From: Neptunomonas concharum
GTDB lineage: Bacteria; Pseudomonadota; Gammaproteobacteria; Pseudomonadales; Balneatricaceae
NCBI RefSeq assembly: GCF_008630635.1
Contig: NZ_CP043869.1
Coordinates: 1,860,001-1,924,000 of the forward strand
Length of the DNA stretch: 64,000 nucleotides
Direction: 5' to 3'
Part shown: piece by piece, positions 1 to 64,000 of the stretch
Position numbering within the stretch: the stretch's first letter is position 1
Layout of the letters: every line of letters begins with the position of its first letter
Program-made: the position numbers and the translations under genes
The notes under the pieces: model-generated
What the model saw: only the letters and a program-made list of their open reading frames with translations
Told to the model about the DNA's origin: nothing
Database searches by the model: none

Positions 1-345
1 TTCACAAAAGAGATCAACGGCTGGAATCGTGGTGAAGTAACTACCAACAAAGCCATGGGCATGACCTTAACAGAAACCTCTTACACTAAAGAGGGATCAC
101 ATATCCAAGTTTCTCTCAATACTGGTACAGGTGCTATTGGTAACGTGATGGCGCAAATGGGAATGATGCAAGGCGTTAAACGTGTGCGCCTGGGCAAACA
201 CAAAGGTATTTTCACATCCGAAAACGAACTGGCCATCTCCTTTGATGGCGGTCGTCTGTTAACACTACAAGGCGATGGTGTAGACACTGAAACGTTAACG
301 GAGTTTGCTAAAGCGCTCCCGCTTGACAAACTAAGCGGCCAATAA
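1..345 (+). CDS. Unrecognised protein, 5' truncated by window edge
   Basis: The open frame runs in from base 1 with no start, so the annotated part is the C-terminal 114 residues of a longer protein. The first in-frame ATG at 55 (MGMTLTE) is internal: the codons before it (FTKEINGWNRGEV) continue the same frame without a stop. The fragment is rich in Gly and Thr, has short beta-like stretches and ends DKLSGQ. I do not recognise the family; there is no motif for an enzyme. A good intrinsic terminator follows within 20 bases, so this is the last gene of its transcription unit. That it is coding is fairly sure; its function is unknown. Confidence 0.7.
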   Translation, partial: FTKEINGWNRGEVTTNKAMGMTLTETSYTKEGSHIQVSLNTGTGAIGNVMAQMGMMQGVKRVRLGKHKGIFTSENELAISFDGGRLLTLQGDGVDTETLTEFAKALPLDKLSGQ

Positions 346-361
346 AGACCGCAACCGATCG

Positions 362-390
362 AAGCCCAGCTCGTTATGCTGGGCTTTTTT
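362..390 (+). terminator. Rho-independent terminator
   Basis: Stem AAGCCCAGC (362-370) pairs with GCTGGGCTT (378-386) around a 7-base loop and runs into six T. It ends the partial gene at the window start. On the minus strand there is no T-run, so it is not a clear terminator for the convergent OsmC/YcaO gene. Confidence 0.9.
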
Positions 391-401
391 ATGACCAGAT
401 A

Positions 402-2588
402 TTACGATTGCGCGGCAAGCTCTCTTGCTTTATGTAACTTTTTATAGCTATCAATCAAGCGCAAATGACGATCCAAACCTTCCAGCTTCATACTGGTTTG
501 TGAAAGACCATAAAAGCGAACCTGCCCAGACACTGAGCCCACCACATGCTTCATGGTTTCAACACCAAACATGCGCTGCAAATTCGGGAGGTAATCTTCC
601 AATGCTAACTCATCATCCAAAGTGATCTCTAAGACTGCATTGACAGCGCTGTAGAATAAACCACGTTCAACAGTGTTATCATTATATTGTAGGAAGTTTT
701 CAACCAACTCCAGCGCCTCGTCGTACTGCTGCAAAGCCAGATAGATAAGGAGCTTAAGTTCTAGAATCGTTAGCTGTCCCCATACGGTGTTCTCATCAAA
801 CTCGATACCAATTAGTGTCTTGATATCCGTATAGTTATCCAACTGGCTTTCTTCAAGGCGTTCGGCCAAGTCTGCCAGCGCCTCATCATCCAATGAGTGA
901 ATATTGAGAATATCCTCTCGGTAATCCAGCGCTTTATTAGTGTTATCCCAGATAAGATCATCAACAGGGTACACTTCTGAATACCCCGGCACCAGAATTC
1001 GACAGGCAGTTGCACCAAGATCGGTATACACCGCCATATAAACTTCTTTATCCAACGCTTCAAGAATACCCATTAAATAAGCGGCTTCCTCTTCGTTGGT
1101 GCCAGTGAAGTCCCATTCACAGAATGCATAATCATGCTTATCACTAAAGAAGCGCCAAGATACTACGCCCGTAGAATCAATAAAGTGCTCTACAAAGTTG
1201 TTTGGCTCAGTTACCGCAAGGCTGTTAAAGGTCGGCTGCGGCAGGTCATTTAGGCCTTCAAAGCTACGCCCTTGCAGTAACTCGGTAAGGCTGCGCTCCA
1301 ATGCCACCTCAAAACTAGGATGCGCACCAAACGAAGCAAACACACCGCCTGTTCTCGGATTCATCAATGTAACGCACATCACTGGAAATTGACCACCCAA
1401 TGAAGCATCTTTCACCAGTACGGGAAAACCGTTCGCTTCTAAGCTTTTAATACCATCAAGAATACTGGGGTATTTCTCTAGAACGGCTAAAGGTACGTCT
1501 GGTAGTGCAATCTCCTCTTCGAGAATTTGCTTTTTAACAGCGCGCTCGAAAATTTCTGATAAGCACTGTACTTGCGCTTCGCAAAGGGTATTGCCTGCAC
1601 TCATGCCATTACTTAAAAATAAGTTTTCAATGAGATTAGATGGGAAATACACCACCTCATCATCTGACTGGCGTACAAACGGCAGTGAACAAATCCCCCG
1701 ATCAGCTCTACCGGAGTTAGTATCAATCAAATTGGAGCCGAAAAGCTCACCATCGGGATTATAAATCGACAGACAATATTCATCTAAAATCCCTTCTGGG
1801 AGCTCATCTTCCGGACCGGGCTGAAACCACTTTTCGTTGGGATAATGAACAAACTCGCTGTTAGCAATCTCTTCACCAAAATACTGATCATTGTAGAAAA
1901 AGTTACAGTTCAAGCGCTCAATAAACTCACCCAGCGCCGAGCATAAGGCACTCTCTTTAGTCGCCCCTTTACCGTTAGTAAAGCACATCGGCGACGCCGC
2001 ATCACGGATATGCAGCGACCACACATTGGGCACTATATTACGCCAAGAAGCGATCTCAATTTTCATACCGAGCTTCGCTAGAATGGCAGTCATATTAGCA
2101 ATGGTCTCTTCCAGTGGAAGATCTTTACCTAAGATATAAGTATTCGATTCGCTCACAGGCGGCGCCATCAGCATCGCCTGCGCATCTTCATCCAGATTTT
2201 CGACCGTTTCTATTTTGAACTCAGGGCCCTGCTGCACGACCTTTTTAACGGTACAACGATCAATAGAGCGTAAAATACCCTCGCGATCACGCTCTGAAAT
2301 ACTCTCCGGAAGCTCTACCTGAATCTGAAAGATCTGATGATAGCGATTCTCTGGATCAACAATATTATTCTGCGAGAGTCGGATATCATCCGTTGGGATA
2401 TCTCGTGCCAAGCAGTAAACCCGCACAAAATAAGCCGCACATAAAGCTGATGAAGCCAAAAAATAATCAAACGGGCTAGGCGCAGAACCATCGCCTTTGT
2501 AGCGAATCGGTTGATCGGCAGTCACCGTAAAATCGTCAAACTTGGCTTCAAGCCTGAGGTTTTCTAAAAAATTAACTTTGATTTCCAT
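402..2588 (-). CDS. OsmC domain / YcaO domain fusion protein
   Basis: Residues 1-140 resemble the OsmC/Ohr peroxiredoxin-like fold, with the glycine-rich entry (RYKGDGSAPSPFDYFLASSA) typical of OsmC-like proteins. From about 180 to 590 it is a YcaO domain (NGKGATKESALCSALGEFIERLN, then SAGNTLCEAQVQCLSEIFER), the ATP-grasping core that phosphorylates amide backbones. The C-terminal 130 residues look helical and TPR-like, as in the E. coli YcaO tail. E. coli YcaO (about 586 aa) lacks the OsmC part and is linked to RimO-dependent beta-methylthiolation of ribosomal protein S12. No peptide precursor or dehydrogenase lies nearby, which argues against a RiPP cluster. The fused form is known in marine gammaproteobacteria. 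Function beyond the family is inference. Confidence 0.88.
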   Translation of the reverse strand: MEIKVNFLENLRLEAKFDDFTVTADQPIRYKGDGSAPSPFDYFLASSALCAAYFVRVYCLARDIPTDDIRLSQNNIVDPENRYHQIFQIQVELPESISERDREGILRSIDRCTVKKVVQQGPEFKIETVENLDEDAQAMLMAPPVSESNTYILGKDLPLEETIANMTAILAKLGMKIEIASWRNIVPNVWSLHIRDAASPMCFTNGKGATKESALCSALGEFIERLNCNFFYNDQYFGEEIANSEFVHYPNEKWFQPGPEDELPEGILDEYCLSIYNPDGELFGSNLIDTNSGRADRGICSLPFVRQSDDEVVYFPSNLIENLFLSNGMSAGNTLCEAQVQCLSEIFERAVKKQILEEEIALPDVPLAVLEKYPSILDGIKSLEANGFPVLVKDASLGGQFPVMCVTLMNPRTGGVFASFGAHPSFEVALERSLTELLQGRSFEGLNDLPQPTFNSLAVTEPNNFVEHFIDSTGVVSWRFFSDKHDYAFCEWDFTGTNEEEAAYLMGILEALDKEVYMAVYTDLGATACRILVPGYSEVYPVDDLIWDNTNKALDYREDILNIHSLDDEALADLAERLEESQLDNYTDIKTLIGIEFDENTVWGQLTILELKLLIYLALQQYDEALELVENFLQYNDNTVERGLFYSAVNAVLEITLDDELALEDYLPNLQRMFGVETMKHVVGSVSGQVRFYGLSQTSMKLEGLDRHLRLIDSYKKLHKARELAAQS

Positions 2589-2665
2589 GGAGAGAGTCTA
2601 TAGGCCGGAGAATGTGAACGGCATTTTAACATGATTAGCCGAGTGAAAACGAAAACAATCGGGAG

Positions 2666-3496
2666 CTACACCCCAGCCACAGGGAAGCGCACAGTAACGA
2701 CGCGTGACTTAAAAAAAGCAAAATACTCATCCGTGCCAAACATATTACCTGCCTCAATTTTGAAAGGTAAACGAAAGCCCTGCACTTCTCGAAAATCGGA
2801 GAAATAACCCCCAAAAGGTTGTAATCGATATACCTTCTCGGGATTCGCATCACTCCATCGCATAAAAGATACGCTAACTAACCGGCCTTCGCTGTCTACT
2901 TGTATATCAACTGCCTCCGTTAGCTGATTATGCGTAATGGTCACGCGGGCGGTATTCTGCCCCAACGGCTCCCAAACAACGTCCTCTCTTGGAAGCAGCA
3001 CAGCCGGTGTCCAAAATATAGCCTCAGAAATATAGCGCCCATAGGCCGCTCGCGCATGATTTGTATTTCGCCCTGTGCGAGCTACGGGTATCAGCCCAAG
3101 AATGTAGAAGCGTGTCCACATGCCAGAATCTGAGCCAGAAACCGACATAAGACCTGGCAGCCTTAACTTCCAGATAAAGCCCACCGGTGCAGCAAGAATT
3201 TGCTTGGCCTTCATAGGGCGGTAATTTGGCTTATCCCGCGTGCCTAGGCTAAACTCGCCCTCCATCTCTATTTCCGCCACGGTTAACAGCGGCGTGCCCA
3301 CTTTGATAGCAAAATTGAAGAAACGCTGCGCGGGTTCAGGCAAATCGGCCACCATTTCAAGCGCATAAAAAGCCGGGGTTGCAGGTTGTAGCGCAGCCAA
3401 TCGCGCCCACTCTAACCGTTCCGCACGCTCATCCCACAACCTAAGAGCTACAAGGGAAAGAATTAGAAACCCCAGTATTGCCAAGAGCATATTCAC
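2666..3496 (-). CDS. DUF6544/DUF6920-like membrane-anchored protein
   Basis: A 276-residue protein starting with one hydrophobic helix (MLLAILGFLILSLVALRL), consistent with an N-terminal membrane anchor, followed by a soluble domain with many aromatic and beta-like segments (WKLRLPGLMSVSGSDSGMWTRFY, YRLQPFGGYFSDF). The pattern of a PEPAQRFF motif near residue 55 and a late YRLQPFGGYF block fits the uncharacterised DUF6544/DUF6920 family as I remember it. The annotated start is GTG at 3496; ATG two codons later at 3490 is equally possible. It stands alone between the OsmC/YcaO gene and a flavodoxin-fold gene, without a terminator I can see. No enzymatic motif is visible. Confidence 0.7.
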   Translation of the reverse strand: MNMLLAILGFLILSLVALRLWDERAERLEWARLAALQPATPAFYALEMVADLPEPAQRFFNFAIKVGTPLLTVAEIEMEGEFSLGTRDKPNYRPMKAKQILAAPVGFIWKLRLPGLMSVSGSDSGMWTRFYILGLIPVARTGRNTNHARAAYGRYISEAIFWTPAVLLPREDVVWEPLGQNTARVTITHNQLTEAVDIQVDSEGRLVSVSFMRWSDANPEKVYRLQPFGGYFSDFREVQGFRLPFKIEAGNMFGTDEYFAFFKSRVVTVRFPVAGV

Positions 3497-3606
3497 GCCG
3501 GTTCTGCCTTTGTTTTTGCTCTTGCCGTAATCGAATTCGCGGTTATGTGCTTTTTGTTCATAAAATAAAATTATGTTTAAAAATGGATCTGTAATTTTCG
3601 CTCTTT

Positions 3607-4185
3607 CTAAGTATTTCGCCCATATGCATTAGCTTGGGCAAGCCACTTTTCCCTTTTTTGCAGGCTGCTATCTTTAATGGGACCAAAGCTCGAAACCGTA
3701 ACGGGTTTTATGCCACTAAATTCGAGGATAGTACGCTTCATCTGATTGTGACCAGGCATACGATATACCCAGCGAAAGTACCAAGGCGGAGTGTCCATTG
3801 TGACGAGAAGGTGAGCGGAGCGTCCCGAAAGCAGACGATCCCAGAATAAAGAGCCTTCGCGATACTTAAAGGCAAAACCCGGTAGAAAAATACGGTCAAT
3901 ATAGCCCTTGAGTAAAGCAGGCATTGCGCCCCACCAGATCGGATATACGAAAACGATGTGTTGTGCCCAAGTAATTGCGGCCTGCCCGGACACCAAATCA
4001 GGTTCGAGTTCTTGGATCGAAGCGTAACCGTTGTGAAGTATAGGATCAAAAGACTGATTGCCAATGGAGATTAGTTTAACTTCATGCCCAGCTGCTTTAG
4101 CTCCCTCTACATACGAATTGGCAAGGGCGCCACAAAAGCTTTCCTTTGATGGGTGGCCAAGGATTACTAGAATACGCTTGCTCAT
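3607..4185 (-). CDS. NAD(P)H-dependent oxidoreductase, flavodoxin_2 fold
   Basis: This is a KefF/MdaB/NQO1-type flavoprotein, expected to bind FMN or FAD and pass two electrons from NAD(P)H to quinone-like acceptors in the cytoplasm. The first strand and phosphate loop read RILVILGHPSKESFC; the second conserved block is FVYPIWWGAMPALLKGYIDR, a hallmark of the family; a third is PGFAFKY. The open frame reaches 4221, but homologues begin just before the first beta strand, so I chose the ATG at 4185 (MSKRIL); neither start has a strong ribosome site. At 193 residues it is full length. No regulator or partner is adjacent, so the physiological substrate is open. Confidence 0.82.
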   Translation of the reverse strand: MSKRILVILGHPSKESFCGALANSYVEGAKAAGHEVKLISIGNQSFDPILHNGYASIQELEPDLVSGQAAITWAQHIVFVYPIWWGAMPALLKGYIDRIFLPGFAFKYREGSLFWDRLLSGRSAHLLVTMDTPPWYFRWVYRMPGHNQMKRTILEFSGIKPVTVSSFGPIKDSSLQKREKWLAQANAYGRNT

Positions 4186-4221
4186 GGTGTAAATACCCAA
4201 CGAGCCTGTCGGATTAAACAT

Positions 4222-4584
4222 TTCTTCATAAAAACGCCCACCCTTACAGCCCTTCCTTGTTCATTATTAGTGCTTGGTCGACTTCTTATAACATAGATCT
4301 TATCGTATGTATGTGACAACGAGTCTTAGTTTACGAGTAAAAGCGATGTATTTTGGAAGCAAAGAATACAGCGTGAAGCTTACCTTTGCCCAGCCGACAA
4401 GCTTAAATAGAATGCTTTTTCGGAAAGGGTTTAGGAGCGAATATCTGAACAAACATAGGTACAAAAAGTTGGAAAAATAGAAATCGGAAATAAATCTATA
4501 GTTTGATAAAAATTTATGATTTATTTATAAAAACAAACTCTCTCCTCTAGGGTAAATATTTTATACTAAAGCCAGCATTTCAAA
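4222..4584. other. AT-rich gene-free stretch
   Basis: About 360 bases without a convincing open frame. The right half (4440-4580) is strongly AT-rich with several A- and T-runs, unlike the genes on either side. I see no hairpin terminator, repeat or recognisable binding site. Together with the broken LysR gene next to it, this looks like decaying or imported DNA. Confidence 0.5.
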
Positions 4585-5400
4585 CTAGTTTTTAGCCAAC
4601 CCATTGCTTAAGTTATTTAAATATTGTTGTGAAAAATCAAGAAAGCTTTGAGTAATAGATGAGCTATCACTCCATCGTGCCTCATATTTTACTTTCACAT
4701 AATTTCCATTCTTGGATAATATTACAGAGTCTTTTATATATTCTGGTATTTTGCTTTTAGGCAATAAAGCAACTCCTAAACCACTGTATGCCCAATCTGC
4801 CAGAACATGATAACTATTAGCTTTGCCTCCATATTCGAGGAAGCTTTTCTCTGTTGTTCCAAACAAGCCACGAGTAATGACTGACAGCCCACAGGAATCT
4901 GGTACCATCAATATAATTTTATCCCGAAGACCATCTAAGGTAATTTTTTCTTCGTTAGGCAAGGTGTTTTTCATAATTACATGAAGCGTCTCTTCATAAA
5001 GGAATACGCCTTCATTGCTATTTTTATTTTTTACATCCGGTACATCAGGCACAAAAATAATATAAAGTAACTTATCATTTAATTGTTTCTACAAGTCACT
5101 TAGATTGTTTTCGTTCATTAAAATTTCACAGCTAGAATTAATTTTTCTATATAATCAAACAAGTTTTTTTCAGCAATTAATATTGAAGTAATGAAAGGTA
5201 ACATTTCTATCCCAAAAAAATAAAGTTGTACACATCGTGTGGTTCTATTAAATAAGGCACGACCAAATTCATTTTCTAAAGCTTGTATAGAATTAGAAAG
5301 TGTAGATTGAGAAACAAAGCACTGCTTCGCTACAAGACTGAAAGATTCGTTTTCAACCACCGCCATGACAAACTTTAACTGTTCGTAAAATTTAAAGGCG
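4585..5400 (-). pseudogene. Broken LysR-family regulator
   Basis: Two pieces of one LysR protein lie in different frames. The upstream piece (stop at 5118) has the winged HTH (SFSLVAKQCFVSQSTLSNSI then LFNRTTRCVQL) and continues back without a start codon through codons reading FKFYEQLKFVMAVVEN, so the true N-terminus has lost its ATG. The downstream piece (4585-5052) holds most of the substrate-binding domain (GGKANSYHVLADWAYSGLGVALLPKSKI). Roughly 40-50 residues expected between the pieces are missing, with only 65 bases left there. So the gene carries at least a lost start, a frameshift and an internal deletion. It is much more AT-rich than its neighbours. Pseudogene status is clear; its former target is not. 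Confidence 0.82.
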
Positions 5401-5422
5401 CAGAAGCAAAGTGTTTTGCGCC
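5391..5422 (-). terminator. Likely terminator of tag
   Basis: On the minus strand GGCGCA (5422-5417) pairs with TGCGCC (5402-5397) around a 14-base loop and is followed by TTTAAATTTT. It sits 23 bases past the tag stop codon. It overlaps the remnant N-terminal codons of the broken LysR gene. Confidence 0.55.
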
Positions 5423-5444
5423 CTCTTATAACGCTTGTAGGGCA

Positions 5445-6059
5445 TTATACGCGCCCAGGACGCCTGAAATGACTGCGTGCATGTTCGATCTTTTTCCTGA
5501 ACACACATCCCTCAGCATGATCATTTATAAGCCCCATTGCCTGCATAAAGGCATAGACGGTTGTCGGGCCAACGAACTTCCAACCCTGCTTTTTCAGCGC
5601 CTTCGACAGTGCAGTGGATTCCTCTGACGTTGATGCCGTCTGTGGCTCAGGCAAACTTTTCTCATCCGGTTCGAAGCGCCAAAAGTAAGCGGCCAGTGAT
5701 CCTTCACGCTCCACAAGCTCTATCGCCTTGTTTGCGTTGTTGATCACCGCTTCTATCTTTCCGCGATGCCTGACAATCCCTTCATCCTTCAGTAATCGAT
5801 CAATATCAGCGTCGTTATACTTTGCCACCACATTAAAATCGAAGTTTGAAAAGGCAGCACGAAAATTCTCGCGTTTAGCGAGAATCGTTCGCCAGCTCAA
5901 GCCAGATTGAAAGCTTTCAAGGCATAGTTTTTCAAACAGCCGGATATCGTTATCAACGGGATAGCCCCATTCATTATCGTGGTAATCGAAAAATTCCGGA
6001 GCAGCCGAACACCAGCCGCAACGTAACTCCCCATCAGGGCCTAGAACAGTAGCACTCAT
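5445..6059 (-). CDS. tag: DNA-3-methyladenine glycosylase I
   Basis: Tag removes 3-methyladenine from alkylated DNA as the first step of base excision repair. The 204-residue protein has the family pattern from end to end: RCGWC near residue 14-17 and YHDNEWG near 26 give the N-terminal zinc ligands, FEKLCLESFQSGLSWRTIL is the helix lining the base pocket, GWKFVGPTTVYAFMQAMG is the HhH-like core, and NDHAEGC supplies the C-terminal His and Cys zinc ligands. Length is slightly above the E. coli enzyme (187). It lies 10 bases after yciI and is probably cotranscribed from the tetR promoter, an unusual neighbourhood that would put repair under TetR control. Confidence 0.95.
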   Translation of the reverse strand: MSATVLGPDGELRCGWCSAAPEFFDYHDNEWGYPVDNDIRLFEKLCLESFQSGLSWRTILAKRENFRAAFSNFDFNVVAKYNDADIDRLLKDEGIVRHRGKIEAVINNANKAIELVEREGSLAAYFWRFEPDEKSLPEPQTASTSEESTALSKALKKQGWKFVGPTTVYAFMQAMGLINDHAEGCVFRKKIEHARSHFRRPGRV

Positions 6060-6069
6060 CGCTCACCCC

Positions 6070-6360
6070 TCATTTGGTCAATAAAAAGCCCAGACGTTCA
6101 TCTGCTTTTTTGGGTTCAATTTCAAGTATTTCTGCCGTCACAACATTTTCGGCCACAAATGGGTCTTGATTCACTCGGTTTTCAAGAGCTTCTCTTGACT
6201 CGCCATGCGCAAGAACAGACCCTCCAAGACCGGGTTGGAGGCTACCAACAACCAAGAAAACCTTATCCTCAAACCCCTTTTTGATCCATTGATTGTGACC
6301 TTCCATAAAATCACTGGCCTTACTCCTATTTTCTGAAAACCGCAAAAGTACGACAAACAT
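6070..6360 (-). CDS. YciI family protein
   Basis: A 96-residue ferredoxin-like small protein beginning MFVVLLRFSENRS, with GHNQWIKKGFEDKVFLVVGSL carrying the conserved His of the YciI fold and a late FVAENVVTAEILEIEP strand. YciI proteins are often fused to or next to enzymes acting on aromatic or halogenated compounds, but no common reaction is proven. Its ATG shares one base with the TAA of the upstream tetR gene (TAATG), so translation is likely coupled, and tag follows after 10 bases. Confidence 0.85.
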   Translation of the reverse strand: MFVVLLRFSENRSKASDFMEGHNQWIKKGFEDKVFLVVGSLQPGLGGSVLAHGESREALENRVNQDPFVAENVVTAEILEIEPKKADERLGFLLTK

Positions 6361-6953
6361 TAAAGCGCCTCCGATAGATTGTTGGTTGACGTTGCAAAAG
6401 AAGATAACCAGTCGTCCAAACGACGAACCTCCGTGTGGATGAACTTCTCATCCTGAAATGCACTAGAAAGTGTCGCCACGCCTTGGCTAAAAGCGAGTAG
6501 ATGCATTGCTAACTCATCGGCGTCATCAGAGCGGCCAAGTTGCTCGAATTGGCGACGCAGCCATATTCTAAATAAGGTAAACAACTCGTTTGCGTGGCTT
6601 CTTGCGGGGTGTTCTAACTTGGCAAGCTCCGTACAGAGCGTTCCTACCGGACAGCCATAACGCTTAATTTTAGTGCGATTCATTACCAAAATATTGATGA
6701 AACTACGGATACGATCGATCGGCGTGGCACCCTCTACTTCCCAACTTTCCAGCATTGAGTTTGTGCGAACAAGGCGATGGCTGATAACGGCATCTAGAAT
6801 TTCATCCTTGGTCTTGAAGTGGTAATAGAAATTCCCTCGGGAAATACCTAATGCTTCTGCAATCTGCGCAAAAGATGTGTGCTCAAACCCCTGCTCATAG
6901 AACAACTGATCCGCTTTATCGACAATGCGATCTCTCGTTAATTTATTGACCAC
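6360..6953 (-). CDS. TetR/AcrR family repressor
   Basis: N-terminal TetR helix-turn-helix: RDRIVDKADQLFYEQGFEH, then FAQIAEALGISRGNFYYHF, followed by a helical ligand-binding domain with Cys in KRYGCPVGTLCTEL that recalls the TetR_C_6 / AcuR-NemR-like group sensing electrophiles. I chose GTG at 6953 because GGGAGG lies 7 bases upstream; the frame also opens with TTG at 6983, but that codon falls in the operator palindrome and has no ribosome site. At 197 residues it has the usual TetR length. First gene of a tetR-yciI-tag unit, most likely autoregulated through the palindrome at 6982-7003. Confidence 0.88.
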   Translation of the reverse strand: MVNKLTRDRIVDKADQLFYEQGFEHTSFAQIAEALGISRGNFYYHFKTKDEILDAVISHRLVRTNSMLESWEVEGATPIDRIRSFINILVMNRTKIKRYGCPVGTLCTELAKLEHPARSHANELFTLFRIWLRRQFEQLGRSDDADELAMHLLAFSQGVATLSSAFQDEKFIHTEVRRLDDWLSSFATSTNNLSEAL

Positions 6954-6981
6954 TGAAGCGCCTCCCGAAAACAAACCATAC

Positions 6982-7003
6982 AAATAGGACGACCGTCCTA
7001 TTT
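6982..7003 (-). promoter_or_regulatory. Palindromic operator upstream of tetR gene
   Basis: AAATAGGAC (6982-6990), a 4-base spacer, then GTCCTATTT (6995-7003): nine perfectly paired bases each side. A further half site TTAGGAC lies at about 7010-7016. The position, about 30 bases before the GTG start, and the TAGGAC-N4-GTCCTA form suit a TetR-family operator. The bound regulator being its own gene product is inference. Confidence 0.75.
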
Positions 7004-7040
7004 ACACCTTAGGACAACTGACCTAATGGGTCAAGAGGTT

Positions 7041-7233
7041 ACTAAAGCCAAAGCGTTGTCGCACTGGCCCATAAGTTGGGGCATGCTGTGTATTTTATGC
7101 TTAAGCAGGAGAAGGTGTTCGATAAGAGCAAGTTTTTAGCGAGTTAGTCACGCAACGAGGTGAGGTGAACGTCTAACTTTGAATAGGACAGCCGATGAAG
7201 TCTAGTGCCCCTGATATTATTGAAGGCTCATAT
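7041..7233 (+). mobile_element. 3' fragment of an IS1111-type (IS110 family) element
   Basis: From AAAGCCAAAGCG to a TAG at 7144-7146 the sequence aligns with the last 33 codons of the intact transposase at 22025-23032, with one frame slip near 7060. After the stop, blocks match the intact element's 3' region: GGTGAACGTCTAAC, CCGATGAA-GTCTAGTGCCCCTG, and the right end GGCTCATATG. The stretches between these blocks, which in the intact copy hold most of the putative bridge RNA, are deleted. The fragment ends against GTTATGC, an attC-type core. It is dead and marks the left border of the accessory island. Confidence 0.8.
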
Positions 7234-7240
7234 GTTATGC
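7234..7240. repeat. attC-type core half-site left of parDE
   Basis: GTTATGC directly abuts the right end of the IS1111-type fragment, as GTTAGGC does at 23499 beside the intact copy. The other half of this attC has been lost. Weak on its own; the parallel with the intact insertion carries the call. Confidence 0.45.
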
Positions 7241-7302
7241 GCCTTGTATCTAGGCCTAAATAGTACCACAATTAGGTATATTTTGGTATTGGGAGCTATA
7301 TT

Positions 7303-7545
7303 ATGGCTAAGAACACTAGTATTACCTTGGGTGACCATTTTGACGGTTTTGTTACTAATCAAATCCAAAGCGGTCGCTATAGCTCTGCAAGTGAAGTCAT
7401 TCGTTCCGCTTTACGTTTACTTGAAATCCAAGAAACTAAAATGAACACCTTACGCCAATTGCTTGTTGAGGGTGAAGAAAGTGGAATTACGGATTATGAC
7501 CTTGACTCGTTTATCAATGAGTTAGATAGCGAAGAGAGAAAATGA
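7303..7545 (+). CDS. parD: ParD-family antitoxin
   Basis: An 80-residue antitoxin of the CopG/Arc/MetJ ribbon-helix-helix type. The N-terminal strand SITLGDHFDGFV is followed by the diagnostic SGRYSSASEVIRSALRLLE; the acidic C-terminus (VEGEESGITDYDLDSFINEL) is the usual toxin-wrapping tail. The ATG has GGGAG 8 bases upstream. It overlaps the toxin gene by ATGA (7542-7545), so the two are translationally coupled. Repeated TTAGGTAT / TTTGGTATT words just upstream (about 7274-7292) could be the ParD operator. The pair lies in an integron-type cassette and would stabilise the array. Confidence 0.93.
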   Translation: MAKNTSITLGDHFDGFVTNQIQSGRYSSASEVIRSALRLLEIQETKMNTLRQLLVEGEESGITDYDLDSFINELDSEERK

Positions 7546-7853
7546 CACCATTTCAATTAACTAACAAGGCGAAGTCTGATTTAAGAGATATAGCCTTGTT
7601 TACCTTTAGACGCTGGGGTCGTGAACAGCGAAATATTTACCTAAAACAGTTTGATGACTCATTTTGGCTATTAGCCGAAAACCCTGACATTGGTAAAGCC
7701 TGTGACGAGATTCGCGATGGATACAGAAAATTCCCACAAGGAAGCCACCTAATATTTTATCGTCAGACCGGCAGTCAAAATATTGAGATTATCCGTATCC
7801 TCCACAAAAGCATGGATGTGAATCCAATTTTTGGCGCTGTAACGACCGCGTAA
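7542..7853 (+). CDS. parE: ParE-family toxin
   Basis: A 103-residue RelE/ParE-superfamily toxin: LTNKAKSDLRDIALFTFRRWG at the N-terminus, FDDSFWLLAENPDIGKACDEIRDGYRKFPQGSHLIFYR in the core and IEIIRILHKSMD at the end match ParE closely. ParE toxins act on DNA gyrase; RelE-type catalytic residues are absent, which supports ParE. The start overlaps parD by four bases. The pair is complete and probably functional. It is encoded against the prevailing (minus) direction of the cassette array, as is common for toxin-antitoxin cassettes that carry their own promoter. Confidence 0.93.
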   Translation: MTPFQLTNKAKSDLRDIALFTFRRWGREQRNIYLKQFDDSFWLLAENPDIGKACDEIRDGYRKFPQGSHLIFYRQTGSQNIEIIRILHKSMDVNPIFGAVTTA

Positions 7854-7891
7854 TAGGTGCGAGATTGCGAGCATCCTAATTGACGCGTTTG
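7838..7891 (-). repeat. attC half-site interrupted by an IS end
   Basis: After the parE stop the sequence CGCGTAATAGGTGC can pair imperfectly with GCATCCTAATTGACGCG around a short loop, and it ends GTTTG exactly at the left end of the next IS1111-type fragment (ATACTCATTGAGCC at 7892). The intact copy has the same junction (ACTTG then ATACTCATTGAGCC). This looks like one side of an attC split by the IS; the sequence has diverged. Confidence 0.5.
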
Positions 7892-8366
7892 ATACTCATT
7901 GAGCCTTCTCCCCAGCCTAGCCAGATTGACTAAGCTGAAAGGCAACCAAACCAAAAAGGAGAAGACCCAATGAACTTTTACAATAGCACTCATCGTCATT
8001 ATTGTGGAGTCGATTTGCATGCTCGTAGCTTGTATGTCTGTATCCTCAATCAGCAGAGTGAAACCTTGTTGCACAAGGAAATTCCTACCAGTCCTGATGC
8101 TCTCATCGCCTGATCCAACCCTATCTGGATGACCTGATCGTGGGTGTTGAATGCATGCATTGCTGGTACTAGGTAGCTGACTTCTGTGAAGAGCAAGGCA
8201 TTACTTTTATTCTCGGTCACGCCTTATACATGAAAGCAATTCACGGCGGTAAAACCAAGAATGACCGGATAGATTCCCACAAAATAGCGGCATTGATCAG
8301 GGGCGGTAACTTTCCTTTGGCTTATGTGTATCCCAAAAGCATGCGAGCTACGCGTGATCTGCTTCA
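7892..8366 (+). mobile_element. 5' fragment of an IS1111-type element with broken transposase
   Basis: The left end ATACTCATTGAGCCTTCTCC, the 80-base leader and the ATG at 7970 all match the intact element at 21946. The transposase starts MNFYNSTHRHYCGVDLHARS, then hits TGA after PTSPDALIA; a shift restores LIQPYLDDLIVGVECMHCWY, where a second stop (TAG) follows, and homology runs on to RATRDLL, ending about 8366. So there are two lesions plus loss of the 3' two-thirds. This copy keeps about 14 codons (HKEIPTSPDALIA region) that are missing from the longer 'intact' copy. Confidence 0.88.
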
Positions 8367-8404
8367 TGATGAAAGATGAAATAAATGCGAGTACCTGTAC
8401 TAGG

Positions 8405-8480
8405 GGAACCTGCGAATAAGTACTTATCTCCGTTAGTTAGGAAGCTGCAAAACCGAATCAGGGGCTTGTTCGCACTTTCC
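8405..8480. mobile_element. Miniature element with IS5-like terminal repeats
   Basis: GGAACCTGCGAATAAGT at the left pairs with the reverse complement of ACTTTCC-terminated right end, which reads GGAAAGTGCGAACAAGC: 13 of 17 positions agree. Both resemble the ends of IS5-family elements (GGAAGGTGCGAA-type). Only about 40 bases lie between them, so no transposase is present. Flanks CTAG and TTAG both fit the YTAR target preference of IS5-family elements, though they are not identical. It sits exactly between the broken IS and the copper cluster. Confidence 0.6.
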
Positions 8481-8530
8481 TTAGCCTTCTTTAGCGAATA
8501 TAGCCAGTCGCTTTATTAATAACCTCCGGA

Positions 8531-9091
8531 TTAATGATGCCCTTCATCACTTTTGCCACGTGCAGTAAGGATCTGATATTGCGCCTCTGTCAGGTCAGGC
8601 AGACGCTTAAGAAATGCCACCATATTCCAGATACGTACATCATCATGCCCCGGCGCCCAAGCGGGCATTCCCGATGCTTTAATTCCGTGTTTGATAATCC
8701 AGAAATTTCGCTGATCAGCGGCTTGTGCATCTTCACCCGCTCGAGAGATATCTGCCAAGTTTGGCGGAGATGGATACAAACCTAATGTAAAATCGCTTTC
8801 AGTTTTACCCGGCTTAAGATGGCAACCAGCACACATATCATTGTAGTCAGCACCACCTTTGAGTAAACGATCAACCGAATCAAGATCCGACGGCACTTCA
8901 ATGTTTTTCGAGGAGCGTGAGATCGAATTCTCGCGTAATGTCTCTAAGGCCCACGTGGTAATATCATAGTGAGGATCGTCAGCCCCCATCGAATATAAGC
9001 CCGAGTACAGAAACGCCACGCCTCCTATCCCAATAGCACCCGTTATTGCTATCAATCGCTTTAAACAAGCGCCTTTTTTAAAAGCTGTCAT
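8531..9091 (-). CDS. c-type cytochrome of copper cluster
   Basis: Single-haem cytochrome c: CAGCH near residue 88 binds haem and the Met in ASGMPAW is the likely distal ligand. The N-terminus has a hydrophobic helix (LIAITGAIGIGGVAFLYSGLY) that would export it and may stay as a membrane anchor. The frame opens at 9115, but I chose ATG 9091 (MTAFKKG) because a G-rich ribosome site lies about 8 bases upstream and the other start has none. It is the last gene of the copA-copB group. Cytochromes of this type commonly accompany periplasmic copper oxidases; a role in electron transfer to or from the copper proteins is inference. Confidence 0.85.
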   Translation of the reverse strand: MTAFKKGACLKRLIAITGAIGIGGVAFLYSGLYSMGADDPHYDITTWALETLRENSISRSSKNIEVPSDLDSVDRLLKGGADYNDMCAGCHLKPGKTESDFTLGLYPSPPNLADISRAGEDAQAADQRNFWIIKHGIKASGMPAWAPGHDDVRIWNMVAFLKRLPDLTEAQYQILTARGKSDEGHH

Positions 9092-9182
9092 CAGATAATC
9101 CCCCCCCGAGCACATCCCTTACCGATCTCTCGGCAAGGGGCATGCAGATTATTTGTTTCTATTTTTCTTTGATTGCTACTTA

Positions 9183-9479
9183 TTACTGCGAGGGAGCTTT
9201 CATCTGATGACCATCCCCATGAGATGCACTGTCTGCTTCTGCTGAGTCATGCCCCTCTGTTTCTGCCGTACCATGCTGCATGGTGCTCATGCATTGCTGC
9301 ATCATCGCCATCACGATAGGGTCGTTCATATCCATTTTACTATGATCCATCGTGCTCATAGCCGCACAATCCGGGCTCTCTGCTGTCTTCATATGCTCTT
9401 TTTCGCCATGTGCCAGTGCCGAAAACGACAACATGAGTGCAGGTACAGCAACTAAAGCGCTAAGTTGTTTACTCTTCAT
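9183..9479 (-). CDS. Met/His-rich periplasmic copper-binding protein
   Basis: A short exported protein: signal peptide MKSKQLSALVAVPALMLSFS with cleavage after ALA, leaving about 75 residues dominated by Met and His (HGEKEHMKTAE, MDHSKMDMNDPIVMAMMQQC, MQHGTAETEGHD, HGDGHQM). Such clusters bind Cu(I) through Met and Cu(II) through His. AGGAG lies 6 bases before the ATG at 9479; an upstream in-frame start at 9530 has no site and would overlap copB. No Pfam family comes to mind. It is the third gene of the copA-copB unit, so periplasmic copper buffering is the natural inference. Confidence 0.8.
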   Translation of the reverse strand: MKSKQLSALVAVPALMLSFSALAHGEKEHMKTAESPDCAAMSTMDHSKMDMNDPIVMAMMQQCMSTMQHGTAETEGHDSAEADSASHGDGHQMKAPSQ

Positions 9480-9520
9480 TTTTAACTCCTGAAATATGTT
9501 ATTTTTGTATTTGAATGGCA

Positions 9521-10375
9521 TTAGAACCAAAATTTAATCCCTGCGACATAACGTGTATCACGAACAGACTCGTTGGCAGCCCGGGCAATATCTGCCGTTT
9601 GGCCCAGCTTACTTGTCCACTCGACCCCGACATAGGGGGCGAACTGCCGCGTCATCTCGTAGCGTACCCTTAATCCAAACGCGACATCCGAAAAGCCATC
9701 GCCCAATCCGTTCTCAATATCATCCTGGCCATACAGGCTCACCTCAGCACGCGGTTGCAGTACCCATTGTTGGCTAAGCAATATCTCGTACTCAGCTTCA
9801 AGTGAAAGGGCCGTTCGTCCACTTTCTCCAATATAAGCAGTCATATCTAACTCAAACCAGTACGGAGCCAGCCCCTGCAACCCAATAGCAAGCCATTGTC
9901 GGTCCACACCCTCATCATATTGATCAAGTCGTATGCCCAACTGCGTATCGAAATAAGCACTGTATGCATGACTCCACAGAATATCTGCCTGACTTTCTTC
10001 CAAACGCCCGCTAGCGACATCACCTTCAAATTTGACATACAGGCGGTCATATGTGGAGCCATACCAGCCTCGAACATCAAATACGCCAGTATCATTATCA
10101 GAATCGTATTCGACACGATCGCCCTGAATCGCCCAAAATTTATGCTCGTCCGCAAGCTTTATCTGACGCGGCCCTCCTAACGCATAGGGCCCTTTTTCTA
10201 AGGTATAGCCATCTGAGTAGGCATGGGGATCACGAATTTCAGGTTGATCCGTTTTAGTCTGGGCCATTTTAGAGTGATCCATTTCAGCACGAGCCAGCAA
10301 AGAGCTCGTACTCATTGCGAACACAGCGACAACTGCCAGCGGCTTTATCACATCAACATTAATTAATTGTTTCAT
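9521..10375 (-). CDS. copB: Copper resistance outer-membrane protein CopB/PcoB
   Basis: Signal peptide followed by a short MDHSKM copper motif, then the PcoB-type beta-barrel: the conserved entry SDGYTLEKGPYALGGPRQIKLADEHKFWAIQGDRVEY, and repeated amphipathic strands ending in Phe (AGIKFWF), the usual outer-membrane C-terminal signature. At 284 residues it is typical of the family with a short Met-rich region. The start overlaps the copA stop as ATGA (10372-10375), so the two are coupled. In Pseudomonas and E. coli systems CopB/PcoB works with CopA/PcoA to sequester copper in the periplasm and outer membrane. Confidence 0.95.
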   Translation of the reverse strand: MKQLINVDVIKPLAVVAVFAMSTSSLLARAEMDHSKMAQTKTDQPEIRDPHAYSDGYTLEKGPYALGGPRQIKLADEHKFWAIQGDRVEYDSDNDTGVFDVRGWYGSTYDRLYVKFEGDVASGRLEESQADILWSHAYSAYFDTQLGIRLDQYDEGVDRQWLAIGLQGLAPYWFELDMTAYIGESGRTALSLEAEYEILLSQQWVLQPRAEVSLYGQDDIENGLGDGFSDVAFGLRVRYEMTRQFAPYVGVEWTSKLGQTADIARAANESVRDTRYVAGIKFWF

Positions 10376-12222
10376 GAAACCACCACTTCACGGAACATGC
10401 CCGCATCCATATGAAAAAGAAGATGACAATGCCAAGCCCAGCGGCCTACATCATGCGGCGTTGTTAAGAAACTAACCCGCTGAGCGGGCTGCACAGAGAG
10501 TGTGTGACGACGCACTAACAATTCGCCCTCCGCAGATTCCAAATCACTCCACATACCATGCAAGTGCATGGGGTGAGTCATCATCGTGTCATTTTGTAAA
10601 ATGATGCGTATCCGTTCGCCCTGGCGCATCGAAACCGGTGTGCTCTTACCAAACTCAAGCCCATCAATTGACCAGCTATAACGTTCCATATTGCCCGTCA
10701 GATGCAGCTCTATCTCCCGGGTAGGTACTCGGTCATCATCTAGTACACCATGAATTGAACGTAAATCAGCCTGTGTTAATACACGCCGACCATTGTTACG
10801 CAGCCCGATACCCGGGTCATCCAGATTAGTACGTGGCGTATCCACACGCATATCGACAGACGGGCCATATTCTGTACTCGCATGCCGAGCGGTTTGCGAA
10901 GGCACCTCCAGAGGGTTCGTCTGCATACCTTTCATGGTGCTGTGATCCATACCTTTCATGGTGCTGTGATCCATACCTTTCATGGCGCTATGGTCCATCC
11001 CTTTCATGTTGCTCTGGTCCATACCTTTCATGGTGCCGTGATCCATTGCGCCCATCATGTCAGTCATTGTCAGCCATTCAACGGAATCAAGCTCCGGCAC
11101 AGGAGCAACAAGCCCCGGACGGACTGATAAGGTGCCACTCGCGTAACCGGATCGATCCATGCTTTGTGCGAAAATGGTGTACGCATCCCCTTCAGGCTCG
11201 ACAATAACATCGTACGTTTCACCGGGACCAAAGCGGAACTCATCCACGCTAACCGGTTTCACATTTTGCCCATCGGCCTGCACAACACTCAGGCTCAAGC
11301 CGGGTATTCGCACATCATAAAAGCTATTACTGGAGCCATTGATAAAGCGCAGGCGCACACGCTCACCTTTATTAAACAACCCGCTCCAGTTGCCCGCAGG
11401 CGTCATACCGTTCATCAGATACGTAAAGGTTGTTGCTGAAAGATCCGCTAAATCAGTAGGATTCATCCGCATCTGATTCCACATCTTGCGCTTTTCAAAC
11501 GCTCCTTTAAGCCCTATCGTTGATGCATCTCGTAAAAAATCACCGACTACTGGCTGATTGAAGTTATACACATCACTTTGCACCTTCAATTTGGAAAAGG
11601 CAGACATAGGACTTTCATCTGTCCAGTCTGAGAGCTGTATTACATGATCTTGATCTGCCTGAATCGACTCACCTTCGAGCGGCTCTACTATGAGTGCGCC
11701 ATACATCCCGGTCATCTCCTGGAAGCCAGTATGCGAGTGATACCAGTAAGTCCCACTTTGTTTTAACGTAAAGCGATACTCAAAAGTCTCTCCTGGCGCT
11801 ATACCGCGAAAGCTAATGCCTGGTACGCCATCCATCTGATAAGGAAGGATAATTCCATGCCAATGAATCGAAGTAGAAACAGATAGACGATTAATCACAC
11901 GAATAGTCACCTCATCGCCTTCGCGTAAACGCAGTGTCGGTGCAGGAATAGATCCATTAATAGTGGTTGCCATTCGCGTAACACCCGTAAAATTGACCGG
12001 TGTTTCAGCGATAACCAACGTGATGACCTTGCCACTCAACACCGGCGCTGATCCTAAGCGGGTATCATTTGTGTTGGCAGAAAGTAGCCTTGGCATTGCG
12101 GATAAGACACCACCCGCTGCCAGGCCTTTTACAAAAAGCCGTCGTGACAAACGAGGGCGAGAAATTAACGCAGATTCGTCTTGTTTCATACTTTCTGGTG
12201 CTCCGCTGTTACTGCTTACCAT
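10372..12222 (-). CDS. copA: Copper-resistance multicopper oxidase CopA/PcoA
   Basis: Periplasmic oxidase that detoxifies Cu(I). The N-terminus has a twin-arginine signal (SRRLFVKGLAAGGVLSA), so it is exported folded. Copper ligands: IHWHG near residue 120, WYHSHTG near 162, HPMHLHGMW near 555 and the cysteine block HCHLLFHMDAGM at the C-terminus, giving complete type 1, 2 and 3 sites. Residues about 387-434 hold a Met/His repeat (MDHSTMKGM units), encoded by near-identical 24-base repeats. ATG at 12222 or 12189 could be the start; neither has a strong ribosome site. It leads the copA-copB-Met/His-cytochrome unit and has a CusR/CopR-type box about 100 bases upstream. Confidence 0.96.
   Translation of the reverse strand: MVSSNSGAPESMKQDESALISRPRLSRRLFVKGLAAGGVLSAMPRLLSANTNDTRLGSAPVLSGKVITLVIAETPVNFTGVTRMATTINGSIPAPTLRLREGDEVTIRVINRLSVSTSIHWHGIILPYQMDGVPGISFRGIAPGETFEYRFTLKQSGTYWYHSHTGFQEMTGMYGALIVEPLEGESIQADQDHVIQLSDWTDESPMSAFSKLKVQSDVYNFNQPVVGDFLRDASTIGLKGAFEKRKMWNQMRMNPTDLADLSATTFTYLMNGMTPAGNWSGLFNKGERVRLRFINGSSNSFYDVRIPGLSLSVVQADGQNVKPVSVDEFRFGPGETYDVIVEPEGDAYTIFAQSMDRSGYASGTLSVRPGLVAPVPELDSVEWLTMTDMMGAMDHGTMKGMDQSNMKGMDHSAMKGMDHSTMKGMDHSTMKGMQTNPLEVPSQTARHASTEYGPSVDMRVDTPRTNLDDPGIGLRNNGRRVLTQADLRSIHGVLDDDRVPTREIELHLTGNMERYSWSIDGLEFGKSTPVSMRQGERIRIILQNDTMMTHPMHLHGMWSDLESAEGELLVRRHTLSVQPAQRVSFLTTPHDVGRWAWHCHLLFHMDAGMFREVVVS
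10924..11060 (-). repeat. 24-bp coding tandem repeats in copA
   Basis: Five to six copies of an approximately 24-base unit (consensus on the plus strand CATACCTTTCATGGTGCTGT plus GATC) encode MDHS-x-MKG-M octapeptides. The rightmost units have diverged most (TTGCTCTGGTCC), the leftmost two are identical, suggesting recent expansion on the C-terminal side. Copy number probably varies between strains. Confidence 0.9.
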
Positions 12223-12245
12223 GCTGTTATTAAGTGACTGCTAAC

Positions 12246-12558
12246 GTGTTAAAAAATAGCTATTTTCACTTGTCATGTGTCACACTCTAGCGCGACCTCC
12301 CTGACAGCGGCATGACCTGAAGATGACAAAATTGTAATCTTCAGGTTGTAGGAAAAAGTGATTAAGTCCTCAGTCATGAAGGACTTAAGATCGCAGCATG
12401 ATTACCCCATTTATCAAAGAGGTGAAGTCAAAAAAGGAATTAAAAACAGCACACGGAAGAAAGGAGCAACTCAACCTTTATTAGTTGAAAGGCGGGCAGG
12501 TATTAACTTAATCGCATCTTTCCCAGGGGAAATTAATACCAATAGAGACTGGAGCCCG
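12246..12558. promoter_or_regulatory. copA promoter region with CusR/CopR-type box
   Basis: The gene-free stretch between copA and cusS. At 12323-12338 ATGACAAAATTGTAAT is a good match to the cop/cus box bound by CusR/CopR response regulators. It is the centre of a 30-base near-perfect palindrome (CCTGAAGAT at 12316-12324 against ATCTTCAGG at 12337-12345). It would drive copA leftwards. The rest (12360-12558) has no other clear signal; a plus-strand open frame there has no homology that I know. Confidence 0.75.
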
Positions 12559-13968
12559 TTACGTTTTAGTAATCAACGAATCATTTTTAAAAAATGTCAC
12601 TTTAAAGCTCGTGCGCTCTACCGTTGAAGATACTGATATTTCGCCATTATGAGCTACTACGATTGCACGTGTTATTGCTAAACCTAAACCTACCCCTTCA
12701 GAATTTCCTTTCACTCGATTTTTATCAACCCTGTAAAAACGTTCAAAAAGATGAGGAATATACTCTGCTGATATTGGCGTACCTACATTATTTACTGTAA
12801 GAAGAGTTGACTTATCACTCGCTTCAATTTGAACTTCGACGGTACTATGAGTGGGCGTATAACGTATAGCATTAGATAGTAAGTTATTGATAACCCGACG
12901 AATCATTAAACGATCACCTTGTATTTCACCTTTCCCTTTTAGTCTCAGCAATATGTTATGGTCTTCTGCCAACGCATCATAAAATTCAAACAAATCAGCT
13001 ACTTCTTTATCAAGCTCAATAGTTTCCTTAGAGGGTAACTCTAATCCATGATCCGCTTTGGCAAGAAAAAGCATGTCTGAAATCATACGTGAAAGCCGCT
13101 CATACTCTTCTGCATTAGAAGCGAGAATAGATTGATATGTTCGGACATCTCTGGGAAAACTCAGAGCCACATGTGTTTGCGTCATCAGATTGCTGATGGG
13201 TGTTCTAAGCTCATGAGCTATATCTGAGGAAAACTCAGATATACGCCTGAACGCATCTTCTAATCGCTCTAACATTTGATTGAGAGCATTAGCCAACTCT
13301 GAGATTTCTGCCGGAACATTTTCAACAGGCATGCGCTTATCTAACTGGTTCGCTGTAACCGCTAATGCACGATTTCTCATTTGGTATAGAGGCAGCAAAC
13401 CTTTCTTTGCCGCTAACCAACCGAGAAGACCACTGATTAATGCAGCGATAACAACATAGAGTAACAGGGCACCCTGAAAGCGTGACATAAAAAGCTCATG
13501 ATGATTAATATTCAACGCTACCAATATACTAATCGGCTGTTTCGGCTGAGCTATTGTACTTTTAGTGACAACAAGCCCTCGATAAGATTGCCCCTCAGCA
13601 CTCCAGGTTATAGCGTGAGGAGAAGACACACTTGATTTTCCTTTTATGAGATTAAGAGGAAATGTTACTCCTCCAGAGCTATACAGTGGCACACCCTGCT
13701 CATTCATCACTAAAACCAACAGCTCTTTATGCCCAATTAACCCTGATTTTAGCTTGTCTGCGAACACAGGCAATGTACCCGCACCAACACCCTCAGAAAC
13801 AATACTACTGACTAGCTGTATTTTCCCTTGCAGTGTTTCTTTATCCTGCTCAAAGAAGTGCTGCTTTATAGAGAAGACAATCACGACACTAAGCCCTAGT
13901 AAAACAAAACCTGATACCAATGCATATAAGCCCGTCAGCCGCCAAATTAAAGATAATTTACGTTTCAT
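12559..13968 (-). CDS. cusS: Heavy-metal sensor histidine kinase, CusS/CopS type
   Basis: Inner-membrane sensor of periplasmic copper. Two membrane helices (residues about 10-32 and 165-187) bracket a periplasmic domain; a HAMP linker follows ([27 protein letters not shown]), then HisKA with the phosphorylated His in [14 protein letters not shown] near residue 250, and HATPase_c ([32 protein letters not shown]). At 469 residues it is standard. The ATG overlaps the cusR stop as ATGA (13965-13968). The pair is placed in the middle of the copper cluster, between the two structural operons that it is expected to control. Confidence 0.94.
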
Positions 13969-14654
13969 ATTTTGTCAGAAACCTCTAACACGTAACCCAT
14001 TCCCCGAAGCGTATGTATGAGTTTAAGACCATAAGGCTCATCTACTTTTCTACGAAGACGCCTAATAGCGACTTCTATCACATTAGTATCACTGTCAAAA
14101 TTCATATCCCATACCTGAGATGCAATCAAAGACCGTGACAACACCTCACCCTCTCGTCTCATGAGTAATTCCAATAACGAAAACTCTTTAGCCGTGAGCT
14201 CTATTCGTATACCCGCTCTGCTAACCCGTCGGCGTAACAGATCAAGTTCTAAATCGGCAACAGTCAACACGGTCGCTTCTGGCGTGATGCGAGTGCGTTT
14301 TAATAAAGAACGTATACGTGCCAGGAGCTCTGAAAAAGCAAAAGGCTTTACTAAATAATCATCAGCACCGAGTTCAAAGCCCTTTACCCGGTCCTCTACC
14401 TGATCGCGTGCGGTTAAAAATAATACAGGCATATCCCTGCCACTCAGGCGTAATGTTTCTAAAACTTTCCAACCATCAAGTCCGGGCAACATGACATCAA
14501 GGATAATCAAATCATAAGCGTCAACTTGTGTAAGCGCCAAATGAAGACCATCTATCCCGTTACACGCAAGATCCGTATTAAACCCGGCTTCATTTAGCCC
14601 CTGCTGAAGAAACATTCCTGTTTTATCTTCATCTTCCACAACCAGTATTTTCAT
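13965..14654 (-). CDS. cusR: Heavy-metal response regulator, CusR/CopR type
   Basis: OmpR/PhoB-family regulator of 229 residues: receiver domain with acidic pocket (VVEDEDKTG), phosphorylated Asp in [14 protein letters not shown] near residue 52, Thr in VLFLTARDQ and Lys in [16 protein letters not shown]; then the winged-helix domain ([51 protein letters not shown]) with the recognition region typical of CusR/CopR. Translationally coupled to cusS. The divergent start shares the region 14655-14815 with the small Met/His gene, where an ATTAC-N6-GTAAT box lies, so autoregulation together with the rightward operon is likely. Confidence 0.95.
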
Positions 14655-14709
14655 AAGACTCCTAGATGTTTTGGGTGAGTATAAAGCATATAGGCAGTAT
14701 TCAATCGAA

Positions 14710-14725
14710 ATTACAAAAATGTAAT
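14710..14725. promoter_or_regulatory. CusR/CopR-type box between divergent operons
   Basis: ATTACAAAAATGTAAT is a perfect ATTAC/GTAAT inverted repeat with a six-base spacer, matching the cop box form found upstream of copA (12323-12338, same TGTAATCTTCA flank on one side). It lies 56 bases from the cusR start and 90 from the start at 14816, so it may serve both directions. Confidence 0.75.
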
Positions 14726-14815
14726 CTTCATGTCAGCCTCATGAAAGGAGCAGTGTTTATTATAACTTCCAAAGAGTAAAAACACTTTCTCACATGAGTC
14801 TGGAGTACAACCACC

Positions 14816-15238
14816 ATGAAAGTTAAAAAAATTATTATCAGCTTAAGCAGTGTATTAATTATCAGCGCTGCCTTACCTGCCGCTGCCGATCAGGATGCCA
14901 AGACACATTACATGATGCATGGTGGGGACGGCCCACAAGGACACCAGATGGAAGGTAGCAAACACAGTGCAGACCAGAGTCAAGAACACAAAGTGATCAC
15001 TCCTCATACAGATAAAGCATCTGCTACAAACACGCATTACATGATGCATGGAGGTCAAGGTGAACAGGGGCATTTAATGGAGGGGGCCAAACATGCAAGC
15101 AACCAAGCAACAGTGCACCAAACACAACTAGCCACTAATTCGCCAACAAGTAGCCCTAAAAACAAGCACTATATGATGAACTCCGGTGACGGTCCTCAGG
15201 GCTACTGGATGGAAGGCAAGGATCACCCTACCTATTAA
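14816..15238 (+). CDS. Exported protein with three Met/His repeats, putative copper binding
   Basis: A 140-residue protein with an N-terminal signal peptide (KKIIISLSSVLIISAALPAAA). The mature part is three imperfect repeats of about 22 residues: THYMMHGGDGPQGHQMEG, THYMMHGGQGEQGHLMEG and KHYMMNSGDGPQGYWMEG, each followed by a short Ser/Thr/Gln-rich spacer. Conserved positions are HYMM, G-x-G, QG and MEG, so each repeat offers one or two His and two or three Met. I recognise no family. It is the first gene to the right of the cop box, ahead of the copper ATPase, so a periplasmic copper chaperone or buffer is inferred. Confidence 0.75.
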   Translation: MKVKKIIISLSSVLIISAALPAAADQDAKTHYMMHGGDGPQGHQMEGSKHSADQSQEHKVITPHTDKASATNTHYMMHGGQGEQGHLMEGAKHASNQATVHQTQLATNSPTSSPKNKHYMMNSGDGPQGYWMEGKDHPTY

Positions 15239-15245
15239 CTTTACG

Positions 15246-15277
15246 GCCACTCATGGTCAATAACAATCATGAGTGGC
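15246..15277 (+). terminator. Strong hairpin after the three-repeat gene
   Basis: GCCACTCATG (15246-15255) pairs perfectly with CATGAGTGGC (15268-15277) around a 12-base loop. There is no T-run, so it may be a partial terminator or an mRNA-stabilising hairpin that sets the ratio between the abundant small protein and the downstream ATPase. Confidence 0.5.
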
Positions 15278-15355
15278 GTGCTGAATTCCAATGTTATTCC
15301 GAGTTTACCGCAATGATTTTATTTACACGTTTCAACTACCATTCAGGAGAAAATC

Positions 15356-17641
15356 ATGGGCTATTCGGATACTGATAGCACTCAGGAAAAAACGTCATTA
15401 AAGCAACCGTCGGGTTCTATTGACTTAATCATTGATGGCGCAGGTTGTGCCAGTTGTGTCGGCAAAATTGAGGGTGCGCTGACATCAGTAAAAGGTGTTC
15501 AGCAAGCAGAAATGAATTTTGCAGCTCGTACAGTTTCAGTATCAGGTCAGGCCGAACCTTCAGCATTAATTCAGGCGGTTAAGCAGGCAGGATATAGCGC
15601 CAAGGTGGTACAAAGCAGCTCAGAAGAAGCATTGCTTGATGAAAAAGAACAAGTCGACCTAGCCTATTACAAAACACTCATGAGGAAAATGTGGATAGGC
15701 ATTGCTTTAGGCCTACCATTGATGATTTACAGCATTGTTGGCGGTGAAATGACTGTGACCACACCAACCGAGCGACTCGCTTGGCTATTCGTGGGAGCGT
15801 TAACCTTTAGCGTCATGTATTTTGCCGGAAAACATTTTTTTGTTGGCGCGTGGCAATCATTTAAAAACCACTCAGCGAACATGGACACGTTAATTGCTTT
15901 GGGTACAGGTACCGCCTGGGTTTACTCGATGGCGGTCATCGCGGTTCCTGAGCTGATACCTGACATGGCAAGGCACGTATACTTCGAAGCGACTGCAATG
16001 ATTATCGGGTTGATCAACCTCGGGTTAGCCCTTGAAGTAAAAGCACGAGGCCGAACATCTGAAGCGATCAAACGACTCATCGGCTTACAGCCGAAAACAG
16101 CCCGAGTACTGAGAGACGGTATTGAGGTAGATATCCCGATCGAACAGGTACTACTTCATGATATTGTCCGTGTCAGACCCGGTGAAAAGATCCCGGTAGA
16201 TGGCGTCATTCAAGAGGGCCAAACAGCCATTGATGAGTCGATGCTGACTGGTGAACCAATGCCGGTTGTCAAAAACGCAGGTGATGAAGTGGTCACCGGC
16301 ACTTTAAATAAAACAGGCTCTATCGTCTTTAAAGCCACTCGCGTCGGCAAAGATACTGCGTTAGCGCAAATCATCAAGATGGTTAAAGTCGCTCAGAACT
16401 CTAAACCTCCCATTGGCCGCCTAGCCGATATTATATCCGCCTACTTTGTGCCTGTTGTTATGATTATTGCAGTGCTCAGTGCACTGGCGTGGTTGAACTT
16501 CGGACCAGAACCGGCCTTAGCCTTTGCCATTGTTTCCGCAACAACCGTACTGATTATCGCCTGCCCCTGCGCGTTAGGTTTAGCCACACCGATGTCAGTC
16601 ATGGTCGGCGTAGGTAAAGCTGCAGAAGCGGGTGTCTTGATTAGAAATGGAGCCGCATTACAAACAGCCTCTAAAATTACCGCCATGATTCTTGATAAAA
16701 CCGGCACGATTACTGAAGGCGCTCCAAAGGTGACCGATATTATTGTGACTAATGGATCACATGAAGACAGTATCCTGCAGTTAGCCGCTAGTATGGAGTC
16801 AAGCTCAGAGCACCCATTAGCGATGGCAATTGTTGAATCAGCAACAGCCAAAGGTTTAACACTCAATCGAGCAGAAAATTTCAATGCAATTGCCGGTCAT
16901 GGTGCGACAGCGACTATTCAGAACCAACGATTGCTACTGGGTAATGAAAAATTAATGCGTGACCGTAAAGTTGATATCAGTGGTTATATCGAGACGGCTC
17001 AGCAGCTGGCCAGTGAAGCTAAAACCCCTATTTACTTTGCTGTTGATGAACAACTTGCCGCTGTTATTGCGGTATCAGATCCAATCAAACAGGATTCAAT
17101 TACCGCCATTAACCGCCTCCAATCTAATGGTATTCGTGTTGTTATGCTCACGGGCGATAACAGACTGACAGCTAAAGCGGTTGCCGAAAAAGTAGGGATA
17201 ACGGAGTTTTTCGCTGAAGTTTTACCCGAAGAGAAAGCACAAAAAGTAGCTGAATTACAACAACAAGGTGAAGTAGTCGGCATGACTGGGGACGGGATTA
17301 ATGATGCCCCTGCACTGGCACTGGCCAACGTCGGATTTGCGATAGGAACCGGCACCGATGTCGCCATAGAAAGTGCGGATATTACGTTAATGCGCGGTTC
17401 ATTACACGGCCTAGCTGATGCGATAGCTGTCAGCAAAGCAACATTACGTAACATCAAACAAAATCTCTTTGGCGCCTTTATCTATAACGTAGCGGGTGTA
17501 CCTTTCGCGGCAGGCGTACTTTACCCCTTCTTCGGGTTGCTCTTAAGCCCAGTGATTGCTGGGGCTGCCATGGCCTTTTCATCTCTGACTGTTGTCATGA
17601 ATGCTAACCGCCTACGTCTTTTTAAAGCCAAAGAACATTAA
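15356..17641 (+). CDS. Copper-exporting P1B-type ATPase
   Basis: A 761-residue Cu(I) pump that moves copper from cytoplasm to periplasm. One N-terminal HMA domain has GAGCASC (Cys31, Cys34). The transmembrane CPC metal site lies near residues 403-405 ([13 protein letters not shown]), the phosphorylated Asp near 447 in DKTGTIT, the P1B-specific HP in [11 protein letters not shown], and the hinge [10 protein letters not shown]. The last helices hold the [15 protein letters not shown] and [15 protein letters not shown] signatures of the Cu(I) subgroup (YN, MxxSS). The ATG has CAGGAGA 5 bases upstream. Usually called copA/ctpA; I leave the symbol blank to avoid confusion with the oxidase copA here. 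The following genes are closely packed. Confidence 0.97.
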
Positions 17642-17653
17642 GGAGTCGATGCG

Positions 17654-18007
17654 ATGTTGTGGATTAATATTAGTGGCATTCTGCTGATAGCTCTTATCGT
17701 TTGGTGGTTCTGGCTTTATAAGCCGCAAGAGGTCGAAGTCACCAACAATAAGATGGTTATCAGAATCGAAAACGGCGTTTACACCCCCGCTCATATAAAG
17801 GTGAAAGCAAATCAAAGTACTCTTCTGGCATTCATCAGAACTGACAACTCACCCTGCGCAGCTACTGTGCTGATTCCTGGGTTAGAGATCAGCGAGGAAA
17901 TTCCACTCAACAAAGAGACTGTAATTACTTTGCCACCTTTAACGACTGGAGAGTACCCATTCCACTGCTCGATGCAAATGTATCGTGGTGTTATTAAGTC
18001 TGAATAA
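17654..18007 (+). CDS. Cupredoxin-domain protein, membrane anchored
   Basis: A single N-terminal helix (WINISGILLIALIVWWFWLY) anchors a cupredoxin fold of about 90 residues facing the periplasm. The conserved pattern IENGVYTPAHIKVKANQSTLLAFIRTDNSPCAATVLIPGL and the C-terminal TTGEYPFHCSMQMYRGVI carry the type-1 like ligands: Cys and Met of FHCSMQM, and a Cys in SPCAATV where His is more usual. So the copper site may be unusual. It starts 12 bases after the ATPase stop with GGAG upstream. In related copper islands this small cupredoxin follows the ATPase and may accept the exported Cu(I); that role is inference. Confidence 0.85.
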   Translation: MLWINISGILLIALIVWWFWLYKPQEVEVTNNKMVIRIENGVYTPAHIKVKANQSTLLAFIRTDNSPCAATVLIPGLEISEEIPLNKETVITLPPLTTGEYPFHCSMQMYRGVIKSE

Positions 18008-18018
18008 GGAGTGATTGT

Positions 18019-18294
18019 ATGTTTAGTTTTTGGAAAACACCTTCAGGATTAGCAGCATTAGGCTTAATTGGTGCAGCCACTTACTTTTTAGTCATTGAAC
18101 ATCAACAGCATATTTTTGCCTTTTTACCTTTCTTGATTTTTCTAGCGTGTCCATTAATGCACCTGTTTATGCATGGTAAACATGGACACAGCAAGCATGA
18201 AGAAAATGAAGAGAGCAAAGACAGTTTTCAGCAAGGCATTGAAGAAGGCAAACGTCAGTCACTTAATAGTAACAATGAAGGAGAATCACGGTGA
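18019..18294 (+). CDS. DUF2933 protein
   Basis: A 91-residue membrane protein with two hydrophobic helices (GLAALGLIGAATYFLVIEH and IFAFLPFLIFLACPLMHLFMH) and a cytosolic or periplasmic tail rich in His and acidic residues (HGKHGHSKHEENEESKD). The CPLMHLFMHGKHGH block, with Cys, Met and several His, is characteristic of DUF2933 and suited to binding soft metals. The gene starts 11 bases after the cupredoxin and overlaps the next by ATGA-like coupling (18291-18294, GTGA). Function is unproven; its neighbourhood points to copper handling. Confidence 0.85.
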   Translation: MFSFWKTPSGLAALGLIGAATYFLVIEHQQHIFAFLPFLIFLACPLMHLFMHGKHGHSKHEENEESKDSFQQGIEEGKRQSLNSNNEGESR

Positions 18295-18968
18295 CCGAAG
18301 AAGCTTCATATGGCCTTTGGTGGCTGGTGATTGTAAATTCAGCCATATTTATCTTTTTTGCTTTTAGCTTTATTAAGCCCAAAACTAAAACAGATTGGCG
18401 AAGCCTTGGGGCGTTCTCTGCCTTCGTCGTCGCCCTGTTTACAGAGATGTATGGGTTCCCATTAACGATTTACCTGCTTTCCGGCTGGTTAACTGACAAC
18501 TATCCGGCTGTTAATTTTTTTGCACATGACAATGGCCACCTGCTGCATAACCTATTAGGATTTGACGGGAATCCACATTGGGACCCTTTACATATAGCGA
18601 GTAATATTTTCATCGTTGTTGGTTTCTTTACGCTCTCTTCCGCATGGAACGTATTGCATCAGGCACAAAAAAATAAAGTGCTGGCGTTTACAGGGCTTTA
18701 TGCACGCTGCCGCCACCCACAATATGTTGCTTTTATCTTAATCATGTTTGGTTTTTTACTACAGTGGCCCACAGTCATAACACTGGTGATGTTCCCCATT
18801 CTAGTCGTTGTATATGTCCGTTTAGCTAAACGTGAGGAGCAAGTAGCATTATCAGAATTTGGTGATGAGTACCTACAGTATATGCGCGTTACGCCAGGTT
18901 GGTTTCCACTACTCCACATACCAAACCCATCTATAAGTGAAACAGATAATCAAGGAGAAAAATCATGA
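18291..18968 (+). CDS. ICMT/PEMT-like membrane methyltransferase family protein
   Basis: A polytopic protein of 225 residues with about five helices and the C-terminal signature of the isoprenylcysteine carboxyl-methyltransferase / phospholipid methyltransferase fold: GLYARCRHPQYVAFILIMFG, then RLAKREEQVALSEFGDEYLQYMRVTPGWFP. In these enzymes the RHP and the EE motif contact S-adenosylmethionine. GTG start coupled to the DUF2933 gene. The same gene recurs in copper and heavy-metal islands, but its substrate is not known. The bacterial members may modify lipids or a small thiol rather than prenylated proteins. Confidence 0.85.
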   Translation: MTEEASYGLWWLVIVNSAIFIFFAFSFIKPKTKTDWRSLGAFSAFVVALFTEMYGFPLTIYLLSGWLTDNYPAVNFFAHDNGHLLHNLLGFDGNPHWDPLHIASNIFIVVGFFTLSSAWNVLHQAQKNKVLAFTGLYARCRHPQYVAFILIMFGFLLQWPTVITLVMFPILVVVYVRLAKREEQVALSEFGDEYLQYMRVTPGWFPLLHIPNPSISETDNQGEKS

Positions 18969-19324
18969 ATAATTCACAACATAGACTCGGCGTTAGCGAG
19001 GTCAACTTAGTTGTCAGGCATTTACGGTTAGAAAACATAACAGTGGAGAATAGGGATTTAATACTGACAGAAATCGATGCGATTTATGGTATCGACAATG
19101 TTTCATTTGATGATAAAGCAGCGATATTGAACATTGCTTATGATGCATCACGTTGCAACTTAGACGGAATTGAAGAGGTAATCAGACAACATGGCGCTGA
19201 TGTCGCGCATGATTGGTGGACACACTTTAAAGAAGGCTACTACCGGTATGTTGATCAGAACGTAAAAGATAATTCAGTCCATGAACCCTGGAGTTGCCAT
19301 AAGCTCCCGCCGGGTAAAAAATAG
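18965..19324 (+). CDS. HMA-like small protein lacking the CxxC metal motif
   Basis: A 119-residue protein whose middle (EVNLVVRHLRLENITVENRDLILTEIDAIYGIDNVSFDDKAAILNIAYDASRCNLDGIEEVIRQHGAD) has the beta-alpha-beta-beta-alpha-beta rhythm of heavy-metal-associated domains, but without the usual MxCxxC loop. The C-terminus has WWTHFKEGYYRYVDQN and a lone Cys-His (WSCHKLP) that might bind metal instead. It overlaps the methyltransferase by four bases (ATGA) and ends the copper operon, 20 bases before attC-like sequence begins. It appears in some databases as a cation-transporter-like protein. Metal binding is inference. Confidence 0.75.
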   Translation: MNNSQHRLGVSEVNLVVRHLRLENITVENRDLILTEIDAIYGIDNVSFDDKAAILNIAYDASRCNLDGIEEVIRQHGADVAHDWWTHFKEGYYRYVDQNVKDNSVHEPWSCHKLPPGKK

Positions 19325-19344
19325 CGTTCAGAATAAAAAACGTA

Positions 19345-19456
19345 AACAGCTCCTTCGTCATGCCCGTATATAGCCCCTGCTGCCAAAGCAACAGGAGCGC
19401 GGGGTAAGGGGCTTAATACAATCGCTATTGCCCTATGCTTAAGCGCTTTGTTATGT
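19345..19456 (-). repeat. Truncated attC at the end of the cassette array
   Basis: Read on the minus strand it begins ACATAACAAAGCGCTTAAGC, a standard attC 5' arm, and contains a stem AGCCCC...GGGGCT, but the matching 3' arm ending GTTRRRY is not found before the copper operon's last stop at 19324. It follows the YjbR-family cassette gene. The missing arm marks where the integron array was cut off by, or fused to, the copper cluster. Confidence 0.6.
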
Positions 19457-19468
19457 GCCCGACCGCCG

Positions 19469-19831
19469 TTACTGATTTAACCCAAGCTCTTTTTGTTTTT
19501 TCTTTGTTAGCCCCAACGACACAATCCTATATGATTCTGAGAGATAATATTTGAGCTCATCTTCTTCGGCAATGCCGGCATCATATAATTGAATCCATTT
19601 CATGCCTCTTGATGCAAGGTAGGGCGCTGGTCGGTATCCGGGTTTTACTTCTAAAAAATAATAATTTTGTTCGGATGTTTTAAATGTAAAAGCCGCCTTT
19701 CCCGTTTTTTCCCAACCACCAATGGCAAATACTTTTCCACCTACTTTCCAAACATCTGAATTACCCCACTGAACTACATGAGTAGTCGCGGGAAGAGATT
19801 TGCAAAACGAGTTGAATTCTTCGTATTTCAT
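19469..19831 (-). CDS. MmcQ/YjbR-family protein (cassette gene)
   Basis: A 120-residue CyaY-like fold protein of the YjbR/MmcQ group: it starts YEEFNSFCKSLPATTHVVQWGNSDVWKVGGKVFAIGGW and contains the family's KPGYRPAPYLASRGMKWIQL with the conserved W-I-x-L block. Members are called DNA-binding on structural grounds, without a proven role. It lies between attC sequences (19345-19456 downstream, 19850-19921 upstream) in the cassette reading direction, so it is a gene cassette. A second, unrelated-looking YjbR gene occurs at 49598-49993 in the chromosomal part. Confidence 0.87.
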   Translation of the reverse strand: MKYEEFNSFCKSLPATTHVVQWGNSDVWKVGGKVFAIGGWEKTGKAAFTFKTSEQNYYFLEVKPGYRPAPYLASRGMKWIQLYDAGIAEEDELKYYLSESYRIVSLGLTKKKQKELGLNQ

Positions 19832-19849
19832 CTGCTTACTCTTACAGGC

Positions 19850-19921
19850 ACATAACGCCTAATTTAGGGGCGCAGCGGAGGTCCCAGCCCGCTTGCGGGC
19901 GACTACAATAACTTGTTAGGT
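19850..19921 (-). repeat. Integron attC site
   Basis: On the minus strand it runs from ACCTAAC (RYYYAAC core) through AAGTTATTG to a long imperfect stem with loop GCCCGCAAGCGGGC, and ends GGCGTTATGT (GTTRRRY-like core). Length 72 bases. It follows the two-gene cassette; the TAA stop of the 101-residue protein lies inside the first core. Confidence 0.85.
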
Positions 19922-20221
19922 GCCGGGCTCATACATAGACCAAACTTTACGAAGGCGCTCCTCGTTTAGCTTTTTGAGCAGTGCATTCTCGGTGGAAAGC
20001 TCCTTAGTTTGTGCTTCCGATATCTCTAGTGCAGCCTTTGTACTTGTGAGGCCCCTTTCAAGATCTGCAACCTTATTTTTCATCACTAAATTCGCCTCCT
20101 TCAGTTCCGCTATAGTTTCAAGGGCCTTGGCTCCTGCCTGCAATGAGCCGCACTTTGAAATCCCTAAAATTACCAGCACAGAAGCAATAACCAAAACAAT
20201 CAATATCGTTTTTTTTTTCAT
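19916..20221 (-). CDS. Membrane-anchored coiled-coil protein (cassette gene)
   Basis: A 101-residue protein with an N-terminal helix (KKKTILIVLVIASVLVILGI) followed by SKCGS and then a long heptad-rich segment (TIAELKEANLVMKNKVADLE, TKAALEISEAQTKELSTENALLKKLNEERL) that predicts a parallel coiled coil. The Cys after the helix could be a lipobox-like site, but the context (GISKC) is poor. Its start overlaps the upstream membrane gene by ATGA (20218-20221), so the pair forms one bicistronic cassette. I recognise no family. The stop codon is part of the attC core, which shows how tightly the cassette is packed. Confidence 0.75.
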   Translation of the reverse strand: MKKKTILIVLVIASVLVILGISKCGSLQAGAKALETIAELKEANLVMKNKVADLERGLTSTKAALEISEAQTKELSTENALLKKLNEERLRKVWSMYEPGT

Positions 20222-21009
20222 GGCTCTGCCACCACTCTACGCTTCCCAATCGACGACAACGACAGGTATAAAAGCGAAAATGCGACGTAAGGAGTTGGGG
20301 AAAGCAATAACAAAAATTTAACTACTTGGAACCAAGAACCGACCTGATCTGAAAGACCGATAGACTGGACGTTGTAATTAAGGAACGCCAGCGTTCTTAG
20401 AAAGTGCTGTAAATACAAGAAGGAATGCTTTACATCATCGATGACGTATAAAGGGATATCTTCATCAAATGCTTCTTTAATCCGAGAATCAATCGGCAAA
20501 AATGCGTTGGAAGCACCATCGAGTAGAACAGTCATCAGGACTGCAATAAAAACTAGGCCGATACGGGAAAATGCAATTGAAGGTTTCTCTTTCACAACAC
20601 TCTTCGCTAGCTTGTCGGCAGATGGCAAAAGCACCATCAAGAGAATTCCAAGGAGGACGAAGAACCCTAGATTCGCAGGTGCGGCCAAGTTCACATGAAT
20701 AAGTAGATAGAGTGCCAACCAAGAGGCTACGATAGCACTCAGCACTGCATTTATCACCCGGTGTTTCAAGAAGAACATAACTACCTTGTGTTCAGTTAGG
20801 GCATCCGCATATACGTCGAATAATGTTTTCCGTATAAAGAATAATTCCAGAAAAATTAACGCAGCGATTGCTATTGCAATGAGCACGGTTCCCGAGCGCC
20901 CCATGTCCAGACGAGCAAACACGATAAATAGTATACAGCCGCTTGCCACGAAGAATTTACGCTTAAAATCTAGCACGATTTTCACCTTAGACTTGGGGCA
21001 CTCGGCCAC
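20218..21009 (-). CDS. Polytopic membrane protein (cassette gene)
   Basis: A 263-residue protein with about six hydrophobic segments (FFVASGCILFIVFARL, SGTVLIAIAIAALIFLELFF, INAVLSAIVASWLALYLLI, LGFFVLLGILLMVLL, IGLVFIAVLMTVLL and a late VVKFLLLLSPTPYVAFSLLYL). Between the fifth and sixth lies a soluble loop with acidic residues. The annotated start is GTG at 21009, within the attC core region of the upstream cassette; GTG at 20985 is also possible. I recognise no family. Coupling to the coiled-coil gene suggests a two-component membrane complex. A defence or envelope role would be speculation. Confidence 0.72.
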   Translation of the reverse strand: MAECPKSKVKIVLDFKRKFFVASGCILFIVFARLDMGRSGTVLIAIAIAALIFLELFFIRKTLFDVYADALTEHKVVMFFLKHRVINAVLSAIVASWLALYLLIHVNLAAPANLGFFVLLGILLMVLLPSADKLAKSVVKEKPSIAFSRIGLVFIAVLMTVLLDGASNAFLPIDSRIKEAFDEDIPLYVIDDVKHSFLYLQHFLRTLAFLNYNVQSIGLSDQVGSWFQVVKFLLLLSPTPYVAFSLLYLSLSSIGKRRVVAEP

Positions 21010-21075
21010 CTAACGCCGTGCTCTGGAGCAAACCAAAGCACAGCGTAGGATTGTCCCTAGCAGCATTTTGTTAGA
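21006..21075 (-). repeat. Integron attC site
   Basis: On the minus strand TTCTAACAAAATGCTG... to GCACGGCGTTAGGT: both core boxes (CTAAC and GTTAGGT) and complementary arms TGCTG/ and GAGCAC-type stems around TTTGGTTTGC are present, about 70 bases. It ends the abortive-infection-like cassette and its 3' core overlaps the start of the next cassette gene. Confidence 0.8.
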
Positions 21076-21866
21076 ATGCCATTGCGAGTTACCAAAACTC
21101 TTAACAGCAATAGGGACCACTTTATGGAGTCATAAACCAAAGCCGATAAGACGGGTTTCGTACCATGTACATCACCCATATTTGACCTGAGCTTTTGCAT
21201 GACGAATGCTGCCTGATTTAACGAACCCTCTAAATTTGAAGATAAGGGCTTAAAATCTGGCTCACTCCAACCAATTTCTTGAAGCTCTTTAATTAGCTTT
21301 TCTTTCGCCCCGATTGCACCAATTGATTTTCTTAATCTTTCTTGAAATGATGCTTTGTTTGGATCGCCAAGCCCATACTCTAGATATATAGAGCCCGTGA
21401 CAGAATCCAATGCCCCACACGAAGCAGAGAGCGAACCACTCAGATCGCCATCCCTCAACCTGCTTGCAGCTTTTAAAATATCTGCGTGAGCATTTTCAGG
21501 TATGTCTTGTAACTCTGAAACATCAAATATTTCAATCGGCAATATTACCGAACCTTCGAACTTCCAGCCTACTCTTGACAAGACCCGTTCTAATTCAGAG
21601 ATTAAATCAGATTTTCTGCGAAGCATTTCTTCACAGAAAATCGATGCAACGTCTCCGGCTGCATCAGCATTCATTGTTTCAATTTGCGCGTCAATCGCGC
21701 TCAATAATTGTGATTTGGACGCTCCACCTTGAGATTTTTGCTCCAAATGCGCTAATTGAGACATATCGATATTTGCATAACCGACTATTTGCTTGATATC
21801 ACCGAAGGAAAAATTTTCAGTGAGCGCAGACCTTATTGGTCCCCACGGTACTTTTTTCATGCTCAT
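21057..21866 (-). CDS. Abortive-infection-like protein (cassette gene)
   Basis: A 269-residue protein in two parts. Residues 1-60 (WGPIRSALTENFSFGDIKQIVGYANIDMSQL, QSQLLSAIDAQIETM-like helices) form a small helical domain that resembles effector-associated or death-like adaptor domains. The C-terminal half carries the Abi_C-like pattern: a helix ALDSVTGSIYLEYG, then SLNQAAFVMQKLRSNMGDVHGTKPVLSALVYDSIKW, where the NMGDVHG block corresponds to the conserved RN(K)xGDAHG of abortive infection proteins and HEPN-like folds. An antiphage role is thus inferred. Position between attC sites fits the known habit of integron cassettes to carry defence genes. Family assignment is by eye. Confidence 0.6.
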   Translation of the reverse strand: MSMKKVPWGPIRSALTENFSFGDIKQIVGYANIDMSQLAHLEQKSQGGASKSQLLSAIDAQIETMNADAAGDVASIFCEEMLRRKSDLISELERVLSRVGWKFEGSVILPIEIFDVSELQDIPENAHADILKAASRLRDGDLSGSLSASCGALDSVTGSIYLEYGLGDPNKASFQERLRKSIGAIGAKEKLIKELQEIGWSEPDFKPLSSNLEGSLNQAAFVMQKLRSNMGDVHGTKPVLSALVYDSIKWSLLLLRVLVTRNGILTKCC

Positions 21867-21884
21867 AACTTCCTTGGGGTTCTA

Positions 21885-21945
21885 ACGCTTTGCTCACCGA
21901 TAAATTACGAGCGCAGCGAGTAATTTATCGGTGAGCAGCAACTTG
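21885..21945 (-). repeat. attC 3' part, split from its core by the IS
   Basis: On the minus strand CAAGTTGCTGCTCACCGATA through a 20-plus-base stem (CTCACCGATAAATTAC against GTAATTTATCGGTGAG, perfect) to AAAGCGTTAGAAC. The 5' core GCCTAAC of the same attC lies at 23505-23499, on the far side of the IS1111-type element. The stem is one of the longest perfect inverted repeats in the window. Confidence 0.85.
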
Positions 21946-22024
21946 ATACTCATTGAGCCTTCTCCCTCAGCTTAGACAGATTGACTAAGTTGAAAGGCGA
22001 CGAAACCAAAAAGGAGAAGACCCA

Positions 22025-23032
22025 ATGAGATTTTATACTACACAACATCCGTACTATTGTGGAATAGATTTACATGCACGATCCTTGTACGTCTGCATTC
22101 TGGATGATACCGATGAACCCTTGCTGGACTTATTAACGCCCTATATCGGCAATATTGTTGTCGGTGTTGAATGCATGCATTGCTGGTACTGGGTTAGCGA
22201 TTTCTGTACTAAACATAACATCGACTTTATTCTGGGTCACGCGCTTTACATGAAGGCTATCCATGGCGGTAAAGCCAAAAATGACCGCATTGACTCCTAT
22301 AAAATCGCTCACCTTATCCGTGGCGGCAATTTCCCATTGGCCTATGTGTATCCACCCGAGATGCGTGCTGCTCGTGACTTACTCCGTCGTCGTACACGTA
22401 TCGTTCGTCATGGTGCCAATTTAAAAGCGCATGCAAAAAACACCACCAGCCAATACAATTTTCCACCGAATAATCTAGATCTAAAATACCCTTGCGCTCG
22501 GGAAGCGATGCGAAACTGCTTTGATGATGAGTTCGTGCAACGCAGTATTGATCTGGACTTAGACATCATCGCGTTTTACCGCCATGAACTCAGCTCAATC
22601 GAGTGCTTTATTGAAAAACATGCCAAGCATCACAACGGCCGAGATTACCACATCCTGACCAGCTTTCCCGGCATTGGCCGTTTTTTAGCGCTAACGATCC
22701 TTTACGAAGTCGGTGACATTGGCCGTTTTAGCACGGTACAGGACTTTGCGTCGTACAGTCGGCTTATCAAGTGTAAAGCGGAATCAGCAGGCAAGAGCTA
22801 CGGCACCCAAGGCAATAAAATTGGAAATGCCCACCTAAAATGGGCCTTTGGCGAAATTGCGGTGCTGTACCTACGTGGTAACGACAAAGCAAAAAACTAC
22901 CTGTTAAAACTACAAAAACGCATGAGCAAAGCCAAAGCGCTCTCCGCCCTGGCGCATAAAATTGGTCGCTGCGTGTACTACATGCTGAAAAATCAAAAGG
23001 TGTTTGATGAAAAACGTTTCCTAGCCAGTTAA
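22025..23032 (+). CDS. tnpA: IS1111-type transposase (DEDD recombinase)
   Basis: A 335-residue IS110-family recombinase. The RuvC-like domain has the acidic tetrad Asp15 (CGIDLHA), Glu49 (VVGVECMHCW), Asp87 and Asp90 (KNDRIDSYKIA). The C-terminal Tnp domain has SFPGIGRFLALTILYEVGD and the serine-bearing AESAGKSYG region, followed by KAKALSALAHKIGRCVYYML. Compared with the broken copy at 7892 (and the usual family form) about 14 residues are missing between EPLL and LLTPY in the RuvC-like domain, in frame; whether this protein is active is therefore uncertain. Ribosome site AAGGAGAAG precedes ATG 22025. Confidence 0.93.
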   Translation: MRFYTTQHPYYCGIDLHARSLYVCILDDTDEPLLDLLTPYIGNIVVGVECMHCWYWVSDFCTKHNIDFILGHALYMKAIHGGKAKNDRIDSYKIAHLIRGGNFPLAYVYPPEMRAARDLLRRRTRIVRHGANLKAHAKNTTSQYNFPPNNLDLKYPCAREAMRNCFDDEFVQRSIDLDLDIIAFYRHELSSIECFIEKHAKHHNGRDYHILTSFPGIGRFLALTILYEVGDIGRFSTVQDFASYSRLIKCKAESAGKSYGTQGNKIGNAHLKWAFGEIAVLYLRGNDKAKNYLLKLQKRMSKAKALSALAHKIGRCVYYMLKNQKVFDEKRFLAS

Positions 23033-23039
23033 GTCGCGG

Positions 23040-23460
23040 GGCAAGGTGAGCTGAACGTCTAACTGGAACACCCTGGCTGATGCTCAAATGAAGATTGGGT
23101 TACCCTTTGCACATAAGCTGAATCACCTATCTTCTAGCACACTGTCGTAGCCTGAGCGCTTTGATTAGACACCTTGCCGCCGCGCACTACCATCAGCAAG
23201 ATGGTTTGCACCTGTGCTGAGCCTGAAACTAACTGGCTTTAAGCCCGACGCCTTGAATAGTGCCAGTAACGGGTTAACCGATGAATGTCTGGTGCCCCTG
23301 CTATCAGTACGGAAGCTGAAATCAGCAGGCGCTCATTGAGCATGAGATAAGAGAGCCCCGATATGTGTTTGTTGCAGGCTATCGCTTGGCAACCATGATG
23401 ACAGATGAAGCAGTCTATCTTGCTGATGGATAACAGACTGGCCGCTAACGCGGCCAGAAG
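23040..23460 (+). ncRNA. Candidate bridge RNA of the IS1111-type element
   Basis: IS1111-group elements encode their guide RNA downstream of the transposase. Here the 3' region contains CTCATTGAGC (23332-23341), identical to the element's left end (21949-21958); ATATGTGTT (23361-23369), identical to the right-end junction (23493-23501); and TGAGCGCTTTGATTAGAC (23153-23170), which differs from the attC at 23966-23982 only by one extra base and one substitution. A strong hairpin CTGGCCGC/GCGGCCAG (23438-23457) may be its 3' end. Boundaries are approximate; the RNA is inferred from sequence alone. Confidence 0.55.
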
Positions 23461-23498
23461 AGCGGTTTTATCTATTGACTCCGGAGAGGCTCATATGT

Positions 23499-23505
23499 GT
23501 TAGGC
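23499..23505 (-). repeat. attC core on the right side of the IS
   Basis: GTTAGGC on the plus strand is the GCCTAAC (RYYYAAC) 5' core of the DUF2188 cassette's attC in cassette orientation; its other arm is at 21885-21945. The IS sits directly beside it. Confidence 0.75.
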
Positions 23506-23612
23506 ATTTTTTTGACTCTACCCTTGAATAATACTGTATAGATACCCATGTAATAGATGTGCTTAGAGCACATGGTGATCCAACTTAGTACTTATTCATT
23601 ATGAGGTAATTT

Positions 23613-23843
23613 ATGTCTAAAGACGACTACAACGTATACCAAGATAGCGATGGAACATGGAAAGGAAAACGCGAAGATGCGAGCCGTGCCAGCGTAACGG
23701 GTTCAACTCAAAAAGAAGTTTTTGAAAGAACTAGAGAGTTAGCGCAAAAAGCTCAATCTGAAATTTCAATTCATCGTGGTGATAACGGTAAAATCCGAGC
23801 TAAACACAGTTACGGAAATGATCCGAAGAGCACCAAAGGATAA
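23613..23843 (+). CDS. DUF2188 protein (cassette gene, inverted)
   Basis: A 76-residue protein: YNVYQDSDGTWKGKREDASRAS, then VFERTRELAQKAQSEISIHRGDNGKIRAKHSYGNDP. The W-x-x-K, the helix with AxxxA spacing, and the IHRxDGKI(R)-xxxSYGNDP ending are the DUF2188 signature, a small alpha-beta protein common in cassettes and plasmids. Function unknown. The ATG has GAGG 8 bases upstream. It is encoded on the plus strand, opposite to the other cassette genes, so it probably has its own promoter in the 100 bases before it (AATACTGTATAGATACCC around 23529). Confidence 0.85.
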   Translation: MSKDDYNVYQDSDGTWKGKREDASRASVTGSTQKEVFERTRELAQKAQSEISIHRGDNGKIRAKHSYGNDPKSTKG

Positions 23844-23883
23844 ATTCGCAAACAAGGGGGAGCTAATATCAAGCTCCCTTGAT

Positions 23884-23982
23884 GCCTAACGCTGAGCTAA
23901 CCGGCAGCCAGTGCGAAGCACGCTTTTGGCTGTCCGACGGAGGCCGTTTGCGGCCGGAGTGTAGTTGAGCGCTTTGTTAGGC
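23884..23982 (-). repeat. Integron attC site
   Basis: On the minus strand GCCTAACAAAGCGCTCAAC ... GGTTAGCTCAGCGTTAGGC. It has the full RYYYAAC and GTTRRRY cores and the asymmetry (AACAAAGCGCTCAA / AGCTCAGCGTT) of a canonical attC, with a long variable stem holding CGGCCGCAAACGGCC and CCAAAAGCGTGCTTCGCACTGG. Length 99 bases. It terminates the 125-residue cassette gene. This is the best-preserved attC in the window and fixes the array's direction as right to left. Confidence 0.93.
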
Positions 23983-23997
23983 ATGCTCTCTACGCAG

Positions 23998-24375
23998 CTA
24001 CTGAACATGGGTAACGCTCCCTTTGTTTGAAAACATTAAATGTTTTGCTCGCATAGTGGTAATGCCCCAATCCTCGGATTTCCACCGCTGATCACCAGCC
24101 TCGGTTAGAAATAGGATGGTATTCCAAGACTCAGATTTACTCCAAGTTACCGCTATAGCCAGGGAGTCGTTAACGGAGTAGTCATTAAAGCTCTCACCTT
24201 CGCGCTCACTTAGTAAAATGGTACCGTCCTTAATAAGGCTTTCTATGATGGTGGTTACTTCAATAGAGTTATGATCCCACTTCTCGAACTCCCATCTAAG
24301 TTCTATCAGGGACGACTCTTCTGATGCGCTTAGAGCGACAAGGAAGAAAGCATCTTGCTCGGTGATTATTTCCAT
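23998..24375 (-). CDS. Unrecognised protein (first integron cassette)
   Basis: A 125-residue acidic protein with no membrane segment. The middle (EESSLIELRWEFEKWDHNSIEVTTIIESLIKDGTILLSE) has a winged-helix-like helix-turn pattern, and the end (TMRAKHLMFSNKGSVTHVQ) is basic. I recognise no family. The ATG lies 6 bases inside the attI/cassette junction (GCCTAAC at 24381), so the gene is the first cassette next to attI, and its attC follows 16 bases after the stop. In a working integron the first cassette is the best expressed. Confidence 0.7.
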   Translation of the reverse strand: MEIITEQDAFFLVALSASEESSLIELRWEFEKWDHNSIEVTTIIESLIKDGTILLSEREGESFNDYSVNDSLAIAVTWSKSESWNTILFLTEAGDQRWKSEDWGITTMRAKHLMFSNKGSVTHVQ

Positions 24376-24380
24376 ATGAT

Positions 24381-24608
24381 GCCTAACAGTTTAGTATACG
24401 GATTCCATCTATTGGGGCCACCTATTAGCACTTCAAAGACTTCTCCCTAAATAATAACTTAATGATTTATATCAATTTTCATTTTTATGCAAACCGATTT
24501 TTACCAATAGGTGGACACAATACATGGCCAATTTGCAAATAAGTGCAGGATAATGTTTAATAAACGGAAAAATACTGGATATAAAAACAGCAAACGGAGT
24601 TGCATTGT
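24381..24608 (-). other. Integron attI region
   Basis: GTTAGGC on the minus strand (24387-24381), preceded there by TACTAAACT, is the crossover where the first cassette meets the integron platform. The following 220 bases up to the intI start are AT-rich with no coding frame that I believe; integrase-binding and Pc promoter motifs are not obvious to me. The identification rests on position: between cassette 1 and a divergently read integrase gene. Confidence 0.65.
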
Positions 24609-25083
24609 ATGCGAAAGTATAAGTCAGATTTATTAGAGTCTGTCCGTCGGGCAATCATGGTCAGGCATTATAGTATCCGTACTGAACAGGCTTATATCCA
24701 CTGGATTCGCAGATATATCTTCTTTATTAATAAACAACATCCTAGTACCTGTGGGCTAAAGAAGTTGAGGATTTCTTAACTTCGTTGGCGGTTGATAAAA
24801 AAGTCGCCTCAAGTACTCAGAATCAAGCTTTAAATGCATTGGTTTTTTTGTACCGGGAGGTTCTCAAACAACCTTTCGAGTACCAAGTTGATGCCATTCG
24901 TTCAACAAAACCTAAAAAGATTCCGGTTGTCCTCTCTCGTCATGAAGTTAAGTCCGTATTAGCTCAGCTCAAAGATACTCATTGATTGATGGCCGCTCTA
25001 CTCTACGGCTCGGGGCTTAGGCTAATGGAGTATGTTAGGTTAAGAGTTAAAGATTTGGATTTTAATTACCGCGCGATTACTGT
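24609..25083 (+). pseudogene. intI: Integron integrase, inactivated and truncated
   Basis: Begins MRKYKSDLLESVRRAIMVRHYSIRTEQAYIHWIRRYI, the IntI N-terminal core-binding domain. A one-base slip near 24756 shifts the frame; the second frame reads AKEVEDFLTSLAVDKKVASSTQNQALNALVFLYREVLKQPF, then KPKKIPVVLSRHEVKSVLAQL. At 24983-24985 TGA replaces the Trp of THWLMA. After it [34 protein letters not shown] still holds the box I Arg, but the remaining 160-170 residues (box II HxxR and Tyr) are gone at the paaY junction. Three independent lesions make it certainly dead. ATG with GGAG upstream. Confidence 0.92.
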
Positions 25084-25092
25084 TCGCTCAGT

Positions 25093-25129
25093 AGAGCGCG
25101 GGGCTGGCGGTGTGCGCAGCCCGCTCTCT
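25093..25129 (-). repeat. GC-rich hairpin at intI/paaY junction
   Basis: AGAGCGCGGGGCTG (25093-25106) pairs with CAGCCCGCTCTCT (25117-25129) with a small bulge. It lies 12 bases after the paaY stop and just where intI homology ends. It could act as the paaY terminator although it lacks a T-run. Confidence 0.45.
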
Positions 25130-25140
25130 GCTATTCTCGA

Positions 25141-25749
25141 TTAGTTTTCTTCTTTCATTTGGTAAAGCGGCTTAACGTTTTCGTCAATCACGAGGCGCTT
25201 ACGGTCGGGTTCAACGGATGTCAGCGCATCCACTTCTTTCATGGTGCTGAGGCTACGTACGGCAAGGTCTTGGTATTGCGCTGTACCTTGGGATTTCCAT
25301 TCGATCTCTTTGTCGCTTAGCTCGCGGATAATACGCGCTGGCGAGCCTGCAACTAATGTACGATCAGGTACTTCAAACTTTGCTTTGACGAATGCCATGG
25401 CCGCTACGATGGCTGATTCGCCGACTACAGCGCCATCCATGACCACTGCATTCATACCTACCAGTGCGTTTTTCTTGACTGTGCAGCCGTGCAGTACAGC
25501 ACCATGGCCGATATGACCATCCTCTTCGACAACGGTGTCACTGTTGGGGAAGCCGTGCATCACGCAGGTGTCTTGGATGTTTGCACCCTCTTTTAGAATC
25601 AGGCGGCCAAAATCCCCTCGTAAACAGGCAGCAGGCCCAACATAGCAACGAGGGCCGATGATGACATCACCAATCAGCACCGCTGTTGGATGCACATAAG
25701 CCGTTGGATCAATGACCGGGGTGACACCATCAATTTGATACACTTTCAT
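25141..25749 (-). CDS. paaY: Phenylacetate-pathway thioesterase PaaY (gamma-carbonic-anhydrase fold)
   Basis: A 202-residue left-handed beta-helix protein with hexapeptide repeats ([63 protein letters not shown]), a gamma-carbonic-anhydrase-like trimer. The CaiE/PaaY pattern [13 protein letters not shown] and the C-terminal [18 protein letters not shown] identify it. In E. coli PaaY hydrolyses dead-end CoA adducts such as ring-hydroxylated phenylacetyl-CoA and oxepin derivatives, sparing CoA. AGGAG precedes the ATG. It follows paaN but with an intrinsic terminator between them, and abuts the integron on its other side. Confidence 0.93.
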
Positions 25750-25772
25750 TATTATTCTCCTGGTTCTTAAGC

Positions 25773-25798
25773 AAAAGGGAGGCTTCCGCCTCCCTTTT
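25773..25798 (-). terminator. Bidirectional hairpin between paaN and paaY
   Basis: AAAAGGGAGGC (25773-25783), loop TTCC, GCCTCCCTTTT (25788-25798): an 11-base perfect stem with A-run on one side and T-run on the other, so it can terminate in either direction. On the minus strand it falls between paaN and paaY, 24 bases before the paaY start. Confidence 0.85.
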
Positions 25799-25845
25799 AT
25801 AACGGAACTCGATACAGGAATTCCAGTATTTATATTAACTTTTGC

Positions 25846-27525
25846 TTATTTTGGATGACGACGGCTCTGCACCACTCGGAAGCGGTTCGCTACGTACGCC
25901 AAGTCGGATAAACACGCATTCGCCGCTGGGTTGCTGCCCGTGGCATGGAAGTCACTGTAAGCCGCGCTTTGGTTGACGAACACGCCACCGGTCAGGTTGC
26001 AGCTTAGGGCAACGCCGGCATCCAAGGCGGTTTCTTCAATGCTGTCCAGTACGCTGTCGTTGTTGCTGTAGCATCCTAGAGTGATAGCGCCGTGGGTTTT
26101 GATCGCTTCACTGGCCAATTGGATGGAGTGTGCGGTGCTGTCGGTTTTTACCACAAAACTGATGGGGCCAAACAGTTCTTGCATGTAGGTGTCTGCTTGG
26201 TCAGCATCGATGCTCATCAACAGCGGTGAACGTACGCGTGCGTTCGGGAAGTGCGGGTGTGTAAGTGCTTCGGATTCCCGCAGAACGTTACCCAGTGTTT
26301 TGCTGTTTTCGATACGGTCAGCGGTGACCGGGGCTTGGATAGCACCCAAGACCATAGCAGCACGTTCTGGATCAGATAAGAATTTGCTGACGGCGGTGGC
26401 GATGTCGTTGGCAACGTCATCAAAGGTTTTGTGGCCTTGGTCTGTATCGATACCGCCTTTAGGTACGAAGATATCCTGAGGGGTGGTACACATCTGCCCA
26501 GAGTAGAGGCTGAGGGTGAACGATAGGTTGCGGAGCATCCCTTTGTAGTCATCACTGGAGTCGATGATGATGGTGTTTACTCCGGCTTTTTCGGTGTAGA
26601 CCTGTGCTTGGGTGCAGTTCGCTTCTAGCCAGTTACCAAACGGTGTGTTGCCGGTGAAGTCGATCAGTTTGATCTCGTCACGTTTTGCAAGGTCGGCGGT
26701 GCAAGGCTTGGCGGGGTCTGCATCAATCACCATGGAGACGATGTGCGCTGGTAAGCCGTTTTCGGTGAGTACGTCCTGTGCGATTTTGACGCTGATCGCG
26801 GCAGGAAGTATGGCGGCCGGATGGGGTTTGACAATCACCGGGTTGCCCGTAATCAGGTCAGCGAACAGTCCTGGGTAGGTGTTCCATGTTGGGAAGGTGG
26901 AACAACCAATCACTAAGCCGATACCGCGGCCGACAGCGGTGTAGGTTTTGTTGAGTACCAGTGGGTCATGTTTACCCTGCGGCTTGGTCCAGACGGTATT
27001 CGCGGGGGTGTGCATCATCGCTTCGTAGCCGTAGGCAACGGCTTCTAGGCCACGGTCTTGTGCATGGGGGCCACCCGCTTGGAAAGCCATCATGAAGCCT
27101 TGGCCGGAGGTGTGCATCACCGCATAGCCAATTTCAAAGCTACGTTGGTTGATGCGTTCTAGTATCTCTAAGCAGATCGCGGCACGTCCTTGCGGGCCCA
27201 CGTCACGCCAAGCTTTGCGAGCATCGTTCATGGCCGGTAATAGTACATCCAAGTCTACCAGCGGGTATTTGATATTCAGGTCAATACCGTAAGGAGAGAC
27301 TTCACTGCCCGCTTCGCCGATGATTCCGGGCATCTCCAGTGCGAAGGATTGGTTCAGGTAGCCTTTAAACGCGGCTTCGCCATCGGCATTGGCGGTTTCA
27401 CCATAGGCTCGTGGGCTGGGGTTTTCTGGGTATGGGCTCCAGTAGTCACGAGTTTTGATAGCGTGGGTAGCGGCGTTCAGGGTGTCCTGATGTTTGGCAA
27501 ACAGGGTATTCAATGCTTCGCTCAT
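25846..27525 (-). CDS. paaN: Phenylacetate degradation protein PaaN (aldehyde dehydrogenase family)
   Basis: A 559-residue aldehyde dehydrogenase-like enzyme of the PaaN type. The N-terminal AIKTRDYWSPYPENPSPRAYGE is specific to this family. ALDH features follow: Rossmann region NPVIVKPHPAAILPA, FTGNTPFGNWLEANC in place of the usual G-motif, and the catalytic Cys in LYSGQMCTTPQDIFVP near residue 344. PaaN is proposed to act in oxidation of the ring-cleavage aldehyde where the paaZ fusion is absent; paaZ is not in the window. Its sequence is divergently transcribed from paaF, across a 172-base shared promoter. Confidence 0.92.
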   Translation of the reverse strand: MSEALNTLFAKHQDTLNAATHAIKTRDYWSPYPENPSPRAYGETANADGEAAFKGYLNQSFALEMPGIIGEAGSEVSPYGIDLNIKYPLVDLDVLLPAMNDARKAWRDVGPQGRAAICLEILERINQRSFEIGYAVMHTSGQGFMMAFQAGGPHAQDRGLEAVAYGYEAMMHTPANTVWTKPQGKHDPLVLNKTYTAVGRGIGLVIGCSTFPTWNTYPGLFADLITGNPVIVKPHPAAILPAAISVKIAQDVLTENGLPAHIVSMVIDADPAKPCTADLAKRDEIKLIDFTGNTPFGNWLEANCTQAQVYTEKAGVNTIIIDSSDDYKGMLRNLSFTLSLYSGQMCTTPQDIFVPKGGIDTDQGHKTFDDVANDIATAVSKFLSDPERAAMVLGAIQAPVTADRIENSKTLGNVLRESEALTHPHFPNARVRSPLLMSIDADQADTYMQELFGPISFVVKTDSTAHSIQLASEAIKTHGAITLGCYSNNDSVLDSIEETALDAGVALSCNLTGGVFVNQSAAYSDFHATGSNPAANACLSDLAYVANRFRVVQSRRHPK

Positions 27526-27697
27526 GATGATTCTCTGTCGTTAATCTGTAGGAGTGGCATGCTATATGTAACAACCATACACCAAAGTTTATGATACATA
27601 AAGATTGATTTGAATCATTAATATTGTATCCCTTTTGTGTTTTGGGGTAACCTAGTCATTAGTAGCTTGACTGATAACCTGATAAAGGCAGGGTTTA
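27526..27697. promoter_or_regulatory. Shared paaN / paaF promoter region
   Basis: Between divergent paaN and paaF. TGATTTGAATCA (27606-27617) is an inverted repeat with 5-base arms and resembles the PaaX/TGATTC-type sites; it is nested inside GATACA (27593-27598) / TGTATC (27625-27630). Both could be operators of an unlinked paa regulator. No paaX or paaR gene is in the window. Confidence 0.55.
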
Positions 27698-28477
27698 ATG
27701 CAAAATTATGAAGATATTCTTGTCAGTGGCGTTGAATCTGGCGTTCTGACTATTCGTCTTAATCGCCCCGATGCTTACAACGCGCTGCGTACACAACTGC
27801 TTCGCGAGTTAGCCGATGCGTTGGATACAGCTGCAGCGGATGATCAGGTAAAAGCCGTGGTGCTTACTGGCAGTGATACCGTGTTCGCAGCGGGTGCTGA
27901 TATTAAAGAGATGGCATCACTGGATGTCGTTGGCGTGATGAATGACCCTCGCCCTACTTTCTGGCGTCGCATCGCTCTCTTCCCTAAACCGATTGTTGCT
28001 GCCGTCAATGGCTTTGCGTTGGGGGGAGGATGTGAGTTGATGATGCATTGTGACATCGTTATTGCCGGTGATAATGCACAGTTCGGTCAGCCTGAAATCA
28101 ATCTTGGGATTATCCCGGGCGCAGGCGGCACCCAACGACTGATCCGTACCATTGGTAAATCCATGGCGATGCAGCTAGTGCTGTCGGGTGAGTTCATCAG
28201 CGCTCAGCAAGCACGCTCGTTTGGGTTGGTAAGCGAAGTGACTATCCCTGAACGCTCGCTAGAGCGCGCCACTCAGCTCGCTAAAAAGATTGCAACCAAG
28301 CCCCCTATTGCGGTACGTCTAGCAAAAGAGGCGTTATTAAAAGCCTACGAAACAACACTGGATAGCGGCCTGAATCTCGAACGTAAAGCCTTTACCCTAC
28401 TGGCGGCTACGGAAGACCGTAACGAAGGGATTGCTGCTTTTATGGAAAAACGTAAACCGAACTTCACAGGAAAATAA
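27698..28477 (+). CDS. paaF: 2,3-dehydroadipyl-CoA hydratase
   Basis: A crotonase-fold enzyme of 259 residues. First conserved loop GSDTVFAAGADIKEM gives the first oxyanion-hole amide; NGFALGGGCELMMHCDIVIA the second; Glu in FGQPEINLGIIPGAGGTQRL supplies the general base pair used for water addition. In the pathway it hydrates 2,3-dehydroadipyl-CoA to 3-hydroxyadipyl-CoA. First gene of paaFGHIJK, with GGCAGGG before the ATG. The next gene follows after 4 bases. Assignment of F rather than another hydratase rests on order and sequence; it is secure. Confidence 0.93.
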   Translation: MQNYEDILVSGVESGVLTIRLNRPDAYNALRTQLLRELADALDTAAADDQVKAVVLTGSDTVFAAGADIKEMASLDVVGVMNDPRPTFWRRIALFPKPIVAAVNGFALGGGCELMMHCDIVIAGDNAQFGQPEINLGIIPGAGGTQRLIRTIGKSMAMQLVLSGEFISAQQARSFGLVSEVTIPERSLERATQLAKKIATKPPIAVRLAKEALLKAYETTLDSGLNLERKAFTLLAATEDRNEGIAAFMEKRKPNFTGK

Positions 28478-28481
28478 TAAA

Positions 28482-29273
28482 ATGTCTTACGAAACAATCG
28501 AGTTTTCTATTACTGAAGGCGTTGCCGTACTGACGCTTAATCGTCCTGATAGCCTGAACAGTTTCAATACCCAGATGCACGCTGAAGTTCGCAGTGCGTT
28601 AAAAGAGGTTAAAAAGGACAGCAGCGTTCGTTGTCTATTACTAACGGGTAATGGCCGTGGTTTTTGTGCAGGTCAGGATTTGAGCGATCGTAATGTCGCA
28701 CCCGGTGCAGAGGCTCCTAACTTAGGTGAGTCGATCGAGAAGAATTACAGTCCGTTGCTACGTACTATCCGTTCGTTAGAGATGCCGGTTATCTGCGCGG
28801 TTAACGGTGTAGCAGCCGGTGCTGGCGCAAACATCGCCTTTGCTTGTGACATTGTTTTAGCAGCGAAATCAGCTTCTTTTATTCAGGCATTCTGCAAAAT
28901 CGGGCTTGTGCCTGACTGTGGCGGAACCTGGTCTTTACCACGCTTAGTTGGCCCGGCACGCGCGATGGCGCTGTCTATGCTTGGCGACAAGGTATCTGCT
29001 GAGCAGGCTGAACAATGGGGCATGATCTGGAAAAGCGTTGAAAACGAGTCCCTCATGGATGAAGCGCTGTCCATGGCTAAACATTTTGCAACCCAACCCA
29101 CTAAGGGCTTGGCATTGATTAAACGTGCGATTCAGGCATCGGCAACCAACACATTTGATGAGCAACTTGATCTGGAGCGTGACCTGCAAACACTCGCAGG
29201 CCGCACCGAAGACTACCGTGAAGGTGTCGCTGCCTTTATGGAAAAACGTCAACCAGCATTCAAAGGACAATAA
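28482..29273 (+). CDS. paaG: 1,2-epoxyphenylacetyl-CoA isomerase
   Basis: A 263-residue crotonase-fold protein. GNGRGFCAGQDLSDRNVAPG with Asp after GQ is the PaaG signature (the Asp acts as base), and NGVAAGAGANIAFACDIVLAAKSASFIQAFCKIGLVPDCGGTW is its typical core. PaaG turns the ring epoxide of phenylacetyl-CoA into oxepin-CoA and also shifts the double bond later in the pathway. The reading frame is open upstream to 28431, inside paaF, but ATG 28482 has AGGAAA upstream and fits homologues. Confidence 0.94.
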   Translation: MSYETIEFSITEGVAVLTLNRPDSLNSFNTQMHAEVRSALKEVKKDSSVRCLLLTGNGRGFCAGQDLSDRNVAPGAEAPNLGESIEKNYSPLLRTIRSLEMPVICAVNGVAAGAGANIAFACDIVLAAKSASFIQAFCKIGLVPDCGGTWSLPRLVGPARAMALSMLGDKVSAEQAEQWGMIWKSVENESLMDEALSMAKHFATQPTKGLALIKRAIQASATNTFDEQLDLERDLQTLAGRTEDYREGVAAFMEKRQPAFKGQ

Positions 29274-29275
29274 AC

Positions 29276-30784
29276 ATGACCCCTATTTCACCTGATGCGG
29301 TCATTGGTGTTATTGGTGCCGGCACGATGGGTGCAGGCATTGCACAAGTTGCAGCCAAAGCAGGCCATCCGGTTTTACTTTACGATGCCTTTGAAGGTGC
29401 CGCTCAAAAAGGCTTTGACGGTATCAAAAAAGGTCTGAACAAGCTCGTTGAACGCGGCAAAATGGCACAGGCCGATGTCGATGCTCTGCTTAGCCGTATT
29501 ACACTGGTTAATGGGTTAGAAGCGTTCGCCCCTGCTCGTGTGGTGATTGAGGTCATCGTCGAACGGCTTGATGTCAAACAGTCTGTTTTTAGCCAGCTTG
29601 AAGAGATTTGTGCAGACGATACCATTCTTGCAACGAACACCTCTTCCATCTCTGTAACAGCCATTGGTAGTCAGCTAAAACGTGCTAACAATCTAGTGGG
29701 TATGCACTTCTTTAATCCAGCACCGATCATGAAGCTGGTTGAAGTGATTAGTGGTTTGGATACCGATCCCAACGTTGCCGATGCCATTTATGAGCTATCT
29801 GCCCGTTGGGGTAAAAAACCGGTACGCGCTAAATCCACACCGGGCTTTATCGTTAATCGTGTTGCGCGGCCTTTCTATGCTGAAGGCTTACGTGTTTTGC
29901 AAGAAGGCGGCGCGGATGAAGCGACAATTGATGCCGTTATCCGTGAAGCCGGTAACTTCCGTATGGGGCCGTTTGAGTTAATGGACCTGATCGGCCATGA
30001 CGTTAACTTCGCGGTTACCTCTTCAGTGTTTGCTGCTTACTTTAACGACCAGCGTTTCTTGCCATCCTTAATCCAGCAGGATCTTGTGAATGCTGGCCAT
30101 TTGGGACGTAAGTCTGGCCGCGGATTTTACAACTACAGCGCTGATGCTGAAAAACCAACCCCAGCAACGGCTGACACGGCACCTGCGCCTCATCATGTCA
30201 CCATTGAGGGTGATTTAGGTGTTGCCGAGCCTCTGGTCGCTCTGATTGAACAAGCAGGGATTTCGGTTAGCCGTGCGAAAGAGGGACACGGTGCCATCTT
30301 GATTGGCGATACCACCCTCAAATTAACGAATGGTCAGATGACAACGGTGCGCTCTGCTGAGGCTCGTAACAGCAATTTGATCCATTTTGATCTGGCATTG
30401 GATTATACAACGTCAACACGCATTGCTATCTCTGCGGCAGATCAGGCCGACAACGAGTCATTACTTAAAGCCATCGGTTTGTTCCAAGCTATTGGTAAAG
30501 CCGTCACGGTAATTGATGACGTACCGGGCATGATTGTAATGCGAACCGTCGCTATGCTCGCTAACGAAGGCTTCGATGCGGTCAATCAGCAAGTCTGTTC
30601 TGAAGCCGATGTTGATATCGCAATGAAAGGCGGTGTGAACTATCCGTTTGGCCCTATCGAATGGGCAAACAAAGTCAGTTTAACGGTGATTCAAAACGTC
30701 TTAGACAACTTAGCGGCTATGTATGGCGAAGATCGTTACCGCACCTCGCCTCTGATACGCCGAAAAGTCGCTGGAGGTATGTAA
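29276..30784 (+). CDS. paaH: 3-hydroxyadipyl-CoA dehydrogenase
   Basis: A 502-residue 3-hydroxyacyl-CoA dehydrogenase. NAD site GVIGAGTMGAGIAQVAAKAG at the N-terminus; catalytic His in LVGMHFFNPAPIMKLVEVI; the 3HCDH C-terminal domain occurs twice (GRKSGRGFYNY ends the first; the second near MRTVAMLANEGFDAVNQQVCSEADVDIAMKGGVNYPFGP), a layout typical of PaaH. It oxidises 3-hydroxyadipyl-CoA to 3-oxoadipyl-CoA with NAD. Starts two bases after the paaG stop and overlaps paaI by one base (TAATG). Confidence 0.95.
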   Translation: MTPISPDAVIGVIGAGTMGAGIAQVAAKAGHPVLLYDAFEGAAQKGFDGIKKGLNKLVERGKMAQADVDALLSRITLVNGLEAFAPARVVIEVIVERLDVKQSVFSQLEEICADDTILATNTSSISVTAIGSQLKRANNLVGMHFFNPAPIMKLVEVISGLDTDPNVADAIYELSARWGKKPVRAKSTPGFIVNRVARPFYAEGLRVLQEGGADEATIDAVIREAGNFRMGPFELMDLIGHDVNFAVTSSVFAAYFNDQRFLPSLIQQDLVNAGHLGRKSGRGFYNYSADAEKPTPATADTAPAPHHVTIEGDLGVAEPLVALIEQAGISVSRAKEGHGAILIGDTTLKLTNGQMTTVRSAEARNSNLIHFDLALDYTTSTRIAISAADQADNESLLKAIGLFQAIGKAVTVIDDVPGMIVMRTVAMLANEGFDAVNQQVCSEADVDIAMKGGVNYPFGPIEWANKVSLTVIQNVLDNLAAMYGEDRYRTSPLIRRKVAGGM

Positions 30785-31242
30785 TGAGTCTATCTTCAGA
30801 GCAGATGGCCAATGCTTGTAGCCAAGCAATGCACGCCAATGACAAAGCCGCGCAAATGCTGGATATGTCGATTGTCGAAGTTCGTCCAGGTTATGCTCAC
30901 TTAGAAATGACCGTACGCAAAGATATGCTTAACGGTCATGATATCTGTCATGGTGGCATGATCTTTACGTTAGCCGATACAGCCTTTGCTCACTCGTGTA
31001 ACACGTATAACAAAGTTACCGTGGCTAGCGGCTGTACGATTGACTTTGCAGCACCCGCTTTCGAGGGTGATCGCTTACGCGCTATCGCCGAGGAGCGTCA
31101 CCGTAAAGGCCGTACTGGTGTCTACGACATCACGGTTTATAACCAGAATAATGAAGCTCTCGCTTTCTTCCGCGGCAAGTCACACCAAATCAATGGTGTT
31201 CTAGTCGATGAGAACGGCGAATCTGCAAAATCAGGAGAATAG
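30784..31242 (+). CDS. paaI: Hydroxyphenylacetyl-CoA thioesterase
   Basis: A 152-residue hotdog-fold thioesterase: LNGHDICHGGMIFTLADTAFAHSCNTYN is the PaaI signature (the HGG and Asp residues line the active site) and GRTGVYDITVYNQ the last long strand. It releases CoA from dead-end phenylacetyl-CoA derivatives. The frame stays open 41 codons further back inside paaH, but homologues begin at MSLSSEQMANACS, so ATG 30784 was chosen; it shares its A with the paaH stop (TAATG), implying coupled translation. Confidence 0.94.
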   Translation: MSLSSEQMANACSQAMHANDKAAQMLDMSIVEVRPGYAHLEMTVRKDMLNGHDICHGGMIFTLADTAFAHSCNTYNKVTVASGCTIDFAAPAFEGDRLRAIAEERHRKGRTGVYDITVYNQNNEALAFFRGKSHQINGVLVDENGESAKSGE

Positions 31243-31245
31243 TTT

Positions 31246-32454
31246 ATGAAAGATGCTTTTATTTGCGATGCTGTCCGTACCCCGTTTGGTCGTTATGGCG
31301 GTAGTTTATCTCCTGTACGCGCTGATGATCTGGGAGCGGTTCCCCTCAAAGCATTGATGGAGCGTAATCCCGACGTGGATTGGGCATCTGTTGAAGACAT
31401 CATTTACGGCAATGCTAACCAGGCAGGCGAAGATAACCGTAACGTCGCACGCATGTCTGCTCTATTAGCTGGTTTACCTGTCTCGGTGCCGGGCACCACC
31501 ATTAACCGCCTGTGTGGTTCAGGTATGGACGCCATTGGCATGGCAGCGCGCGCGATTAAATCGGGAGAGACCGACCTGATGATAGCTGGCGGTTGTGAGT
31601 CAATGTCCCGTGCGCCTTTTGTCATGGGCAAAGCAGAATCTGCCTTCAGCCGTAACCCTAATGGCCTTTATGACACAACCATCGGCTGGCGTTTCATCAA
31701 CAAGAAGATGAAAGAGCAGTATGGCGTAGACTCTATGCCAGAAACCGCTGAAAACGTTGCCGAAGATTTTAATATCTCACGGGAAGATCAAGATCTTTTC
31801 GCTTTCCGCAGCCAGCAGAAAACCGCTGCAGCCATGGAAAAAGGTCTCTTTAAAGAAGAGATCGTCCCTGTCGTTATCCCACAACGCAAAGGCGACCCCA
31901 TCGTTGTTGATACCGATGAACACCCACGTGCATCCACAACATTAGAAGACCTAGCAAAACTGAAAGCACCGTTTCGTGCTGGCGGTTCCGTCACTGCGGG
32001 CAATGCATCTGGCGTTAACGATGGCGCTTGCGCCTTGTTGATCGCTTCTGCAGAAGCCGCTAAAGCTAATGGTTTGACACCTAAGGCTCGTATTGTGGCG
32101 ATGGCAACGGCGGGCCTTGAACCTCGCATTATGGGCTTTGGCCCTGCCCCTGCTGCACGAAAAGTGCTTGAAAAAGCAGGCCTTACCTTAGATCAGATGG
32201 ATGTTATTGAACTCAATGAAGCGTTCGCCTCTCAAGGTTTGGCGGTTATGCGTGACTTAGGTTTACCCGATGATGCACCGCAGGTGAATCCGAACGGCGG
32301 TGCTATTTCTCTAGGTCATCCACTGGGGGCCAGTGGTGCGCGCTTGGTAACAACGGCGATGTATCAGTTACACCGTACTGGCGGACGCTACGCGCTCTGC
32401 ACCATGTGTATTGGTGTTGGCCAAGGTATCGCTCTGATCATTGAGCGAGTGTAG
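31246..32454 (+). CDS. paaJ: 3-oxoadipyl-CoA thiolase
   Basis: A 402-residue thiolase of the PaaJ/PcaF type. Active-site Cys in TTINRLCGSGMDAIGMAARAI, the His in NPNGGAISLGHPLGASGARL, and the second Cys in ALCTMCIGVGQGIAL are all present; VRTPFGRYGGSLSPVRADDLGAVPL is the N-terminal signature of beta-ketoadipyl-CoA thiolase. It splits 3-oxoadipyl-CoA into succinyl-CoA and acetyl-CoA, the pathway's end. AGGAG lies 8 bases before the ATG. Confidence 0.95.
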   Translation: MKDAFICDAVRTPFGRYGGSLSPVRADDLGAVPLKALMERNPDVDWASVEDIIYGNANQAGEDNRNVARMSALLAGLPVSVPGTTINRLCGSGMDAIGMAARAIKSGETDLMIAGGCESMSRAPFVMGKAESAFSRNPNGLYDTTIGWRFINKKMKEQYGVDSMPETAENVAEDFNISREDQDLFAFRSQQKTAAAMEKGLFKEEIVPVVIPQRKGDPIVVDTDEHPRASTTLEDLAKLKAPFRAGGSVTAGNASGVNDGACALLIASAEAAKANGLTPKARIVAMATAGLEPRIMGFGPAPAARKVLEKAGLTLDQMDVIELNEAFASQGLAVMRDLGLPDDAPQVNPNGGAISLGHPLGASGARLVTTAMYQLHRTGGRYALCTMCIGVGQGIALIIERV

Positions 32455-32534
32455 CCCAATATAAGCACGAGGGGGGTGGTATTGAGCATCGCTCTACCCT
32501 CCCATTTGGCAGATGAATGAATAGGATAATAAAA

Positions 32535-33839
32535 ATGTACAATGAAAGAACATTAAGCGGCGGATTAGACGATATCGAAACAGCAAGCATTGATGAGCTA
32601 CGCGCATTACAGCTAAAACGTATGCGCTGGAGTATTGCCCATTGCTATAATAACGTGCCTGCTTATCGCGCTATGTGCCAAGAAAAAGGTGTTCATCCCT
32701 TTGATCTTAAAAAGCTGGAAGACCTAAAACACTTCCCGTTCACAACGAAAGATTATCTACGCCTGAACTACCCTTTCGGTACTTTTGCTGTGCCTAACCG
32801 CGATGTAGTTCGTATCCACGCATCCAGCGGAACAACCGGTAAACCAACGGTTGTAGGCTACACGCAAAACGATATCGACACGTGGGCCAATGTCGTAGCC
32901 CGCTCTATTCGTGCCGCTGGCGGCCACTCTGGCGATAAAGTTCATATCTCTTATGGCTATGGTTTGTTTACCGGTGGTATGGGGGCACATTACGGTGCTG
33001 AGCGCTTGGGCTGTACCGTTATCCCGATGTCTGGCGGCCAGACTGAGAAGCAGGTTCAGCTTTTGCAGGACTTCGACCCTGATATCATCATGGTGACACC
33101 TTCTTACATGCTGAACCTGATCGATGAAATGGAACGCCAAAATGTTGACCCACAGAAGCTTGCTCTGCGTTTAGGTATTTTTGGTGCAGAACCGTGGACG
33201 GACGAAATGCGCAAGAACATCGAAGGCCGCCTAGGTATTGATGCTCTCGACATTTATGGCCTATCTGAAGTTATGGGGCCAGGTGTCGCTCAGGAGTGTT
33301 TAGAAACCAAAGATGGCCCAACCATTTGGGAAGATCATTTCTACCCAGAGATCATTGATCCAAATACCGGTGAAGTACTACCGGATGGCGAGTATGGCGA
33401 ACTGGTGTTCACTTCACTGACGAAAGAGGCACTGCCAATTATTCGTTACCGCACGCGCGATCTAACCCGTTTGTTACCTGGCACCGCACGACCTATGCGC
33501 CGTATCGACAAGATTACGGGCCGCTCCGACGATATGATGATCATTCGTGGTGTCAACGTGTTCCCGACACAGATCGAAGAACAAATTTTGAAGGTTGCTC
33601 AGCTAGCGCCTCATTACGAAATCTATGTAACTAAGGATGGAAACCTAGATAACGTAGAGGTTAAAGTCGAATTAACAACAGAAGGTCGTGATGCTGATCG
33701 TCCTGCTACAGCAAAAGAGCTTCAGCATCATATTAAAGGGGTTGTCGGCATTAGCACGCGTGTTTCTGTACAAGACCCAGGATCAATCCCACGCTCCGAA
33801 GGTAAGGCGAAGCGTGTTTTTGATCAGCGTCCTCGCTAA
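32535..33839 (+). CDS. paaK: Phenylacetate-CoA ligase
   Basis: A 434-residue adenylate-forming enzyme: VRIHASSGTTGKPTVVGYTQND is the phosphate-binding loop, YGLSEVMGPGVAQEC and RTRDLTRLLPG follow, and RIDKITGRSDDMMIIRGVNVFPTQIEE is the PaaK C-terminal hinge. It activates phenylacetate to phenylacetyl-CoA, the first pathway step. The frame opens at 32517, but ATG 32535 has TAGGATAAT upstream and fits homologues. Last gene of the operon, followed by a terminator 20 bases on; the 80-base gap before it may hold an extra promoter. Confidence 0.95.
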   Translation: MYNERTLSGGLDDIETASIDELRALQLKRMRWSIAHCYNNVPAYRAMCQEKGVHPFDLKKLEDLKHFPFTTKDYLRLNYPFGTFAVPNRDVVRIHASSGTTGKPTVVGYTQNDIDTWANVVARSIRAAGGHSGDKVHISYGYGLFTGGMGAHYGAERLGCTVIPMSGGQTEKQVQLLQDFDPDIIMVTPSYMLNLIDEMERQNVDPQKLALRLGIFGAEPWTDEMRKNIEGRLGIDALDIYGLSEVMGPGVAQECLETKDGPTIWEDHFYPEIIDPNTGEVLPDGEYGELVFTSLTKEALPIIRYRTRDLTRLLPGTARPMRRIDKITGRSDDMMIIRGVNVFPTQIEEQILKVAQLAPHYEIYVTKDGNLDNVEVKVELTTEGRDADRPATAKELQHHIKGVVGISTRVSVQDPGSIPRSEGKAKRVFDQRPR

Positions 33840-33859
33840 ATATTAAGTTTTACCCCAAG

Positions 33860-33882
33860 GGCCGCATGTTGCGGCCTTTTTT
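33860..33882 (+). terminator. Terminator of paa operon
   Basis: GGCCGCA (33860-33866), loop TGT, TGCGGCC (33870-33876), then six T. It closes paaFGHIJK and insulates nsrR. Confidence 0.92.
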
Positions 33883-33960
33883 ATTGTTCAGACCTCGGCT
33901 TTCATTGCAGATCACGGCACTTATACGTATATTTAAAAAACATTTTTAAAAGTACTTTCT

Positions 33961-34386
33961 ATGCAACTTAGTCGATTTACAGATTACACCCTACGAGTCC
34001 TATTTTTTGTCGCCAGTAACAATGACCGACTCACAACACTCTCTGAAATAGCGCAGTTTTACGATATCTCTATTGAGCATTTAAGAAAGGTGGTTCATGC
34101 CTTATCTAAATCGGGCTATCTGAAAACATTTAGGGGCAAAAACGGTGGTATCCAACTCGCAAAACCGCCTCTGGAGATTAATGTTGGCGAAGTAGTGGCA
34201 CTATCCGAAGGGGCAACCCCACTCGTCGATTGTTTATCCCAGAATTGTCGATTAATGGCATGCTGCTCTCTTCAATCTGTTTTTCACGAGGCACAAATGG
34301 CTTTCTTTGATAGCTTACGCCAGTATTCCCTTGCTCAAATGCTAGATAACCCGCAATTGTCCTCCCAGCTAATCGCCAAAACATAA
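33961..34386 (+). CDS. nsrR: NO-sensing Rrf2-family repressor NsrR
   Basis: A 141-residue Rrf2 regulator starting MQLSRFTDYTLRVLFFVAS, with HTH TTLSEIAQFYDISIEHLRKVVHALSKSGYL, the wing RGKNGGIQLAKPP, and cysteines 91, 96 and 102 in DCLSQNCRLMACCSL at exactly the positions used by E. coli NsrR to hold its iron-sulfur cluster. An extra Cys101 adjoins. NsrR releases DNA when NO attacks the cluster. The AT-rich stretch 33931-33958 before the start has a weak resemblance to an NsrR site. The adjacent hemerythrin-like gene is convergent. Confidence 0.9.
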   Translation: MQLSRFTDYTLRVLFFVASNNDRLTTLSEIAQFYDISIEHLRKVVHALSKSGYLKTFRGKNGGIQLAKPPLEINVGEVVALSEGATPLVDCLSQNCRLMACCSLQSVFHEAQMAFFDSLRQYSLAQMLDNPQLSSQLIAKT

Positions 34387-34393
34387 CCATCTA

Positions 34394-34780
34394 TTAGGGA
34401 TGACAACGTTTTTGGAGTAGCGCCATGTGATGCATTTCTAACCAGTTAAAAAGCTCCCGCTCTTCAAAGCGCACATGGGCCTTTAACCTACTGGCAAAAA
34501 GTATAATGTCATCCCTGTTTTCAGATAGCAGCAGCTTTCGGAGTACATCATGGTCTTCAAAAAAGCGCTCCGCGATCACACCTTTCAATACACTTCCGAA
34601 CCACTGTTCCTCCTCTTTAAAGTGCAAGTCCAGCTCTTTTGCCAAGCCATCCCTCACACTCAACCAATATGCCTCCAACTCTCTATTTTTTTCTAAGCCA
34701 AGCTTTAGGAGTTTATGACTGATGACCAACGCCTGATGATGCTCCTTACTAAGCGGTGTTAATTCATGACTTCTTTTCAT
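34394..34780 (-). CDS. Hemerythrin-like cation-binding protein
   Basis: A 128-residue four-helix protein of the hemerythrin HHE type. Candidate di-iron ligands: His in LSKEHHQALVISHK, His and Glu in LDLHFKEEEQWF, His in FFEDHDVLRKL, and His and Glu in LKAHVRFEERELFNWLE. The frame is open to 34855, but homologues begin near MKRSHELTPLSKEHH, so ATG 34780 was taken. Its divergent upstream region holds two NsrR-like boxes, and nsrR is convergent, so a function in NO or iron-sulfur stress comparable to YtfE/DnrN is likely though it is shorter than YtfE (220 aa). Confidence 0.82.
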   Translation of the reverse strand: MKRSHELTPLSKEHHQALVISHKLLKLGLEKNRELEAYWLSVRDGLAKELDLHFKEEEQWFGSVLKGVIAERFFEDHDVLRKLLLSENRDDIILFASRLKAHVRFEERELFNWLEMHHMALLQKRCHP

Positions 34781-34963
34781 TTTTTGTGCCTGAATGTTGA
34801 ACAGATATCCAGCTCTCCTCACGATGTGAATCAGCAATCGCACTTTTGTAACCATCGGCTCTATGGACTCTATTCACTGCTGTGGCTGTCACATCCATCC
34901 AATTTTTGTGAAGCTCATCTAGGGCTCGTTTTTTTGCGTTCATCTTTATTTACCTGGACTATT

Positions 34964-34986
34964 AAAATGTATTTGCATTACATGTT
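34964..34986. promoter_or_regulatory. NsrR-box-like site 1
   Basis: A 23-base imperfect palindrome AAAATGTATTT-G-CATTACATGTT that agrees with the gammaproteobacterial NsrR consensus (AAGATGYATTT-N-AAATRCATCTT) at 19 of 23 positions by my alignment. Lies 46-68 bases before the small membrane gene and about 185 before the hemerythrin-like gene. Confidence 0.7.
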
Positions 34987-34998
34987 ATTTAATTTAAT

Positions 34999-35019
34999 AA
35001 TATATTTCAAATACATCTT
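34999..35019 (+). promoter_or_regulatory. NsrR-box-like site 2
   Basis: AATATATTTC then AAATACATCTT: the right half is a perfect NsrR half-site, the left half is partial. It overlaps the expected -10 to start zone of the 35032 gene, so binding would block its transcription. Confidence 0.7.
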
Positions 35020-35031
35020 AAGGATTAATTA

Positions 35032-35232
35032 ATGGTTATTTGGAGTACTACCGAGATCTGGGTCTTTTCCGCGCTCTTGTTAATGATCGCTTTCAAACTT
35101 TGGAGTGTCTGGCATGTTTCGCTTAAAGCAAAAGCAGACAGAACCGGAAAGCTGATTTTTCTAGGATTAATTAGTGGTTTAACACTGTTTGGTTTGTTTG
35201 CTAAAAGCTATATCAGCATGATGATGGGATAG
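35032..35232 (+). CDS. Small two-helix membrane protein, probably NsrR controlled
   Basis: A 66-residue protein with two hydrophobic helices (IWVFSALLLMIAFKLWSVWH and LIFLGLISGLTLFGLFAKSY) joined by a basic loop (SLKAKADRTGK). AAGGATTAATT precedes the ATG. I recognise no family. Its promoter carries both NsrR-like boxes, so it is likely induced by NO. A minimal membrane subunit or a respiration-related helper could fit; no enzyme motif is present. Confidence 0.75.
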   Translation: MVIWSTTEIWVFSALLLMIAFKLWSVWHVSLKAKADRTGKLIFLGLISGLTLFGLFAKSYISMMMG

Positions 35233-35276
35233 AAAGGGCTTTTGGACATCTCCATAGGCCCTTAACACTTAACGAT

Positions 35277-35765
35277 TTATTCCGTCACTTCTAGTTTTTT
35301 AGGTGAAACTAATACACCGTTATTATCAGCATAAACGTATTCACCTGGACGGAACGTGACGCCACCAAAGGTAACCTCAACATTTAGGTCGCCTAAACCA
35401 CGTTTATCGGTTTTCATTGGGTGAGTACCTAGTGCCTGAACACCAAGGTCCAATCCCCCTATCGCGTTTACATCACGAATACAGCCATAAATGATAATCC
35501 CTTCCCAACCATTTTTTTCTGCTTTCTCAGCAAGCATATCCCCCAACATGGCACGACGCATAGAACCACCGCCGTCGACCACTAGCACCTTACCTTCACC
35601 GGGTAACGCCACTTGCTCACGCACGAGTGAATTGTCTTCGAAGGCTTTGAGGGTGACAATTTCACCACCAAACGTCTCTCGCCCACCAAAGTTTCCGAAC
35701 ATCGGCTCTACAACTTGGACAAGTTCAGGGAATTGATCACACAATTCAGGGAGTAAATCTTCCAC
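35277..35765 (-). CDS. rraA: RNase E activity regulator RraA
   Basis: A 162-residue protein of the RraA/4-hydroxy-4-methyl-2-oxoglutarate aldolase-like family, close to E. coli RraA in length. [67 protein letters not shown] and the C-terminal [15 protein letters not shown] are the family motifs. The full protein sits on RNase E and inhibits it; some relatives have aldolase activity, and the RDV block holds residues linked to that. GTG start at 35765 with AGGAG 7 bases upstream. Divergent from the receptor gene. Confidence 0.92.
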
Positions 35766-35924
35766 TTTTTTCTCCTAAAAAATAAAAAAATAGCTGCAAT
35801 TTCTGAAACCTATTCTATTATTGTTTTAGTTAATTGCACTAGCACAATGGGTGGATATATAAACGTTGTTCGTTAACTTCTCCTAGTACGACGTTACCCT
35901 CTCAAAATAAAGGAAATTCAAAAC

Positions 35925-37928
35925 GTGACATTTCGAGTTCGTAGTATTCTGTCTCTAATGGCGCTCTCTCTCCCGTTAACCCCCACGAGTGCTTTTGGGT
36001 TGACGCTTGATGAGCTCAAAGTGATGAGCCTGGATGAGCTAGCCAGTGTTAAAGTTTCTATCGCATCCAAAACACCTCAAAAAGTCTCTGAAAGCCCTGC
36101 CGCTGTTTATCTGGTAACTCAAGAAGATATTCGTCGCAGCGGTGCCACAACGATACCAGAGCTACTCCGCTCAGTACCTGGCATGAATGTAGCCAGCATA
36201 ACGGGGAGCACCACGGCAGTCAGTGCCCGAGGCTTTCATGATATCTTTTCTAATAAGTTTTTGGTCATGATGGATGGCCGCTCACTCTACACACCGCTAT
36301 TTTCTGGTATGTACTGGGACGCCCATGATATAGATTTAAGAGATATTGAGCGCATTGAGATCATTCGCGGCCCAAGCGCTGCGGTATGGGGCGCAAACGC
36401 AATGAACGGCGTTATCAATATAATCACACGTTCCTCATTTGATACGGACGGAAATCGTCTTTCTGTTACTGCGGGTAATACTGAAAGCATTGCCAGTTTT
36501 AGTAAAACGTCTATTTTATCCGACGATACCTCTTTGCGCCTTTGGGGTAAGTTCAGGGATCATGAAGCCCAGAAGAAGTCTAATGGTGAAGATGCCCATG
36601 ATGAGTGGCACCAAGCTCGCATCGGTTTTAAAACAGACAGCTACCTAAATGACACTGATACGTTATCGGTTGATGGTGGTGCCTATCAAGGACAATCCGA
36701 TCACAACTTAGTCTTGATTTCAAATCTTGTGGAGAATGATGACACGCAAGAATTATCAGGTGCGCACCTTAATACACGTTGGCAGAGACAGTTAGATAAC
36801 CAGTCTTTTAGCGCACAATTTTATGTTGATCATATGATCAGAAATGATCTACGTATAAACCAGCGCGTTAATACATTAGATGCGAGCGTGCAGCATACCA
36901 TTCAGCACAGTGAGCAAGGCAGCTTCACTTGGGGCCTAAACCATCGTTATGTAAGTGATGCAACATCTACTCCCCCAGTCCCTATTCCAGTACCAGCATC
37001 ATTTGGGTTTAACCCACAATCTGCTAGTTATAAATCTACCGGCATCTCTTTCCAGGAAGAGTATTGGGTTAACGATCAATTCAAGCTGCTTGCTGGTGTT
37101 CGTTTCGACAATCATGATTTTATCGGCTGGGAAGCGCAGCCGACATTAAGAGCGCTTTGGAAAGTATCACCTGAAGCTGAGCTTTGGGCTGCCGTTTCCC
37201 GTGCCGTTCGTACACCGTCACGTTACGAAAGCCATCTTCAGGTAAGTACGCCGGTTGTAAGTTTAGTGTCTAACCAACAGCTACTTGCTGAAAGCCTTAC
37301 CAGCACAGAGCTAGGTATCAGACTACGCCCAAGAAGTGACTTCTCCTTTAACGGAACACTCTTCTACAACCGCTATAAAGACCTTGCCAGCCTAAATGAA
37401 GTGGGTCGTGTGGAGCCAATATTCCTTCCTGATGGCATGGGTGGGTTTATACCCAGCAAATACATAGCCTACACGTTAGGAAACAGCATAGAAGCGCAAA
37501 GCTATGGTACCGAAATAGATGCAAGATGGAATGTCTCTGATGACTGGCGCTTAAAGCTGTCTTACAGCTGGATGAAAGTTCAATCTGATGATATTACGTC
37601 AACTCAAGAGTCGGCTATCGCGTTTAACAACCTGCCAAAACAACAGTTGTACTTAAATTCAGCTTGGGACTTGAGAGACAATCTAGAGTTAGATGCAACG
37701 CTTTACTACGTAGACGAACTCAAAGAATCTAGTGTCGATGCTTACACGCGATTCGATCTGCGCCTAGGTTGGATGCCTTACCCCAATCTGGAGCTAAGCT
37801 TGATGGGTAAAAACCTATTTGATACCCAACACGCAGAATACGTGCCTTCGCCTACTAACTATGCCGGTGGAGTCTCCTCAAGTGAAGTTCCCCGTTCTGT
37901 TACGGCGCAGGCTATTTGGAAGTTCTAA
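35925..37928 (+). CDS. TonB-dependent outer-membrane receptor
   Basis: A 667-residue receptor with signal peptide (ILSLMALSLPLTPTSAFG), a short DELKVMSLDELASVKV pre-plug, the plug (YLVTQEDIRRSGATTIPELLRSVPGMNV to IERIEIIRGPSAAVWGANAMNGVINIITR) and a 22-strand-type barrel ending in Phe (AQAIWKF). The SLDELASVKVSIASKTPQKV start is common in marine receptors of unknown ligand. GTG start with AAGGAAA upstream. No transporter, siderophore or cobalamin gene is near and no Fur box or riboswitch was seen in the 159-base upstream gap, so the ligand is open. Confidence 0.93.
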   Translation: MTFRVRSILSLMALSLPLTPTSAFGLTLDELKVMSLDELASVKVSIASKTPQKVSESPAAVYLVTQEDIRRSGATTIPELLRSVPGMNVASITGSTTAVSARGFHDIFSNKFLVMMDGRSLYTPLFSGMYWDAHDIDLRDIERIEIIRGPSAAVWGANAMNGVINIITRSSFDTDGNRLSVTAGNTESIASFSKTSILSDDTSLRLWGKFRDHEAQKKSNGEDAHDEWHQARIGFKTDSYLNDTDTLSVDGGAYQGQSDHNLVLISNLVENDDTQELSGAHLNTRWQRQLDNQSFSAQFYVDHMIRNDLRINQRVNTLDASVQHTIQHSEQGSFTWGLNHRYVSDATSTPPVPIPVPASFGFNPQSASYKSTGISFQEEYWVNDQFKLLAGVRFDNHDFIGWEAQPTLRALWKVSPEAELWAAVSRAVRTPSRYESHLQVSTPVVSLVSNQQLLAESLTSTELGIRLRPRSDFSFNGTLFYNRYKDLASLNEVGRVEPIFLPDGMGGFIPSKYIAYTLGNSIEAQSYGTEIDARWNVSDDWRLKLSYSWMKVQSDDITSTQESAIAFNNLPKQQLYLNSAWDLRDNLELDATLYYVDELKESSVDAYTRFDLRLGWMPYPNLELSLMGKNLFDTQHAEYVPSPTNYAGGVSSSEVPRSVTAQAIWKF

Positions 37929-37937
37929 TACTGATCT

Positions 37938-37970
37938 AAAGCTGAGTCACCTCGACTCAGCTTTTCTTTT
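37938..37970 (+). terminator. Terminator of TonB receptor gene
   Basis: AAAGCTGAGTC (37938-37948), 5-base loop, GACTCAGCTTT (37954-37964), followed by TCTTTT. Perfect 11-base stem. Confidence 0.92.
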
Positions 37971-38068
37971 AACGTGAAACTTTTTCACGTAGCGAAATTC
38001 CTCCTCAAGTTGGACTAGGCTTAGTCGATAAAAGTACTACGACTGACGTTAATAACCGGAGGCCCAAC

Positions 38069-39214
38069 ATGATTGGCACTCTGTATTCCAATACCAGTTA
38101 CACCCAAACCTTACAATCTAGCTTTCAGGATGCAACGGCTAAAGGAAAAAGCCCAGAAGCTGCCAGCAATGATACCGTTTTAAATCGGCTGGCAAGCAAT
38201 ATCCCAGGCATGAGCACGGATGACCTTAAGTCACTGAAAGAAGATGATTTTACACCTGAAAAAGTTGCAAACCGTATTGGCGACTTTGTTGCTCAGGGTT
38301 TAGAAGCAGCACGGCGTAACGGCCGCTCTGAAGAAGATATTCAAAAGATGTATAACGCTGCGGTGGCCGGTGTACAAAAAGGGTTTGAAGAAGCCCGCGA
38401 GATTTTGGATGGCTTAGGCGCACTCTCTGGCAGTATCGCTAAGAATGTCGATTTAACCGAAGAGAAAACGATGGATGCCCTTAATGCTATCAATCCATCT
38501 CAAGTGGCAGAATCCACTAACGCTCGTGTATCGAGACTTATGGCCGCCGAACGCTACCAGGAAGCCGAAACGCTGTCGTTAAAAGTAAAAACGCAGGATG
38601 GCGATGAGGTTACCATCAATTTTGCTCGCAGTAGCCAATATGAAGGCTCATTTGGCATCGAAAAGGACAGTAATGGCATAAATGCTGCCGAGTTCAATAT
38701 CAGCCGTAGCGAAAGCAGTAGTTATCGTTTCAGCGTAGAGGGCAATTTAGATAACGATGAGATCGATGCCTTACAAAATCTGATCAAAGATGTGAACGAA
38801 ATCGCTAACGAGTTTTTTGATGGCGACGTGCAAAAAGCGTTTGATCTTGCCAGCGAATACCGTATGGATAAGACCGAATTATCCTCTATGAATTTGCAGT
38901 TGACGCAATCAGAGCAGTACACATCCGTAGCGAAATACCGAGGTGTAGAAGAGATGGACTCCCCTGCTATTGCACCGGGTAAGCGTTTGGGCCATATGAT
39001 GCATAATATGCAAGAAGCCGCTGGTAACCCGAAGCTTGGCTTTATGAAAGATGCTGCCAGTTTCAGCCGCGAGCTACTTGCAACATTAGTGACTCAGGAC
39101 ATACGTTATCGTAATAGCGATGAGCCTGAAAAAGAGAAGCTAAATGCCAACTTGGATAGCATGAATAATTTGCTATCTAGCCAAGCAACTGCGTTTGTAC
39201 AAGAGGACTTGTAA
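38069..39214 (+). CDS. DUF5610 protein
   Basis: A 381-residue, acidic, Ser/Asn-rich soluble protein without signal peptide. Central blocks VANRIGDFVAQGLEAARRNGRSEEDIQKMYNAAVAGVQKGFEEAREIL and DEIDALQNLIKDVNEIANEFFDGDVQKAFDLASEYRMD match DUF5610 as I recall it. The N-terminus (MIGTLYSNTSYTQTLQ) resembles flagellar-hook or secreted-protein starts, and the regular helices are flagellin-like, but no flagellar gene is nearby. Single gene with its own terminator. Function unknown. Confidence 0.78.
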   Translation: MIGTLYSNTSYTQTLQSSFQDATAKGKSPEAASNDTVLNRLASNIPGMSTDDLKSLKEDDFTPEKVANRIGDFVAQGLEAARRNGRSEEDIQKMYNAAVAGVQKGFEEAREILDGLGALSGSIAKNVDLTEEKTMDALNAINPSQVAESTNARVSRLMAAERYQEAETLSLKVKTQDGDEVTINFARSSQYEGSFGIEKDSNGINAAEFNISRSESSSYRFSVEGNLDNDEIDALQNLIKDVNEIANEFFDGDVQKAFDLASEYRMDKTELSSMNLQLTQSEQYTSVAKYRGVEEMDSPAIAPGKRLGHMMHNMQEAAGNPKLGFMKDAASFSRELLATLVTQDIRYRNSDEPEKEKLNANLDSMNNLLSSQATAFVQEDL

Positions 39215-39240
39215 TTCATCTCACAGTCCTCCCTTTCGTT

Positions 39241-39264
39241 GGGCTCCTTAAGGAGCCCTTTTTT
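39241..39264 (+). terminator. Terminator of DUF5610 gene
   Basis: GGGCTCCTTAAGGAGCCC (39241-39258), a perfect 9-base palindrome stem, followed by six T. Confidence 0.92.
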
Positions 39265-39275
39265 ATGGATGTTAA

Positions 39276-42200
39276 TTAGCGGTTTGCTCGAATTAAATCA
39301 AGCAGCGCCTGAGCTGGGTGTGGTAGCTGTTTTTCATCCAAACGCTTTACCTGGCTACGGCAGGAGTAGCCCGTTGCCACTAATTGACCTTTGTTTTCAG
39401 GATTGTTTACAACAGGCCTCCAACTGAGTTCATAGATCTTTTTAGAGGTAGCTAGATTCTCTGATTCATGACCATAAGTCCCGGACATGCCACAACACCC
39501 TGTTGCTATTATCTCTAGCCGTTGTCCTAATGCTTTAAAAATCTCCTGCCACTGTTTAAGTGATGGTGCTGCTGATGTTTTCTCCGTACAGTGCGCCATT
39601 AATTTATACGTGTGTGCCGGCAGTGCTTCAGGGTTAAGATTGATTAGGTCCAGATTTTTAGCTAACCACTCCTGCACCAATAGTACTTCATTGACAGGCA
39701 CCCCCACTTTTTCATACTCCTGACGGTAGGTCAGTGTCATGGAAGGATCCACACCGACCAACGCAACACCCGATGTACTCAATGCTTTGAGCATAGCGGC
39801 ATTCTTGGTGGCGGCTTTCTCAAATGCCTTCATGAAGCCATGAACATGTAGCGGCTTACCATTGGGCAGGTACGGCGCAACAAGCACATGAAAACCCAAT
39901 GCTTGCAGCAGCTCAGCTAAATCGAGTACCAGTTGCGTTTCAAAGAAAGAGGTAAACGCATCCTGAACGATGACGACACTTCGCTCTTTTTGCTCCGGGG
40001 ATAACTGGTGTATCACATCAACTGACGCAAAGGGTATATTGCGCTCTTTCATCCCTTGAACTAGGGTATGTTTACATATGGATGGACTATCCACCATACC
40101 GGCATATTGGCGAAACATGCGTTTGAGCAACCGATTTTGCATCATCCAGTTATAAGGGGCCGGAAAGCGGGCCAGATAGGGGATCATATACTCCAAACCA
40201 CCCACCATATAATCTTTTGCAGGGCGCAGATAGCGACTGTAGTAAACTTCCAAGAACCGCGATCTAAAGTCAGGCACATTGACTTTGATAGGGCACTGCC
40301 CCACACAGGATTTACACGCCAGACAACCCATCATCGCCTCATGCACTTCATGAGAGTAGTCGTACTCACCCTTCTTTTTACTGAATGTATTACGAATACG
40401 AGCCGGTAGCGAGGTTAGGAACCCCTGCTGTTTTACCGAACGACTCACCTCTTCAAGATTAACTCCCTGTACCGACATTAAACGCAGCCATTCACGAATC
40501 AGAGAGGCACGTCCTTTAGGGGAATGTATACGCTCTCGCGTACCCTTCCAGGATGGGCACATCGCATCGTTGGGATCATAGTTATAACAAGCACCATTAC
40601 CATTACAGAACATAGCTGAATCATACTGAGCACGAGTATTGGCAGGGATCTGACGATCCTGCTGCCCACGGGTAGGCACTTCATCTATTTTAAGCAGTTC
40701 AGCCTCGTCGATCAGAGGGGTCGCTATTTTCCCAGGGTTTAGTTGGTTATTCGGGTCGAAAATGCCTTTAATACGTTGCAGCTCAGGATAAAGCTCACCA
40801 AAAAAAGCAGGCGCATATTCAGAACGGACCCCCTTACCATGCTCTCCCCAGAGCAAACCGTGATACTTCTGGGTCAAAGCAACCACTTGGTCAGTCACCT
40901 CACGGATCATCTTCTCTTGATGTTCATCCTTCATATCAATAGCAGGACGTACATGTAGCACGCCTGCATCTACGTGACCGAACATACCGTAAGCCAGCCC
41001 CTTTGCATCCAATACCGCTCTAAACTCCATAATAAAGTCGGCTAAGTTTTCTGGCGGTACTGCGGTATCTTCAACAAAGGGAATCGGGCGCTCCTCACCC
41101 TTAGCATTACCCAGTAGCCCTACTGCCTTTTTGCGCATAGCCCAGACTTTATTGATCTCAGCTGCGCCATATACAACAGAATAACCAAAGCTTTTATTGT
41201 CCTGCCCGCATACCTGCTCAAGATGCTGGATCAGTTTATCAACTTTGGCTTGTAACTCCGCTTCATCATCAGCGGTGTATTCAACAAGATTGATCCCTTT
41301 GATATCAGGGTCTGTGTCCTTCACTGGGAAATATTCGCGAACGGTATCCCAAACGATATCCCCCATCGCTAAATTCAAGACTTTTGAGTCTATCGTTTCA
41401 ATAGAGGTTGGGCCCCAATCCATGAGTGCTTTTGCATCTCTGAGTGATGCTTCAAAACTTGCGTATTTAACATTAACCAGTGCCGCAAACTTAGGAATGG
41501 GTAAAACGTTAAGTTTCGCCTCTGCGATAAGCGCCAACGAGCCTTCACCACCGCACAAAACCGAGTTCAGATTAAAACGTCCCTGTTCATCACGAATATG
41601 TGCCAAGTCGTAACCGGTTAGACAGCGATTCAGTTTTGGGAATTTATCTTCAATCAGTGATTGCTTTTCGGTGAAAATTTCATCGACAACCCGATGGATC
41701 TCACCAACACGATCGGTGCGCTGTTTTAAACTTTCAAGTTCGTCATCACTGATGGGTTTGGACTCCCAGACAGTCCCATCCAACAAGACACTTTTTAGCT
41801 CCAACACATGATCACGGGTTTTTCCATAAAGACAACTGCCCTGACCACTGGCATCCGTATTAATCATGCCGCCGACGGTGGCGCGGTTACTGGTAGATAG
41901 TTCAGGCGCAAAAAACAAACCATATGGCTTAAGGGCGGCATTCAATTGATCTTTAACAACACCACCTTGAACCCGTACCCAGCGCTCCTCTGCATTGATC
42001 TCCAATACATGGTTCATATGTTTTGAAACATCAACTACTAAACCATCCGTAAGCGATTGTCCATTCGTTCCGGTACCACCCCCACGAGGCGTGAGCACAA
42101 CCTGACTAAAGGCAGACTCACTAGATAAAGAAGCTATCAGAACCAAGTCGTCTAAATGCTTGGGATATAGCACGCCCTGAGGGAGAACTTGGTAAATACT

Positions 42201-42335
42201 GTTATCCGTCGAAAGAGCTACACGGTTGGCATAATCCGGATTAAGCTCACCTGCAAACCCTCTTGCTTTTAGCGTCTCGATAAAGGAAAGGTAGTGAGCT
42301 TTCGTGGTATCAATAGTAGATATACGTGGGATCAT
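39276..42335 (-). CDS. ydiJ: FAD-binding and [4Fe-4S] D-2-hydroxyglutarate dehydrogenase, YdiJ type
   Basis: A 1019-residue fusion with the same architecture and length as E. coli YdiJ (1018). Residues 40-260: FAD_binding_4 (VVLTPRGGGTGTNGQSLTDGLVVDVSKHM, ATVGGMINTDASGQGSCLYGKTRDHVLEL). Then FAD-oxidase C domain. From about 640: two ferredoxin-type clusters (CLACKSCVGQCPIKVNVPDF and an upstream CNGNGACYNYDPNDAMCPSW). The C-terminal part carries CCG-type motifs (GCCGMSGTYGHESEN). The family oxidises D-2-hydroxyglutarate (by-product of serine synthesis) or D-lactate. Divergent from a LysR gene that may control it. Confidence 0.93.
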   Translation of the reverse strand: MIPRISTIDTTKAHYLSFIETLKARGFAGELNPDYANRVALSTDNSIYQVLPQGVLYPKHLDDLVLIASLSSESAFSQVVLTPRGGGTGTNGQSLTDGLVVDVSKHMNHVLEINAEERWVRVQGGVVKDQLNAALKPYGLFFAPELSTSNRATVGGMINTDASGQGSCLYGKTRDHVLELKSVLLDGTVWESKPISDDELESLKQRTDRVGEIHRVVDEIFTEKQSLIEDKFPKLNRCLTGYDLAHIRDEQGRFNLNSVLCGGEGSLALIAEAKLNVLPIPKFAALVNVKYASFEASLRDAKALMDWGPTSIETIDSKVLNLAMGDIVWDTVREYFPVKDTDPDIKGINLVEYTADDEAELQAKVDKLIQHLEQVCGQDNKSFGYSVVYGAAEINKVWAMRKKAVGLLGNAKGEERPIPFVEDTAVPPENLADFIMEFRAVLDAKGLAYGMFGHVDAGVLHVRPAIDMKDEHQEKMIREVTDQVVALTQKYHGLLWGEHGKGVRSEYAPAFFGELYPELQRIKGIFDPNNQLNPGKIATPLIDEAELLKIDEVPTRGQQDRQIPANTRAQYDSAMFCNGNGACYNYDPNDAMCPSWKGTRERIHSPKGRASLIREWLRLMSVQGVNLEEVSRSVKQQGFLTSLPARIRNTFSKKKGEYDYSHEVHEAMMGCLACKSCVGQCPIKVNVPDFRSRFLEVYYSRYLRPAKDYMVGGLEYMIPYLARFPAPYNWMMQNRLLKRMFRQYAGMVDSPSICKHTLVQGMKERNIPFASVDVIHQLSPEQKERSVVIVQDAFTSFFETQLVLDLAELLQALGFHVLVAPYLPNGKPLHVHGFMKAFEKAATKNAAMLKALSTSGVALVGVDPSMTLTYRQEYEKVGVPVNEVLLVQEWLAKNLDLINLNPEALPAHTYKLMAHCTEKTSAAPSLKQWQEIFKALGQRLEIIATGCCGMSGTYGHESENLATSKKIYELSWRPVVNNPENKGQLVATGYSCRSQVKRLDEKQLPHPAQALLDLIRANR

Positions 42336-42384
42336 GATATAGCCATCAGGTTTGTTTTTGATTGCGCTATGATGCAGAATCCCT

Positions 42385-42420
42385 ATTAATCATTCAAACA
42401 ATAAAATTTAATAGATTAAT
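42385..42420. promoter_or_regulatory. Inverted repeat between ydiJ and lysR
   Basis: ATTAATC (42385-42391) and GATTAAT (42414-42420) are perfect inverted arms 22 bases apart in the 93-base gap between the divergent ydiJ and LysR genes. LysR proteins often bind such sites and repress themselves while activating the divergent gene. Confidence 0.5.
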
Positions 42421-42428
42421 TGATATAT

Positions 42429-43370
42429 ATGAATAATCTTTCCTACCGGCATTTGAAGGCTTTCTTAGAAGTAGCTCGCCACGGTAGCTTCACTCAGGCA
42501 GCCGAGTACTTACACCTTACACAATCCACACTGACCGCAACCATTAAGCAGCTTGAGGCACACACAGAACTGCAGCTACTGGATCGCACTACACGCCGCG
42601 TCAACCTGACACGCGCAGGAGAGCGCTTCTTCCCTATTGCGGAACGACTCATATCAGACTTTGATACGGCTATTGATGACTTAAAAGCCAGCGCTCACCA
42701 AAAGCAGGGGCATATCAGTATCTCTGCTTCTCCTTCTGTACTCTCTACTCTACTCCCGCCATTGATTGAGAACTACCGAAGGGATTACCCCAAAGTTAGC
42801 ATTCAGCTCAATGAGGAAGGGGCTAGTACCATAGAAGAATCTGTCCTTAATAACGTTGCGGATTTCGGGGTTGGGGGGAATCACTCCTCAAACCCTGAAC
42901 TACACTATGAACCGCTGCTACAAGACCGTTATGGTGTTGTTATGCGCCCAGATCACCCTCTTTCCTGTTCAACAGATGAATTGATCTGGCAGGCTATCAG
43001 CGCAGAAAATATCCTATCCCTCTCAAAAGATAACGGTATAAGATTGGAGATAGATCGCCTTATCAAACAAGGTGAAATCTCAATTCAAAACCATGAGGGT
43101 CAAATTGAGGCCTCAAAACCGGCAACGCTAGCACCCTTAATTCATCAAAAACTGGGCATAGCTATCCTTCCTGCGTTGGCCGTTTCTACCCTTCCTTTTC
43201 ATGGATTGATTTTCAAACCGCTCAGCGAGCCAGATATGTATAGGGAGTTGTGTATTGTATCTAAGCGAGGACGCAGCCTTAGCCCAGCTAGTAAAGAACT
43301 ACTCAGCCGAGCAAGGCCTTTTTTCGAGCATATTAATCTGCCGACTTATGTAAGCACACTCAAAAAGTAG
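42429..43370 (+). CDS. LysR-family regulator divergent from ydiJ
   Basis: A 313-residue LysR protein. HTH: LSYRHLKAFLEVARHGSFTQAAEYLHLTQSTLTATIKQLEAHTELQLLDRTTRRVNLTRAG. Substrate-binding domain begins GHISISASPSVLSTLLPPLIENYRRDYPKVSIQL. ATG 42429 was chosen; the frame opens at a TTG three codons earlier with no benefit. Likely target is the divergent ydiJ with the inverted repeat between them; co-inducer unknown. Its stop lies 3 bases from the convergent cvfB stop. Confidence 0.92.
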   Translation: MNNLSYRHLKAFLEVARHGSFTQAAEYLHLTQSTLTATIKQLEAHTELQLLDRTTRRVNLTRAGERFFPIAERLISDFDTAIDDLKASAHQKQGHISISASPSVLSTLLPPLIENYRRDYPKVSIQLNEEGASTIEESVLNNVADFGVGGNHSSNPELHYEPLLQDRYGVVMRPDHPLSCSTDELIWQAISAENILSLSKDNGIRLEIDRLIKQGEISIQNHEGQIEASKPATLAPLIHQKLGIAILPALAVSTLPFHGLIFKPLSEPDMYRELCIVSKRGRSLSPASKELLSRARPFFEHINLPTYVSTLKK

Positions 43371-43373
43371 CGG

Positions 43374-44213
43374 TTAGTTTGATAACGTTTTCTTACGAAT
43401 ACCCTCTGGTAAGATCTCAATATGCCCTTGTTTTTTGAGTGTACCAATCGCCATTTTGTAGGCTTTTTTGCTGATTCCAAACGCTTGATAAATATCTTCA
43501 GGCTGGCTTTTATCCCCAAGCGGGCTGACGCCTCCGCGCTCTTCAAGGTCGTCCAGAATGCGTTGTGACAGCTCATCGACTTTACCGTAACCTGGCTTAT
43601 CTAACATGACGTCGACCTTACCTTCAGGCAAGATACGTTTAATGTAGCCGGGTAAAGTTTGGCCGACTCTAACCGTACGAAAGAGATCCTGCTCATGCAG
43701 TAATGCCCAAAACGCATTATCAACAACTACGCTGTAACCCAAATCATTGCGACGGCAAACAAACAGGTTTACAGCCTGACCAACGCGTAAACCTTGCGGC
43801 TCTTTGTCTAAAAACTTATCTAATTTAGTAGATGCCGCCAAACGATCACTGTTATCTAAATAAACACGGACAACCACTTTTTGGCCTACTTCTAGCGGGC
43901 CACGTTGCTCTGCGAAAGGAAGCAATAGTTCCTTTGGCATTCCCCAATCGAGAAAAGCGCCAATTCTATTCACTTCAGAGACCTTTAGATACGCAACCTC
44001 TCCTACCTGAACAACCGGTTTACGCGTGGTGGCCACTACAAAATCATCGGTGTCTAAATAGATAAAAACATCGAGATTGTCACCGACCGATACTCCCTCA
44101 GGAACCTCTTTTTTAGGTAGCAGAATACCACCCAGTTCACCGCCTTCCAGATAAAGGCCAAAATCCGCTTCTCGCATGACGGTTAAAGTATTCATTCGGC
44201 CAATTTGAACCAC
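43374..44213 (-). CDS. cvfB: S1-domain RNA-binding protein, CvfB/YitL family
   Basis: A 279-residue protein: N-terminal S1-like repeats (IGRMNTLTVMREADFGLYLEGGELGGILLPKKEVPEG, GEVAYLKVSEVNRIGAFLDWGMPKELLLPFAEQR, then GQTLPGYIKRILPEGKVDVMLDKPGY) and a C-terminal winged helix (EDIYQAFGISKKAYKMAIGTLKKQGHIEI). This is the CvfB/YitL layout. The IGRMNTL start segment is conserved, so the GTG at 44213 is preferred over the internal ATG. In Staphylococcus CvfB affects virulence through RNA; in gammaproteobacteria its role is unclear. Confidence 0.9.
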   Translation of the reverse strand: MVQIGRMNTLTVMREADFGLYLEGGELGGILLPKKEVPEGVSVGDNLDVFIYLDTDDFVVATTRKPVVQVGEVAYLKVSEVNRIGAFLDWGMPKELLLPFAEQRGPLEVGQKVVVRVYLDNSDRLAASTKLDKFLDKEPQGLRVGQAVNLFVCRRNDLGYSVVVDNAFWALLHEQDLFRTVRVGQTLPGYIKRILPEGKVDVMLDKPGYGKVDELSQRILDDLEERGGVSPLGDKSQPEDIYQAFGISKKAYKMAIGTLKKQGHIEILPEGIRKKTLSN

Positions 44214-44285
44214 AATGCTAAGTCCTGTGTCAGGTTAAAAAATAGGAAGCAACCATACCAGATGTCGGAACATGACCCAATGAGT

Positions 44286-44999
44286 TTAACGCCATTCAAC
44301 ATCAACTGTAAGAATATATCCTACTCCATAAACGGTTTTAATTAATGCAGGCTGCTTTGGGTTGTTCTCAACCTTCTTACGTACCCTCGACATTCTTACA
44401 TCAATGCTTCGGTCAAAAGGAGAGACTCGCTCCCCTAACAGCTGATCTCTGGATAGAATTTGCCGAGGGGAGCGCAATAACAGCATTAACAACTCATGCT
44501 CCGCAGAACTTAACTCCACACTTTCGGTTAAGTCACTGGACAAGGTTAATGTCGCAGGATCATAGCACCACCCCGCAAAGTGCGCGGTAAATTGTCGATT
44601 ATCCATACTGCGCTCTTGTCCTTCACATTTTTTGAAACGTCGCAGTAAGCTATTAACCCGTGCAACCAATTCCCGCGGTATAAACGGTTTAACGATGTAA
44701 TCATCAGCACCCAGTTCCAACCCCAGTACTTTATCTGTCACACCATCTCTTCCTGACAAGATCATGATGCCCATATTGGGCTGGTCACTGATAGATTTGA
44801 CCAGCTCTATACCATCCATATCGGGCAACCCCAGATCAACGATACATAAATCAGGAATCTGATTTGATAGCGCCTTTTGTAGCTGCTCTGCAGTTGTAAA
44901 CGTTTTTACAGCAAAGCCATACGCGTTTAACTCACGCCCTACGATGTCACAAATATCTTTTTCATCATCCGTGATATAAATAAGTTTACGTTGGCTCAT
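44286..44999 (-). CDS. OmpR-family response regulator
   Basis: A 237-residue regulator: receiver with DDEKD acidic pocket, phospho-Asp in LCIVDLGLPDMDG near residue 54, Ser in IMILSGRDG, Lys in DYIVKPFIPRELVARV; winged helix SSAEHELLMLLLRSPRQILSRDQLLGERVSPFDRSIDVRMSRVRKKVENNP. Resembles TorR/ArcA-type regulators. The start overlaps the end of the hybrid kinase by 14 bases. The kinase carries its own receiver but no HPt domain, so direct transfer to this protein is plausible. Confidence 0.92.
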   Translation of the reverse strand: MSQRKLIYITDDEKDICDIVGRELNAYGFAVKTFTTAEQLQKALSNQIPDLCIVDLGLPDMDGIELVKSISDQPNMGIMILSGRDGVTDKVLGLELGADDYIVKPFIPRELVARVNSLLRRFKKCEGQERSMDNRQFTAHFAGWCYDPATLTLSSDLTESVELSSAEHELLMLLLRSPRQILSRDQLLGERVSPFDRSIDVRMSRVRKKVENNPKQPALIKTVYGVGYILTVDVEWR

Positions 45000-47862
45000 C
45001 AGTAGATGCTCCTGAATTATTGTTATACTTTACTGAAAATACTTCTTTTAACTCATTAATATCAAATGGTTTTCTTAGAACGTAATATTCATTTCCTGCT
45101 CGCCTTTGCAGGGTTTCATCAAACGCATACCCTGTCATTAGTACTACTGGCAACTCCTGATGATACGAGCGAAAGCAATCGGCTATATCAAAACCATTTA
45201 AGGCTCCGCGCAAACGGACATCCGAAACTAGGCAATAGATATCTTCTAATAACTCAATCAGCTCTATAGCCTCTTTAGCTTCTGACGCCTCAATGACATT
45301 AAAGCCTGTCGAGATCAACATCTCCCTGACAACTTGGCGTACATCGTCATCATCTTCTACGAGAAGCGCTAGCTTCCCCTTCAAATCAGTTGAGATTTCA
45401 CTTGAAACCCCACGTTCATCAGAGAGAGAGGCGACATAAACAGAAGGCAGTAATAATGACACCGTTGCTCCAGCTCCGGGTTCACTCGCTACATGGATAT
45501 AACCATCTGACTGTTTTACAAAGCCATATACCATACTCAAACCTAAACCGGTTCCTGCACCACCTGGACGAGTGGTAAAGAAAGGCTCAAACGCCAAACG
45601 TTTGGCTTCTGCAGTAAAACCGGTTCCTTCATCAGCGACCGAGATACGAATGTAATTACCCGGCACGACAGTTTCATCCATCAGGATCAACTCATCTGTT
45701 ACACTCAGCTCTTCGACATAGAAACGGATCTTTCCGCCTTTGGGCATAGCTTCTTTTGCATTTAGCACCAAATTGACTAATGCATCCTCCAATCGACCCG
45801 GGTCAACAAAAGGTAGGTGATTGATTTCTATGGGCTCATAAATCAGCTCAAGATGGCTTGGCAAAGAACTACGTAGCAACTCTATGGTTTCTTGGATCAA
45901 CGTTTGAATATCACAACGTAGCGGAGCTAAAGGTTGTCTTCGGGAGAACGCTAATAATCGACTGGTAATATCAGCACTGCGTCGGGCGGCTCTGACGGAA
46001 GGGTTCAAATACCCTTGGAGTAGTTGATCTCCTTGATACTTATCAGCGGCCGCCATGAGATTCCCGATAATGATCGACAACAGGTTATTAAAGTCATGTG
46101 CTAATCCGCCCGCCAAATGCCCTACCGCGCTCATTCTTTGTGCTTCAAGTAGCTTCTTCTCTGCGTGTTTTTCTGTTGTAACATCTAAAGCTACCAGCAA
46201 TACCCCCACCACTCTGCCTGCATTATCTCGGCAAGGCGTCAAGAAACGTTTGGTGATAAGTTCTTGCCCATCACTCCATTGGCTGTACTCTCCCGTCGAT
46301 TCTTGACCAGAAAGCGCTTGGGTAATCTGTTCTAGCATCGTTTGGTAATGGTGGCGGCTTACCTGTTCTAAAGCATGACCGATAATCTCTTGCTTATCCC
46401 GGCCTACGTAGCTTGCATAATGACTGTTTACAAAGCGAAAAATCAGCTCATGATCGACATAAGCCACTTGGGCAGGAAGGAGATCAAGGATAATACGCTG
46501 TCTCTCCTCTATTAACGCTAATGCATCTTGCGCTTCAATTCTGGACTTGATGGTCTCAATCAGCTTTTGATTGGTAAGCTCCAACTCAACAGTTCGATTG
46601 TTGACCTTTTCATCGAGGTTTTGAATATTGTCTCTCAGTCGATCAACCATATCATCAAAGGTTTGCGCGAGAATCCCAAGTTCATCGTCACGACGAAAAC
46701 CAACCGATGCGGTTAACTCCCCCCTAGAAACCCGCAAGGCAGTATCAGCCATCTGCTTGATGGGATTAGTGACCCAATAAATAAAGAAGAAAGCCATAGC
46801 AATAGCAACTAACATCGAAATCAAAGCGATGGTTAATATACGTTCACTTAACAACTCTGAACTTGCTTTGAGCTCATCTACATAAACGGATGAGCAGATA
46901 TACCAATCAAATCCCTTTAAATATCGCACCAACGAGAGCTTTTCATGAATATAGTTACCTTGATCATCCGGCTTGTCCCATTTGTAGTAGAGTTCTTTCC
47001 CTGTATCGGCAACGGCGATGAGATCATCGGCAATTGACTTACCCGTTACAGGGTTCAATAGATCTTCAATATTAGTGCCATCTATGTTGGGGTTGGGATG
47101 GATCAACATATTGGTTTTTGCATCAAAAATAAAAAGATAACCCGTTTTGGCAACCCGCAACGCTTTAAAGCTCTCTCGCAGTTCTTCTACAGCGCGGTTA
47201 CGCTTATCTTCAAGCTCTTGATCAACATCATCCAAATAGATACCTGAGCCTAATACAAACCCCCACTGAGGGTAATTTTTCACATAGGAGAGCTTGTCCA
47301 GCTGCTGATCGCCCTCAAGTCGATTCCATTTATATTGGTAGAAGCCTTCGCCTTTACTTACGGCAAGTTGAACAATTTGAGGCAGCACAACAACCCCTTC
47401 AATGTTTTCCAGATCAGAAGCATCCATACCGTCAAAACGTTCATCCGGGTGAGCCAAAAAGCGCGAGTCGTAACTGGCAACCCAAATATAATCACCGTCT
47501 TGGCTTTTAAAGCGCCTGATCATTTCAAAAACCACACGGCGTGCTTGTTGATTGGTCAGCTCTCCATCTCTGACCTGTCGCGATACTTGATCAAGATATG
47601 ACTCAGCCATAGACACAACCACTTTTAGTCGTTGTTTATGTGACTCCATGGCCTGCTGTCTGAAACTTTCCGTATCCGCATACATACGATCAGCAAGGGT
47701 AAAAATATTATCAAGAGCAATTCGACTGGAATTACGTTCTATTTCATAGACTTTCTCTTTAATGAAGGGCACTGAGTAAAAATACACTGCCGAGAAAATA
47801 GCCAGCATCAAAATTAATACAATGGGGAAGAAACGCTGTACAAGGCGAGAAGGTAAAAGCAT
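44986..47862 (-). CDS. Cache-HAMP-PAS hybrid histidine kinase
   Basis: A 958-residue membrane sensor. Residues 10-30 and about 345-367 are membrane helices. The large periplasmic part holds two sCache-like modules: MESHKQRLKVVVSMAESYLDQVSRQVRDGELT...GDYIWVASYDSRFLAHP and FKALRVAKTGYLFIFDAKTNMLIHPNPNIDG, both with YPQWGFVLGSGIYLDD-type ends, as in carboxylate sensors. Then HAMP, coiled coil, a PAS (QRIILDLLPAQVAYVDHELIFRFVN), the His box GHLAGGLAHDFNNLLSIIIGN near residue 590, ATPase (GTGLGLSMVYGFVKQSDG) and a receiver with Asp in CLVSDVRLRGALNGFD. Coupled to the response regulator. Confidence 0.92.
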   Translation of the reverse strand: MLLPSRLVQRFFPIVLILMLAIFSAVYFYSVPFIKEKVYEIERNSSRIALDNIFTLADRMYADTESFRQQAMESHKQRLKVVVSMAESYLDQVSRQVRDGELTNQQARRVVFEMIRRFKSQDGDYIWVASYDSRFLAHPDERFDGMDASDLENIEGVVVLPQIVQLAVSKGEGFYQYKWNRLEGDQQLDKLSYVKNYPQWGFVLGSGIYLDDVDQELEDKRNRAVEELRESFKALRVAKTGYLFIFDAKTNMLIHPNPNIDGTNIEDLLNPVTGKSIADDLIAVADTGKELYYKWDKPDDQGNYIHEKLSLVRYLKGFDWYICSSVYVDELKASSELLSERILTIALISMLVAIAMAFFFIYWVTNPIKQMADTALRVSRGELTASVGFRRDDELGILAQTFDDMVDRLRDNIQNLDEKVNNRTVELELTNQKLIETIKSRIEAQDALALIEERQRIILDLLPAQVAYVDHELIFRFVNSHYASYVGRDKQEIIGHALEQVSRHHYQTMLEQITQALSGQESTGEYSQWSDGQELITKRFLTPCRDNAGRVVGVLLVALDVTTEKHAEKKLLEAQRMSAVGHLAGGLAHDFNNLLSIIIGNLMAAADKYQGDQLLQGYLNPSVRAARRSADITSRLLAFSRRQPLAPLRCDIQTLIQETIELLRSSLPSHLELIYEPIEINHLPFVDPGRLEDALVNLVLNAKEAMPKGGKIRFYVEELSVTDELILMDETVVPGNYIRISVADEGTGFTAEAKRLAFEPFFTTRPGGAGTGLGLSMVYGFVKQSDGYIHVASEPGAGATVSLLLPSVYVASLSDERGVSSEISTDLKGKLALLVEDDDDVRQVVREMLISTGFNVIEASEAKEAIELIELLEDIYCLVSDVRLRGALNGFDIADCFRSYHQELPVVLMTGYAFDETLQRRAGNEYYVLRKPFDINELKEVFSVKYNNNSGASTDEPT

Positions 47863-48051
47863 GTCAAGATCGTCTTTTTATGATTACAGTGGAGTTTAGC
47901 GCAAAACGCTTGGCCGTCACCCACTTGTTACAATTTGTAGGATTCCAGACAACATCTCGATAACTTCTTCTGTTTAACTGCAACCTATCTAAACTGAATC
48001 AGCCTTCTGCCCTTCGCGCCTCTGGTATCGATGAGTAGGGAGAGATGAACA

Positions 48052-48594
48052 ATGAAAATTGTGATAGCCGTTAAACGAGACGCCAACGATCAGCAAACGT
48101 ACTTTGCATTACAACAAGCCATGGCTGAAGCTTTTCTAAAGCAGGATAATGATACGTTAAATACGTTGGTCGTTGTTTCGATTGGCGCTTCAACAGATAC
48201 CTCTCAGTTAAAAGACGCTATGGATCTTGGCGCCCATAAAGGTATTCATGTTATTACCCACGATAGCATTAATGCTTACTCTGTTGCGGAGCAACTTCAA
48301 CGGGTTATTGCACAAGAAGAACCTGAACTCATCATAATTAGTCCGGAATTAACAGGAGAGCACTGCCGCACCGGTAAGATATTATCAGCGCTGCTCGATG
48401 AGTCCACAATGGTAATGAACGCTAGTCACCTAAACCGCAATCAATACCGCTTACTGGTGATACGCGAAATGAACAGTGGAGCTTACACTGTGCTACTCCC
48501 GATTCAGCAAGCTACTCAATCACTGCCTGCAAGATGGCGGGATCTCACTCGCACAACCACCCCTATATTACTCTCCAATAGTTTGAGTGCTTAA
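48052..48594 (+). CDS. Short orphan ETF-beta (FixA-like) protein
   Basis: A 180-residue protein with the adenine-nucleotide alpha-hydrolase fold of electron-transfer flavoprotein beta: MKIVIAVKRDAND, VVVSIGASTDTSQLKDAMDLGAHKGIHVITHDS, ELIIISPELTGEHCRTGKILSALLDESTMVMNASHL. ETF beta is normally about 250 residues and encoded next to the alpha subunit. Here the C-terminal part that binds AMP and docks onto alpha and dehydrogenases is shortened and no alpha gene is nearby. A paralogue or non-canonical ETF-like protein is the careful call. GGAGAG precedes the ATG. Confidence 0.82.
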   Translation: MKIVIAVKRDANDQQTYFALQQAMAEAFLKQDNDTLNTLVVVSIGASTDTSQLKDAMDLGAHKGIHVITHDSINAYSVAEQLQRVIAQEEPELIIISPELTGEHCRTGKILSALLDESTMVMNASHLNRNQYRLLVIREMNSGAYTVLLPIQQATQSLPARWRDLTRTTTPILLSNSLSA

Positions 48595-48598
48595 AATG

Positions 48599-48623
48599 TA
48601 AAAAGCCAGCATAGAGCTGGCTT
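48599..48623 (-). terminator. Terminator of the small gene at 48647
   Basis: On the minus strand AAGCCAGC (48623-48616), loop TCTAT, GCTGGCTT (48610-48603) then TTTTAC. Perfect 8-base stem. It may also stop the convergent ETF-like gene. Confidence 0.8.
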
Positions 48624-48646
48624 AGATGAGCGCTGAGACAACATGA

Positions 48647-48832
48647 TCAATGCAAATCGTCATACTTCTTTCGAATTGCAATCAACTGAGGCTGGATATC
48701 TAAAGGAGCATAATTCATCGCTTGTTCGAACAACTCCTTGTTTTCATCAGATAGACGGTCTTCCTCAGACATAGCGGTTAACTTGCGCATTGCTTCAACA
48801 AATTTTGGATGTAAAGACTCTTGATTCAACAT
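48647..48832 (-). CDS. Small conserved-looking protein of 61 residues
   Basis: MLNQESLHPKFVEAMRKLTAM and EQAMNYAPLDIQPQLIAIRK suggest a compact helical protein. GGAGGG lies 7 bases before the ATG and a terminator follows its stop, both of which support a real gene. I recognise no family. Charged residues balance, there is no signal peptide. Confidence 0.75.
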   Translation of the reverse strand: MLNQESLHPKFVEAMRKLTAMSEEDRLSDENKELFEQAMNYAPLDIQPQLIAIRKKYDDLH

Positions 48833-48952
48833 ACCAACGCCCTCCGATTAAACGGTCTATAAACCGCGCATTGTGCCATAAAAGAGTAATGTTTGCCTAA
48901 GGCAACCTTGATATCATCTAACCGCTATATGGCAATCCGATGACAACACAAG

Positions 48953-49489
48953 CTAGTTATTGCTATTCGCTGTGCTCCCTTTACTTTTACGATAGTCTTC
49001 TTTTGCCTGTTTGTTTTTTTCTTTTATATTACTAATCCGTTTATTGGGTGAATTCTCAGATGCTTTGTCTTGATCCTTCAACTTAGCGGGCTTCTTTGAC
49101 GCTGTATTTTCAGTGTCACCTGCTTTTTTCTTAGCTTTTATGCTCTTGTTCCTGTCTTCCTTTCGAGTGCTTTTCGTATCAGAAGGTTCCTGTTGATCGC
49201 TTTTTTCGCTTTCGTTAGGTGACTGCTCAGACACATTATCAGGATCACCGTCTTGGGCTGCAGTCTCCTCTGAATCAGCAGAGGGCCTAGCGTAGGTCTC
49301 CTTTGGCACAGCTCGCCAAGGTGTCGCTACGCTCTTATACTCTTTTTTTTCAGCTTTAACGCCGTGGGGAGCTTTATCGCTATAGTGAGTTTTTCCGTTC
49401 TCATCTACCCATTTATATATTTCAGCCGGTGCTAAAGCAGGGAACGCCACCAGCGTAAATATTGCGATTTTACGTTTTAATCCTTTCAC
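48953..49489 (-). CDS. DUF4124 exported protein
   Basis: Signal peptide (KRKIAIFTLVAFPALAPAE) followed by the DUF4124 motif EIYKWVDENGKTHYSDKAPHG, then a long low-complexity tail rich in Lys, Ser, Glu and Asn (SEKSDQQEPSDTKSTRKEDR and similar). The tail is probably disordered. The frame opens with GTG at 49501, but GTG at 49489 has GGAG 7 bases upstream and gives a better signal peptide. The DUF4124 family is periplasmic, function unknown. Confidence 0.85.
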   Translation of the reverse strand: MKGLKRKIAIFTLVAFPALAPAEIYKWVDENGKTHYSDKAPHGVKAEKKEYKSVATPWRAVPKETYARPSADSEETAAQDGDPDNVSEQSPNESEKSDQQEPSDTKSTRKEDRNKSIKAKKKAGDTENTASKKPAKLKDQDKASENSPNKRISNIKEKNKQAKEDYRKSKGSTANSNN

Positions 49490-49597
49490 TCCACACTCCA
49501 CGCTTAGTCACGATGTGACGCTTCATTACTCTTAGACTGATTTAAGCATATCTTATAAAAATGTCATATTCCTTTTAACGATACCAGTAAGCGACAC

Positions 49598-49993
49598 TTA
49601 AGGGTATCGCAGACCTTTGTACAAAAGCTGGGGGCTGTACGCTAACTCCATTGCTTTGCGCTGCACGGAGGGAAGTTTTTTAACAACAAGAGCAAAAGAT
49701 GCATCAATCTGGCGGAAAACTTCGCCTTCCGGTAGATCACCATCGACAAAAACGGTATTCCAATGGCGTTTGTTCATATGGTAACCAGCAATCACATCAT
49801 CAAATATATCCCGTAACTCTAACGCCTCTTGCGGATCGCATTTCAAATTAACACTCAACCGATTTTGATAGTTGGAAACCAGCGCAAACATTTTATGTTT
49901 AACTTTAAATACGGCTACCTCAGGCCCAAATGGATAATCCAACTCAGACTCGGGCAACTCGTTTAAATAGCTCACCAACTTATCGTAGTTCAT
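49598..49993 (-). CDS. MmcQ/YjbR-family protein
   Basis: A 131-residue CyaY-like fold protein: YDKLVSYLNELPESELDYPFGPEVAVFKVKHKMFALVS, LSVNLKCDPQEALELRDIFDDVIAGYHMNKRHWNTVFVDGDLP. The PFGPEVAVFKV and YHMNKRHWNTV blocks are those of the YjbR family (E. coli YjbR 118 aa). Unlike the cassette copy at 19469 it has the canonical PFG motif. It overlaps the upstream EAL/GGDEF gene by ATGA (49990-49993) and is probably cotranscribed with it. Confidence 0.9.
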   Translation of the reverse strand: MNYDKLVSYLNELPESELDYPFGPEVAVFKVKHKMFALVSNYQNRLSVNLKCDPQEALELRDIFDDVIAGYHMNKRHWNTVFVDGDLPEGEVFRQIDASFALVVKKLPSVQRKAMELAYSPQLLYKGLRYP

Positions 49994-51909
49994 TTTTCTT
50001 CAGGCTCACTGTAAAAATACCCCTGAGAGTAGTCTATCCCTAGCTGCTCAACGATGCTTTGTACCTCATCATCGTGTACATATTCTGCTACGGTTTCAAT
50101 ACCAACATTACTTGCAAAATAAGCAATAGCCCTGGCTACTTCATAGCTTGTGGGGTTGGTCGCAATATCACGTATATATTTCGCGTCTATTTTTACGCAG
50201 TCCACCTTAAGTGCAATAATCCGCTCAAAGTTGGAATATTCGGTTCCAAAGTCATCTATCGCTAATTTGTAGCCCGATTGTTTGAGTTCGGCTAACTGCT
50301 CAATGTGATCTTTTTTACCTGTAGAGCTAACCCCTTCCAATATTTCTAACATCAAGCGCTCAGGGTCTATTCCGTATTCAGAGGTCTTTCTCTCAAGATA
50401 CCGCAAAAGATACCCCTGAGAGAGATCATCCTCTGTAATATTAATAGAAAATGGCTCCGAGTAATTCGCCATGATTTGGCAACTCTTATCAATCATTCGT
50501 CGCGTAATAGAGGGTAACAACCCTGACAAACGTGCTACATCCAAAAAGAGCTTTGGTGCTAACAGCTCTCCCTTGAAACGGATTCGAGCAAGCGCTTCGT
50601 AACGATCAATTTCGCCTGTCCGATTATTTCTTATTCCTTGAAAAACGGGGGTTATTGCATCTTTTCCTAGTGCTTCATGCAGTACAAGGCTCCAATGCAT
50701 ATAAGCCATGCGCTCTTCTCTTTCCGGCTCATCAGCCTGCTCAGAATATATATAGTGATGATTTTTGCCAGCCCGCTTTGCTTTGATGAGCGCAATGCGA
50801 GACTTATCGAAGACCCCGGTGCCGGAGGCTGCACCGTAGTTGCATGTGATATGAAAGCTTATGCCATTAACCGAAAGACTATGTTCAAAAAAATAATTCC
50901 GAAGCGTTTTAATCTCTTGGGTAAAATCAATCCCATCACCGGAATACAGCAATGCAAATTCATCCCCCTGTAGACGGTATGTTTCTGCTTGAGCAATATG
51001 ACCCAGAGCTTCAGCCACTTTTTGCAAAAGCACATTACCAAATTCCCAACCATAAGCTGAGTTGATATAACTAAAGTTATTAATGTTAAGAATAAGCAGG
51101 CTATTGGGTGGAGGTAACGTACTCAAACAATGGGCAAGTTTCGCGGCATTGGGCAACCCTGTCACACTATCACGTTCCAAGGCTTCTATAAGCTGATAAT
51201 GGCTTTTCTCTACCGCTAGGCGCTGCTGTTCCTTGCCTAAATAAATGCTGATGATGACCGCCCCTACTTCTAATAATCTTTTATGAAATGAAGATGGCAT
51301 GCGATGTTCAAAAGAGGATAAAGCAAACGAACCAATCGCTCGACCTGCTTGGTCTCTTATGGGCATAGACCAACAGGAGCAAATATTAAAATTCTCAACA
51401 ACACTACGAAGCGAATACCAGCGCTCATCCGTAAAGGTATCTCTGACAAATGTGGGAACATTATTAAACACTGCAGTGCCGCATGATCCAGACGTTGCTC
51501 CTGGTACCAAGCCATCTAGCTGTTTTTTTGCCTCTTGCGGTATATTTGGCCCCGCAACTACGTTCATACTCCCAGTATGTTGGTCTAATAACATAACCGA
51601 CGCTACAGAGTTTGCTAATAGCCTTTCTGCCATGGAACATAGTTGATCCAGCACGCAGCTATCGACACGTTCAGCCGCTAATGCCTCCATTAGCGTAAGC
51701 TGCAATCGTAAGATCTGATCCAATTCATCGACCGTTATATTGACCTGCTCGTGGCTACTCCCCACTGCAGCAGGGTCAAAAGTCTGAGGCATCATACTTT
51801 TGCGCACCTTACTCGCTTCTGCAAGATTCATATTCTGAAAAAATAACTTCTCTATAGAGTGTAGACCCTCTCCCCAATTAGGCAACGGAAACGCACTCTT
51901 TTGTGGCAT
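49990..51909 (-). CDS. GAF-GGDEF-EAL cyclic-di-GMP protein
   Basis: GAF domain first (LLANSVASVMLLDQHTGSMNVVAGPNIP, CSCWSMPIRDQAGRAIGSFALSS), then a GGDEF domain with QGDEF in place of GGDEF (YRLQGDEFALLYSG), then a full EAL domain with its usual catalytic residues: EALARI, NITEDD, EILEG, LAIDDFGTEYSN, VKIDAKYI, VETVAEYV and SQGYFYSEP. It is therefore probably a phosphodiesterase; diguanylate cyclase activity is doubtful. Frame extends to 51996, but ATG 51909 has GGGG just upstream and avoids overlap with the divergent gene at 51941. Cytosolic; signal unknown. Confidence 0.9.
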   Translation of the reverse strand: MPQKSAFPLPNWGEGLHSIEKLFFQNMNLAEASKVRKSMMPQTFDPAAVGSSHEQVNITVDELDQILRLQLTLMEALAAERVDSCVLDQLCSMAERLLANSVASVMLLDQHTGSMNVVAGPNIPQEAKKQLDGLVPGATSGSCGTAVFNNVPTFVRDTFTDERWYSLRSVVENFNICSCWSMPIRDQAGRAIGSFALSSFEHRMPSSFHKRLLEVGAVIISIYLGKEQQRLAVEKSHYQLIEALERDSVTGLPNAAKLAHCLSTLPPPNSLLILNINNFSYINSAYGWEFGNVLLQKVAEALGHIAQAETYRLQGDEFALLYSGDGIDFTQEIKTLRNYFFEHSLSVNGISFHITCNYGAASGTGVFDKSRIALIKAKRAGKNHHYIYSEQADEPEREERMAYMHWSLVLHEALGKDAITPVFQGIRNNRTGEIDRYEALARIRFKGELLAPKLFLDVARLSGLLPSITRRMIDKSCQIMANYSEPFSINITEDDLSQGYLLRYLERKTSEYGIDPERLMLEILEGVSSTGKKDHIEQLAELKQSGYKLAIDDFGTEYSNFERIIALKVDCVKIDAKYIRDIATNPTSYEVARAIAYFASNVGIETVAEYVHDDEVQSIVEQLGIDYSQGYFYSEPEEK

Positions 51910-51940
51910 AATCCCCACACAAAATATGAGAGATATACGT

Positions 51941-52516
51941 ATGACAATCGACAACACTTTACTGGAACGAGCAGCGTCACAATGCGAACTCTGCACATCT
52001 GCTGATAATCTATCTTCTTATGAGGTTTCTCCCTCAGACGGTACAACCGACCAGTGCATCCTTGTCTGCGCCAACTGTCTAGGTCAACTGGCTCAGCCTG
52101 ATACGTTGAACATTAATCACTGGCGGTGCTTAAATGACAGTATGTGGAGCCAAATACCTGCGGTACAGATCGTCGCATGGCGCCAACTTAAACACCTTTC
52201 AGGTCTTGGTGAAATCTGGGCTCAAGACCTGTTAGACATGTTATATCTGGATGATGACACCCAAAAATGGGCAGAAGCTGGCCTCGCTGATGAGGGTGAC
52301 GATACAACACCGACTCTGGATAGCAACGGTACTGTTTTACAGGCCGGCGACACCGTAACGTTAATCAAAGACTTAGATGTTAAAGGTGCAAACTTTACTG
52401 CCAAGCGCGGCACAACCGTCAAAAATATCTCTTTGACGAATAACCCAGAGCATATTGAAGGCCGTGTTAATGGCACCCAGATTGTTTTGGTCAGTAAGTT
52501 CCTTAAAAAAGCTTAG
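51941..52516 (+). CDS. PhnA/YjdM-like zinc-ribbon protein
   Basis: A 191-residue protein: zinc ribbon of two Cys pairs (CELCTSADNLSSYEV, ILVCANCLGQL), a linker, and the PhnA C-terminal SH3-like domain (LDSNGTVLQAGDTVTLIKDLDVKGANFTAKRGTTVKNISLTNNPEHIEGRVNGTQIVLVSKFLKKA). This is the complete YjdM/PhnA-type layout; despite the name, no phosphonate role is established. ATG 51941 has GAGAG about 9 bases upstream; the frame's earlier ATG at 51926 lacks a site. Convergent with prpE. Confidence 0.92.
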   Translation: MTIDNTLLERAASQCELCTSADNLSSYEVSPSDGTTDQCILVCANCLGQLAQPDTLNINHWRCLNDSMWSQIPAVQIVAWRQLKHLSGLGEIWAQDLLDMLYLDDDTQKWAEAGLADEGDDTTPTLDSNGTVLQAGDTVTLIKDLDVKGANFTAKRGTTVKNISLTNNPEHIEGRVNGTQIVLVSKFLKKA

Positions 52517-52546
52517 CTTACCCAGCAGTCTTTTTGAAAACGTTGC

Positions 52547-52574
52547 ACAAAAAATGGCACCCGAGGGTGCCATT
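52547..52574 (-). terminator. Terminator of prpE
   Basis: On the minus strand AATGGCACC (52574-52566), loop of 4, GGTGCCATT (52561-52553), then T-run TTTTGTGC. Perfect 9-base stem, 36 bases after the prpE stop. Confidence 0.85.
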
Positions 52575-52609
52575 GGACGTTTTGCGAGAACGTTTTTAGA
52601 GCAGATTTC

Positions 52610-54499
52610 TTAAACCAAACCTCGTTGTTGAAGAATCTCTTCAATCTCTGGCAGAATGGTTTCATCATCAATCGTTGAGGGCATTTTATAGGCCTCATTG
52701 GCCGCAATTTTTCTTAAAATTGCACGCAGTATTTTGCCAGAGCGCGTTTTCGGCAAACGCTCAACGACAACAGCCTTGCGAAAACATGCCAAAGCACCGA
52801 CTTCATTCCTCACACGCTGAACCAACTCACTTTCAAGCTGCGATTCTTCAATCTCTTCGCCTGCTTTCAATACAATCAGCCCTACCGGAACTTGCCCTTT
52901 AAGGGAGTCCGCTACACCAATCACCGCACACTCCGCTACGGCGGGATGAGCAGAGACAACTTCTTCCATTTCACCTGTTGATAAACGGTGGCCCGACACG
53001 TTGATCACATCATCGGTGCGACCTGTAATGTAGATATAGCCATCATCATCCTTAAAACCACCATCACCGGTATGATAATAACCAGGGAAAGCCGTTAAGT
53101 AGGAATCAATGTAACGTTGCGGCTGGTTCCAAATACTCCAAGCAACACCTGGAGGCAAAGGCAATTTAACGCAAATATTGCCCGTTTCGTTAGCTTCGAC
53201 TTCGGTACCATCTCCATCCAGCACACGAATATCATAACCCGGAATGGGTTTATTCGTTGACCCTAAGCGTGCTTCAGATGGGTTATCCCACCCCATCATT
53301 GGAGAGGTCATTGGCCAACCGGTTTCAGTCTGCCACCAATGGTCCAGTACAGGTACGTCTAACAGATCACTCAACCATTGATACGTTGAGGAGTCCAATT
53401 TCTCACCTGCGACAAATACCCAACGCAAGCTACTAAGATCATACTTCTTAGACAGCTCACCCGTTGGGTCTTCTTTACGAATAGCACGATACGCCGTCGG
53501 CGCACAGAACATAGAATTAACTTTGTATTCGTCAATCACCCGCCAGAAAGCACCCGCATCAGGTGAACGGATCGGTTTTCCTTCGTAGAAGATGGCACTA
53601 CCGCCACCCATCAAAGGTCCATACACAATAAAGGAGTGGCCCACTACCCAGCCTATATCAGACGCTCCCCACCAAACATCGCCAGCTTTCATACCGTAGA
53701 CGTTATTAAAAGCATAGCGCAGTGCAACAGCATGGCCGCCGTTATCACGAACAATACCTTTTGGCTGACCTGTCGTGCCCGACGTGTATAACACATACAA
53801 AGGATCTGAACCTTTAACCGGTGTACAAGGCGCAGGCTCGGCTCCTTTTTGGAACTCATACCAGTCCAGATCACGCTCTGGATTCATCTCTGCGGTCAAC
53901 ATGGGACGCTGGCACACTACGGTATGGCTAGGTTTATGCGTTGCCAACTCTACCGCTTTATCCACCAGCGGCTTATAGGCAATTTTCTTATCAAACTCGA
54001 TACCACAGGATGCCGTCAAAATCAGCTTAGGCGTCGCATCATCAATACGGATAGCCAACTCATTAGCAGCAAATCCACCGAATACCACTGAGTGCACTGC
54101 ACCTAAACGGGCACAAGCTAACATCGCAACAGCCGCTTCAGGAATCATCGGCATGTATATAACAACACGATCACCTTTCTCAATACCCAAGCCCTTTAGC
54201 GCACCTGCAAAGGTACTAACACGCTGTAACAGGTCAGAGTAGGTAATCGCTTCTTTAACGCCGCTTGATGGGGAATCGTAATAAAGCGCAACCTGATCAC
54301 CACGCCCCTCTTCTATCTGACGATCAACCGCTAAATAACAGCTATTCAATTCGCCATCAGGATACCAGCAATAAGTATCGTGCTCTGTTTTTTGTAGGAT
54401 AGTGTCTGGTTGCTTGAACCAAGTGATCGCTTTAGCTTGCTCAGCCCAATATCCAGCGGGATCTTCTAAAGCCGTACGGTATTCTTCGTTGTAACCCAT
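52610..54499 (-). CDS. prpE: Propionyl-CoA synthetase
   Basis: A 629-residue acyl-CoA synthetase. Motifs: YTSGTTGQPKGIVRDNGGHAVALRYA, SDIGWVVGHSFIVYGPL, DHWWQTETGWPM, and TGRTDDVINVSGHRLSTGEMEE with the acetylatable Lys in LPKTRSGKILRAILR. MGYNEEYRTALEDPAGYWAEQAKAITWF is the PrpE-type start; I took ATG 54499, with GAGG 8 bases before it, over ATG 54517. The context of valine/isobutyrate catabolism, which ends in propionyl-CoA, agrees with propionate as substrate. A 10-base stem hairpin precedes it. Confidence 0.9.
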   Translation of the reverse strand: MGYNEEYRTALEDPAGYWAEQAKAITWFKQPDTILQKTEHDTYCWYPDGELNSCYLAVDRQIEEGRGDQVALYYDSPSSGVKEAITYSDLLQRVSTFAGALKGLGIEKGDRVVIYMPMIPEAAVAMLACARLGAVHSVVFGGFAANELAIRIDDATPKLILTASCGIEFDKKIAYKPLVDKAVELATHKPSHTVVCQRPMLTAEMNPERDLDWYEFQKGAEPAPCTPVKGSDPLYVLYTSGTTGQPKGIVRDNGGHAVALRYAFNNVYGMKAGDVWWGASDIGWVVGHSFIVYGPLMGGGSAIFYEGKPIRSPDAGAFWRVIDEYKVNSMFCAPTAYRAIRKEDPTGELSKKYDLSSLRWVFVAGEKLDSSTYQWLSDLLDVPVLDHWWQTETGWPMTSPMMGWDNPSEARLGSTNKPIPGYDIRVLDGDGTEVEANETGNICVKLPLPPGVAWSIWNQPQRYIDSYLTAFPGYYHTGDGGFKDDDGYIYITGRTDDVINVSGHRLSTGEMEEVVSAHPAVAECAVIGVADSLKGQVPVGLIVLKAGEEIEESQLESELVQRVRNEVGALACFRKAVVVERLPKTRSGKILRAILRKIAANEAYKMPSTIDDETILPEIEEILQQRGLV

Positions 54500-54545
54500 G
54501 GGGGGAACCTCATGCATTTTTTGTTTTTATAAAAGGCGATGAAGT

Positions 54546-54572
54546 CAGTGCCTTGTATCCGGCAAGGCACTG
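54546..54572 (-). terminator. Intercistronic hairpin between mmsB and prpE
   Basis: CAGTGCCTTG (54546-54555) and CAAGGCACTG (54563-54572) form a perfect 10-base stem with a 7-base loop. No T-run on the minus strand; it may be an attenuator or mRNA-stabilising element. Confidence 0.55.
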
Positions 54573-54585
54573 TATATATCAGATC

Positions 54586-55476
54586 TTATTGATCCTGATA
54601 TAGTTTCAGCACGCTGGAGAAATCCAAACCACCATTGCCATTAACCTTATGCAGATTAAACAGTGCACGTGCCTGCGAGCCCATTGGAATTGGTGATGCG
54701 CTCTGCTGGCTCATCTCCATCGCAAGGCCCAAATCTTTAAACATCAAATCCACCTGGAAACCGCCCTGATAGTCGTTAGACGATGGGACTCCTTCCATAA
54801 CACCTGGGAATGGGTTGTACACCTGAAGCGCCCAGTTATTACCTGAACTCTGCTTCATGATTTCTGACAATACTGCTGGATCCAGGCCATTTTTAACGCC
54901 CATATTGAGCGCCTCTGCCGTGCCTGTCATTAAAATCGCTAACAACATGTTATTACAAGCTTTCGCGACTTGGCCTGCGCCATGTGCGCCAGCATGGAAG
55001 ATATTTTTTCCCATGCTATCCAAAATGGGCTTTGCTTTGGCAAACTGCTCATCCGTTGCACCGACCATAAATGCCAATGTACCTGCTTTAGCACCGCCTA
55101 CACCACCAGAGACAGGGGCATCGATAAAACCAATGCCACGTGCTTGCGCCGCTGATGCGACTTGCTGAGCGGTTGCTGCATCGATCGTAGACGAATCAAT
55201 GATCAGCACATCATCTTTTACATGATCAAACAAAGGATCATCACCTGTCACAAACAGGCCCTGTACATGCTTACCCGCTGGTAACATAGATACTACAAAG
55301 TCTGCACCCGTTACTGCAGCTTTTGCAGACGCAGCAGCAACACCACCTTCTGAAACAACACGTGATACAGCTTCAGCTGACAGATCAAATGCCTGAACCG
55401 AGTGGCCTGCTTTGACAAGGTTAATCGCCATTGGACCGCCCATATTACCCAGTCCGATAAATCCTATAGTTGCCAT
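54586..55476 (-). CDS. mmsB: 3-hydroxyisobutyrate dehydrogenase
   Basis: A 296-residue beta-hydroxyacid dehydrogenase: NAD loop IGFIGLGNMGGPMAINLVKAGH, substrate motif FIDAPVSGGVGGAKAGTLAFMVG, catalytic Lys in GAGQVAKACNNMLLAILMTGTAEAL. It oxidises 3-hydroxyisobutyrate to methylmalonate semialdehyde. The frame is open to 55536 inside the previous gene, but homologues start MATIGFIG, and TAGAGAA precedes ATG 55476. The 55477-55505 gap separates it from HIBCH. Confidence 0.95.
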   Translation of the reverse strand: MATIGFIGLGNMGGPMAINLVKAGHSVQAFDLSAEAVSRVVSEGGVAAASAKAAVTGADFVVSMLPAGKHVQGLFVTGDDPLFDHVKDDVLIIDSSTIDAATAQQVASAAQARGIGFIDAPVSGGVGGAKAGTLAFMVGATDEQFAKAKPILDSMGKNIFHAGAHGAGQVAKACNNMLLAILMTGTAEALNMGVKNGLDPAVLSEIMKQSSGNNWALQVYNPFPGVMEGVPSSNDYQGGFQVDLMFKDLGLAMEMSQQSASPIPMGSQARALFNLHKVNGNGGLDFSSVLKLYQDQ

Positions 55477-55505
55477 TTTCTCTACCCTATTCTTATCGTT
55501 ATTGT

Positions 55506-56606
55506 TTACATCGAAGCCAGCGGGTTTGTTTCCCAAGGAGAGACAAACAACTCATCTAAAAATGCGGCTTCAACGTCATGAATGGTTTTAAATGTCCAAT
55601 CAGGCTTGCCATCCTTATCAACTAATAAAGCACGAACCCCTTCAGGGAATTCACGGTGACGGCAACACTGCACAGATAACACCAGCTCTGATTCAAATAC
55701 CTCTTTGAGGGACATATGCTTCGTGTTCTGTAACTGGCGATAGATCATCTGCACGGCAAGTGGGCTACCGTGACTAATAGCTTTTTGTGCTTTAATGACC
55801 CATTTATCATCCGTTTCTACGGCTAATAGCGTTTCAATAATCTCTTCAACGGTATCCTGATCCGTAATATCTTGAATCAGATCGAAGTGTGTACGTACAG
55901 GCGACTCCATCTGCTGACGCTCGTCCCATACATCGTCTTCCAGATCACGCATCACGCGACTAACGACCGCATTAAGATCACCTTCCCAAGTCTCATGGCT
56001 CAAGCGTTCAAGCAAAGCACCCCGCTGTTCCGCTTTAAGGAAGCGATCAGCCATACCTAAGAAAAGCGCATCAGCCGCATTCATACGTGCGCCTGTTAGC
56101 CCTAAGAACAATCCAGTTCGACCCGGCGTACGGTTCAAGAACCAAGTACCACCGACATCAGGATATAAGCCAATTGTCACTTCAGGCATCGCCATCATCG
56201 TGGTTTCTGTAACCACACGATGGCTACAACCACTCATCAAGCCCATACCACCACCCATGACAATACCGCTACCCCAGCAAATAATGGGTTTGGGGTAAGT
56301 ATGTAATGTGTAGTCCAGCTGATACTCACGGGTAAAGAACTGCTCAGGGAAATCAGGGTCACCGCCGCCAGCCATAGACTTGTAAAGACTGACAACATCT
56401 CCACCTGCACATAACGCTTTCTCGCCAGCGCCATCGATCAGAATAGCTACAACAGAGTCATCCTCTTTACAGGCATCCAATTTTGGCTGAATAAGGTCAA
56501 TCATCTCCAACGTCAAGGCATTTAGCGATTTTTCAGCGTTTAAGCAAATCTCAACAATGCGTTTTCCGTCTCGCGTTGGATGATCTGTAAATAACACAGC
56601 ACTCAT
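55506..56606 (-). CDS. 3-hydroxyisobutyryl-CoA hydrolase
   Basis: A 366-residue crotonase-fold hydrolase (HIBCH type): EKALCAGGDVVSLYKSMAGG, GSGIVMGGGMGLMSGCSHRVVTETTMMAMPEVTIGLYPDVGGTWFLNR and the long C-terminal extension (LSVQCCRHREFPEGVRALLVDKDGKPDW) are characteristic; ordinary enoyl-CoA hydratases lack the extension. It frees 3-hydroxyisobutyrate from its CoA ester. The frame is open to 56666, but ATG 56606 has AAGGAGAG 6 bases upstream. Confidence 0.93.
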   Translation of the reverse strand: MSAVLFTDHPTRDGKRIVEICLNAEKSLNALTLEMIDLIQPKLDACKEDDSVVAILIDGAGEKALCAGGDVVSLYKSMAGGGDPDFPEQFFTREYQLDYTLHTYPKPIICWGSGIVMGGGMGLMSGCSHRVVTETTMMAMPEVTIGLYPDVGGTWFLNRTPGRTGLFLGLTGARMNAADALFLGMADRFLKAEQRGALLERLSHETWEGDLNAVVSRVMRDLEDDVWDERQQMESPVRTHFDLIQDITDQDTVEEIIETLLAVETDDKWVIKAQKAISHGSPLAVQMIYRQLQNTKHMSLKEVFESELVLSVQCCRHREFPEGVRALLVDKDGKPDWTFKTIHDVEAAFLDELFVSPWETNPLASM

Positions 56607-56622
56607 TCTGTCTCTCCTTTGC

Positions 56623-57399
56623 TTAACGGTTTTTCCACTCGGGCTTACGCTTTTCCAAGAACGCATTCACGCCCTCTTTTTGGTCTTCCGTATGGAACAG
56701 ATCCACAAAGAGCTCGCGCTCTAAGATATAGCCTTGATCCCAAGCGCGCGTTCGATTCGACTGGATCAACTGCTTACATGCGGCAACAGCCACAGGGCTT
56801 TGGTTGGCTACCTGAGTGGCAAGTTCTATAGCACGATTTGCCGACTCGCCTTTTTCAACCACTTCCTCAACCAAACCAATTTCCAGTGCTTTGGGTGCTT
56901 TAACACGCTCACCACACAGAATCATCTTTTTAGCCCAACCTTCACCAACAAGCATCGTGAGGTTCTGTGTACCACCAGCACAAGGCAGCAAACCCACTGC
57001 GGCTTCTGGTAGCGCCATCTGTACCTGCTCTTCTGCAATACGAATATCACACGCCAGAGCCACTTCAAGACCACCGCCCATTGCCCAACCATTAATAGCT
57101 GCAATAGAGACACCACGGAATTGAGATAAAGTTTCGAAAGCTTCGCCAAAGTAGCGAGAAATATCCCGAGCAACACTGCGGTCGCCATCAGCAAACAGAT
57201 TCAGGTCAGCGCCTGCAGAGAAGAACTTTTCGCTATCGCTCTTCAATACCAAACTAAAAATACTACGATCTTCATTCAGCTCTTTTACAACCTGTGCCAG
57301 ACCTTTTAAGCTTTCTTCTGTCCAAGTGTTTGCTGGCGGGTTATTCATGGTAATAACCGCAATATTGCCCTGCTTCTCTACGATCAATTTATCAGTCAT
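56623..57399 (-). CDS. Enoyl-CoA hydratase (methacrylyl-CoA)
   Basis: A 258-residue crotonase-fold protein: SEKFFSAGADLNLFADG, NGWAMGGGLEVALACDIRIAEEQVQMALPEAAVGLLPCAGGTQNL with the two oxyanion blocks and Glu residues. In this cluster it would hydrate methacrylyl-CoA to 3-hydroxyisobutyryl-CoA. ATG 57399 with GGAGAG 4 bases upstream; the TTG at 57411 is the frame start but not the gene start. Start is 17 bases past the dehydrogenase stop. Confidence 0.93.
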   Translation of the reverse strand: MTDKLIVEKQGNIAVITMNNPPANTWTEESLKGLAQVVKELNEDRSIFSLVLKSDSEKFFSAGADLNLFADGDRSVARDISRYFGEAFETLSQFRGVSIAAINGWAMGGGLEVALACDIRIAEEQVQMALPEAAVGLLPCAGGTQNLTMLVGEGWAKKMILCGERVKAPKALEIGLVEEVVEKGESANRAIELATQVANQSPVAVAACKQLIQSNRTRAWDQGYILERELFVDLFHTEDQKEGVNAFLEKRKPEWKNR

Positions 57400-57415
57400 C
57401 GCTCTCTCCAACCTG

Positions 57416-58573
57416 TTACAGAATTTCAGCCGCGTCTTTTAGCAACATACGACGGGCAATAATGACATTCATAATTTCGTTTGTACCTTCAAGAATCCGG
57501 TGAACACGATTATCTCGCAGGTAACGCTCCATCGGATACTCTTTGATATAACCGTATCCACCAAAGATCTGTAGCGCCTCATCACACACATTAAAGCCTA
57601 CATCTGTTGCAAAACGTTTAGCCATTGCACAGTAGGTTGTACGATCAGGATGTTTTGCATCTAACTTACTAGCCGCTAACCTAACCATCTGACGAGCAGC
57701 GACCAACTCAGTGGTCATATTGGCAATTTTGAACTGCAATGCTTGGAAATTCTCCAACGTACGGCCAAATTGCTTACGCTCACCCATGTACTGAATGGCT
57801 TTATTCAACGCAGCCTGAGCGGTACCAATAGAGCACGTTGCAATGTTAATGCGTCCACCATCCAAGCCCATCATAGCGATTTTAAATCCATCGCCTTCAT
57901 TACCCATCAGACAGGAGGCTGGAATCTTCACATCTTCAAATGTAATAAGGCGGGTTGGCTGGCTGTTCCAGCCCATTTTTTCTTCTTTGCGACCATAAGT
58001 GATACCTGCCGCTTTTGCATCAACAGCAAAGGCCGAAATACCTTTTGGGCCATCCTCGCCGGTGCGCGCCATCACAACTAAAACATCGGTCGAGCCTGCG
58101 CCTGATATAAATATTTTGCTGCCGTTGAGAATATAGTGATCGCCTTCTTTGCGAGCGGTCGTTTTTAATGAGGCCGCATCTGAACCAGCGTTAGGTTCAG
58201 TAAGGCAGTAGGATGCCAATTTCTGACCAGCAGTTAAGTCAGGGCACCAGAAGTTACGCGTCTCTTCATTACCAAAATCCGCGATCATCCAAGTGGCCAT
58301 ATTATGGATGGTGATGAATGCTGTCGTAGAGGTGCACCCCATCGCCAACTGTTCAAAAATAATGCTGGAGTCCAAACGGCTGAGGCCAAGCCCTCCCACA
58401 TCATCGGGAGAATATAAACCACAAAAGCCGAGTTCTCCGGCTTTTTGTAATACGTCTACGGGGAAGATCTGTTCCTGATCCCATTCAGCGGCGTGGGGTT
58501 CCATCTCGTTCTGAGCGAATGCCCGAGCCATATCGGAAAACGCGATCTGATCTTCGTTCAGTTCGAAATCCAT
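57416..58573 (-). CDS. Acyl-CoA dehydrogenase (isobutyryl-CoA)
   Basis: A 385-residue FAD-dependent acyl-CoA dehydrogenase: YCLTEPNAGSDAASLKTTA, FISGAGSTDVLVVMARTG, and the C-terminal QIFGGYGYIKEYPMERYLRDNRVHRILEGTNEIMNVIIAR carrying the usual catalytic Glu region (EGTNEI). It feeds electrons to ETF. Next to mmsA and hydratase/hydrolase genes, isobutyryl-CoA to methacrylyl-CoA is the expected reaction. Confidence 0.92.
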   Translation of the reverse strand: MDFELNEDQIAFSDMARAFAQNEMEPHAAEWDQEQIFPVDVLQKAGELGFCGLYSPDDVGGLGLSRLDSSIIFEQLAMGCTSTTAFITIHNMATWMIADFGNEETRNFWCPDLTAGQKLASYCLTEPNAGSDAASLKTTARKEGDHYILNGSKIFISGAGSTDVLVVMARTGEDGPKGISAFAVDAKAAGITYGRKEEKMGWNSQPTRLITFEDVKIPASCLMGNEGDGFKIAMMGLDGGRINIATCSIGTAQAALNKAIQYMGERKQFGRTLENFQALQFKIANMTTELVAARQMVRLAASKLDAKHPDRTTYCAMAKRFATDVGFNVCDEALQIFGGYGYIKEYPMERYLRDNRVHRILEGTNEIMNVIIARRMLLKDAAEIL

Positions 58574-58642
58574 CAGTTTCTCCCTTCTTGTTATCTTTAT
58601 TAAGCACTCTCACTTAATAGATTATTATTTTTATATAAAACA

Positions 58643-58682
58643 AAGCCTTGAGAGTTTTTTATAACAATAACCCTCAAGACTT
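58643..58682. terminator. Bidirectional hairpin after mmsA
   Basis: GCCTTGAGAG (58645-58654) and CCCTCAAGAC (58671-58680) pair with one mismatch around a 16-base AT-rich loop, with T-runs on both strands. It lies between mmsA and the acyl-CoA dehydrogenase, so it may separate two transcripts or trim the mmsA message. Confidence 0.6.
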
Positions 58683-58701
58683 TTTACCGATTACGACTCG
58701 C

Positions 58702-60195
58702 TTACTTCAACTGAATCGTGGTGTTAACACCCGTGTCGATATCATCTTCAAACCAGCGAGCAGTAACTGTTTTCGTTTCTGTATAGAAGCGAACAGCCTG
58801 TTTACCGTAGGCGTGCTGATCACCGTAGAATGACTTTCTCCAACCCGTGAATGAGAACATCGGTAGTGGCACAGGTACAGGTACGTTGATACCAACCTGA
58901 CCTACTTTGATTTCATGCTGGTACTTACGAGCAGCAGCACCAGATGATGTAAACATCGACGTACCATTACCGTATGGGTTGTTGTTAATCAGTTCGATAG
59001 CTTCATCTAACGTATCAACTTCCAGAGCAATCAGTACAGGACCAAAGATCTCTTCTTGGTAAATCGACATATCCGTAGTCACACCACTGAACATAGTCGG
59101 GCCAACCCAGTTACCATCAGGATAACCTTCAACGACACAGTCCGAACCATCAAGAATACAGTTAGCGCCGGCATCTTTACCTTGCTGGATGAAATCCAAT
59201 ACGCGTGCTTTAGCTTGAGGGTTAATCAGAGGGCCATAGCCAGCTTCAGGGTCATTCCATACACCTGGGCGTACTTTTGCGAGTGCGTCACGCACCTCAG
59301 GAATCCACTTACGCGCTTCACCTACAAAAACCGCAACAGAGATAGCCATGCAACGCTGACCCGCAGCACCCACTGATGCACCAGCGATGCTGTTAACCAC
59401 CTGATTTTTAGCCGCATCTGGCATAATGACCATATGGTTCTTAGCGCCAGCAAATGCTTGCACACGCTTCATTTTGTCCGTACCTGTACGGTAGATATGT
59501 TCACCTACAGCCACAGAACCGACAAAAGAGATAGCTGGAGTATCTTTATGAGTCAACAGCTGATTAACCGCATCTTTTGTGCCATGAACAACCTGCAACA
59601 GTCCAGCAGGAGCACCGGCGTCCTGGAACAACTTAGCCAGTAGCATCGGTGTAAGTGGATCCTGCTCAGATGGCTTTAGTACAAATGTGTTACCGCAAGC
59701 GATCGCCATTGGGAACATCCACAATGGAATCATAGCTGGGAAGTTAAAAGGCGTAATACCTACACAAACACCCAGTGGCTGGGTAATGCTATAGCAGTCA
59801 ATCTTACGTGCTACGTTTTCAACCGTTTCACCCATGCTTAAAGAGGCAATGTTACACGCATGCTCAACGACTTCTATACCACGCCAAACGTCACCTTTTG
59901 CGTCGTCAAACGTTTTACCCGTTTCCTGCGCCAGAAGCGTAGCAATTTCATCATGGTTTTCTTTAAGCAGTGCTTGGTAGCGCAGCATTAGGCGGGCACG
60001 ATCACCAACAGGCGTTTCTTTCCAAGTTTCAAATGCAGCCTTTGCCGCTTCTACTGCCTGATCGACTTCTTCAGCCGTAGCGCAAGGTACTTGAGCGATC
60101 ACTTCCTGCGTTGCAGGGTTCGTTACAGGAATCCAGTTCTGAGACTGACTTTTAACCAATTCACCATTAATCAGGAGAGGGACTTGCTGAGTCAT
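58702..60195 (-). CDS. mmsA: Methylmalonate-semialdehyde dehydrogenase (CoA-acylating)
   Basis: A 497-residue aldehyde dehydrogenase: [81 protein letters not shown], catalytic Cys in [14 protein letters not shown] near residue 281, and [33 protein letters not shown] which is the MmsA end. It converts methylmalonate semialdehyde to propionyl-CoA with NAD and CoA. ATG 60195 with AAGGTG 7 bases upstream was chosen (the frame opens with GTG at 60204). First gene of the minus-strand catabolic unit; divergent from mmsR. Confidence 0.95.
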
Positions 60196-60204
60196 AATAA
60201 ACAC

Positions 60205-60384
60205 CTTGCCTCTTTATTTATTTATTGTTGTGTGGGGCAGCGACCATCGGCCAACTCTGCTCTACGTTTACGTTAGGGTTAATTTAAGCACAGCCTATGT
60301 GCCTCAGGGATTGATAATCTTGTGAGATTAATGGACTATATTGTTAATTAATAGTGGTTTTCCCTAGTCCAAAGGTCTAACGTT
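60205..60384. promoter_or_regulatory. mmsA / mmsR divergent promoter region
   Basis: 180 bases between divergent mmsA and the AraC-type gene. AT-rich centre around 60340-60352 (TTGTTAATTAAT) could hold a promoter. I cannot find convincing repeated AraC half-sites. Activation of mmsA by MmsR from here is known in Pseudomonas and inferred here. Confidence 0.5.
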
Positions 60385-61287
60385 ATGAGCCAGCCATCCA
60401 AGTGGCCACTCCCACCCGAAAGCTCACGCTTTGTGCTGCCCCGCAAAATTGTTGCCGAGCTGAGCACCCATCCATTAAGCTGTGGCCTATACCCCATGGG
60501 CTTTGGTTACTATCAACAGGCAAGCAATCACGCTATGCTGCGGCGCACACATGATGACTACTTATTAATCTATTGCCTTGAAGGTTACGGAGAATTAACA
60601 CTCGATCGGAGCAATTTCACCGTGCAGGCGGGAGATATGATCCTTTTGCCTAGAGGAGTTGCCCATGCTTACAAAGCCTCCGACAATACCCCTTGGACGA
60701 TCTACTGGGTGCACTTTTCAGGAAATCAGAGTGAGTCATTCATTGACTATCTTGCTGTTAAACAAACTAATTATATTGTGAATGTAGGCATTCAATCTCG
60801 CCTAGTAACAGAGTTTGAATCCCTTCTGGAAAGTCGGCAATCCAGCTATAACCTTGCTGCTTTTATCCATGCTGCTAACTTGTTACGCCAGATTCTGACC
60901 CATGTCGCACTGCTACAACCGTTAGCCAAACAACAACGGGCAGCACACCATTTTAATCTTGAGCACATCCACAGTCTCATGCAAGCCCGTGTACATGAAC
61001 AGCTTGATTTGGATACATTAGCGGAAGCTGCGAGCCTTTCAAAATTCCACTTCGTTAAAAAATACAAGGAGCTAACAGGTACGACGCCCATCAATCATTT
61101 TATCCACTTAAAAATTGAACGCGCCTGCCATTTATTAGATGTCACGACTAAGTCGGTGAATGAGATCAGCTTTGCGGTAGGATATGAAGATGCCTACTAC
61201 TTTTCACGGATTTTTAAGAAGGTCATGGGGATATCACCCAGCCAATACCGCCGAATGCGTGTAGGTGCCTACCCTTATCAAGCATAA
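60385..61287 (+). CDS. mmsR: AraC-family regulator MmsR-like
   Basis: A 300-residue AraC/XylS protein: N-terminal cupin-like ligand domain (LLIYCLEGYGELTLDRSNFTVQAGDMILLPRGVAHAYKASDNTPWTIYWVHFSG), C-terminal two-HTH domain (LDLDTLAEAASLSKFHFVKKYKELTGTTPINHFIHLKIERACHLLD and VNEISFAVGYEDAYYFSRIFKKVMGISPSQYRR). Placed divergently beside mmsA as in Pseudomonas mmsR-mmsAB. Likely activator responding to a valine-pathway intermediate. Confidence 0.88.
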   Translation: MSQPSKWPLPPESSRFVLPRKIVAELSTHPLSCGLYPMGFGYYQQASNHAMLRRTHDDYLLIYCLEGYGELTLDRSNFTVQAGDMILLPRGVAHAYKASDNTPWTIYWVHFSGNQSESFIDYLAVKQTNYIVNVGIQSRLVTEFESLLESRQSSYNLAAFIHAANLLRQILTHVALLQPLAKQQRAAHHFNLEHIHSLMQARVHEQLDLDTLAEAASLSKFHFVKKYKELTGTTPINHFIHLKIERACHLLDVTTKSVNEISFAVGYEDAYYFSRIFKKVMGISPSQYRRMRVGAYPYQA

Positions 61288-61297
61288 GATGCACTGG

Positions 61298-62464
61298 CTA
61301 GCCCTTATCGGGCCAATGCCACGCGGGCTCATCAAACATACTTTGCCCTGTCACCTCGGTTTGCCCTAATACTTTATCAAGCTCAATACGATGACAGTCG
61401 GGGCTCTCACTCAAAGCAGCAATTAAGCGCGATGCATGAGAAACCACCCAAACTTGCGTTTTTTCAGAAACCTGAATAATCAACCGAGCCAAAGCAGGCA
61501 ATAGATCAGGGTGCAAACTTGTCTCAGGCTCATTCAATACCATTAAGGATGGCGGACGAGGCGTCAAAAGCGCAGCAACCAGCAAGAGGTAGCGCAAGGT
61601 ACCATCGGACAACTCTCCACCCGTGAGCGGACGTAACAACCCATGTTGGTAAAACTCTACTGAAAAGCGCCCATCCTCTTGAGCACACACATTAATGGAT
61701 GCGCCAGGAAATGCGTCACTGATGGCATTATCTAGTGCTTCACTTTCACCGATCTCACGGATCGTTTGTAGTGCAGCAGCAAGATCGCGGCCATCATGAT
61801 GCAACACCGGCGTGCGCGTTCCTAATTGAGGAAGGCGAGCCGGTGCATCGGGATCAGTACGGAAGTGATCGTAAAAACGCCACCCTCGAATAAGCTCACG
61901 CATATGCATGATCTCAGGGGCAGCAATAGGGTCTGATAACTGATCAAACATACTGTCAAAACTAGGAAGATGCTGTGAAATCACTTCCCACTCCCGACCC
62001 TGTCTTAGTCTTGCCATAGGGCCATTGCGATCCACCAGCATCGCTGCCGGTCGAAAAAAATCACCCGCCCAGATCACTTCACGCTTCACTTCAGGGTCAA
62101 GCTTAAACTGAGAGCGGGAAGGCGTTGGCAGCCCTAACGATATACTATATCCGTAGGTATCCGTTGCAAAACCTAAGCGCAGCCGCTTCACCTCCTGCAA
62201 GGGCCCACCCTGTACAGGCACTTCACCCGTACGCATTCGTTTGGATACTTTTTCAGGGCCCGCCCAATACGTAGAATGCAATCCACCCTCTTTTGCTAGC
62301 GCATTGACTACGCCACCACCAGCCGTCTCAGCCAGTAGCCTTAGCGCTTTATAAAGGTTTGATTTGCCGGTGCCGTTTGGGCCCGTGATCACATTAAGAG
62401 GCCCTAATGGAACCACTAGATTCAAAATTGAACGATAGTTATTAATCGCAAGCGCCGTCAACAT
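61298..62464 (-). CDS. AAA ATPase, SMC/RecF-like (AAA_21)
   Basis: A 388-residue ATPase: AINNYRSILNLVVPLGPLNVITGPNGTGKSNLYKALRLL with Walker A GPNGTGKS, a long middle insertion without coiled coil, the signature LTGGELSDGTLRYLLLVAALL, Walker B in PSLMVLNEPETSLHPDLLPALARLI and the switch His in VWVVSHASRL. This is the overcoming-lysogenization/RecF-like small ATPase form. OLD-family proteins have an extra TOPRIM nuclease domain; it is absent here, and no nuclease gene is next to it. The role may be DNA repair or defence; undecided. Confidence 0.85.
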   Translation of the reverse strand: MLTALAINNYRSILNLVVPLGPLNVITGPNGTGKSNLYKALRLLAETAGGGVVNALAKEGGLHSTYWAGPEKVSKRMRTGEVPVQGGPLQEVKRLRLGFATDTYGYSISLGLPTPSRSQFKLDPEVKREVIWAGDFFRPAAMLVDRNGPMARLRQGREWEVISQHLPSFDSMFDQLSDPIAAPEIMHMRELIRGWRFYDHFRTDPDAPARLPQLGTRTPVLHHDGRDLAAALQTIREIGESEALDNAISDAFPGASINVCAQEDGRFSVEFYQHGLLRPLTGGELSDGTLRYLLLVAALLTPRPPSLMVLNEPETSLHPDLLPALARLIIQVSEKTQVWVVSHASRLIAALSESPDCHRIELDKVLGQTEVTGQSMFDEPAWHWPDKG

Positions 62465-62476
62465 ACAATGCTCCTT

Positions 62477-63385
62477 TTAGAAGGTCATCATAAGACGACG
62501 AACTAACTGATAAGTTGCCTCAGGACTCTCTTGCATAAAGCAATGCCCTCCTTCTACCTGCGTTAATCGAATATGGGGATTCGCTTTTTCAGCCCGACGT
62601 ACCGCCGGGGGTACAAAAGCATAGGTGTGCGTACTGTGCAAAATATGGGTGTTCACGGGCAGCTTGGCAATCGCAGACCACAGCCCTTTGGGGCAACCGG
62701 CAAATATCCGAGCCTCTAACCAAGTGGGGCAACGTAGCTGCCACTCACCTGAGTCATCAGGAGCCGCCGCATGATCGATATAACTATCGAGTGCTTCATT
62801 TGTCCAGCGCTTAAAGACACCTCTACCCTGCAAGTTTTGTCGTAATACTTCACGGTTAGGCCATTGACTACGCCGTCCTTTTGCTTGCTTAACGTGTGGC
62901 AAGCGACGATTTAAGCCAAGCAGGCTTAAAAGCCTCATCAGGCCAATCATTGATTTTGGGTAGATCACAGGGTCTAAAAGGATATATTGATCAAATGGCC
63001 GCACTTGAGCATGTAACATTAACGTCGTTGAAACCGCACCAAAGCTATGAGCTAACGCAATAGTTGGCGGCGAAGGCCAATCCACACTGAGCGCTTCAAG
63101 TGCCGCTAAAGAGCGATCCGTCAGCATATTCCAATCATTAAATTGTTCACGCGCTGAATAATCACTATCACCATGGCCTTCGACACTGTTCAGAAACAGA
63201 TCGTATTCCGGCAGAAAGTGTTGCAAAAAGGGCCAATAGGTCAGATTAGATAAACCCGTCCCATGAAGGAAGTGAATGACAGGCTTATCATTAAAGCCGC
63301 AGCCCGGTGTCATCCACCCCCTCAGAGTAGAGCTACCATTATGGTGCTCCCAAGGAACTAGCTGTTCTTTCGCTCGACTAATCAT
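62477..63385 (-). CDS. Alpha/beta hydrolase
   Basis: A 302-residue hydrolase: oxyanion HFLHGTGLSNLTYWPFLQHFLPEYD, nucleophile elbow TIALAHSFGAVSTTLMLHAQ (Ser in HSFGA), acid near LDPVIYP or HSTHTYAF, and His in VEGGHCFMQESPEAT. Substrate unknown. Starts 6 bases after the slyD stop on the minus strand and 13 before the ATPase gene, so the three may be one unit. Confidence 0.9.
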   Translation of the reverse strand: MISRAKEQLVPWEHHNGSSTLRGWMTPGCGFNDKPVIHFLHGTGLSNLTYWPFLQHFLPEYDLFLNSVEGHGDSDYSAREQFNDWNMLTDRSLAALEALSVDWPSPPTIALAHSFGAVSTTLMLHAQVRPFDQYILLDPVIYPKSMIGLMRLLSLLGLNRRLPHVKQAKGRRSQWPNREVLRQNLQGRGVFKRWTNEALDSYIDHAAAPDDSGEWQLRCPTWLEARIFAGCPKGLWSAIAKLPVNTHILHSTHTYAFVPPAVRRAEKANPHIRLTQVEGGHCFMQESPEATYQLVRRLMMTF

Positions 63386-63390
63386 CAGAA

Positions 63391-63873
63391 TTAGTGGTGG
63401 TGTCCACCAACACCATGCGCATGACCGTGGGCAATCTCTTCGCTTGTTGCTTCTCGCAACTCACCCACCTCAATCTCAAAGGTTACCGTTTTACCTGCAA
63501 GCGGGTGATTGGTATCAACATCCGCCATAAACTTGCCTACTTTGATGATGCTCACCTGTCGTGCACCCTGGTCTGTTTGCACGGTGGCAACCATACCTGG
63601 CCTCCACTTTTTCGAACCCTGGAGATGTTTAACCGGCACGCGCTGAATAGCCTCTTCTTTGCGCTCACCATAAGCATCAGCAGGTTCGAGTGTTACGGCA
63701 AAAGCATCCCCCGTTTCTTTTCCTGCCATCGCCTCTTCTACTTTCGCAAACATATTATTGTGCCCATGCAAATACGCCATCGGCGCATCCTTTTCTGTAG
63801 ACTCAATAACAGCGCCATCGCTATCTTTTAATGTATAGAAAAACTGCACCACGGTATTTTCTGAAATAGGCAT
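63391..63873 (-). CDS. slyD: FKBP-type peptidyl-prolyl isomerase SlyD
   Basis: A 160-residue SlyD/FkpA-like isomerase: ENTVVQFFYTLKDSDGAVIESTEKDAPMAYLHGHNNMF, the IF domain region (VEEAMAGKETGDAFAVTLEPADAYGERKEEAI), and a His-rich tail (HGHAHGVGGHHH) that binds Ni or other metals. The tail is shorter than in E. coli SlyD. ATG 63873 preferred over the GTG one codon earlier. Chaperone/isomerase in the cytosol, also linked to nickel delivery. Confidence 0.93.
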   Translation of the reverse strand: MPISENTVVQFFYTLKDSDGAVIESTEKDAPMAYLHGHNNMFAKVEEAMAGKETGDAFAVTLEPADAYGERKEEAIQRVPVKHLQGSKKWRPGMVATVQTDQGARQVSIIKVGKFMADVDTNHPLAGKTVTFEIEVGELREATSEEIAHGHAHGVGGHHH

Positions 63874-64000
63874 CACTTATAACCCTGCAAAATAATCAAT
63901 ACTCAGGATAGAAAACCCTGATAGCTAAGCACACAAACGTGCATACTTTGTTTAAACTCATCCCATAATATACTGATTTAGTATCGTTTTTTAGTACTAT

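Follow-up and report, generated by a model that had tools for sequence, protein, structure and literature searches.

Our analysis revealed that the gene heading a copper operon in Neptunomonas concharum belongs to what its sequences indicate is a real, small and so far unnamed family of repeat proteins, referred to here as HYMM proteins. We consider it probable, at roughly two chances in three, that its product is a copper-induced periplasmic metal-buffering protein, either a sponge or a shuttle for Cu(I)/Ag(I). The window, that is, the whole stretch of DNA analysed, comprises 64,000 nucleotides, and positions refer to it unless another locus is named.

A repeat protein at the head of a copper operon

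Verification of start, stop and strand confirmed an ORF of 140 aa (Table 1), the N-terminus of which, read by eye, has a basic start (KVKK) followed by a hydrophobic segment ending in PAAA-DQ. It looks like a Sec signal peptide with cleavage after residue 24, which would leave a Cys-free mature protein of 116 aa with 13 His and 9 Met. Three repeat cores, HYMMxxGxGPQGxxMxGxxH, start at residues 31, 74 and 118, and the repeat is far above chance, as 14 positions are identical in the best-matching pair of 17-aa windows, against a maximum of 8 in 300 shuffles of the mature sequence. The preliminary description of an exported-type protein, a signal peptide followed by a three-fold HYMM repeat, was therefore upheld for the ORF and the repeats, while export has the appearance by eye that it claimed. 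It had given the unit as 22 residues with two to three Met and one to two His; the conserved unit is 20 residues, and each core does carry 3 Met, but the His count, made by eye, is higher (4, 4 and 2). An AlphaFold model reached a very low pLDDT of 43.8 on an alignment of only 7 rows, a value that fits disorder and also fits so shallow an alignment. The model placed strands at residues 73–77/85–89 and 117–121/129–133, spanning the turn in core 2 and in core 3, although these are too weak to be relied upon, and no solved structure matched the protein by sequence.

Table 1. Features of the copper locus in the window
Feature	Position	Strand	Basis or remark
CopB outer-membrane protein	9521..10375	-	PF05275
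CopA/PcoA multicopper oxidase	10372..12222	-	TIGR01480 918 bits, cut-off 479
Second cop-box-like site TGACAAAATTGTAAT	12324..12338	+	upstream of leftward multicopper oxidase operon; exact TGACAn5GTAAT
copS, sensor kinase with CusS sensor domain	12559..13968	-	PF21085 E 1.8e-22
copR, OmpR-type response regulator	13965..14654	-	PF00072 and PF00486
CopR-type dyad ATTACAAAAATGTAAT	14710..14725	.	between copR and HYMM gene, 90 bp before ATG
HYMM-repeat protein gene, 140 aa	14816..15238	+	ORF and family alignments
Signal-peptide-like segment, residues 1–24	14816..14887	+	read by eye
Repeat core 1 HYMMHGGDGPQGHQMEGSKH	14906..14965	+	
Repeat core 2 HYMMHGGQGEQGHLMEGAKH	15035..15094	+	
Repeat core 3 HYMMNSGDGPQGYWMEGKDH	15167..15226	+	
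Hairpin, no T run	15246..15277	+	arms GCCACTCATG 15246–15255, complement 15268–15277
Copper-translocating P-type ATPase, N-terminal HMA domain	15356..17641	+	Pfam; TIGR01511 617 bits, cut-off 397
Cupredoxin-like protein	17654..18007	+	PF13473 E 2.7e-26
DUF2933 protein	18019..18294	+	PF11666
ICMT-like membrane methyltransferase	18291..18968	+	PF04140
Weak CopZ/HMA-like protein	18965..19324	+	no Pfam match; below all cut-offs, NF033795 E 0.003

The HYMM gene is the first to the right of copR and, as had been described, heads a rightward copper operon with the copper ATPase and cupredoxin genes downstream; the spacing of the genes suggests that those from the HYMM gene onwards form a single transcript. 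Orthologues of copR also adjoin the HYMM gene in Pontibacterium granulatum (L011) and N. qingdaonensis (L015). Neither tRNA (ARAGORN) nor any Rfam family at gathering score was detected in the window. At 9183–9485 a further small Met/His-rich protein is encoded, with a signal-like start and with Cys, which matched no family above cut-off.

The preliminary description had placed the gene directly under a cop box, and, as would be looked for in a member of the CopR regulon, a CopR-type box was found between copR and the gene. The consensus reported for CopR of P. aeruginosa, in the portion of PMC11195947 that describes it, is CTGACAn5GTAAT. Apart from the dyad in the window, the 3.56-Mb genome of the organism contains no exact copy of ATTACANNNNTGTAAT; however, the reversed pattern, used as a control, also occurs once, and allowing up to two mismatches yielded 3 matches in the window against 3.6 expected. 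Its position rather than its count is therefore the evidence, since chance also gives about one match per genome. In N. qingdaonensis and P. granulatum an identical 16-base box precedes the HYMM gene, starting at -103 and -105, and across three lineages an exact box starts at -103 to -106, with the Pontibacterium DNA around it just 66.5 % identical to the window. Variants were seen with two mismatches at -94 in Marinobacterium litorale and with one mismatch at -81 in genome G110, and five of the ten HYMM genes tested (L012, L013, L014, L023 and L024) had no cop-box-like site within 350 bp upstream. For the second site in Table 1, TGACAn5GTAAT with up to one mismatch occurs 4 times in the window against 4.2 expected. 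We infer that CopR would bind the predicted box and that copper would induce the HYMM gene.

A hairpin after the gene, also described previously as one that could raise the gene's share, was confirmed in GCCACTCATG and its complement, such an effect on expression being conjectural: trimmed to the hairpin, 46 nt fold at -20.4 kcal/mol (z -5.1), and a 131-nt stretch gives z -2.5. No terminator-like T run was found within 14600–15500, and a full terminator is unlikely because no T run follows the hairpin in the window; the structure is possibly a partial terminator or a 3' stabiliser. A hairpin likewise forms at the corresponding site of N. qingdaonensis (z -2.6), where inspection by eye shows a U-A pair replaced by C-G and a single mismatch, and hairpins of different sequence follow the gene in L011 and L012 (z -4.0 and z -6.0, respectively). 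A strong hairpin at each of these four loci, which were all those folded, together with the first place in the operon, could be read as the mark of a leader that mainly controls the downstream ATPase and whose product is of little importance. This is very improbable, as the core residues are kept while the linkers drift and, in the other genera examined, the HYMM gene does not stand directly before an ATPase.

Distribution and conservation of the family

Relatives were found by protein search in 7 of 96 related genomes, that of N. concharum included, and by profile search within the same bacterial family in 11 of 116 genomes and 6 of 16 genera. Neptunomonas is placed in Oceanospirillaceae in NCBI and presumably in Nitrincolaceae in GTDB. 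A contig scan with one narrow peptide pattern returned 14 stretches, of which 8 were confirmed, at 7 loci in Neptunomonas (2), Pontibacterium, Marinobacterium (2) and Neptuniibacter (2); the copies in genomes G110, G128 and G129 are not among them. Samples of the order, class and phylum, each including some genomes of the same family, contained relatives in 2/390 genomes (both of that family), 1/369 (N. concharum itself) and 3/398 (N. concharum and two chance matches). Outside the family, matches in G891 (E 0.002) and G1118 (E 0.009) had, on six-frame reading of both, no HYMM core in the matched frame and lay opposite what by eye are an MFS-type transporter frame and a membrane-protein-like frame, respectively, and both were judged to be chance. 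Two scans of viral contigs gave 8 and 21 pattern-matching stretches but no confirmed relative, phage records gave nothing up to E 1, and the window protein as query matched no plasmid up to E 10. A Roseomonas plasmid match at E 9, obtained with a typed family consensus, was taken as chance. Such rarity implies that the family is unnecessary for copper resistance in general.

The absence of a named family for the repeat, as originally claimed, held up: ten HYMM members hit no Pfam family up to E 1 and brought no NCBIfam model to its cut-off, and none of the literature titles and abstract openings on copper and HYMM mentions the repeat, nor did anything on it come up in PMC7763554 and PMC10141476, which were searched for other terms. 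Rejected NCBIfam candidates were SASP_sspL for member L003 (E 1.6e-5, 24.7 bits, cut-off 51.85), HvfA for member L005 (E 0.11, 13 bits, cut-off 95) and further marginal matches, all far below their cut-offs. HvfA is a RiPP metallophore model, and that marginal match, alongside regular repeats with variable linkers, raises the idea that the HYMM protein is a precursor cut or modified into copper-binding peptides. HvfA modification requires Cys, however, which is absent from all ten members, and no HvfB/HvfC-type family was present among the window neighbours scanned, so we hold this reading to be highly unlikely.

Conservation within the family is concentrated in the cores. Among 29 repeats from ten aligned proteins, His1, Gly7, Met15 and His20 each occur in 28 and Met4 in 22. 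These repeats were picked by (H/E)YM, which forced positions 1–3, and a second pick was therefore made blind to them, using positions 7–20 only; all 25 cores so obtained begin HYM. Mean pairwise identity is 67 % for the cores, 24 % for the linkers and 37 % for the signal segment, the linker values being depressed by unequal lengths. The N. qingdaonensis HYMM protein, which has two cores only, is 46 % identical to that of the window, compared to 91 % each for the ATPase and CopR. Sequence comparison thus indicates that the HYMM protein drifts fast outside its cores.

Genomic context and mobility

In 10 of the 11 genomes with a HYMM gene, its neighbourhood includes genes for metal resistance or metal sensing, the order of which differs between genera. 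In Neptunomonas the order is copRS, HYMM and CopA ATPase; in Pontibacterium copRS and HYMM are followed by genes for an outer-membrane channel, a CusB-like protein and a CusA/CzcA-family pump; in Marinobacterium arenosum the HYMM gene lies between pcoA oxidase and copB on one side and RND genes on the other, and in M. litorale between RND genes and copC on one side and a multicopper oxidase on the other. Assignment to the pump family was checked for L011, L012 and L016, and the other subunits were assigned by Pfam in L011 and by eye elsewhere. The PcoA-type oxidase TIGR01480 was found in 10/11 HYMM genomes versus 31/105 others (Fisher p 1.1e-4, uncorrected for kinship); the M. litorale genome lacks it, yet has another multicopper oxidase next to the HYMM gene. 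The exception to the metal context is G128 (L033, 243–3821), where the HYMM gene sits between transposase and cytochrome c-type genes. Five flanking ORFs were scanned there and none matched a metal-resistance family; an insertion sequence may have brought this copy to its present place as a stray.

Other neighbourhoods point beyond copper. In Neptuniibacter pectenicola and Neptuniibacter marinus (L013 and L014) the genes nearby are those for a CDF-like transporter that stays below its cut-off and a CadR/PbrR regulator that exceeds its own (TIGR02047), together with lspA; G110 carries the same CDF-like/CadR/lspA block together with copRS relatives, and G129, on a contig of 3.5 kb, has MerR-type and cation-efflux genes. 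As the Neptuniibacter genes stand beside Cd/Pb-type genes and those tested have no cop box, copper may not be the sole metal, and the HYMM protein could buffer a wider set (Ag, Zn, Cd or Pb) of which copper is merely one. We judge this to be unlikely. Copper genes adjoin the HYMM gene in Neptunomonas, Pontibacterium and both Marinobacterium species, G110 has its copRS relatives and its one-mismatch box as well, and Met-rich sites favour the soft monovalent ions of copper and silver. The Neptuniibacter genes are paired paralogues about 3.3 kb apart (L013, 8019–8426 and 11648–12007; L014, 2649–3056 and 6365–6769). The block with CDF-like, CadR/PbrR and lspA genes flanks the pair on one side, and a 2-kb part there is 88 % identical to the G110 block.

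Comparison with an 11.3-kb contig of N. marina (L010) showed 98.3 % identity over 7173–18165, including 423/423 identical bases in the HYMM gene, while one chromosomal stretch, at 28000–31000 and 10 kb away, is 74 % identical between the same two genomes. This difference suggests that the copper island probably moved recently by horizontal transfer. The Met/His-rich gene at 9183–9485 is likewise identical in N. marina (303/303 bases), and an IS110-type transposase-like ORF, by eye, occupies 22025–23032, 2.7 kb beyond the copper operon. The multicopper oxidase contains tandem MDHSxMKG units, and the copy number of these probably varies between the window and N. marina, since the alignment of the two oxidase genes has 48 gap bases.

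Relation to known proteins and proposed function

The HYMM protein was compared with characterized copper and silver proteins. It resembles PcoE and SilE as a small, Cys-free, His/Met-rich protein encoded in a Cu/Ag locus with a two-component system; like them it is predicted to be exported, its start being signal-like by eye, and it may likewise be disordered without metal, with which the low-confidence model is consistent. The yardstick for these tests was a protein that we take to be PcoE from its place and length (L038, 20407–20838). The SilE model NF047789 recovered this yardstick (E 8.5e-44, 149 bits, under its cut-off of 200) but matched none of the ten HYMM proteins up to E 1. Alignment of the HYMM and PcoE-like proteins by hhalign gave a probability of 5 % over the signal segment only. 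BLASTP of this single pair speaks the other way with E 0.004, over the signal segment and a His/Met-rich linker. The SilE motifs as given in the part of PMC5008109 concerned, MxxHx(5-6)HxxM and HxxMxxxHxxM, each occur once in the yardstick and in none of the ten HYMM proteins. Membership of PcoE/SilE was thus ruled out by model, motif and hhalign tests. The same source states, in the section in question, that SilE folds upon binding six Ag+ and that PcoE takes up to nine Cu+ (PMC5008109). On the Raoultella soil plasmid that carries the yardstick (L038), a hypothetical protein beside pcoA (13308–13757) also resembles SilE (NF047789 E 8.8e-23, 81 bits, cut-off 200) and is additional to the PcoE-like protein after pcoS.

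CusF, a protein of the periplasm that binds Cu(I)/Ag(I), folds into a barrel and has a single site with His/Met/aromatic ligands. HYMM proteins share with CusF/SilF their small size, predicted periplasmic location and association with genes for a Cus-type pump. However, they are repeat proteins without sequence similarity to it: the CusF model NF007348, which does find its own yardstick, matched 0/10 members up to E 1, BLASTP gave E 18 and hhalign a probability of 0.3 %, and membership was rejected. A CusF-like role as a dedicated chaperone to one partner, such as CusB or a multicopper oxidase, rather than a sponge, would suit the CusA/CzcA-family pump genes close by at three loci in two named genera (L011, L012 and L016) and a His/Met/aromatic residue set that recalls the CusF ligands. 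We consider this quite improbable, given the lack of CusF similarity and since two to three repeats, variable linkers and changing neighbours better fit a many-site buffer. CopM of Synechocystis, in the part of PMC4335983 that deals with it, is a copper-induced periplasmic Met/His-rich protein that is encoded with copRS and binds Cu(I). The HYMM protein is likewise Met/His-rich and encoded beside copRS, but CopM has two DUF305 domains, a domain found in 0/10 HYMM members. The oxidase encoded in this gene cluster has tandem Met/His units as well, the MDHSxMKG repeats, although they lie within an enzyme, measure 8 residues and by eye lack a GPQG turn.

Content, place and regulation argue that the best reading of the HYMM protein is as a buffer that is PcoE/SilE-like in function, by analogy, and of independent origin. 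In the mechanism we propose, CopS, with its CusS sensor domain, would activate CopR, which would bind the dyad and switch the operon on. The signal peptide would export the HYMM protein, which may stay unfolded or loosely folded. Around its GxGPQG turn, each 20-residue core would offer the soft ligands His1, Met3, Met4, Met15 and His20 and, variably, His5/His13, so that a repeat would make up roughly one site for Cu(I) (or Ag(I)). The loaded protein would then retain copper until co-encoded machinery removes it. In this genome the acceptors would be the cupredoxin and the oxidase/CopB pair, and in Pontibacterium and Marinobacterium they would be Cus-type RND pumps. Export, CopR regulation, metal binding, the single site per repeat and hand-over are all predictions. 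Counted against a copper buffer were the Neptuniibacter neighbours, which point to Cd, Pb or Zn, the context in G128 and the five of ten genes without a box. The preliminary description had proposed a new periplasmic copper chaperone; the unnamed family and its copper operon stand, while the binding of copper is a prediction and a chaperone is a less probable role than a sponge.

A bolder proposal, possible though doubtful, is that HYMMxxGxGPQGxxMxGxxH represents a new modular metal-binding unit. Each 20-residue, beta-hairpin-like cassette would be a self-sufficient site for Cu(I)/Ag(I). Disordered linkers would join two or three such cassettes, and metal-resistance islands would exchange them as a general loader for whatever exporter is adjacent.

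In summary, if the reading of the HYMM protein as a periplasmic buffer is true, an independent, unnamed family would join the small number of periplasmic copper/silver sponges known so far, its motif being short enough for direct testing as a peptide, and copper islands moving among marine bacteria would carry such buffers as optional cargo.

What the first reader, a model, noticed from the sequence alone, without database searches (positions are those of the whole stretch)
21946..23505. IS1111-type element inserted in an attC, with segments in its 3' region that match its own ends and the attC
The 3' non-coding region carries CTCATTGAGC (identical to the left end), ATATGTGTT (identical to the right-end junction) and TGAGCGCTTTGATTAGAC (near-identical to a real attC at 23966-23982). 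IS110-family recombinases are known to use a bridge RNA with donor and target guide loops, and IS1111-group elements place it 3' of the gene. Finding all three guide-like segments in order target-donor here suggests a bridge RNA programmed for attC. The precise loops are inference.
Basis: partly seen in the sequence, partly recalled or inferred. Interest (0 to 1): 0.75.

Follow-up and report, generated by a model that had tools for sequence, protein, structure and literature searches.

The report
RNA-guided jumping element hitting attC
This is a mobile DNA element that inserts at one precise point in the attC sites of gene-capturing integrons, almost certainly guided by an RNA it encodes itself; it belongs to a large, little-noticed lineage found mostly in aquatic bacteria that is distinct from the known attC-hitting elements' family.

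Summary
The element (21946-23499) is real: an intact IS110-family transposase plus a 467-nt 3' non-coding region, inserted cleanly in an attC. Uninterrupted relatives of the same attC read straight through the junction.

About 100 distinct insertions of relatives share the same ends, and nearly all sit at the same attC point, YTTG^TTR, the gene-proximal R'' end.

The 3' region encodes a structured RNA. A 16-pair stem set is 97.6% paired across 46 relatives, with 151 double-sided changes against 38 in shuffles. It closes an internal loop whose two strands are the target guides.

The left guide (23154-23163) tracks each element's own left flank (p<1e-4). It matches its own, different right flank in sister lineages. 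AUAUGUG (23361-23367) tracks the right end.

The "TTAGAC" half of its attC match does not vary with the target.

RNA-guided attC targeting is known (ISKpn4, ISPst6). What is new is a separate, deeply diverged lineage with a larger two-domain RNA. No expression or activity was tested.

The parts
21946..23499 (+). complete IS110-family element (limits ambiguous by a 2-bp TG shared by both junctions)
   Evidence: empty-site comparison; conserved ends in about 100 relatives
21946..21965 (+). left end ATACTCATTGAGCCTTCTCC, containing the left sub-terminal inverted repeat TGAGCC(TTCTCC)
   Evidence: conserved across relatives
22025..23032 (+). transposase, 335 aa; DEDD residues D15, E49, D87, D90 and serine S254 conserved in the clade
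   Evidence: Pfam PF01548 and PF02371; NCBIfam NF033542 183 bits; residue check
23035..23048 (+). 5' strand of stem P1 closing the target-binding domain; pairs with 23170-23184
   Evidence: covariation
23057..23063 (+). right target guide GUCUAAC; pairs 7/7 (one G-U) with top strand G-TTAGGC at the right flank
   Evidence: position on the 5' side of the internal loop; matches own right flank in other lineages; keeps the RYYYAAC consensus in the clade
23154..23163 (+). left target guide GAGCGCUUUG; perfect match to the neighbouring attC; pairs 8 of 9 (two G-U) with its present flank
   Evidence: unbiased scan and permutation test
23170..23184 (+). 3' strand of stem P1
23190..23429 (+). second RNA domain: multi-branched, closed by stem 23190-23209 with 23410-23429, containing the donor guides
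   Evidence: RNAalifold on 56 sequences
23210..23274 (+). arm resembling the target-binding loop (UGAGCCUGAA..CUAACUGG..YUUGAAUAG); role unknown
   Evidence: sequence and structure comparison
23281..23289 (+). tentative right donor guide AUGAAUGUC (partial pairing with the left end)
   Evidence: inference; covariation inconclusive
23361..23367 (+). left donor guide AUAUGUG, identical to the right end
   Evidence: nearly invariant in the clade; co-changes with the right end in three other lineage groups
23475..23480 (+). -35-like TTGACT that would make a promoter with GATACT across the circle junction
   Evidence: sequence; TTGAC conserved in relatives; promoter function inferred
23483..23499 (+). 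right end GGAGAGGCTCATATGTG with the right sub-terminal inverted repeat
21881..21945 (-). body of the interrupted attC (hairpin and R' end); its R'' remainder is 23500-23505 TTAGGC
   Evidence: orientation from intI and cassette genes
23884..23982 (-). neighbouring uninterrupted attC whose R'' side matches the left guide 10/10

Best explanation
It is an intact insertion sequence of a distinct IS110-superfamily lineage. The transposase and the 3' region are presumably transcribed together, from a promoter formed when the ends join in a circle (inferred). The 3' region gives a two-domain guide (bridge) RNA of about 400 nt (structure shown by covariation; production inferred). Domain 1 is an internal loop carrying two guides. 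GUCUAAC pairs with the top strand right of the cut (G-TTRRRY, the R'' box of attC). NNNGCYUUG pairs with the bottom strand left of the cut. Domain 2 carries AUAUGUG, which pairs with the right end of the circle junction, and probably a guide for the left end. The DEDD/serine recombinase then exchanges strands at a shared TG core, placing the element at RYYYAA^CAAR of attC, antisense to the cassette genes. Target choice by the RNA is well supported; the catalytic steps rest on the known IS621, ISEc11 and ISKpn4 work.
For: (1) Same ends and target point in the clade: TTG in 102 of 104 distinct left flanks, TTR in 68 of 73 right flanks. (2) Ten uninterrupted relatives of this attC read directly through the junction. 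(3) RNA structure: 97.6% of cells paired, 151 double changes against 38 +/- 7 shuffled; slid controls 28-45% paired. (4) A scan of all RNA columns against all flank positions puts flank -4 with 23160 first, -5 with 23159 third, and -6 with 23158 also in register. Permutation p<1e-4 overall and <5e-4 for each of -4, -5, -6. (5) Right guide pairs 7/7 (G-U allowed) with its own right flank in the window element, a Nitrospirota plasmid element, L095, L117 and L159, which have four different right flanks. (6) Donor guide matches its own right end 7/7 in the window clade, L091, Manganitrophus and L095/L117. (7) Catalytic residues intact.
Against: No RNA, circle or transposition was measured. The window element's left guide mismatches its present site at -5 and pairs by wobble at -4 and -6, although it fits the attC next door perfectly. 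Within the clade the right guide cannot be tested by covariation because the target half is nearly invariant. L128 and L129 show imperfect donor-guide matches (5/7). The right donor guide is weak. Permutation tests do not fully remove shared ancestry. The lineage strings were picked by eye at homologous anchors.
Confidence: 0.9

Rival explanations
1. The transposase itself recognises the folded attC hairpin or its conserved R''/L'' boxes, and the RNA is only structural or serves other steps.
For: The flanks share more than the guide covers (A at -9, T at -12, CC at -17/-16), which is general attC consensus. The window element's own guide fits its present site imperfectly.
Against: Individual guide bases track individual flank bases at -4, -5 and -6. 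Sister elements with non-attC targets carry matching guides at the same RNA position.
Confidence: 0.06
2. It is simply a member of the known IS1111-attC group (ISKpn4, ISPst6, ISPa21, ISPa25) with nothing lineage-specific.
For: Same target class, 3' non-coding region and guide order as described for that group (PMC11187229).
Against: Transposase 17% identical to IS5075, an IS1111 reference, and on a separate branch. Different active-site neighbourhood (RL..C...ESAG, not GL-P----S/TG). About 14 bp rather than 10 bp between the repeats. No ISKpn4-like hit is apparent among plasmids at E<1e-5 (40 of 89 records listed). The ISKpn4 sequence itself could not be obtained.
Confidence: 0.15
3. The segments the reader saw are chance or repeat artefacts.
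For: True for CTCATTGAGC.
Against: The other two segments are conserved and co-change with their DNA partners.
Confidence: 0.02

Closest known systems
IS1111-attC group (ISKpn4, ISPst6, ISPa25; seekRNA, Siddiquee et al. 2024, PMC11187229)
   Same: Attack one end of attC; RNA from the 3' non-coding region; top-strand complement lies 5' of the bottom-strand match; no target duplication.
   Different: Window clade is far from IS1111 proper (17% to IS5075); RNA about 400 nt in two domains against 82-86 nt short (ISKpn4, ISPst6) and 145-170 nt long forms; longer spacing outside the repeats; motif ESAG.
ISGsu4-type IS110 elements (L159, L095, L117)
   Same: Sister group of the transposase (support 99/97); right and left target guides and donor guide at homologous RNA places.
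   Different: Non-attC targets (TCAACG, TCCCC, ACCCC right flanks); different right end (ATGGGTG).
IS621 bridge RNA system (Durrant et al. 2024, PMC11208160)
   Same: Internal loop with left and right target guides on opposite strands, donor guides, shared 2-bp core, DEDD plus serine recombinase.
   Different: IS621 RNA is 5' of the gene and in the opposite guide order; only weak sequence similarity (E 1e-4).

Membership tests
IS110 family (RNA-guided DEDD transposase) | DEDD RuvC domain plus Transposase_20 domain | tested here: met
   PF01548, PF02371; NF033542 183 bits over cut-off 140; D15, E49, D87, D90, S254
IS110 family (RNA-guided DEDD transposase) | structured guide RNA with target and donor guides | tested here: met
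   (sequence evidence only; expression not tested)
IS1111 group | long non-coding region downstream of the transposase gene | tested here: met
   467 nt downstream of the stop, 79 nt upstream of the start
IS1111 group | right (top-strand) guide 5' of left guide | tested here: met
   23057-23063 before 23154-23163
IS1111 group | sub-terminal inverted repeats of 11-13 bp with 7-bp and 3-bp outer extensions | tested here: not met
   about 11 bp with one gap here but only 6-7 bp in most relatives; 14 bp between repeats in the joined ends instead of 10
IS1111 group | transposase related along its length to IS1111; GL-P----S/TG motif | tested here: not met
   17% to IS5075, separate branch; RL..C...ESAG
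IS1111-attC group (ISKpn4/ISPst6) | insertion at one fixed point and orientation in attC | tested here: met
IS1111-attC group (ISKpn4/ISPst6) | transposase clusters with ISKpn4, ISPst6, ISPa25 | not testable with these tools
   their sequences could not be retrieved; indirect evidence points against

The most novel reading that the evidence does not exclude
RNA-guided attC parasitism arose at least twice in the IS110 superfamily. The window element represents an independent, widespread lineage (mostly aquatic gammaproteobacteria, also Nitrospirota plasmids) with an enlarged two-domain guide RNA that contains a second, target-loop-like arm. Its guide drifts with host attC sequences, while sister lineages are retargeted to other sites by guide replacement.
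Probability: 0.65. Interest if true: 0.6.

Novelty: new variant of a known kind. Interest (0 to 1): 0.48.

Why it matters
Integrons spread adaptive and resistance genes; elements that plug attC at R'' should freeze or alter cassettes. A large natural set of elements with one target class and varying guides gives a ready evolutionary experiment on guide-target rules for bridge RNAs, and a divergent starting point for programmable recombinases. A 2022 survey of Shewanella integrons reported IS110 elements in arrays but no IS interrupting attC (PMC9229058), yet Shewanella members here do sit in attC, so the lineage seems to have been overlooked.

Tried and rejected
Rfam scan of the window: no family at threshold. 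Reading TTAGAC after the left guide as a target guide: rejected, because it is constant whatever the right flank. Reading the variable NCCNNAGCC stretch (23144-23152) as right guide: no correlation with right flanks. CTCATTGAGC as donor guide: not conserved. Testing the right donor guide against left-end variants: confounded by ancestry, inconclusive. Finding ISKpn4 through plasmids pKPN4 and pKPN5: absent from the stretches viewed. Automated attC scan of the window with strict arms: too strict, found none. Inverted-repeat test of all left flanks: significant in only a quarter, because attC arms are imperfect. The genome search cannot be centred on a locus handle.

Full report
The element. The window holds an intact 335-aa transposase (22025-23032) with the IS110-family domains. 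The catalytic DEDD residues and a C-terminal serine are conserved in the clade. Its limits follow from empty sites. Ten relatives of the same attC, including the estX cassette attC of a class 1 integron, read ...GCAACTTG|TTA... (or a close variant) without interruption, where the window reads ...GCAACTTG|ATACTC...CATATGTG|TTAGGC. There is no duplication; a shared TG at both junctions leaves a 2-bp ambiguity, as expected for a core dinucleotide.

Which end of attC. In the class 1 integron the integrase lies to the right of the equivalent site, and the insertion point is between the cassette gene and the attC body. An integrase pseudogene lies at 24630-25090 in the window, giving the same geometry. 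The target is therefore R'' (RYYYAA^CAAR), not the R' end where cassettes recombine, and the element is antisense to the cassettes. In the window the interrupted attC is the second from the integrase remnant (sequence).

Clade. Eighty loci of 64-95% identity, plus members found in other searches, share these ends. Among 104 distinct left flanks, 102 have T, 104 T and 104 G at -3 to -1, and 68 of 73 right flanks start TTR. The remaining left-flank consensus (CC at -17/-16, T at -12, A at -9) fits the L''-R'' side of attC. Distant members (45-55%) include plasmid elements of Candidatus Manganitrophus (Nitrospirota), again at CTTTG^TT.

RNA structure. RNAalifold on 56 non-redundant 3' regions gives two domains. 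In the formal test on 46 sequences, 97.6% of cells pair against 79.4% in shuffles and 28-45% when slid. There are 151 cells with changes on both sides against 38, and a covariation score of 0.64 against 0.25. Domain 1 is a long stem closing an internal loop. Its 5' side holds GUCUAAC (23057-23063) and its 3' side GAGCGCUUUG (23154-23163). Domain 2 (23190-23429) is multi-branched and contains AUAUGUG (23361-23367).

Left target guide. I compared every variable RNA column with every flank position. The best hit of the whole scan was flank -4 with 23160; -5 with 23159 was third and -6 with 23158 also in register. Permuting flanks among elements gives p<1e-4 for the block, also when each distinct guide is counted once. 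Positions -3 to -1 are invariant on both sides.

Right target guide. Inside the clade the target half is nearly constant, so covariation is silent there; the guide keeps the R'' consensus RYYYAAC. Across lineages it is not silent. The seven bases just 5' of the conserved (C)UGG pair with the element's own right flank 7 of 7 (G-U allowed) in the window element, Manganitrophus L097, L095, L117 and L159. The right flanks are TTAGGC, TTAGGC, TCCCCT, ACCCCG and TCAACG respectively. Swapped combinations with other targets pair 0-5 of 7 by Watson-Crick rules. L117 also has an 8/8 left guide.

Donor guide. AUAUGUG is nearly invariant in the clade and identical to the right end. Where the right end differs (ATAGATG in L091, ATAAGTG in Manganitrophus, ATGGGTG in L095, L117 and L159) the RNA differs in the same way. 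L128 and L129 are imperfect. The right donor guide is only tentative.

CTCATTGAGC is one arm of a hairpin present only in close relatives. The TTAGAC half of the attC-like segment is constant whatever the target. The true right guide lies upstream. The window element's left guide fits the uninterrupted attC at 23884-23982 perfectly, but its present site only with two wobbles and one mismatch.

Placement. By layout and guide order the element works like IS1111 elements, for which an attC-directed seekRNA is experimentally established (ISKpn4, ISPst6; PMC11187229). By sequence it is not IS1111 proper: 17% to IS5075, a separate branch, sister to ISGsu4-type elements, with different spacing and motif. 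Independent origin of attC targeting is therefore likely but not proven, because ISKpn4 itself could not be compared and long branches limit the tree.

Limits. No expression, circle or movement data exist here. The cross-lineage guides were located by inspection at homologous anchors. The permutation tests do not model phylogeny fully.

Noticed in passing
window about 7046-8370; left end at about 7892: Decayed relic of the same element family, also after an attC-like flank (..GCGTTTG^ATACTC). A same-genus genome (L116) has the same left flank, so the insertion is old.
   Followed up: partly
own genome 1721120-1721637: Second decayed copy outside the window, flank less clearly attC.
   Followed up: no
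window 24630-25090: Integron integrase pseudogene (frameshift and internal stop) beside the cassette array.
   Followed up: partly
window 23613-23843: Cassette whose only gene (DUF2188) is reversed relative to the array.
   Followed up: no
window 21881-21945: attC 88% identical to the estX cassette attC; 627 plasmid records matched the longer query, apparently nearly all through this attC, so the cassette pool overlaps with class 1 integrons.
   Followed up: partly
window 23210-23274: RNA arm that looks like a second copy of the target-binding loop, with its own variable stretch before YUUGAAUAG. No flank correlation found.
   Followed up: partly
L096, L097: attC-type elements on Candidatus Manganitrophus plasmids at the same site but with different left guides (GATGCATTG and TGTGCTTTG).
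   Followed up: partly
L105 and L080: Identical flanks show that the same-genus genome G359 is Neptunomonas japonica, so the window's host is probably a Neptunomonas.
   Followed up: no
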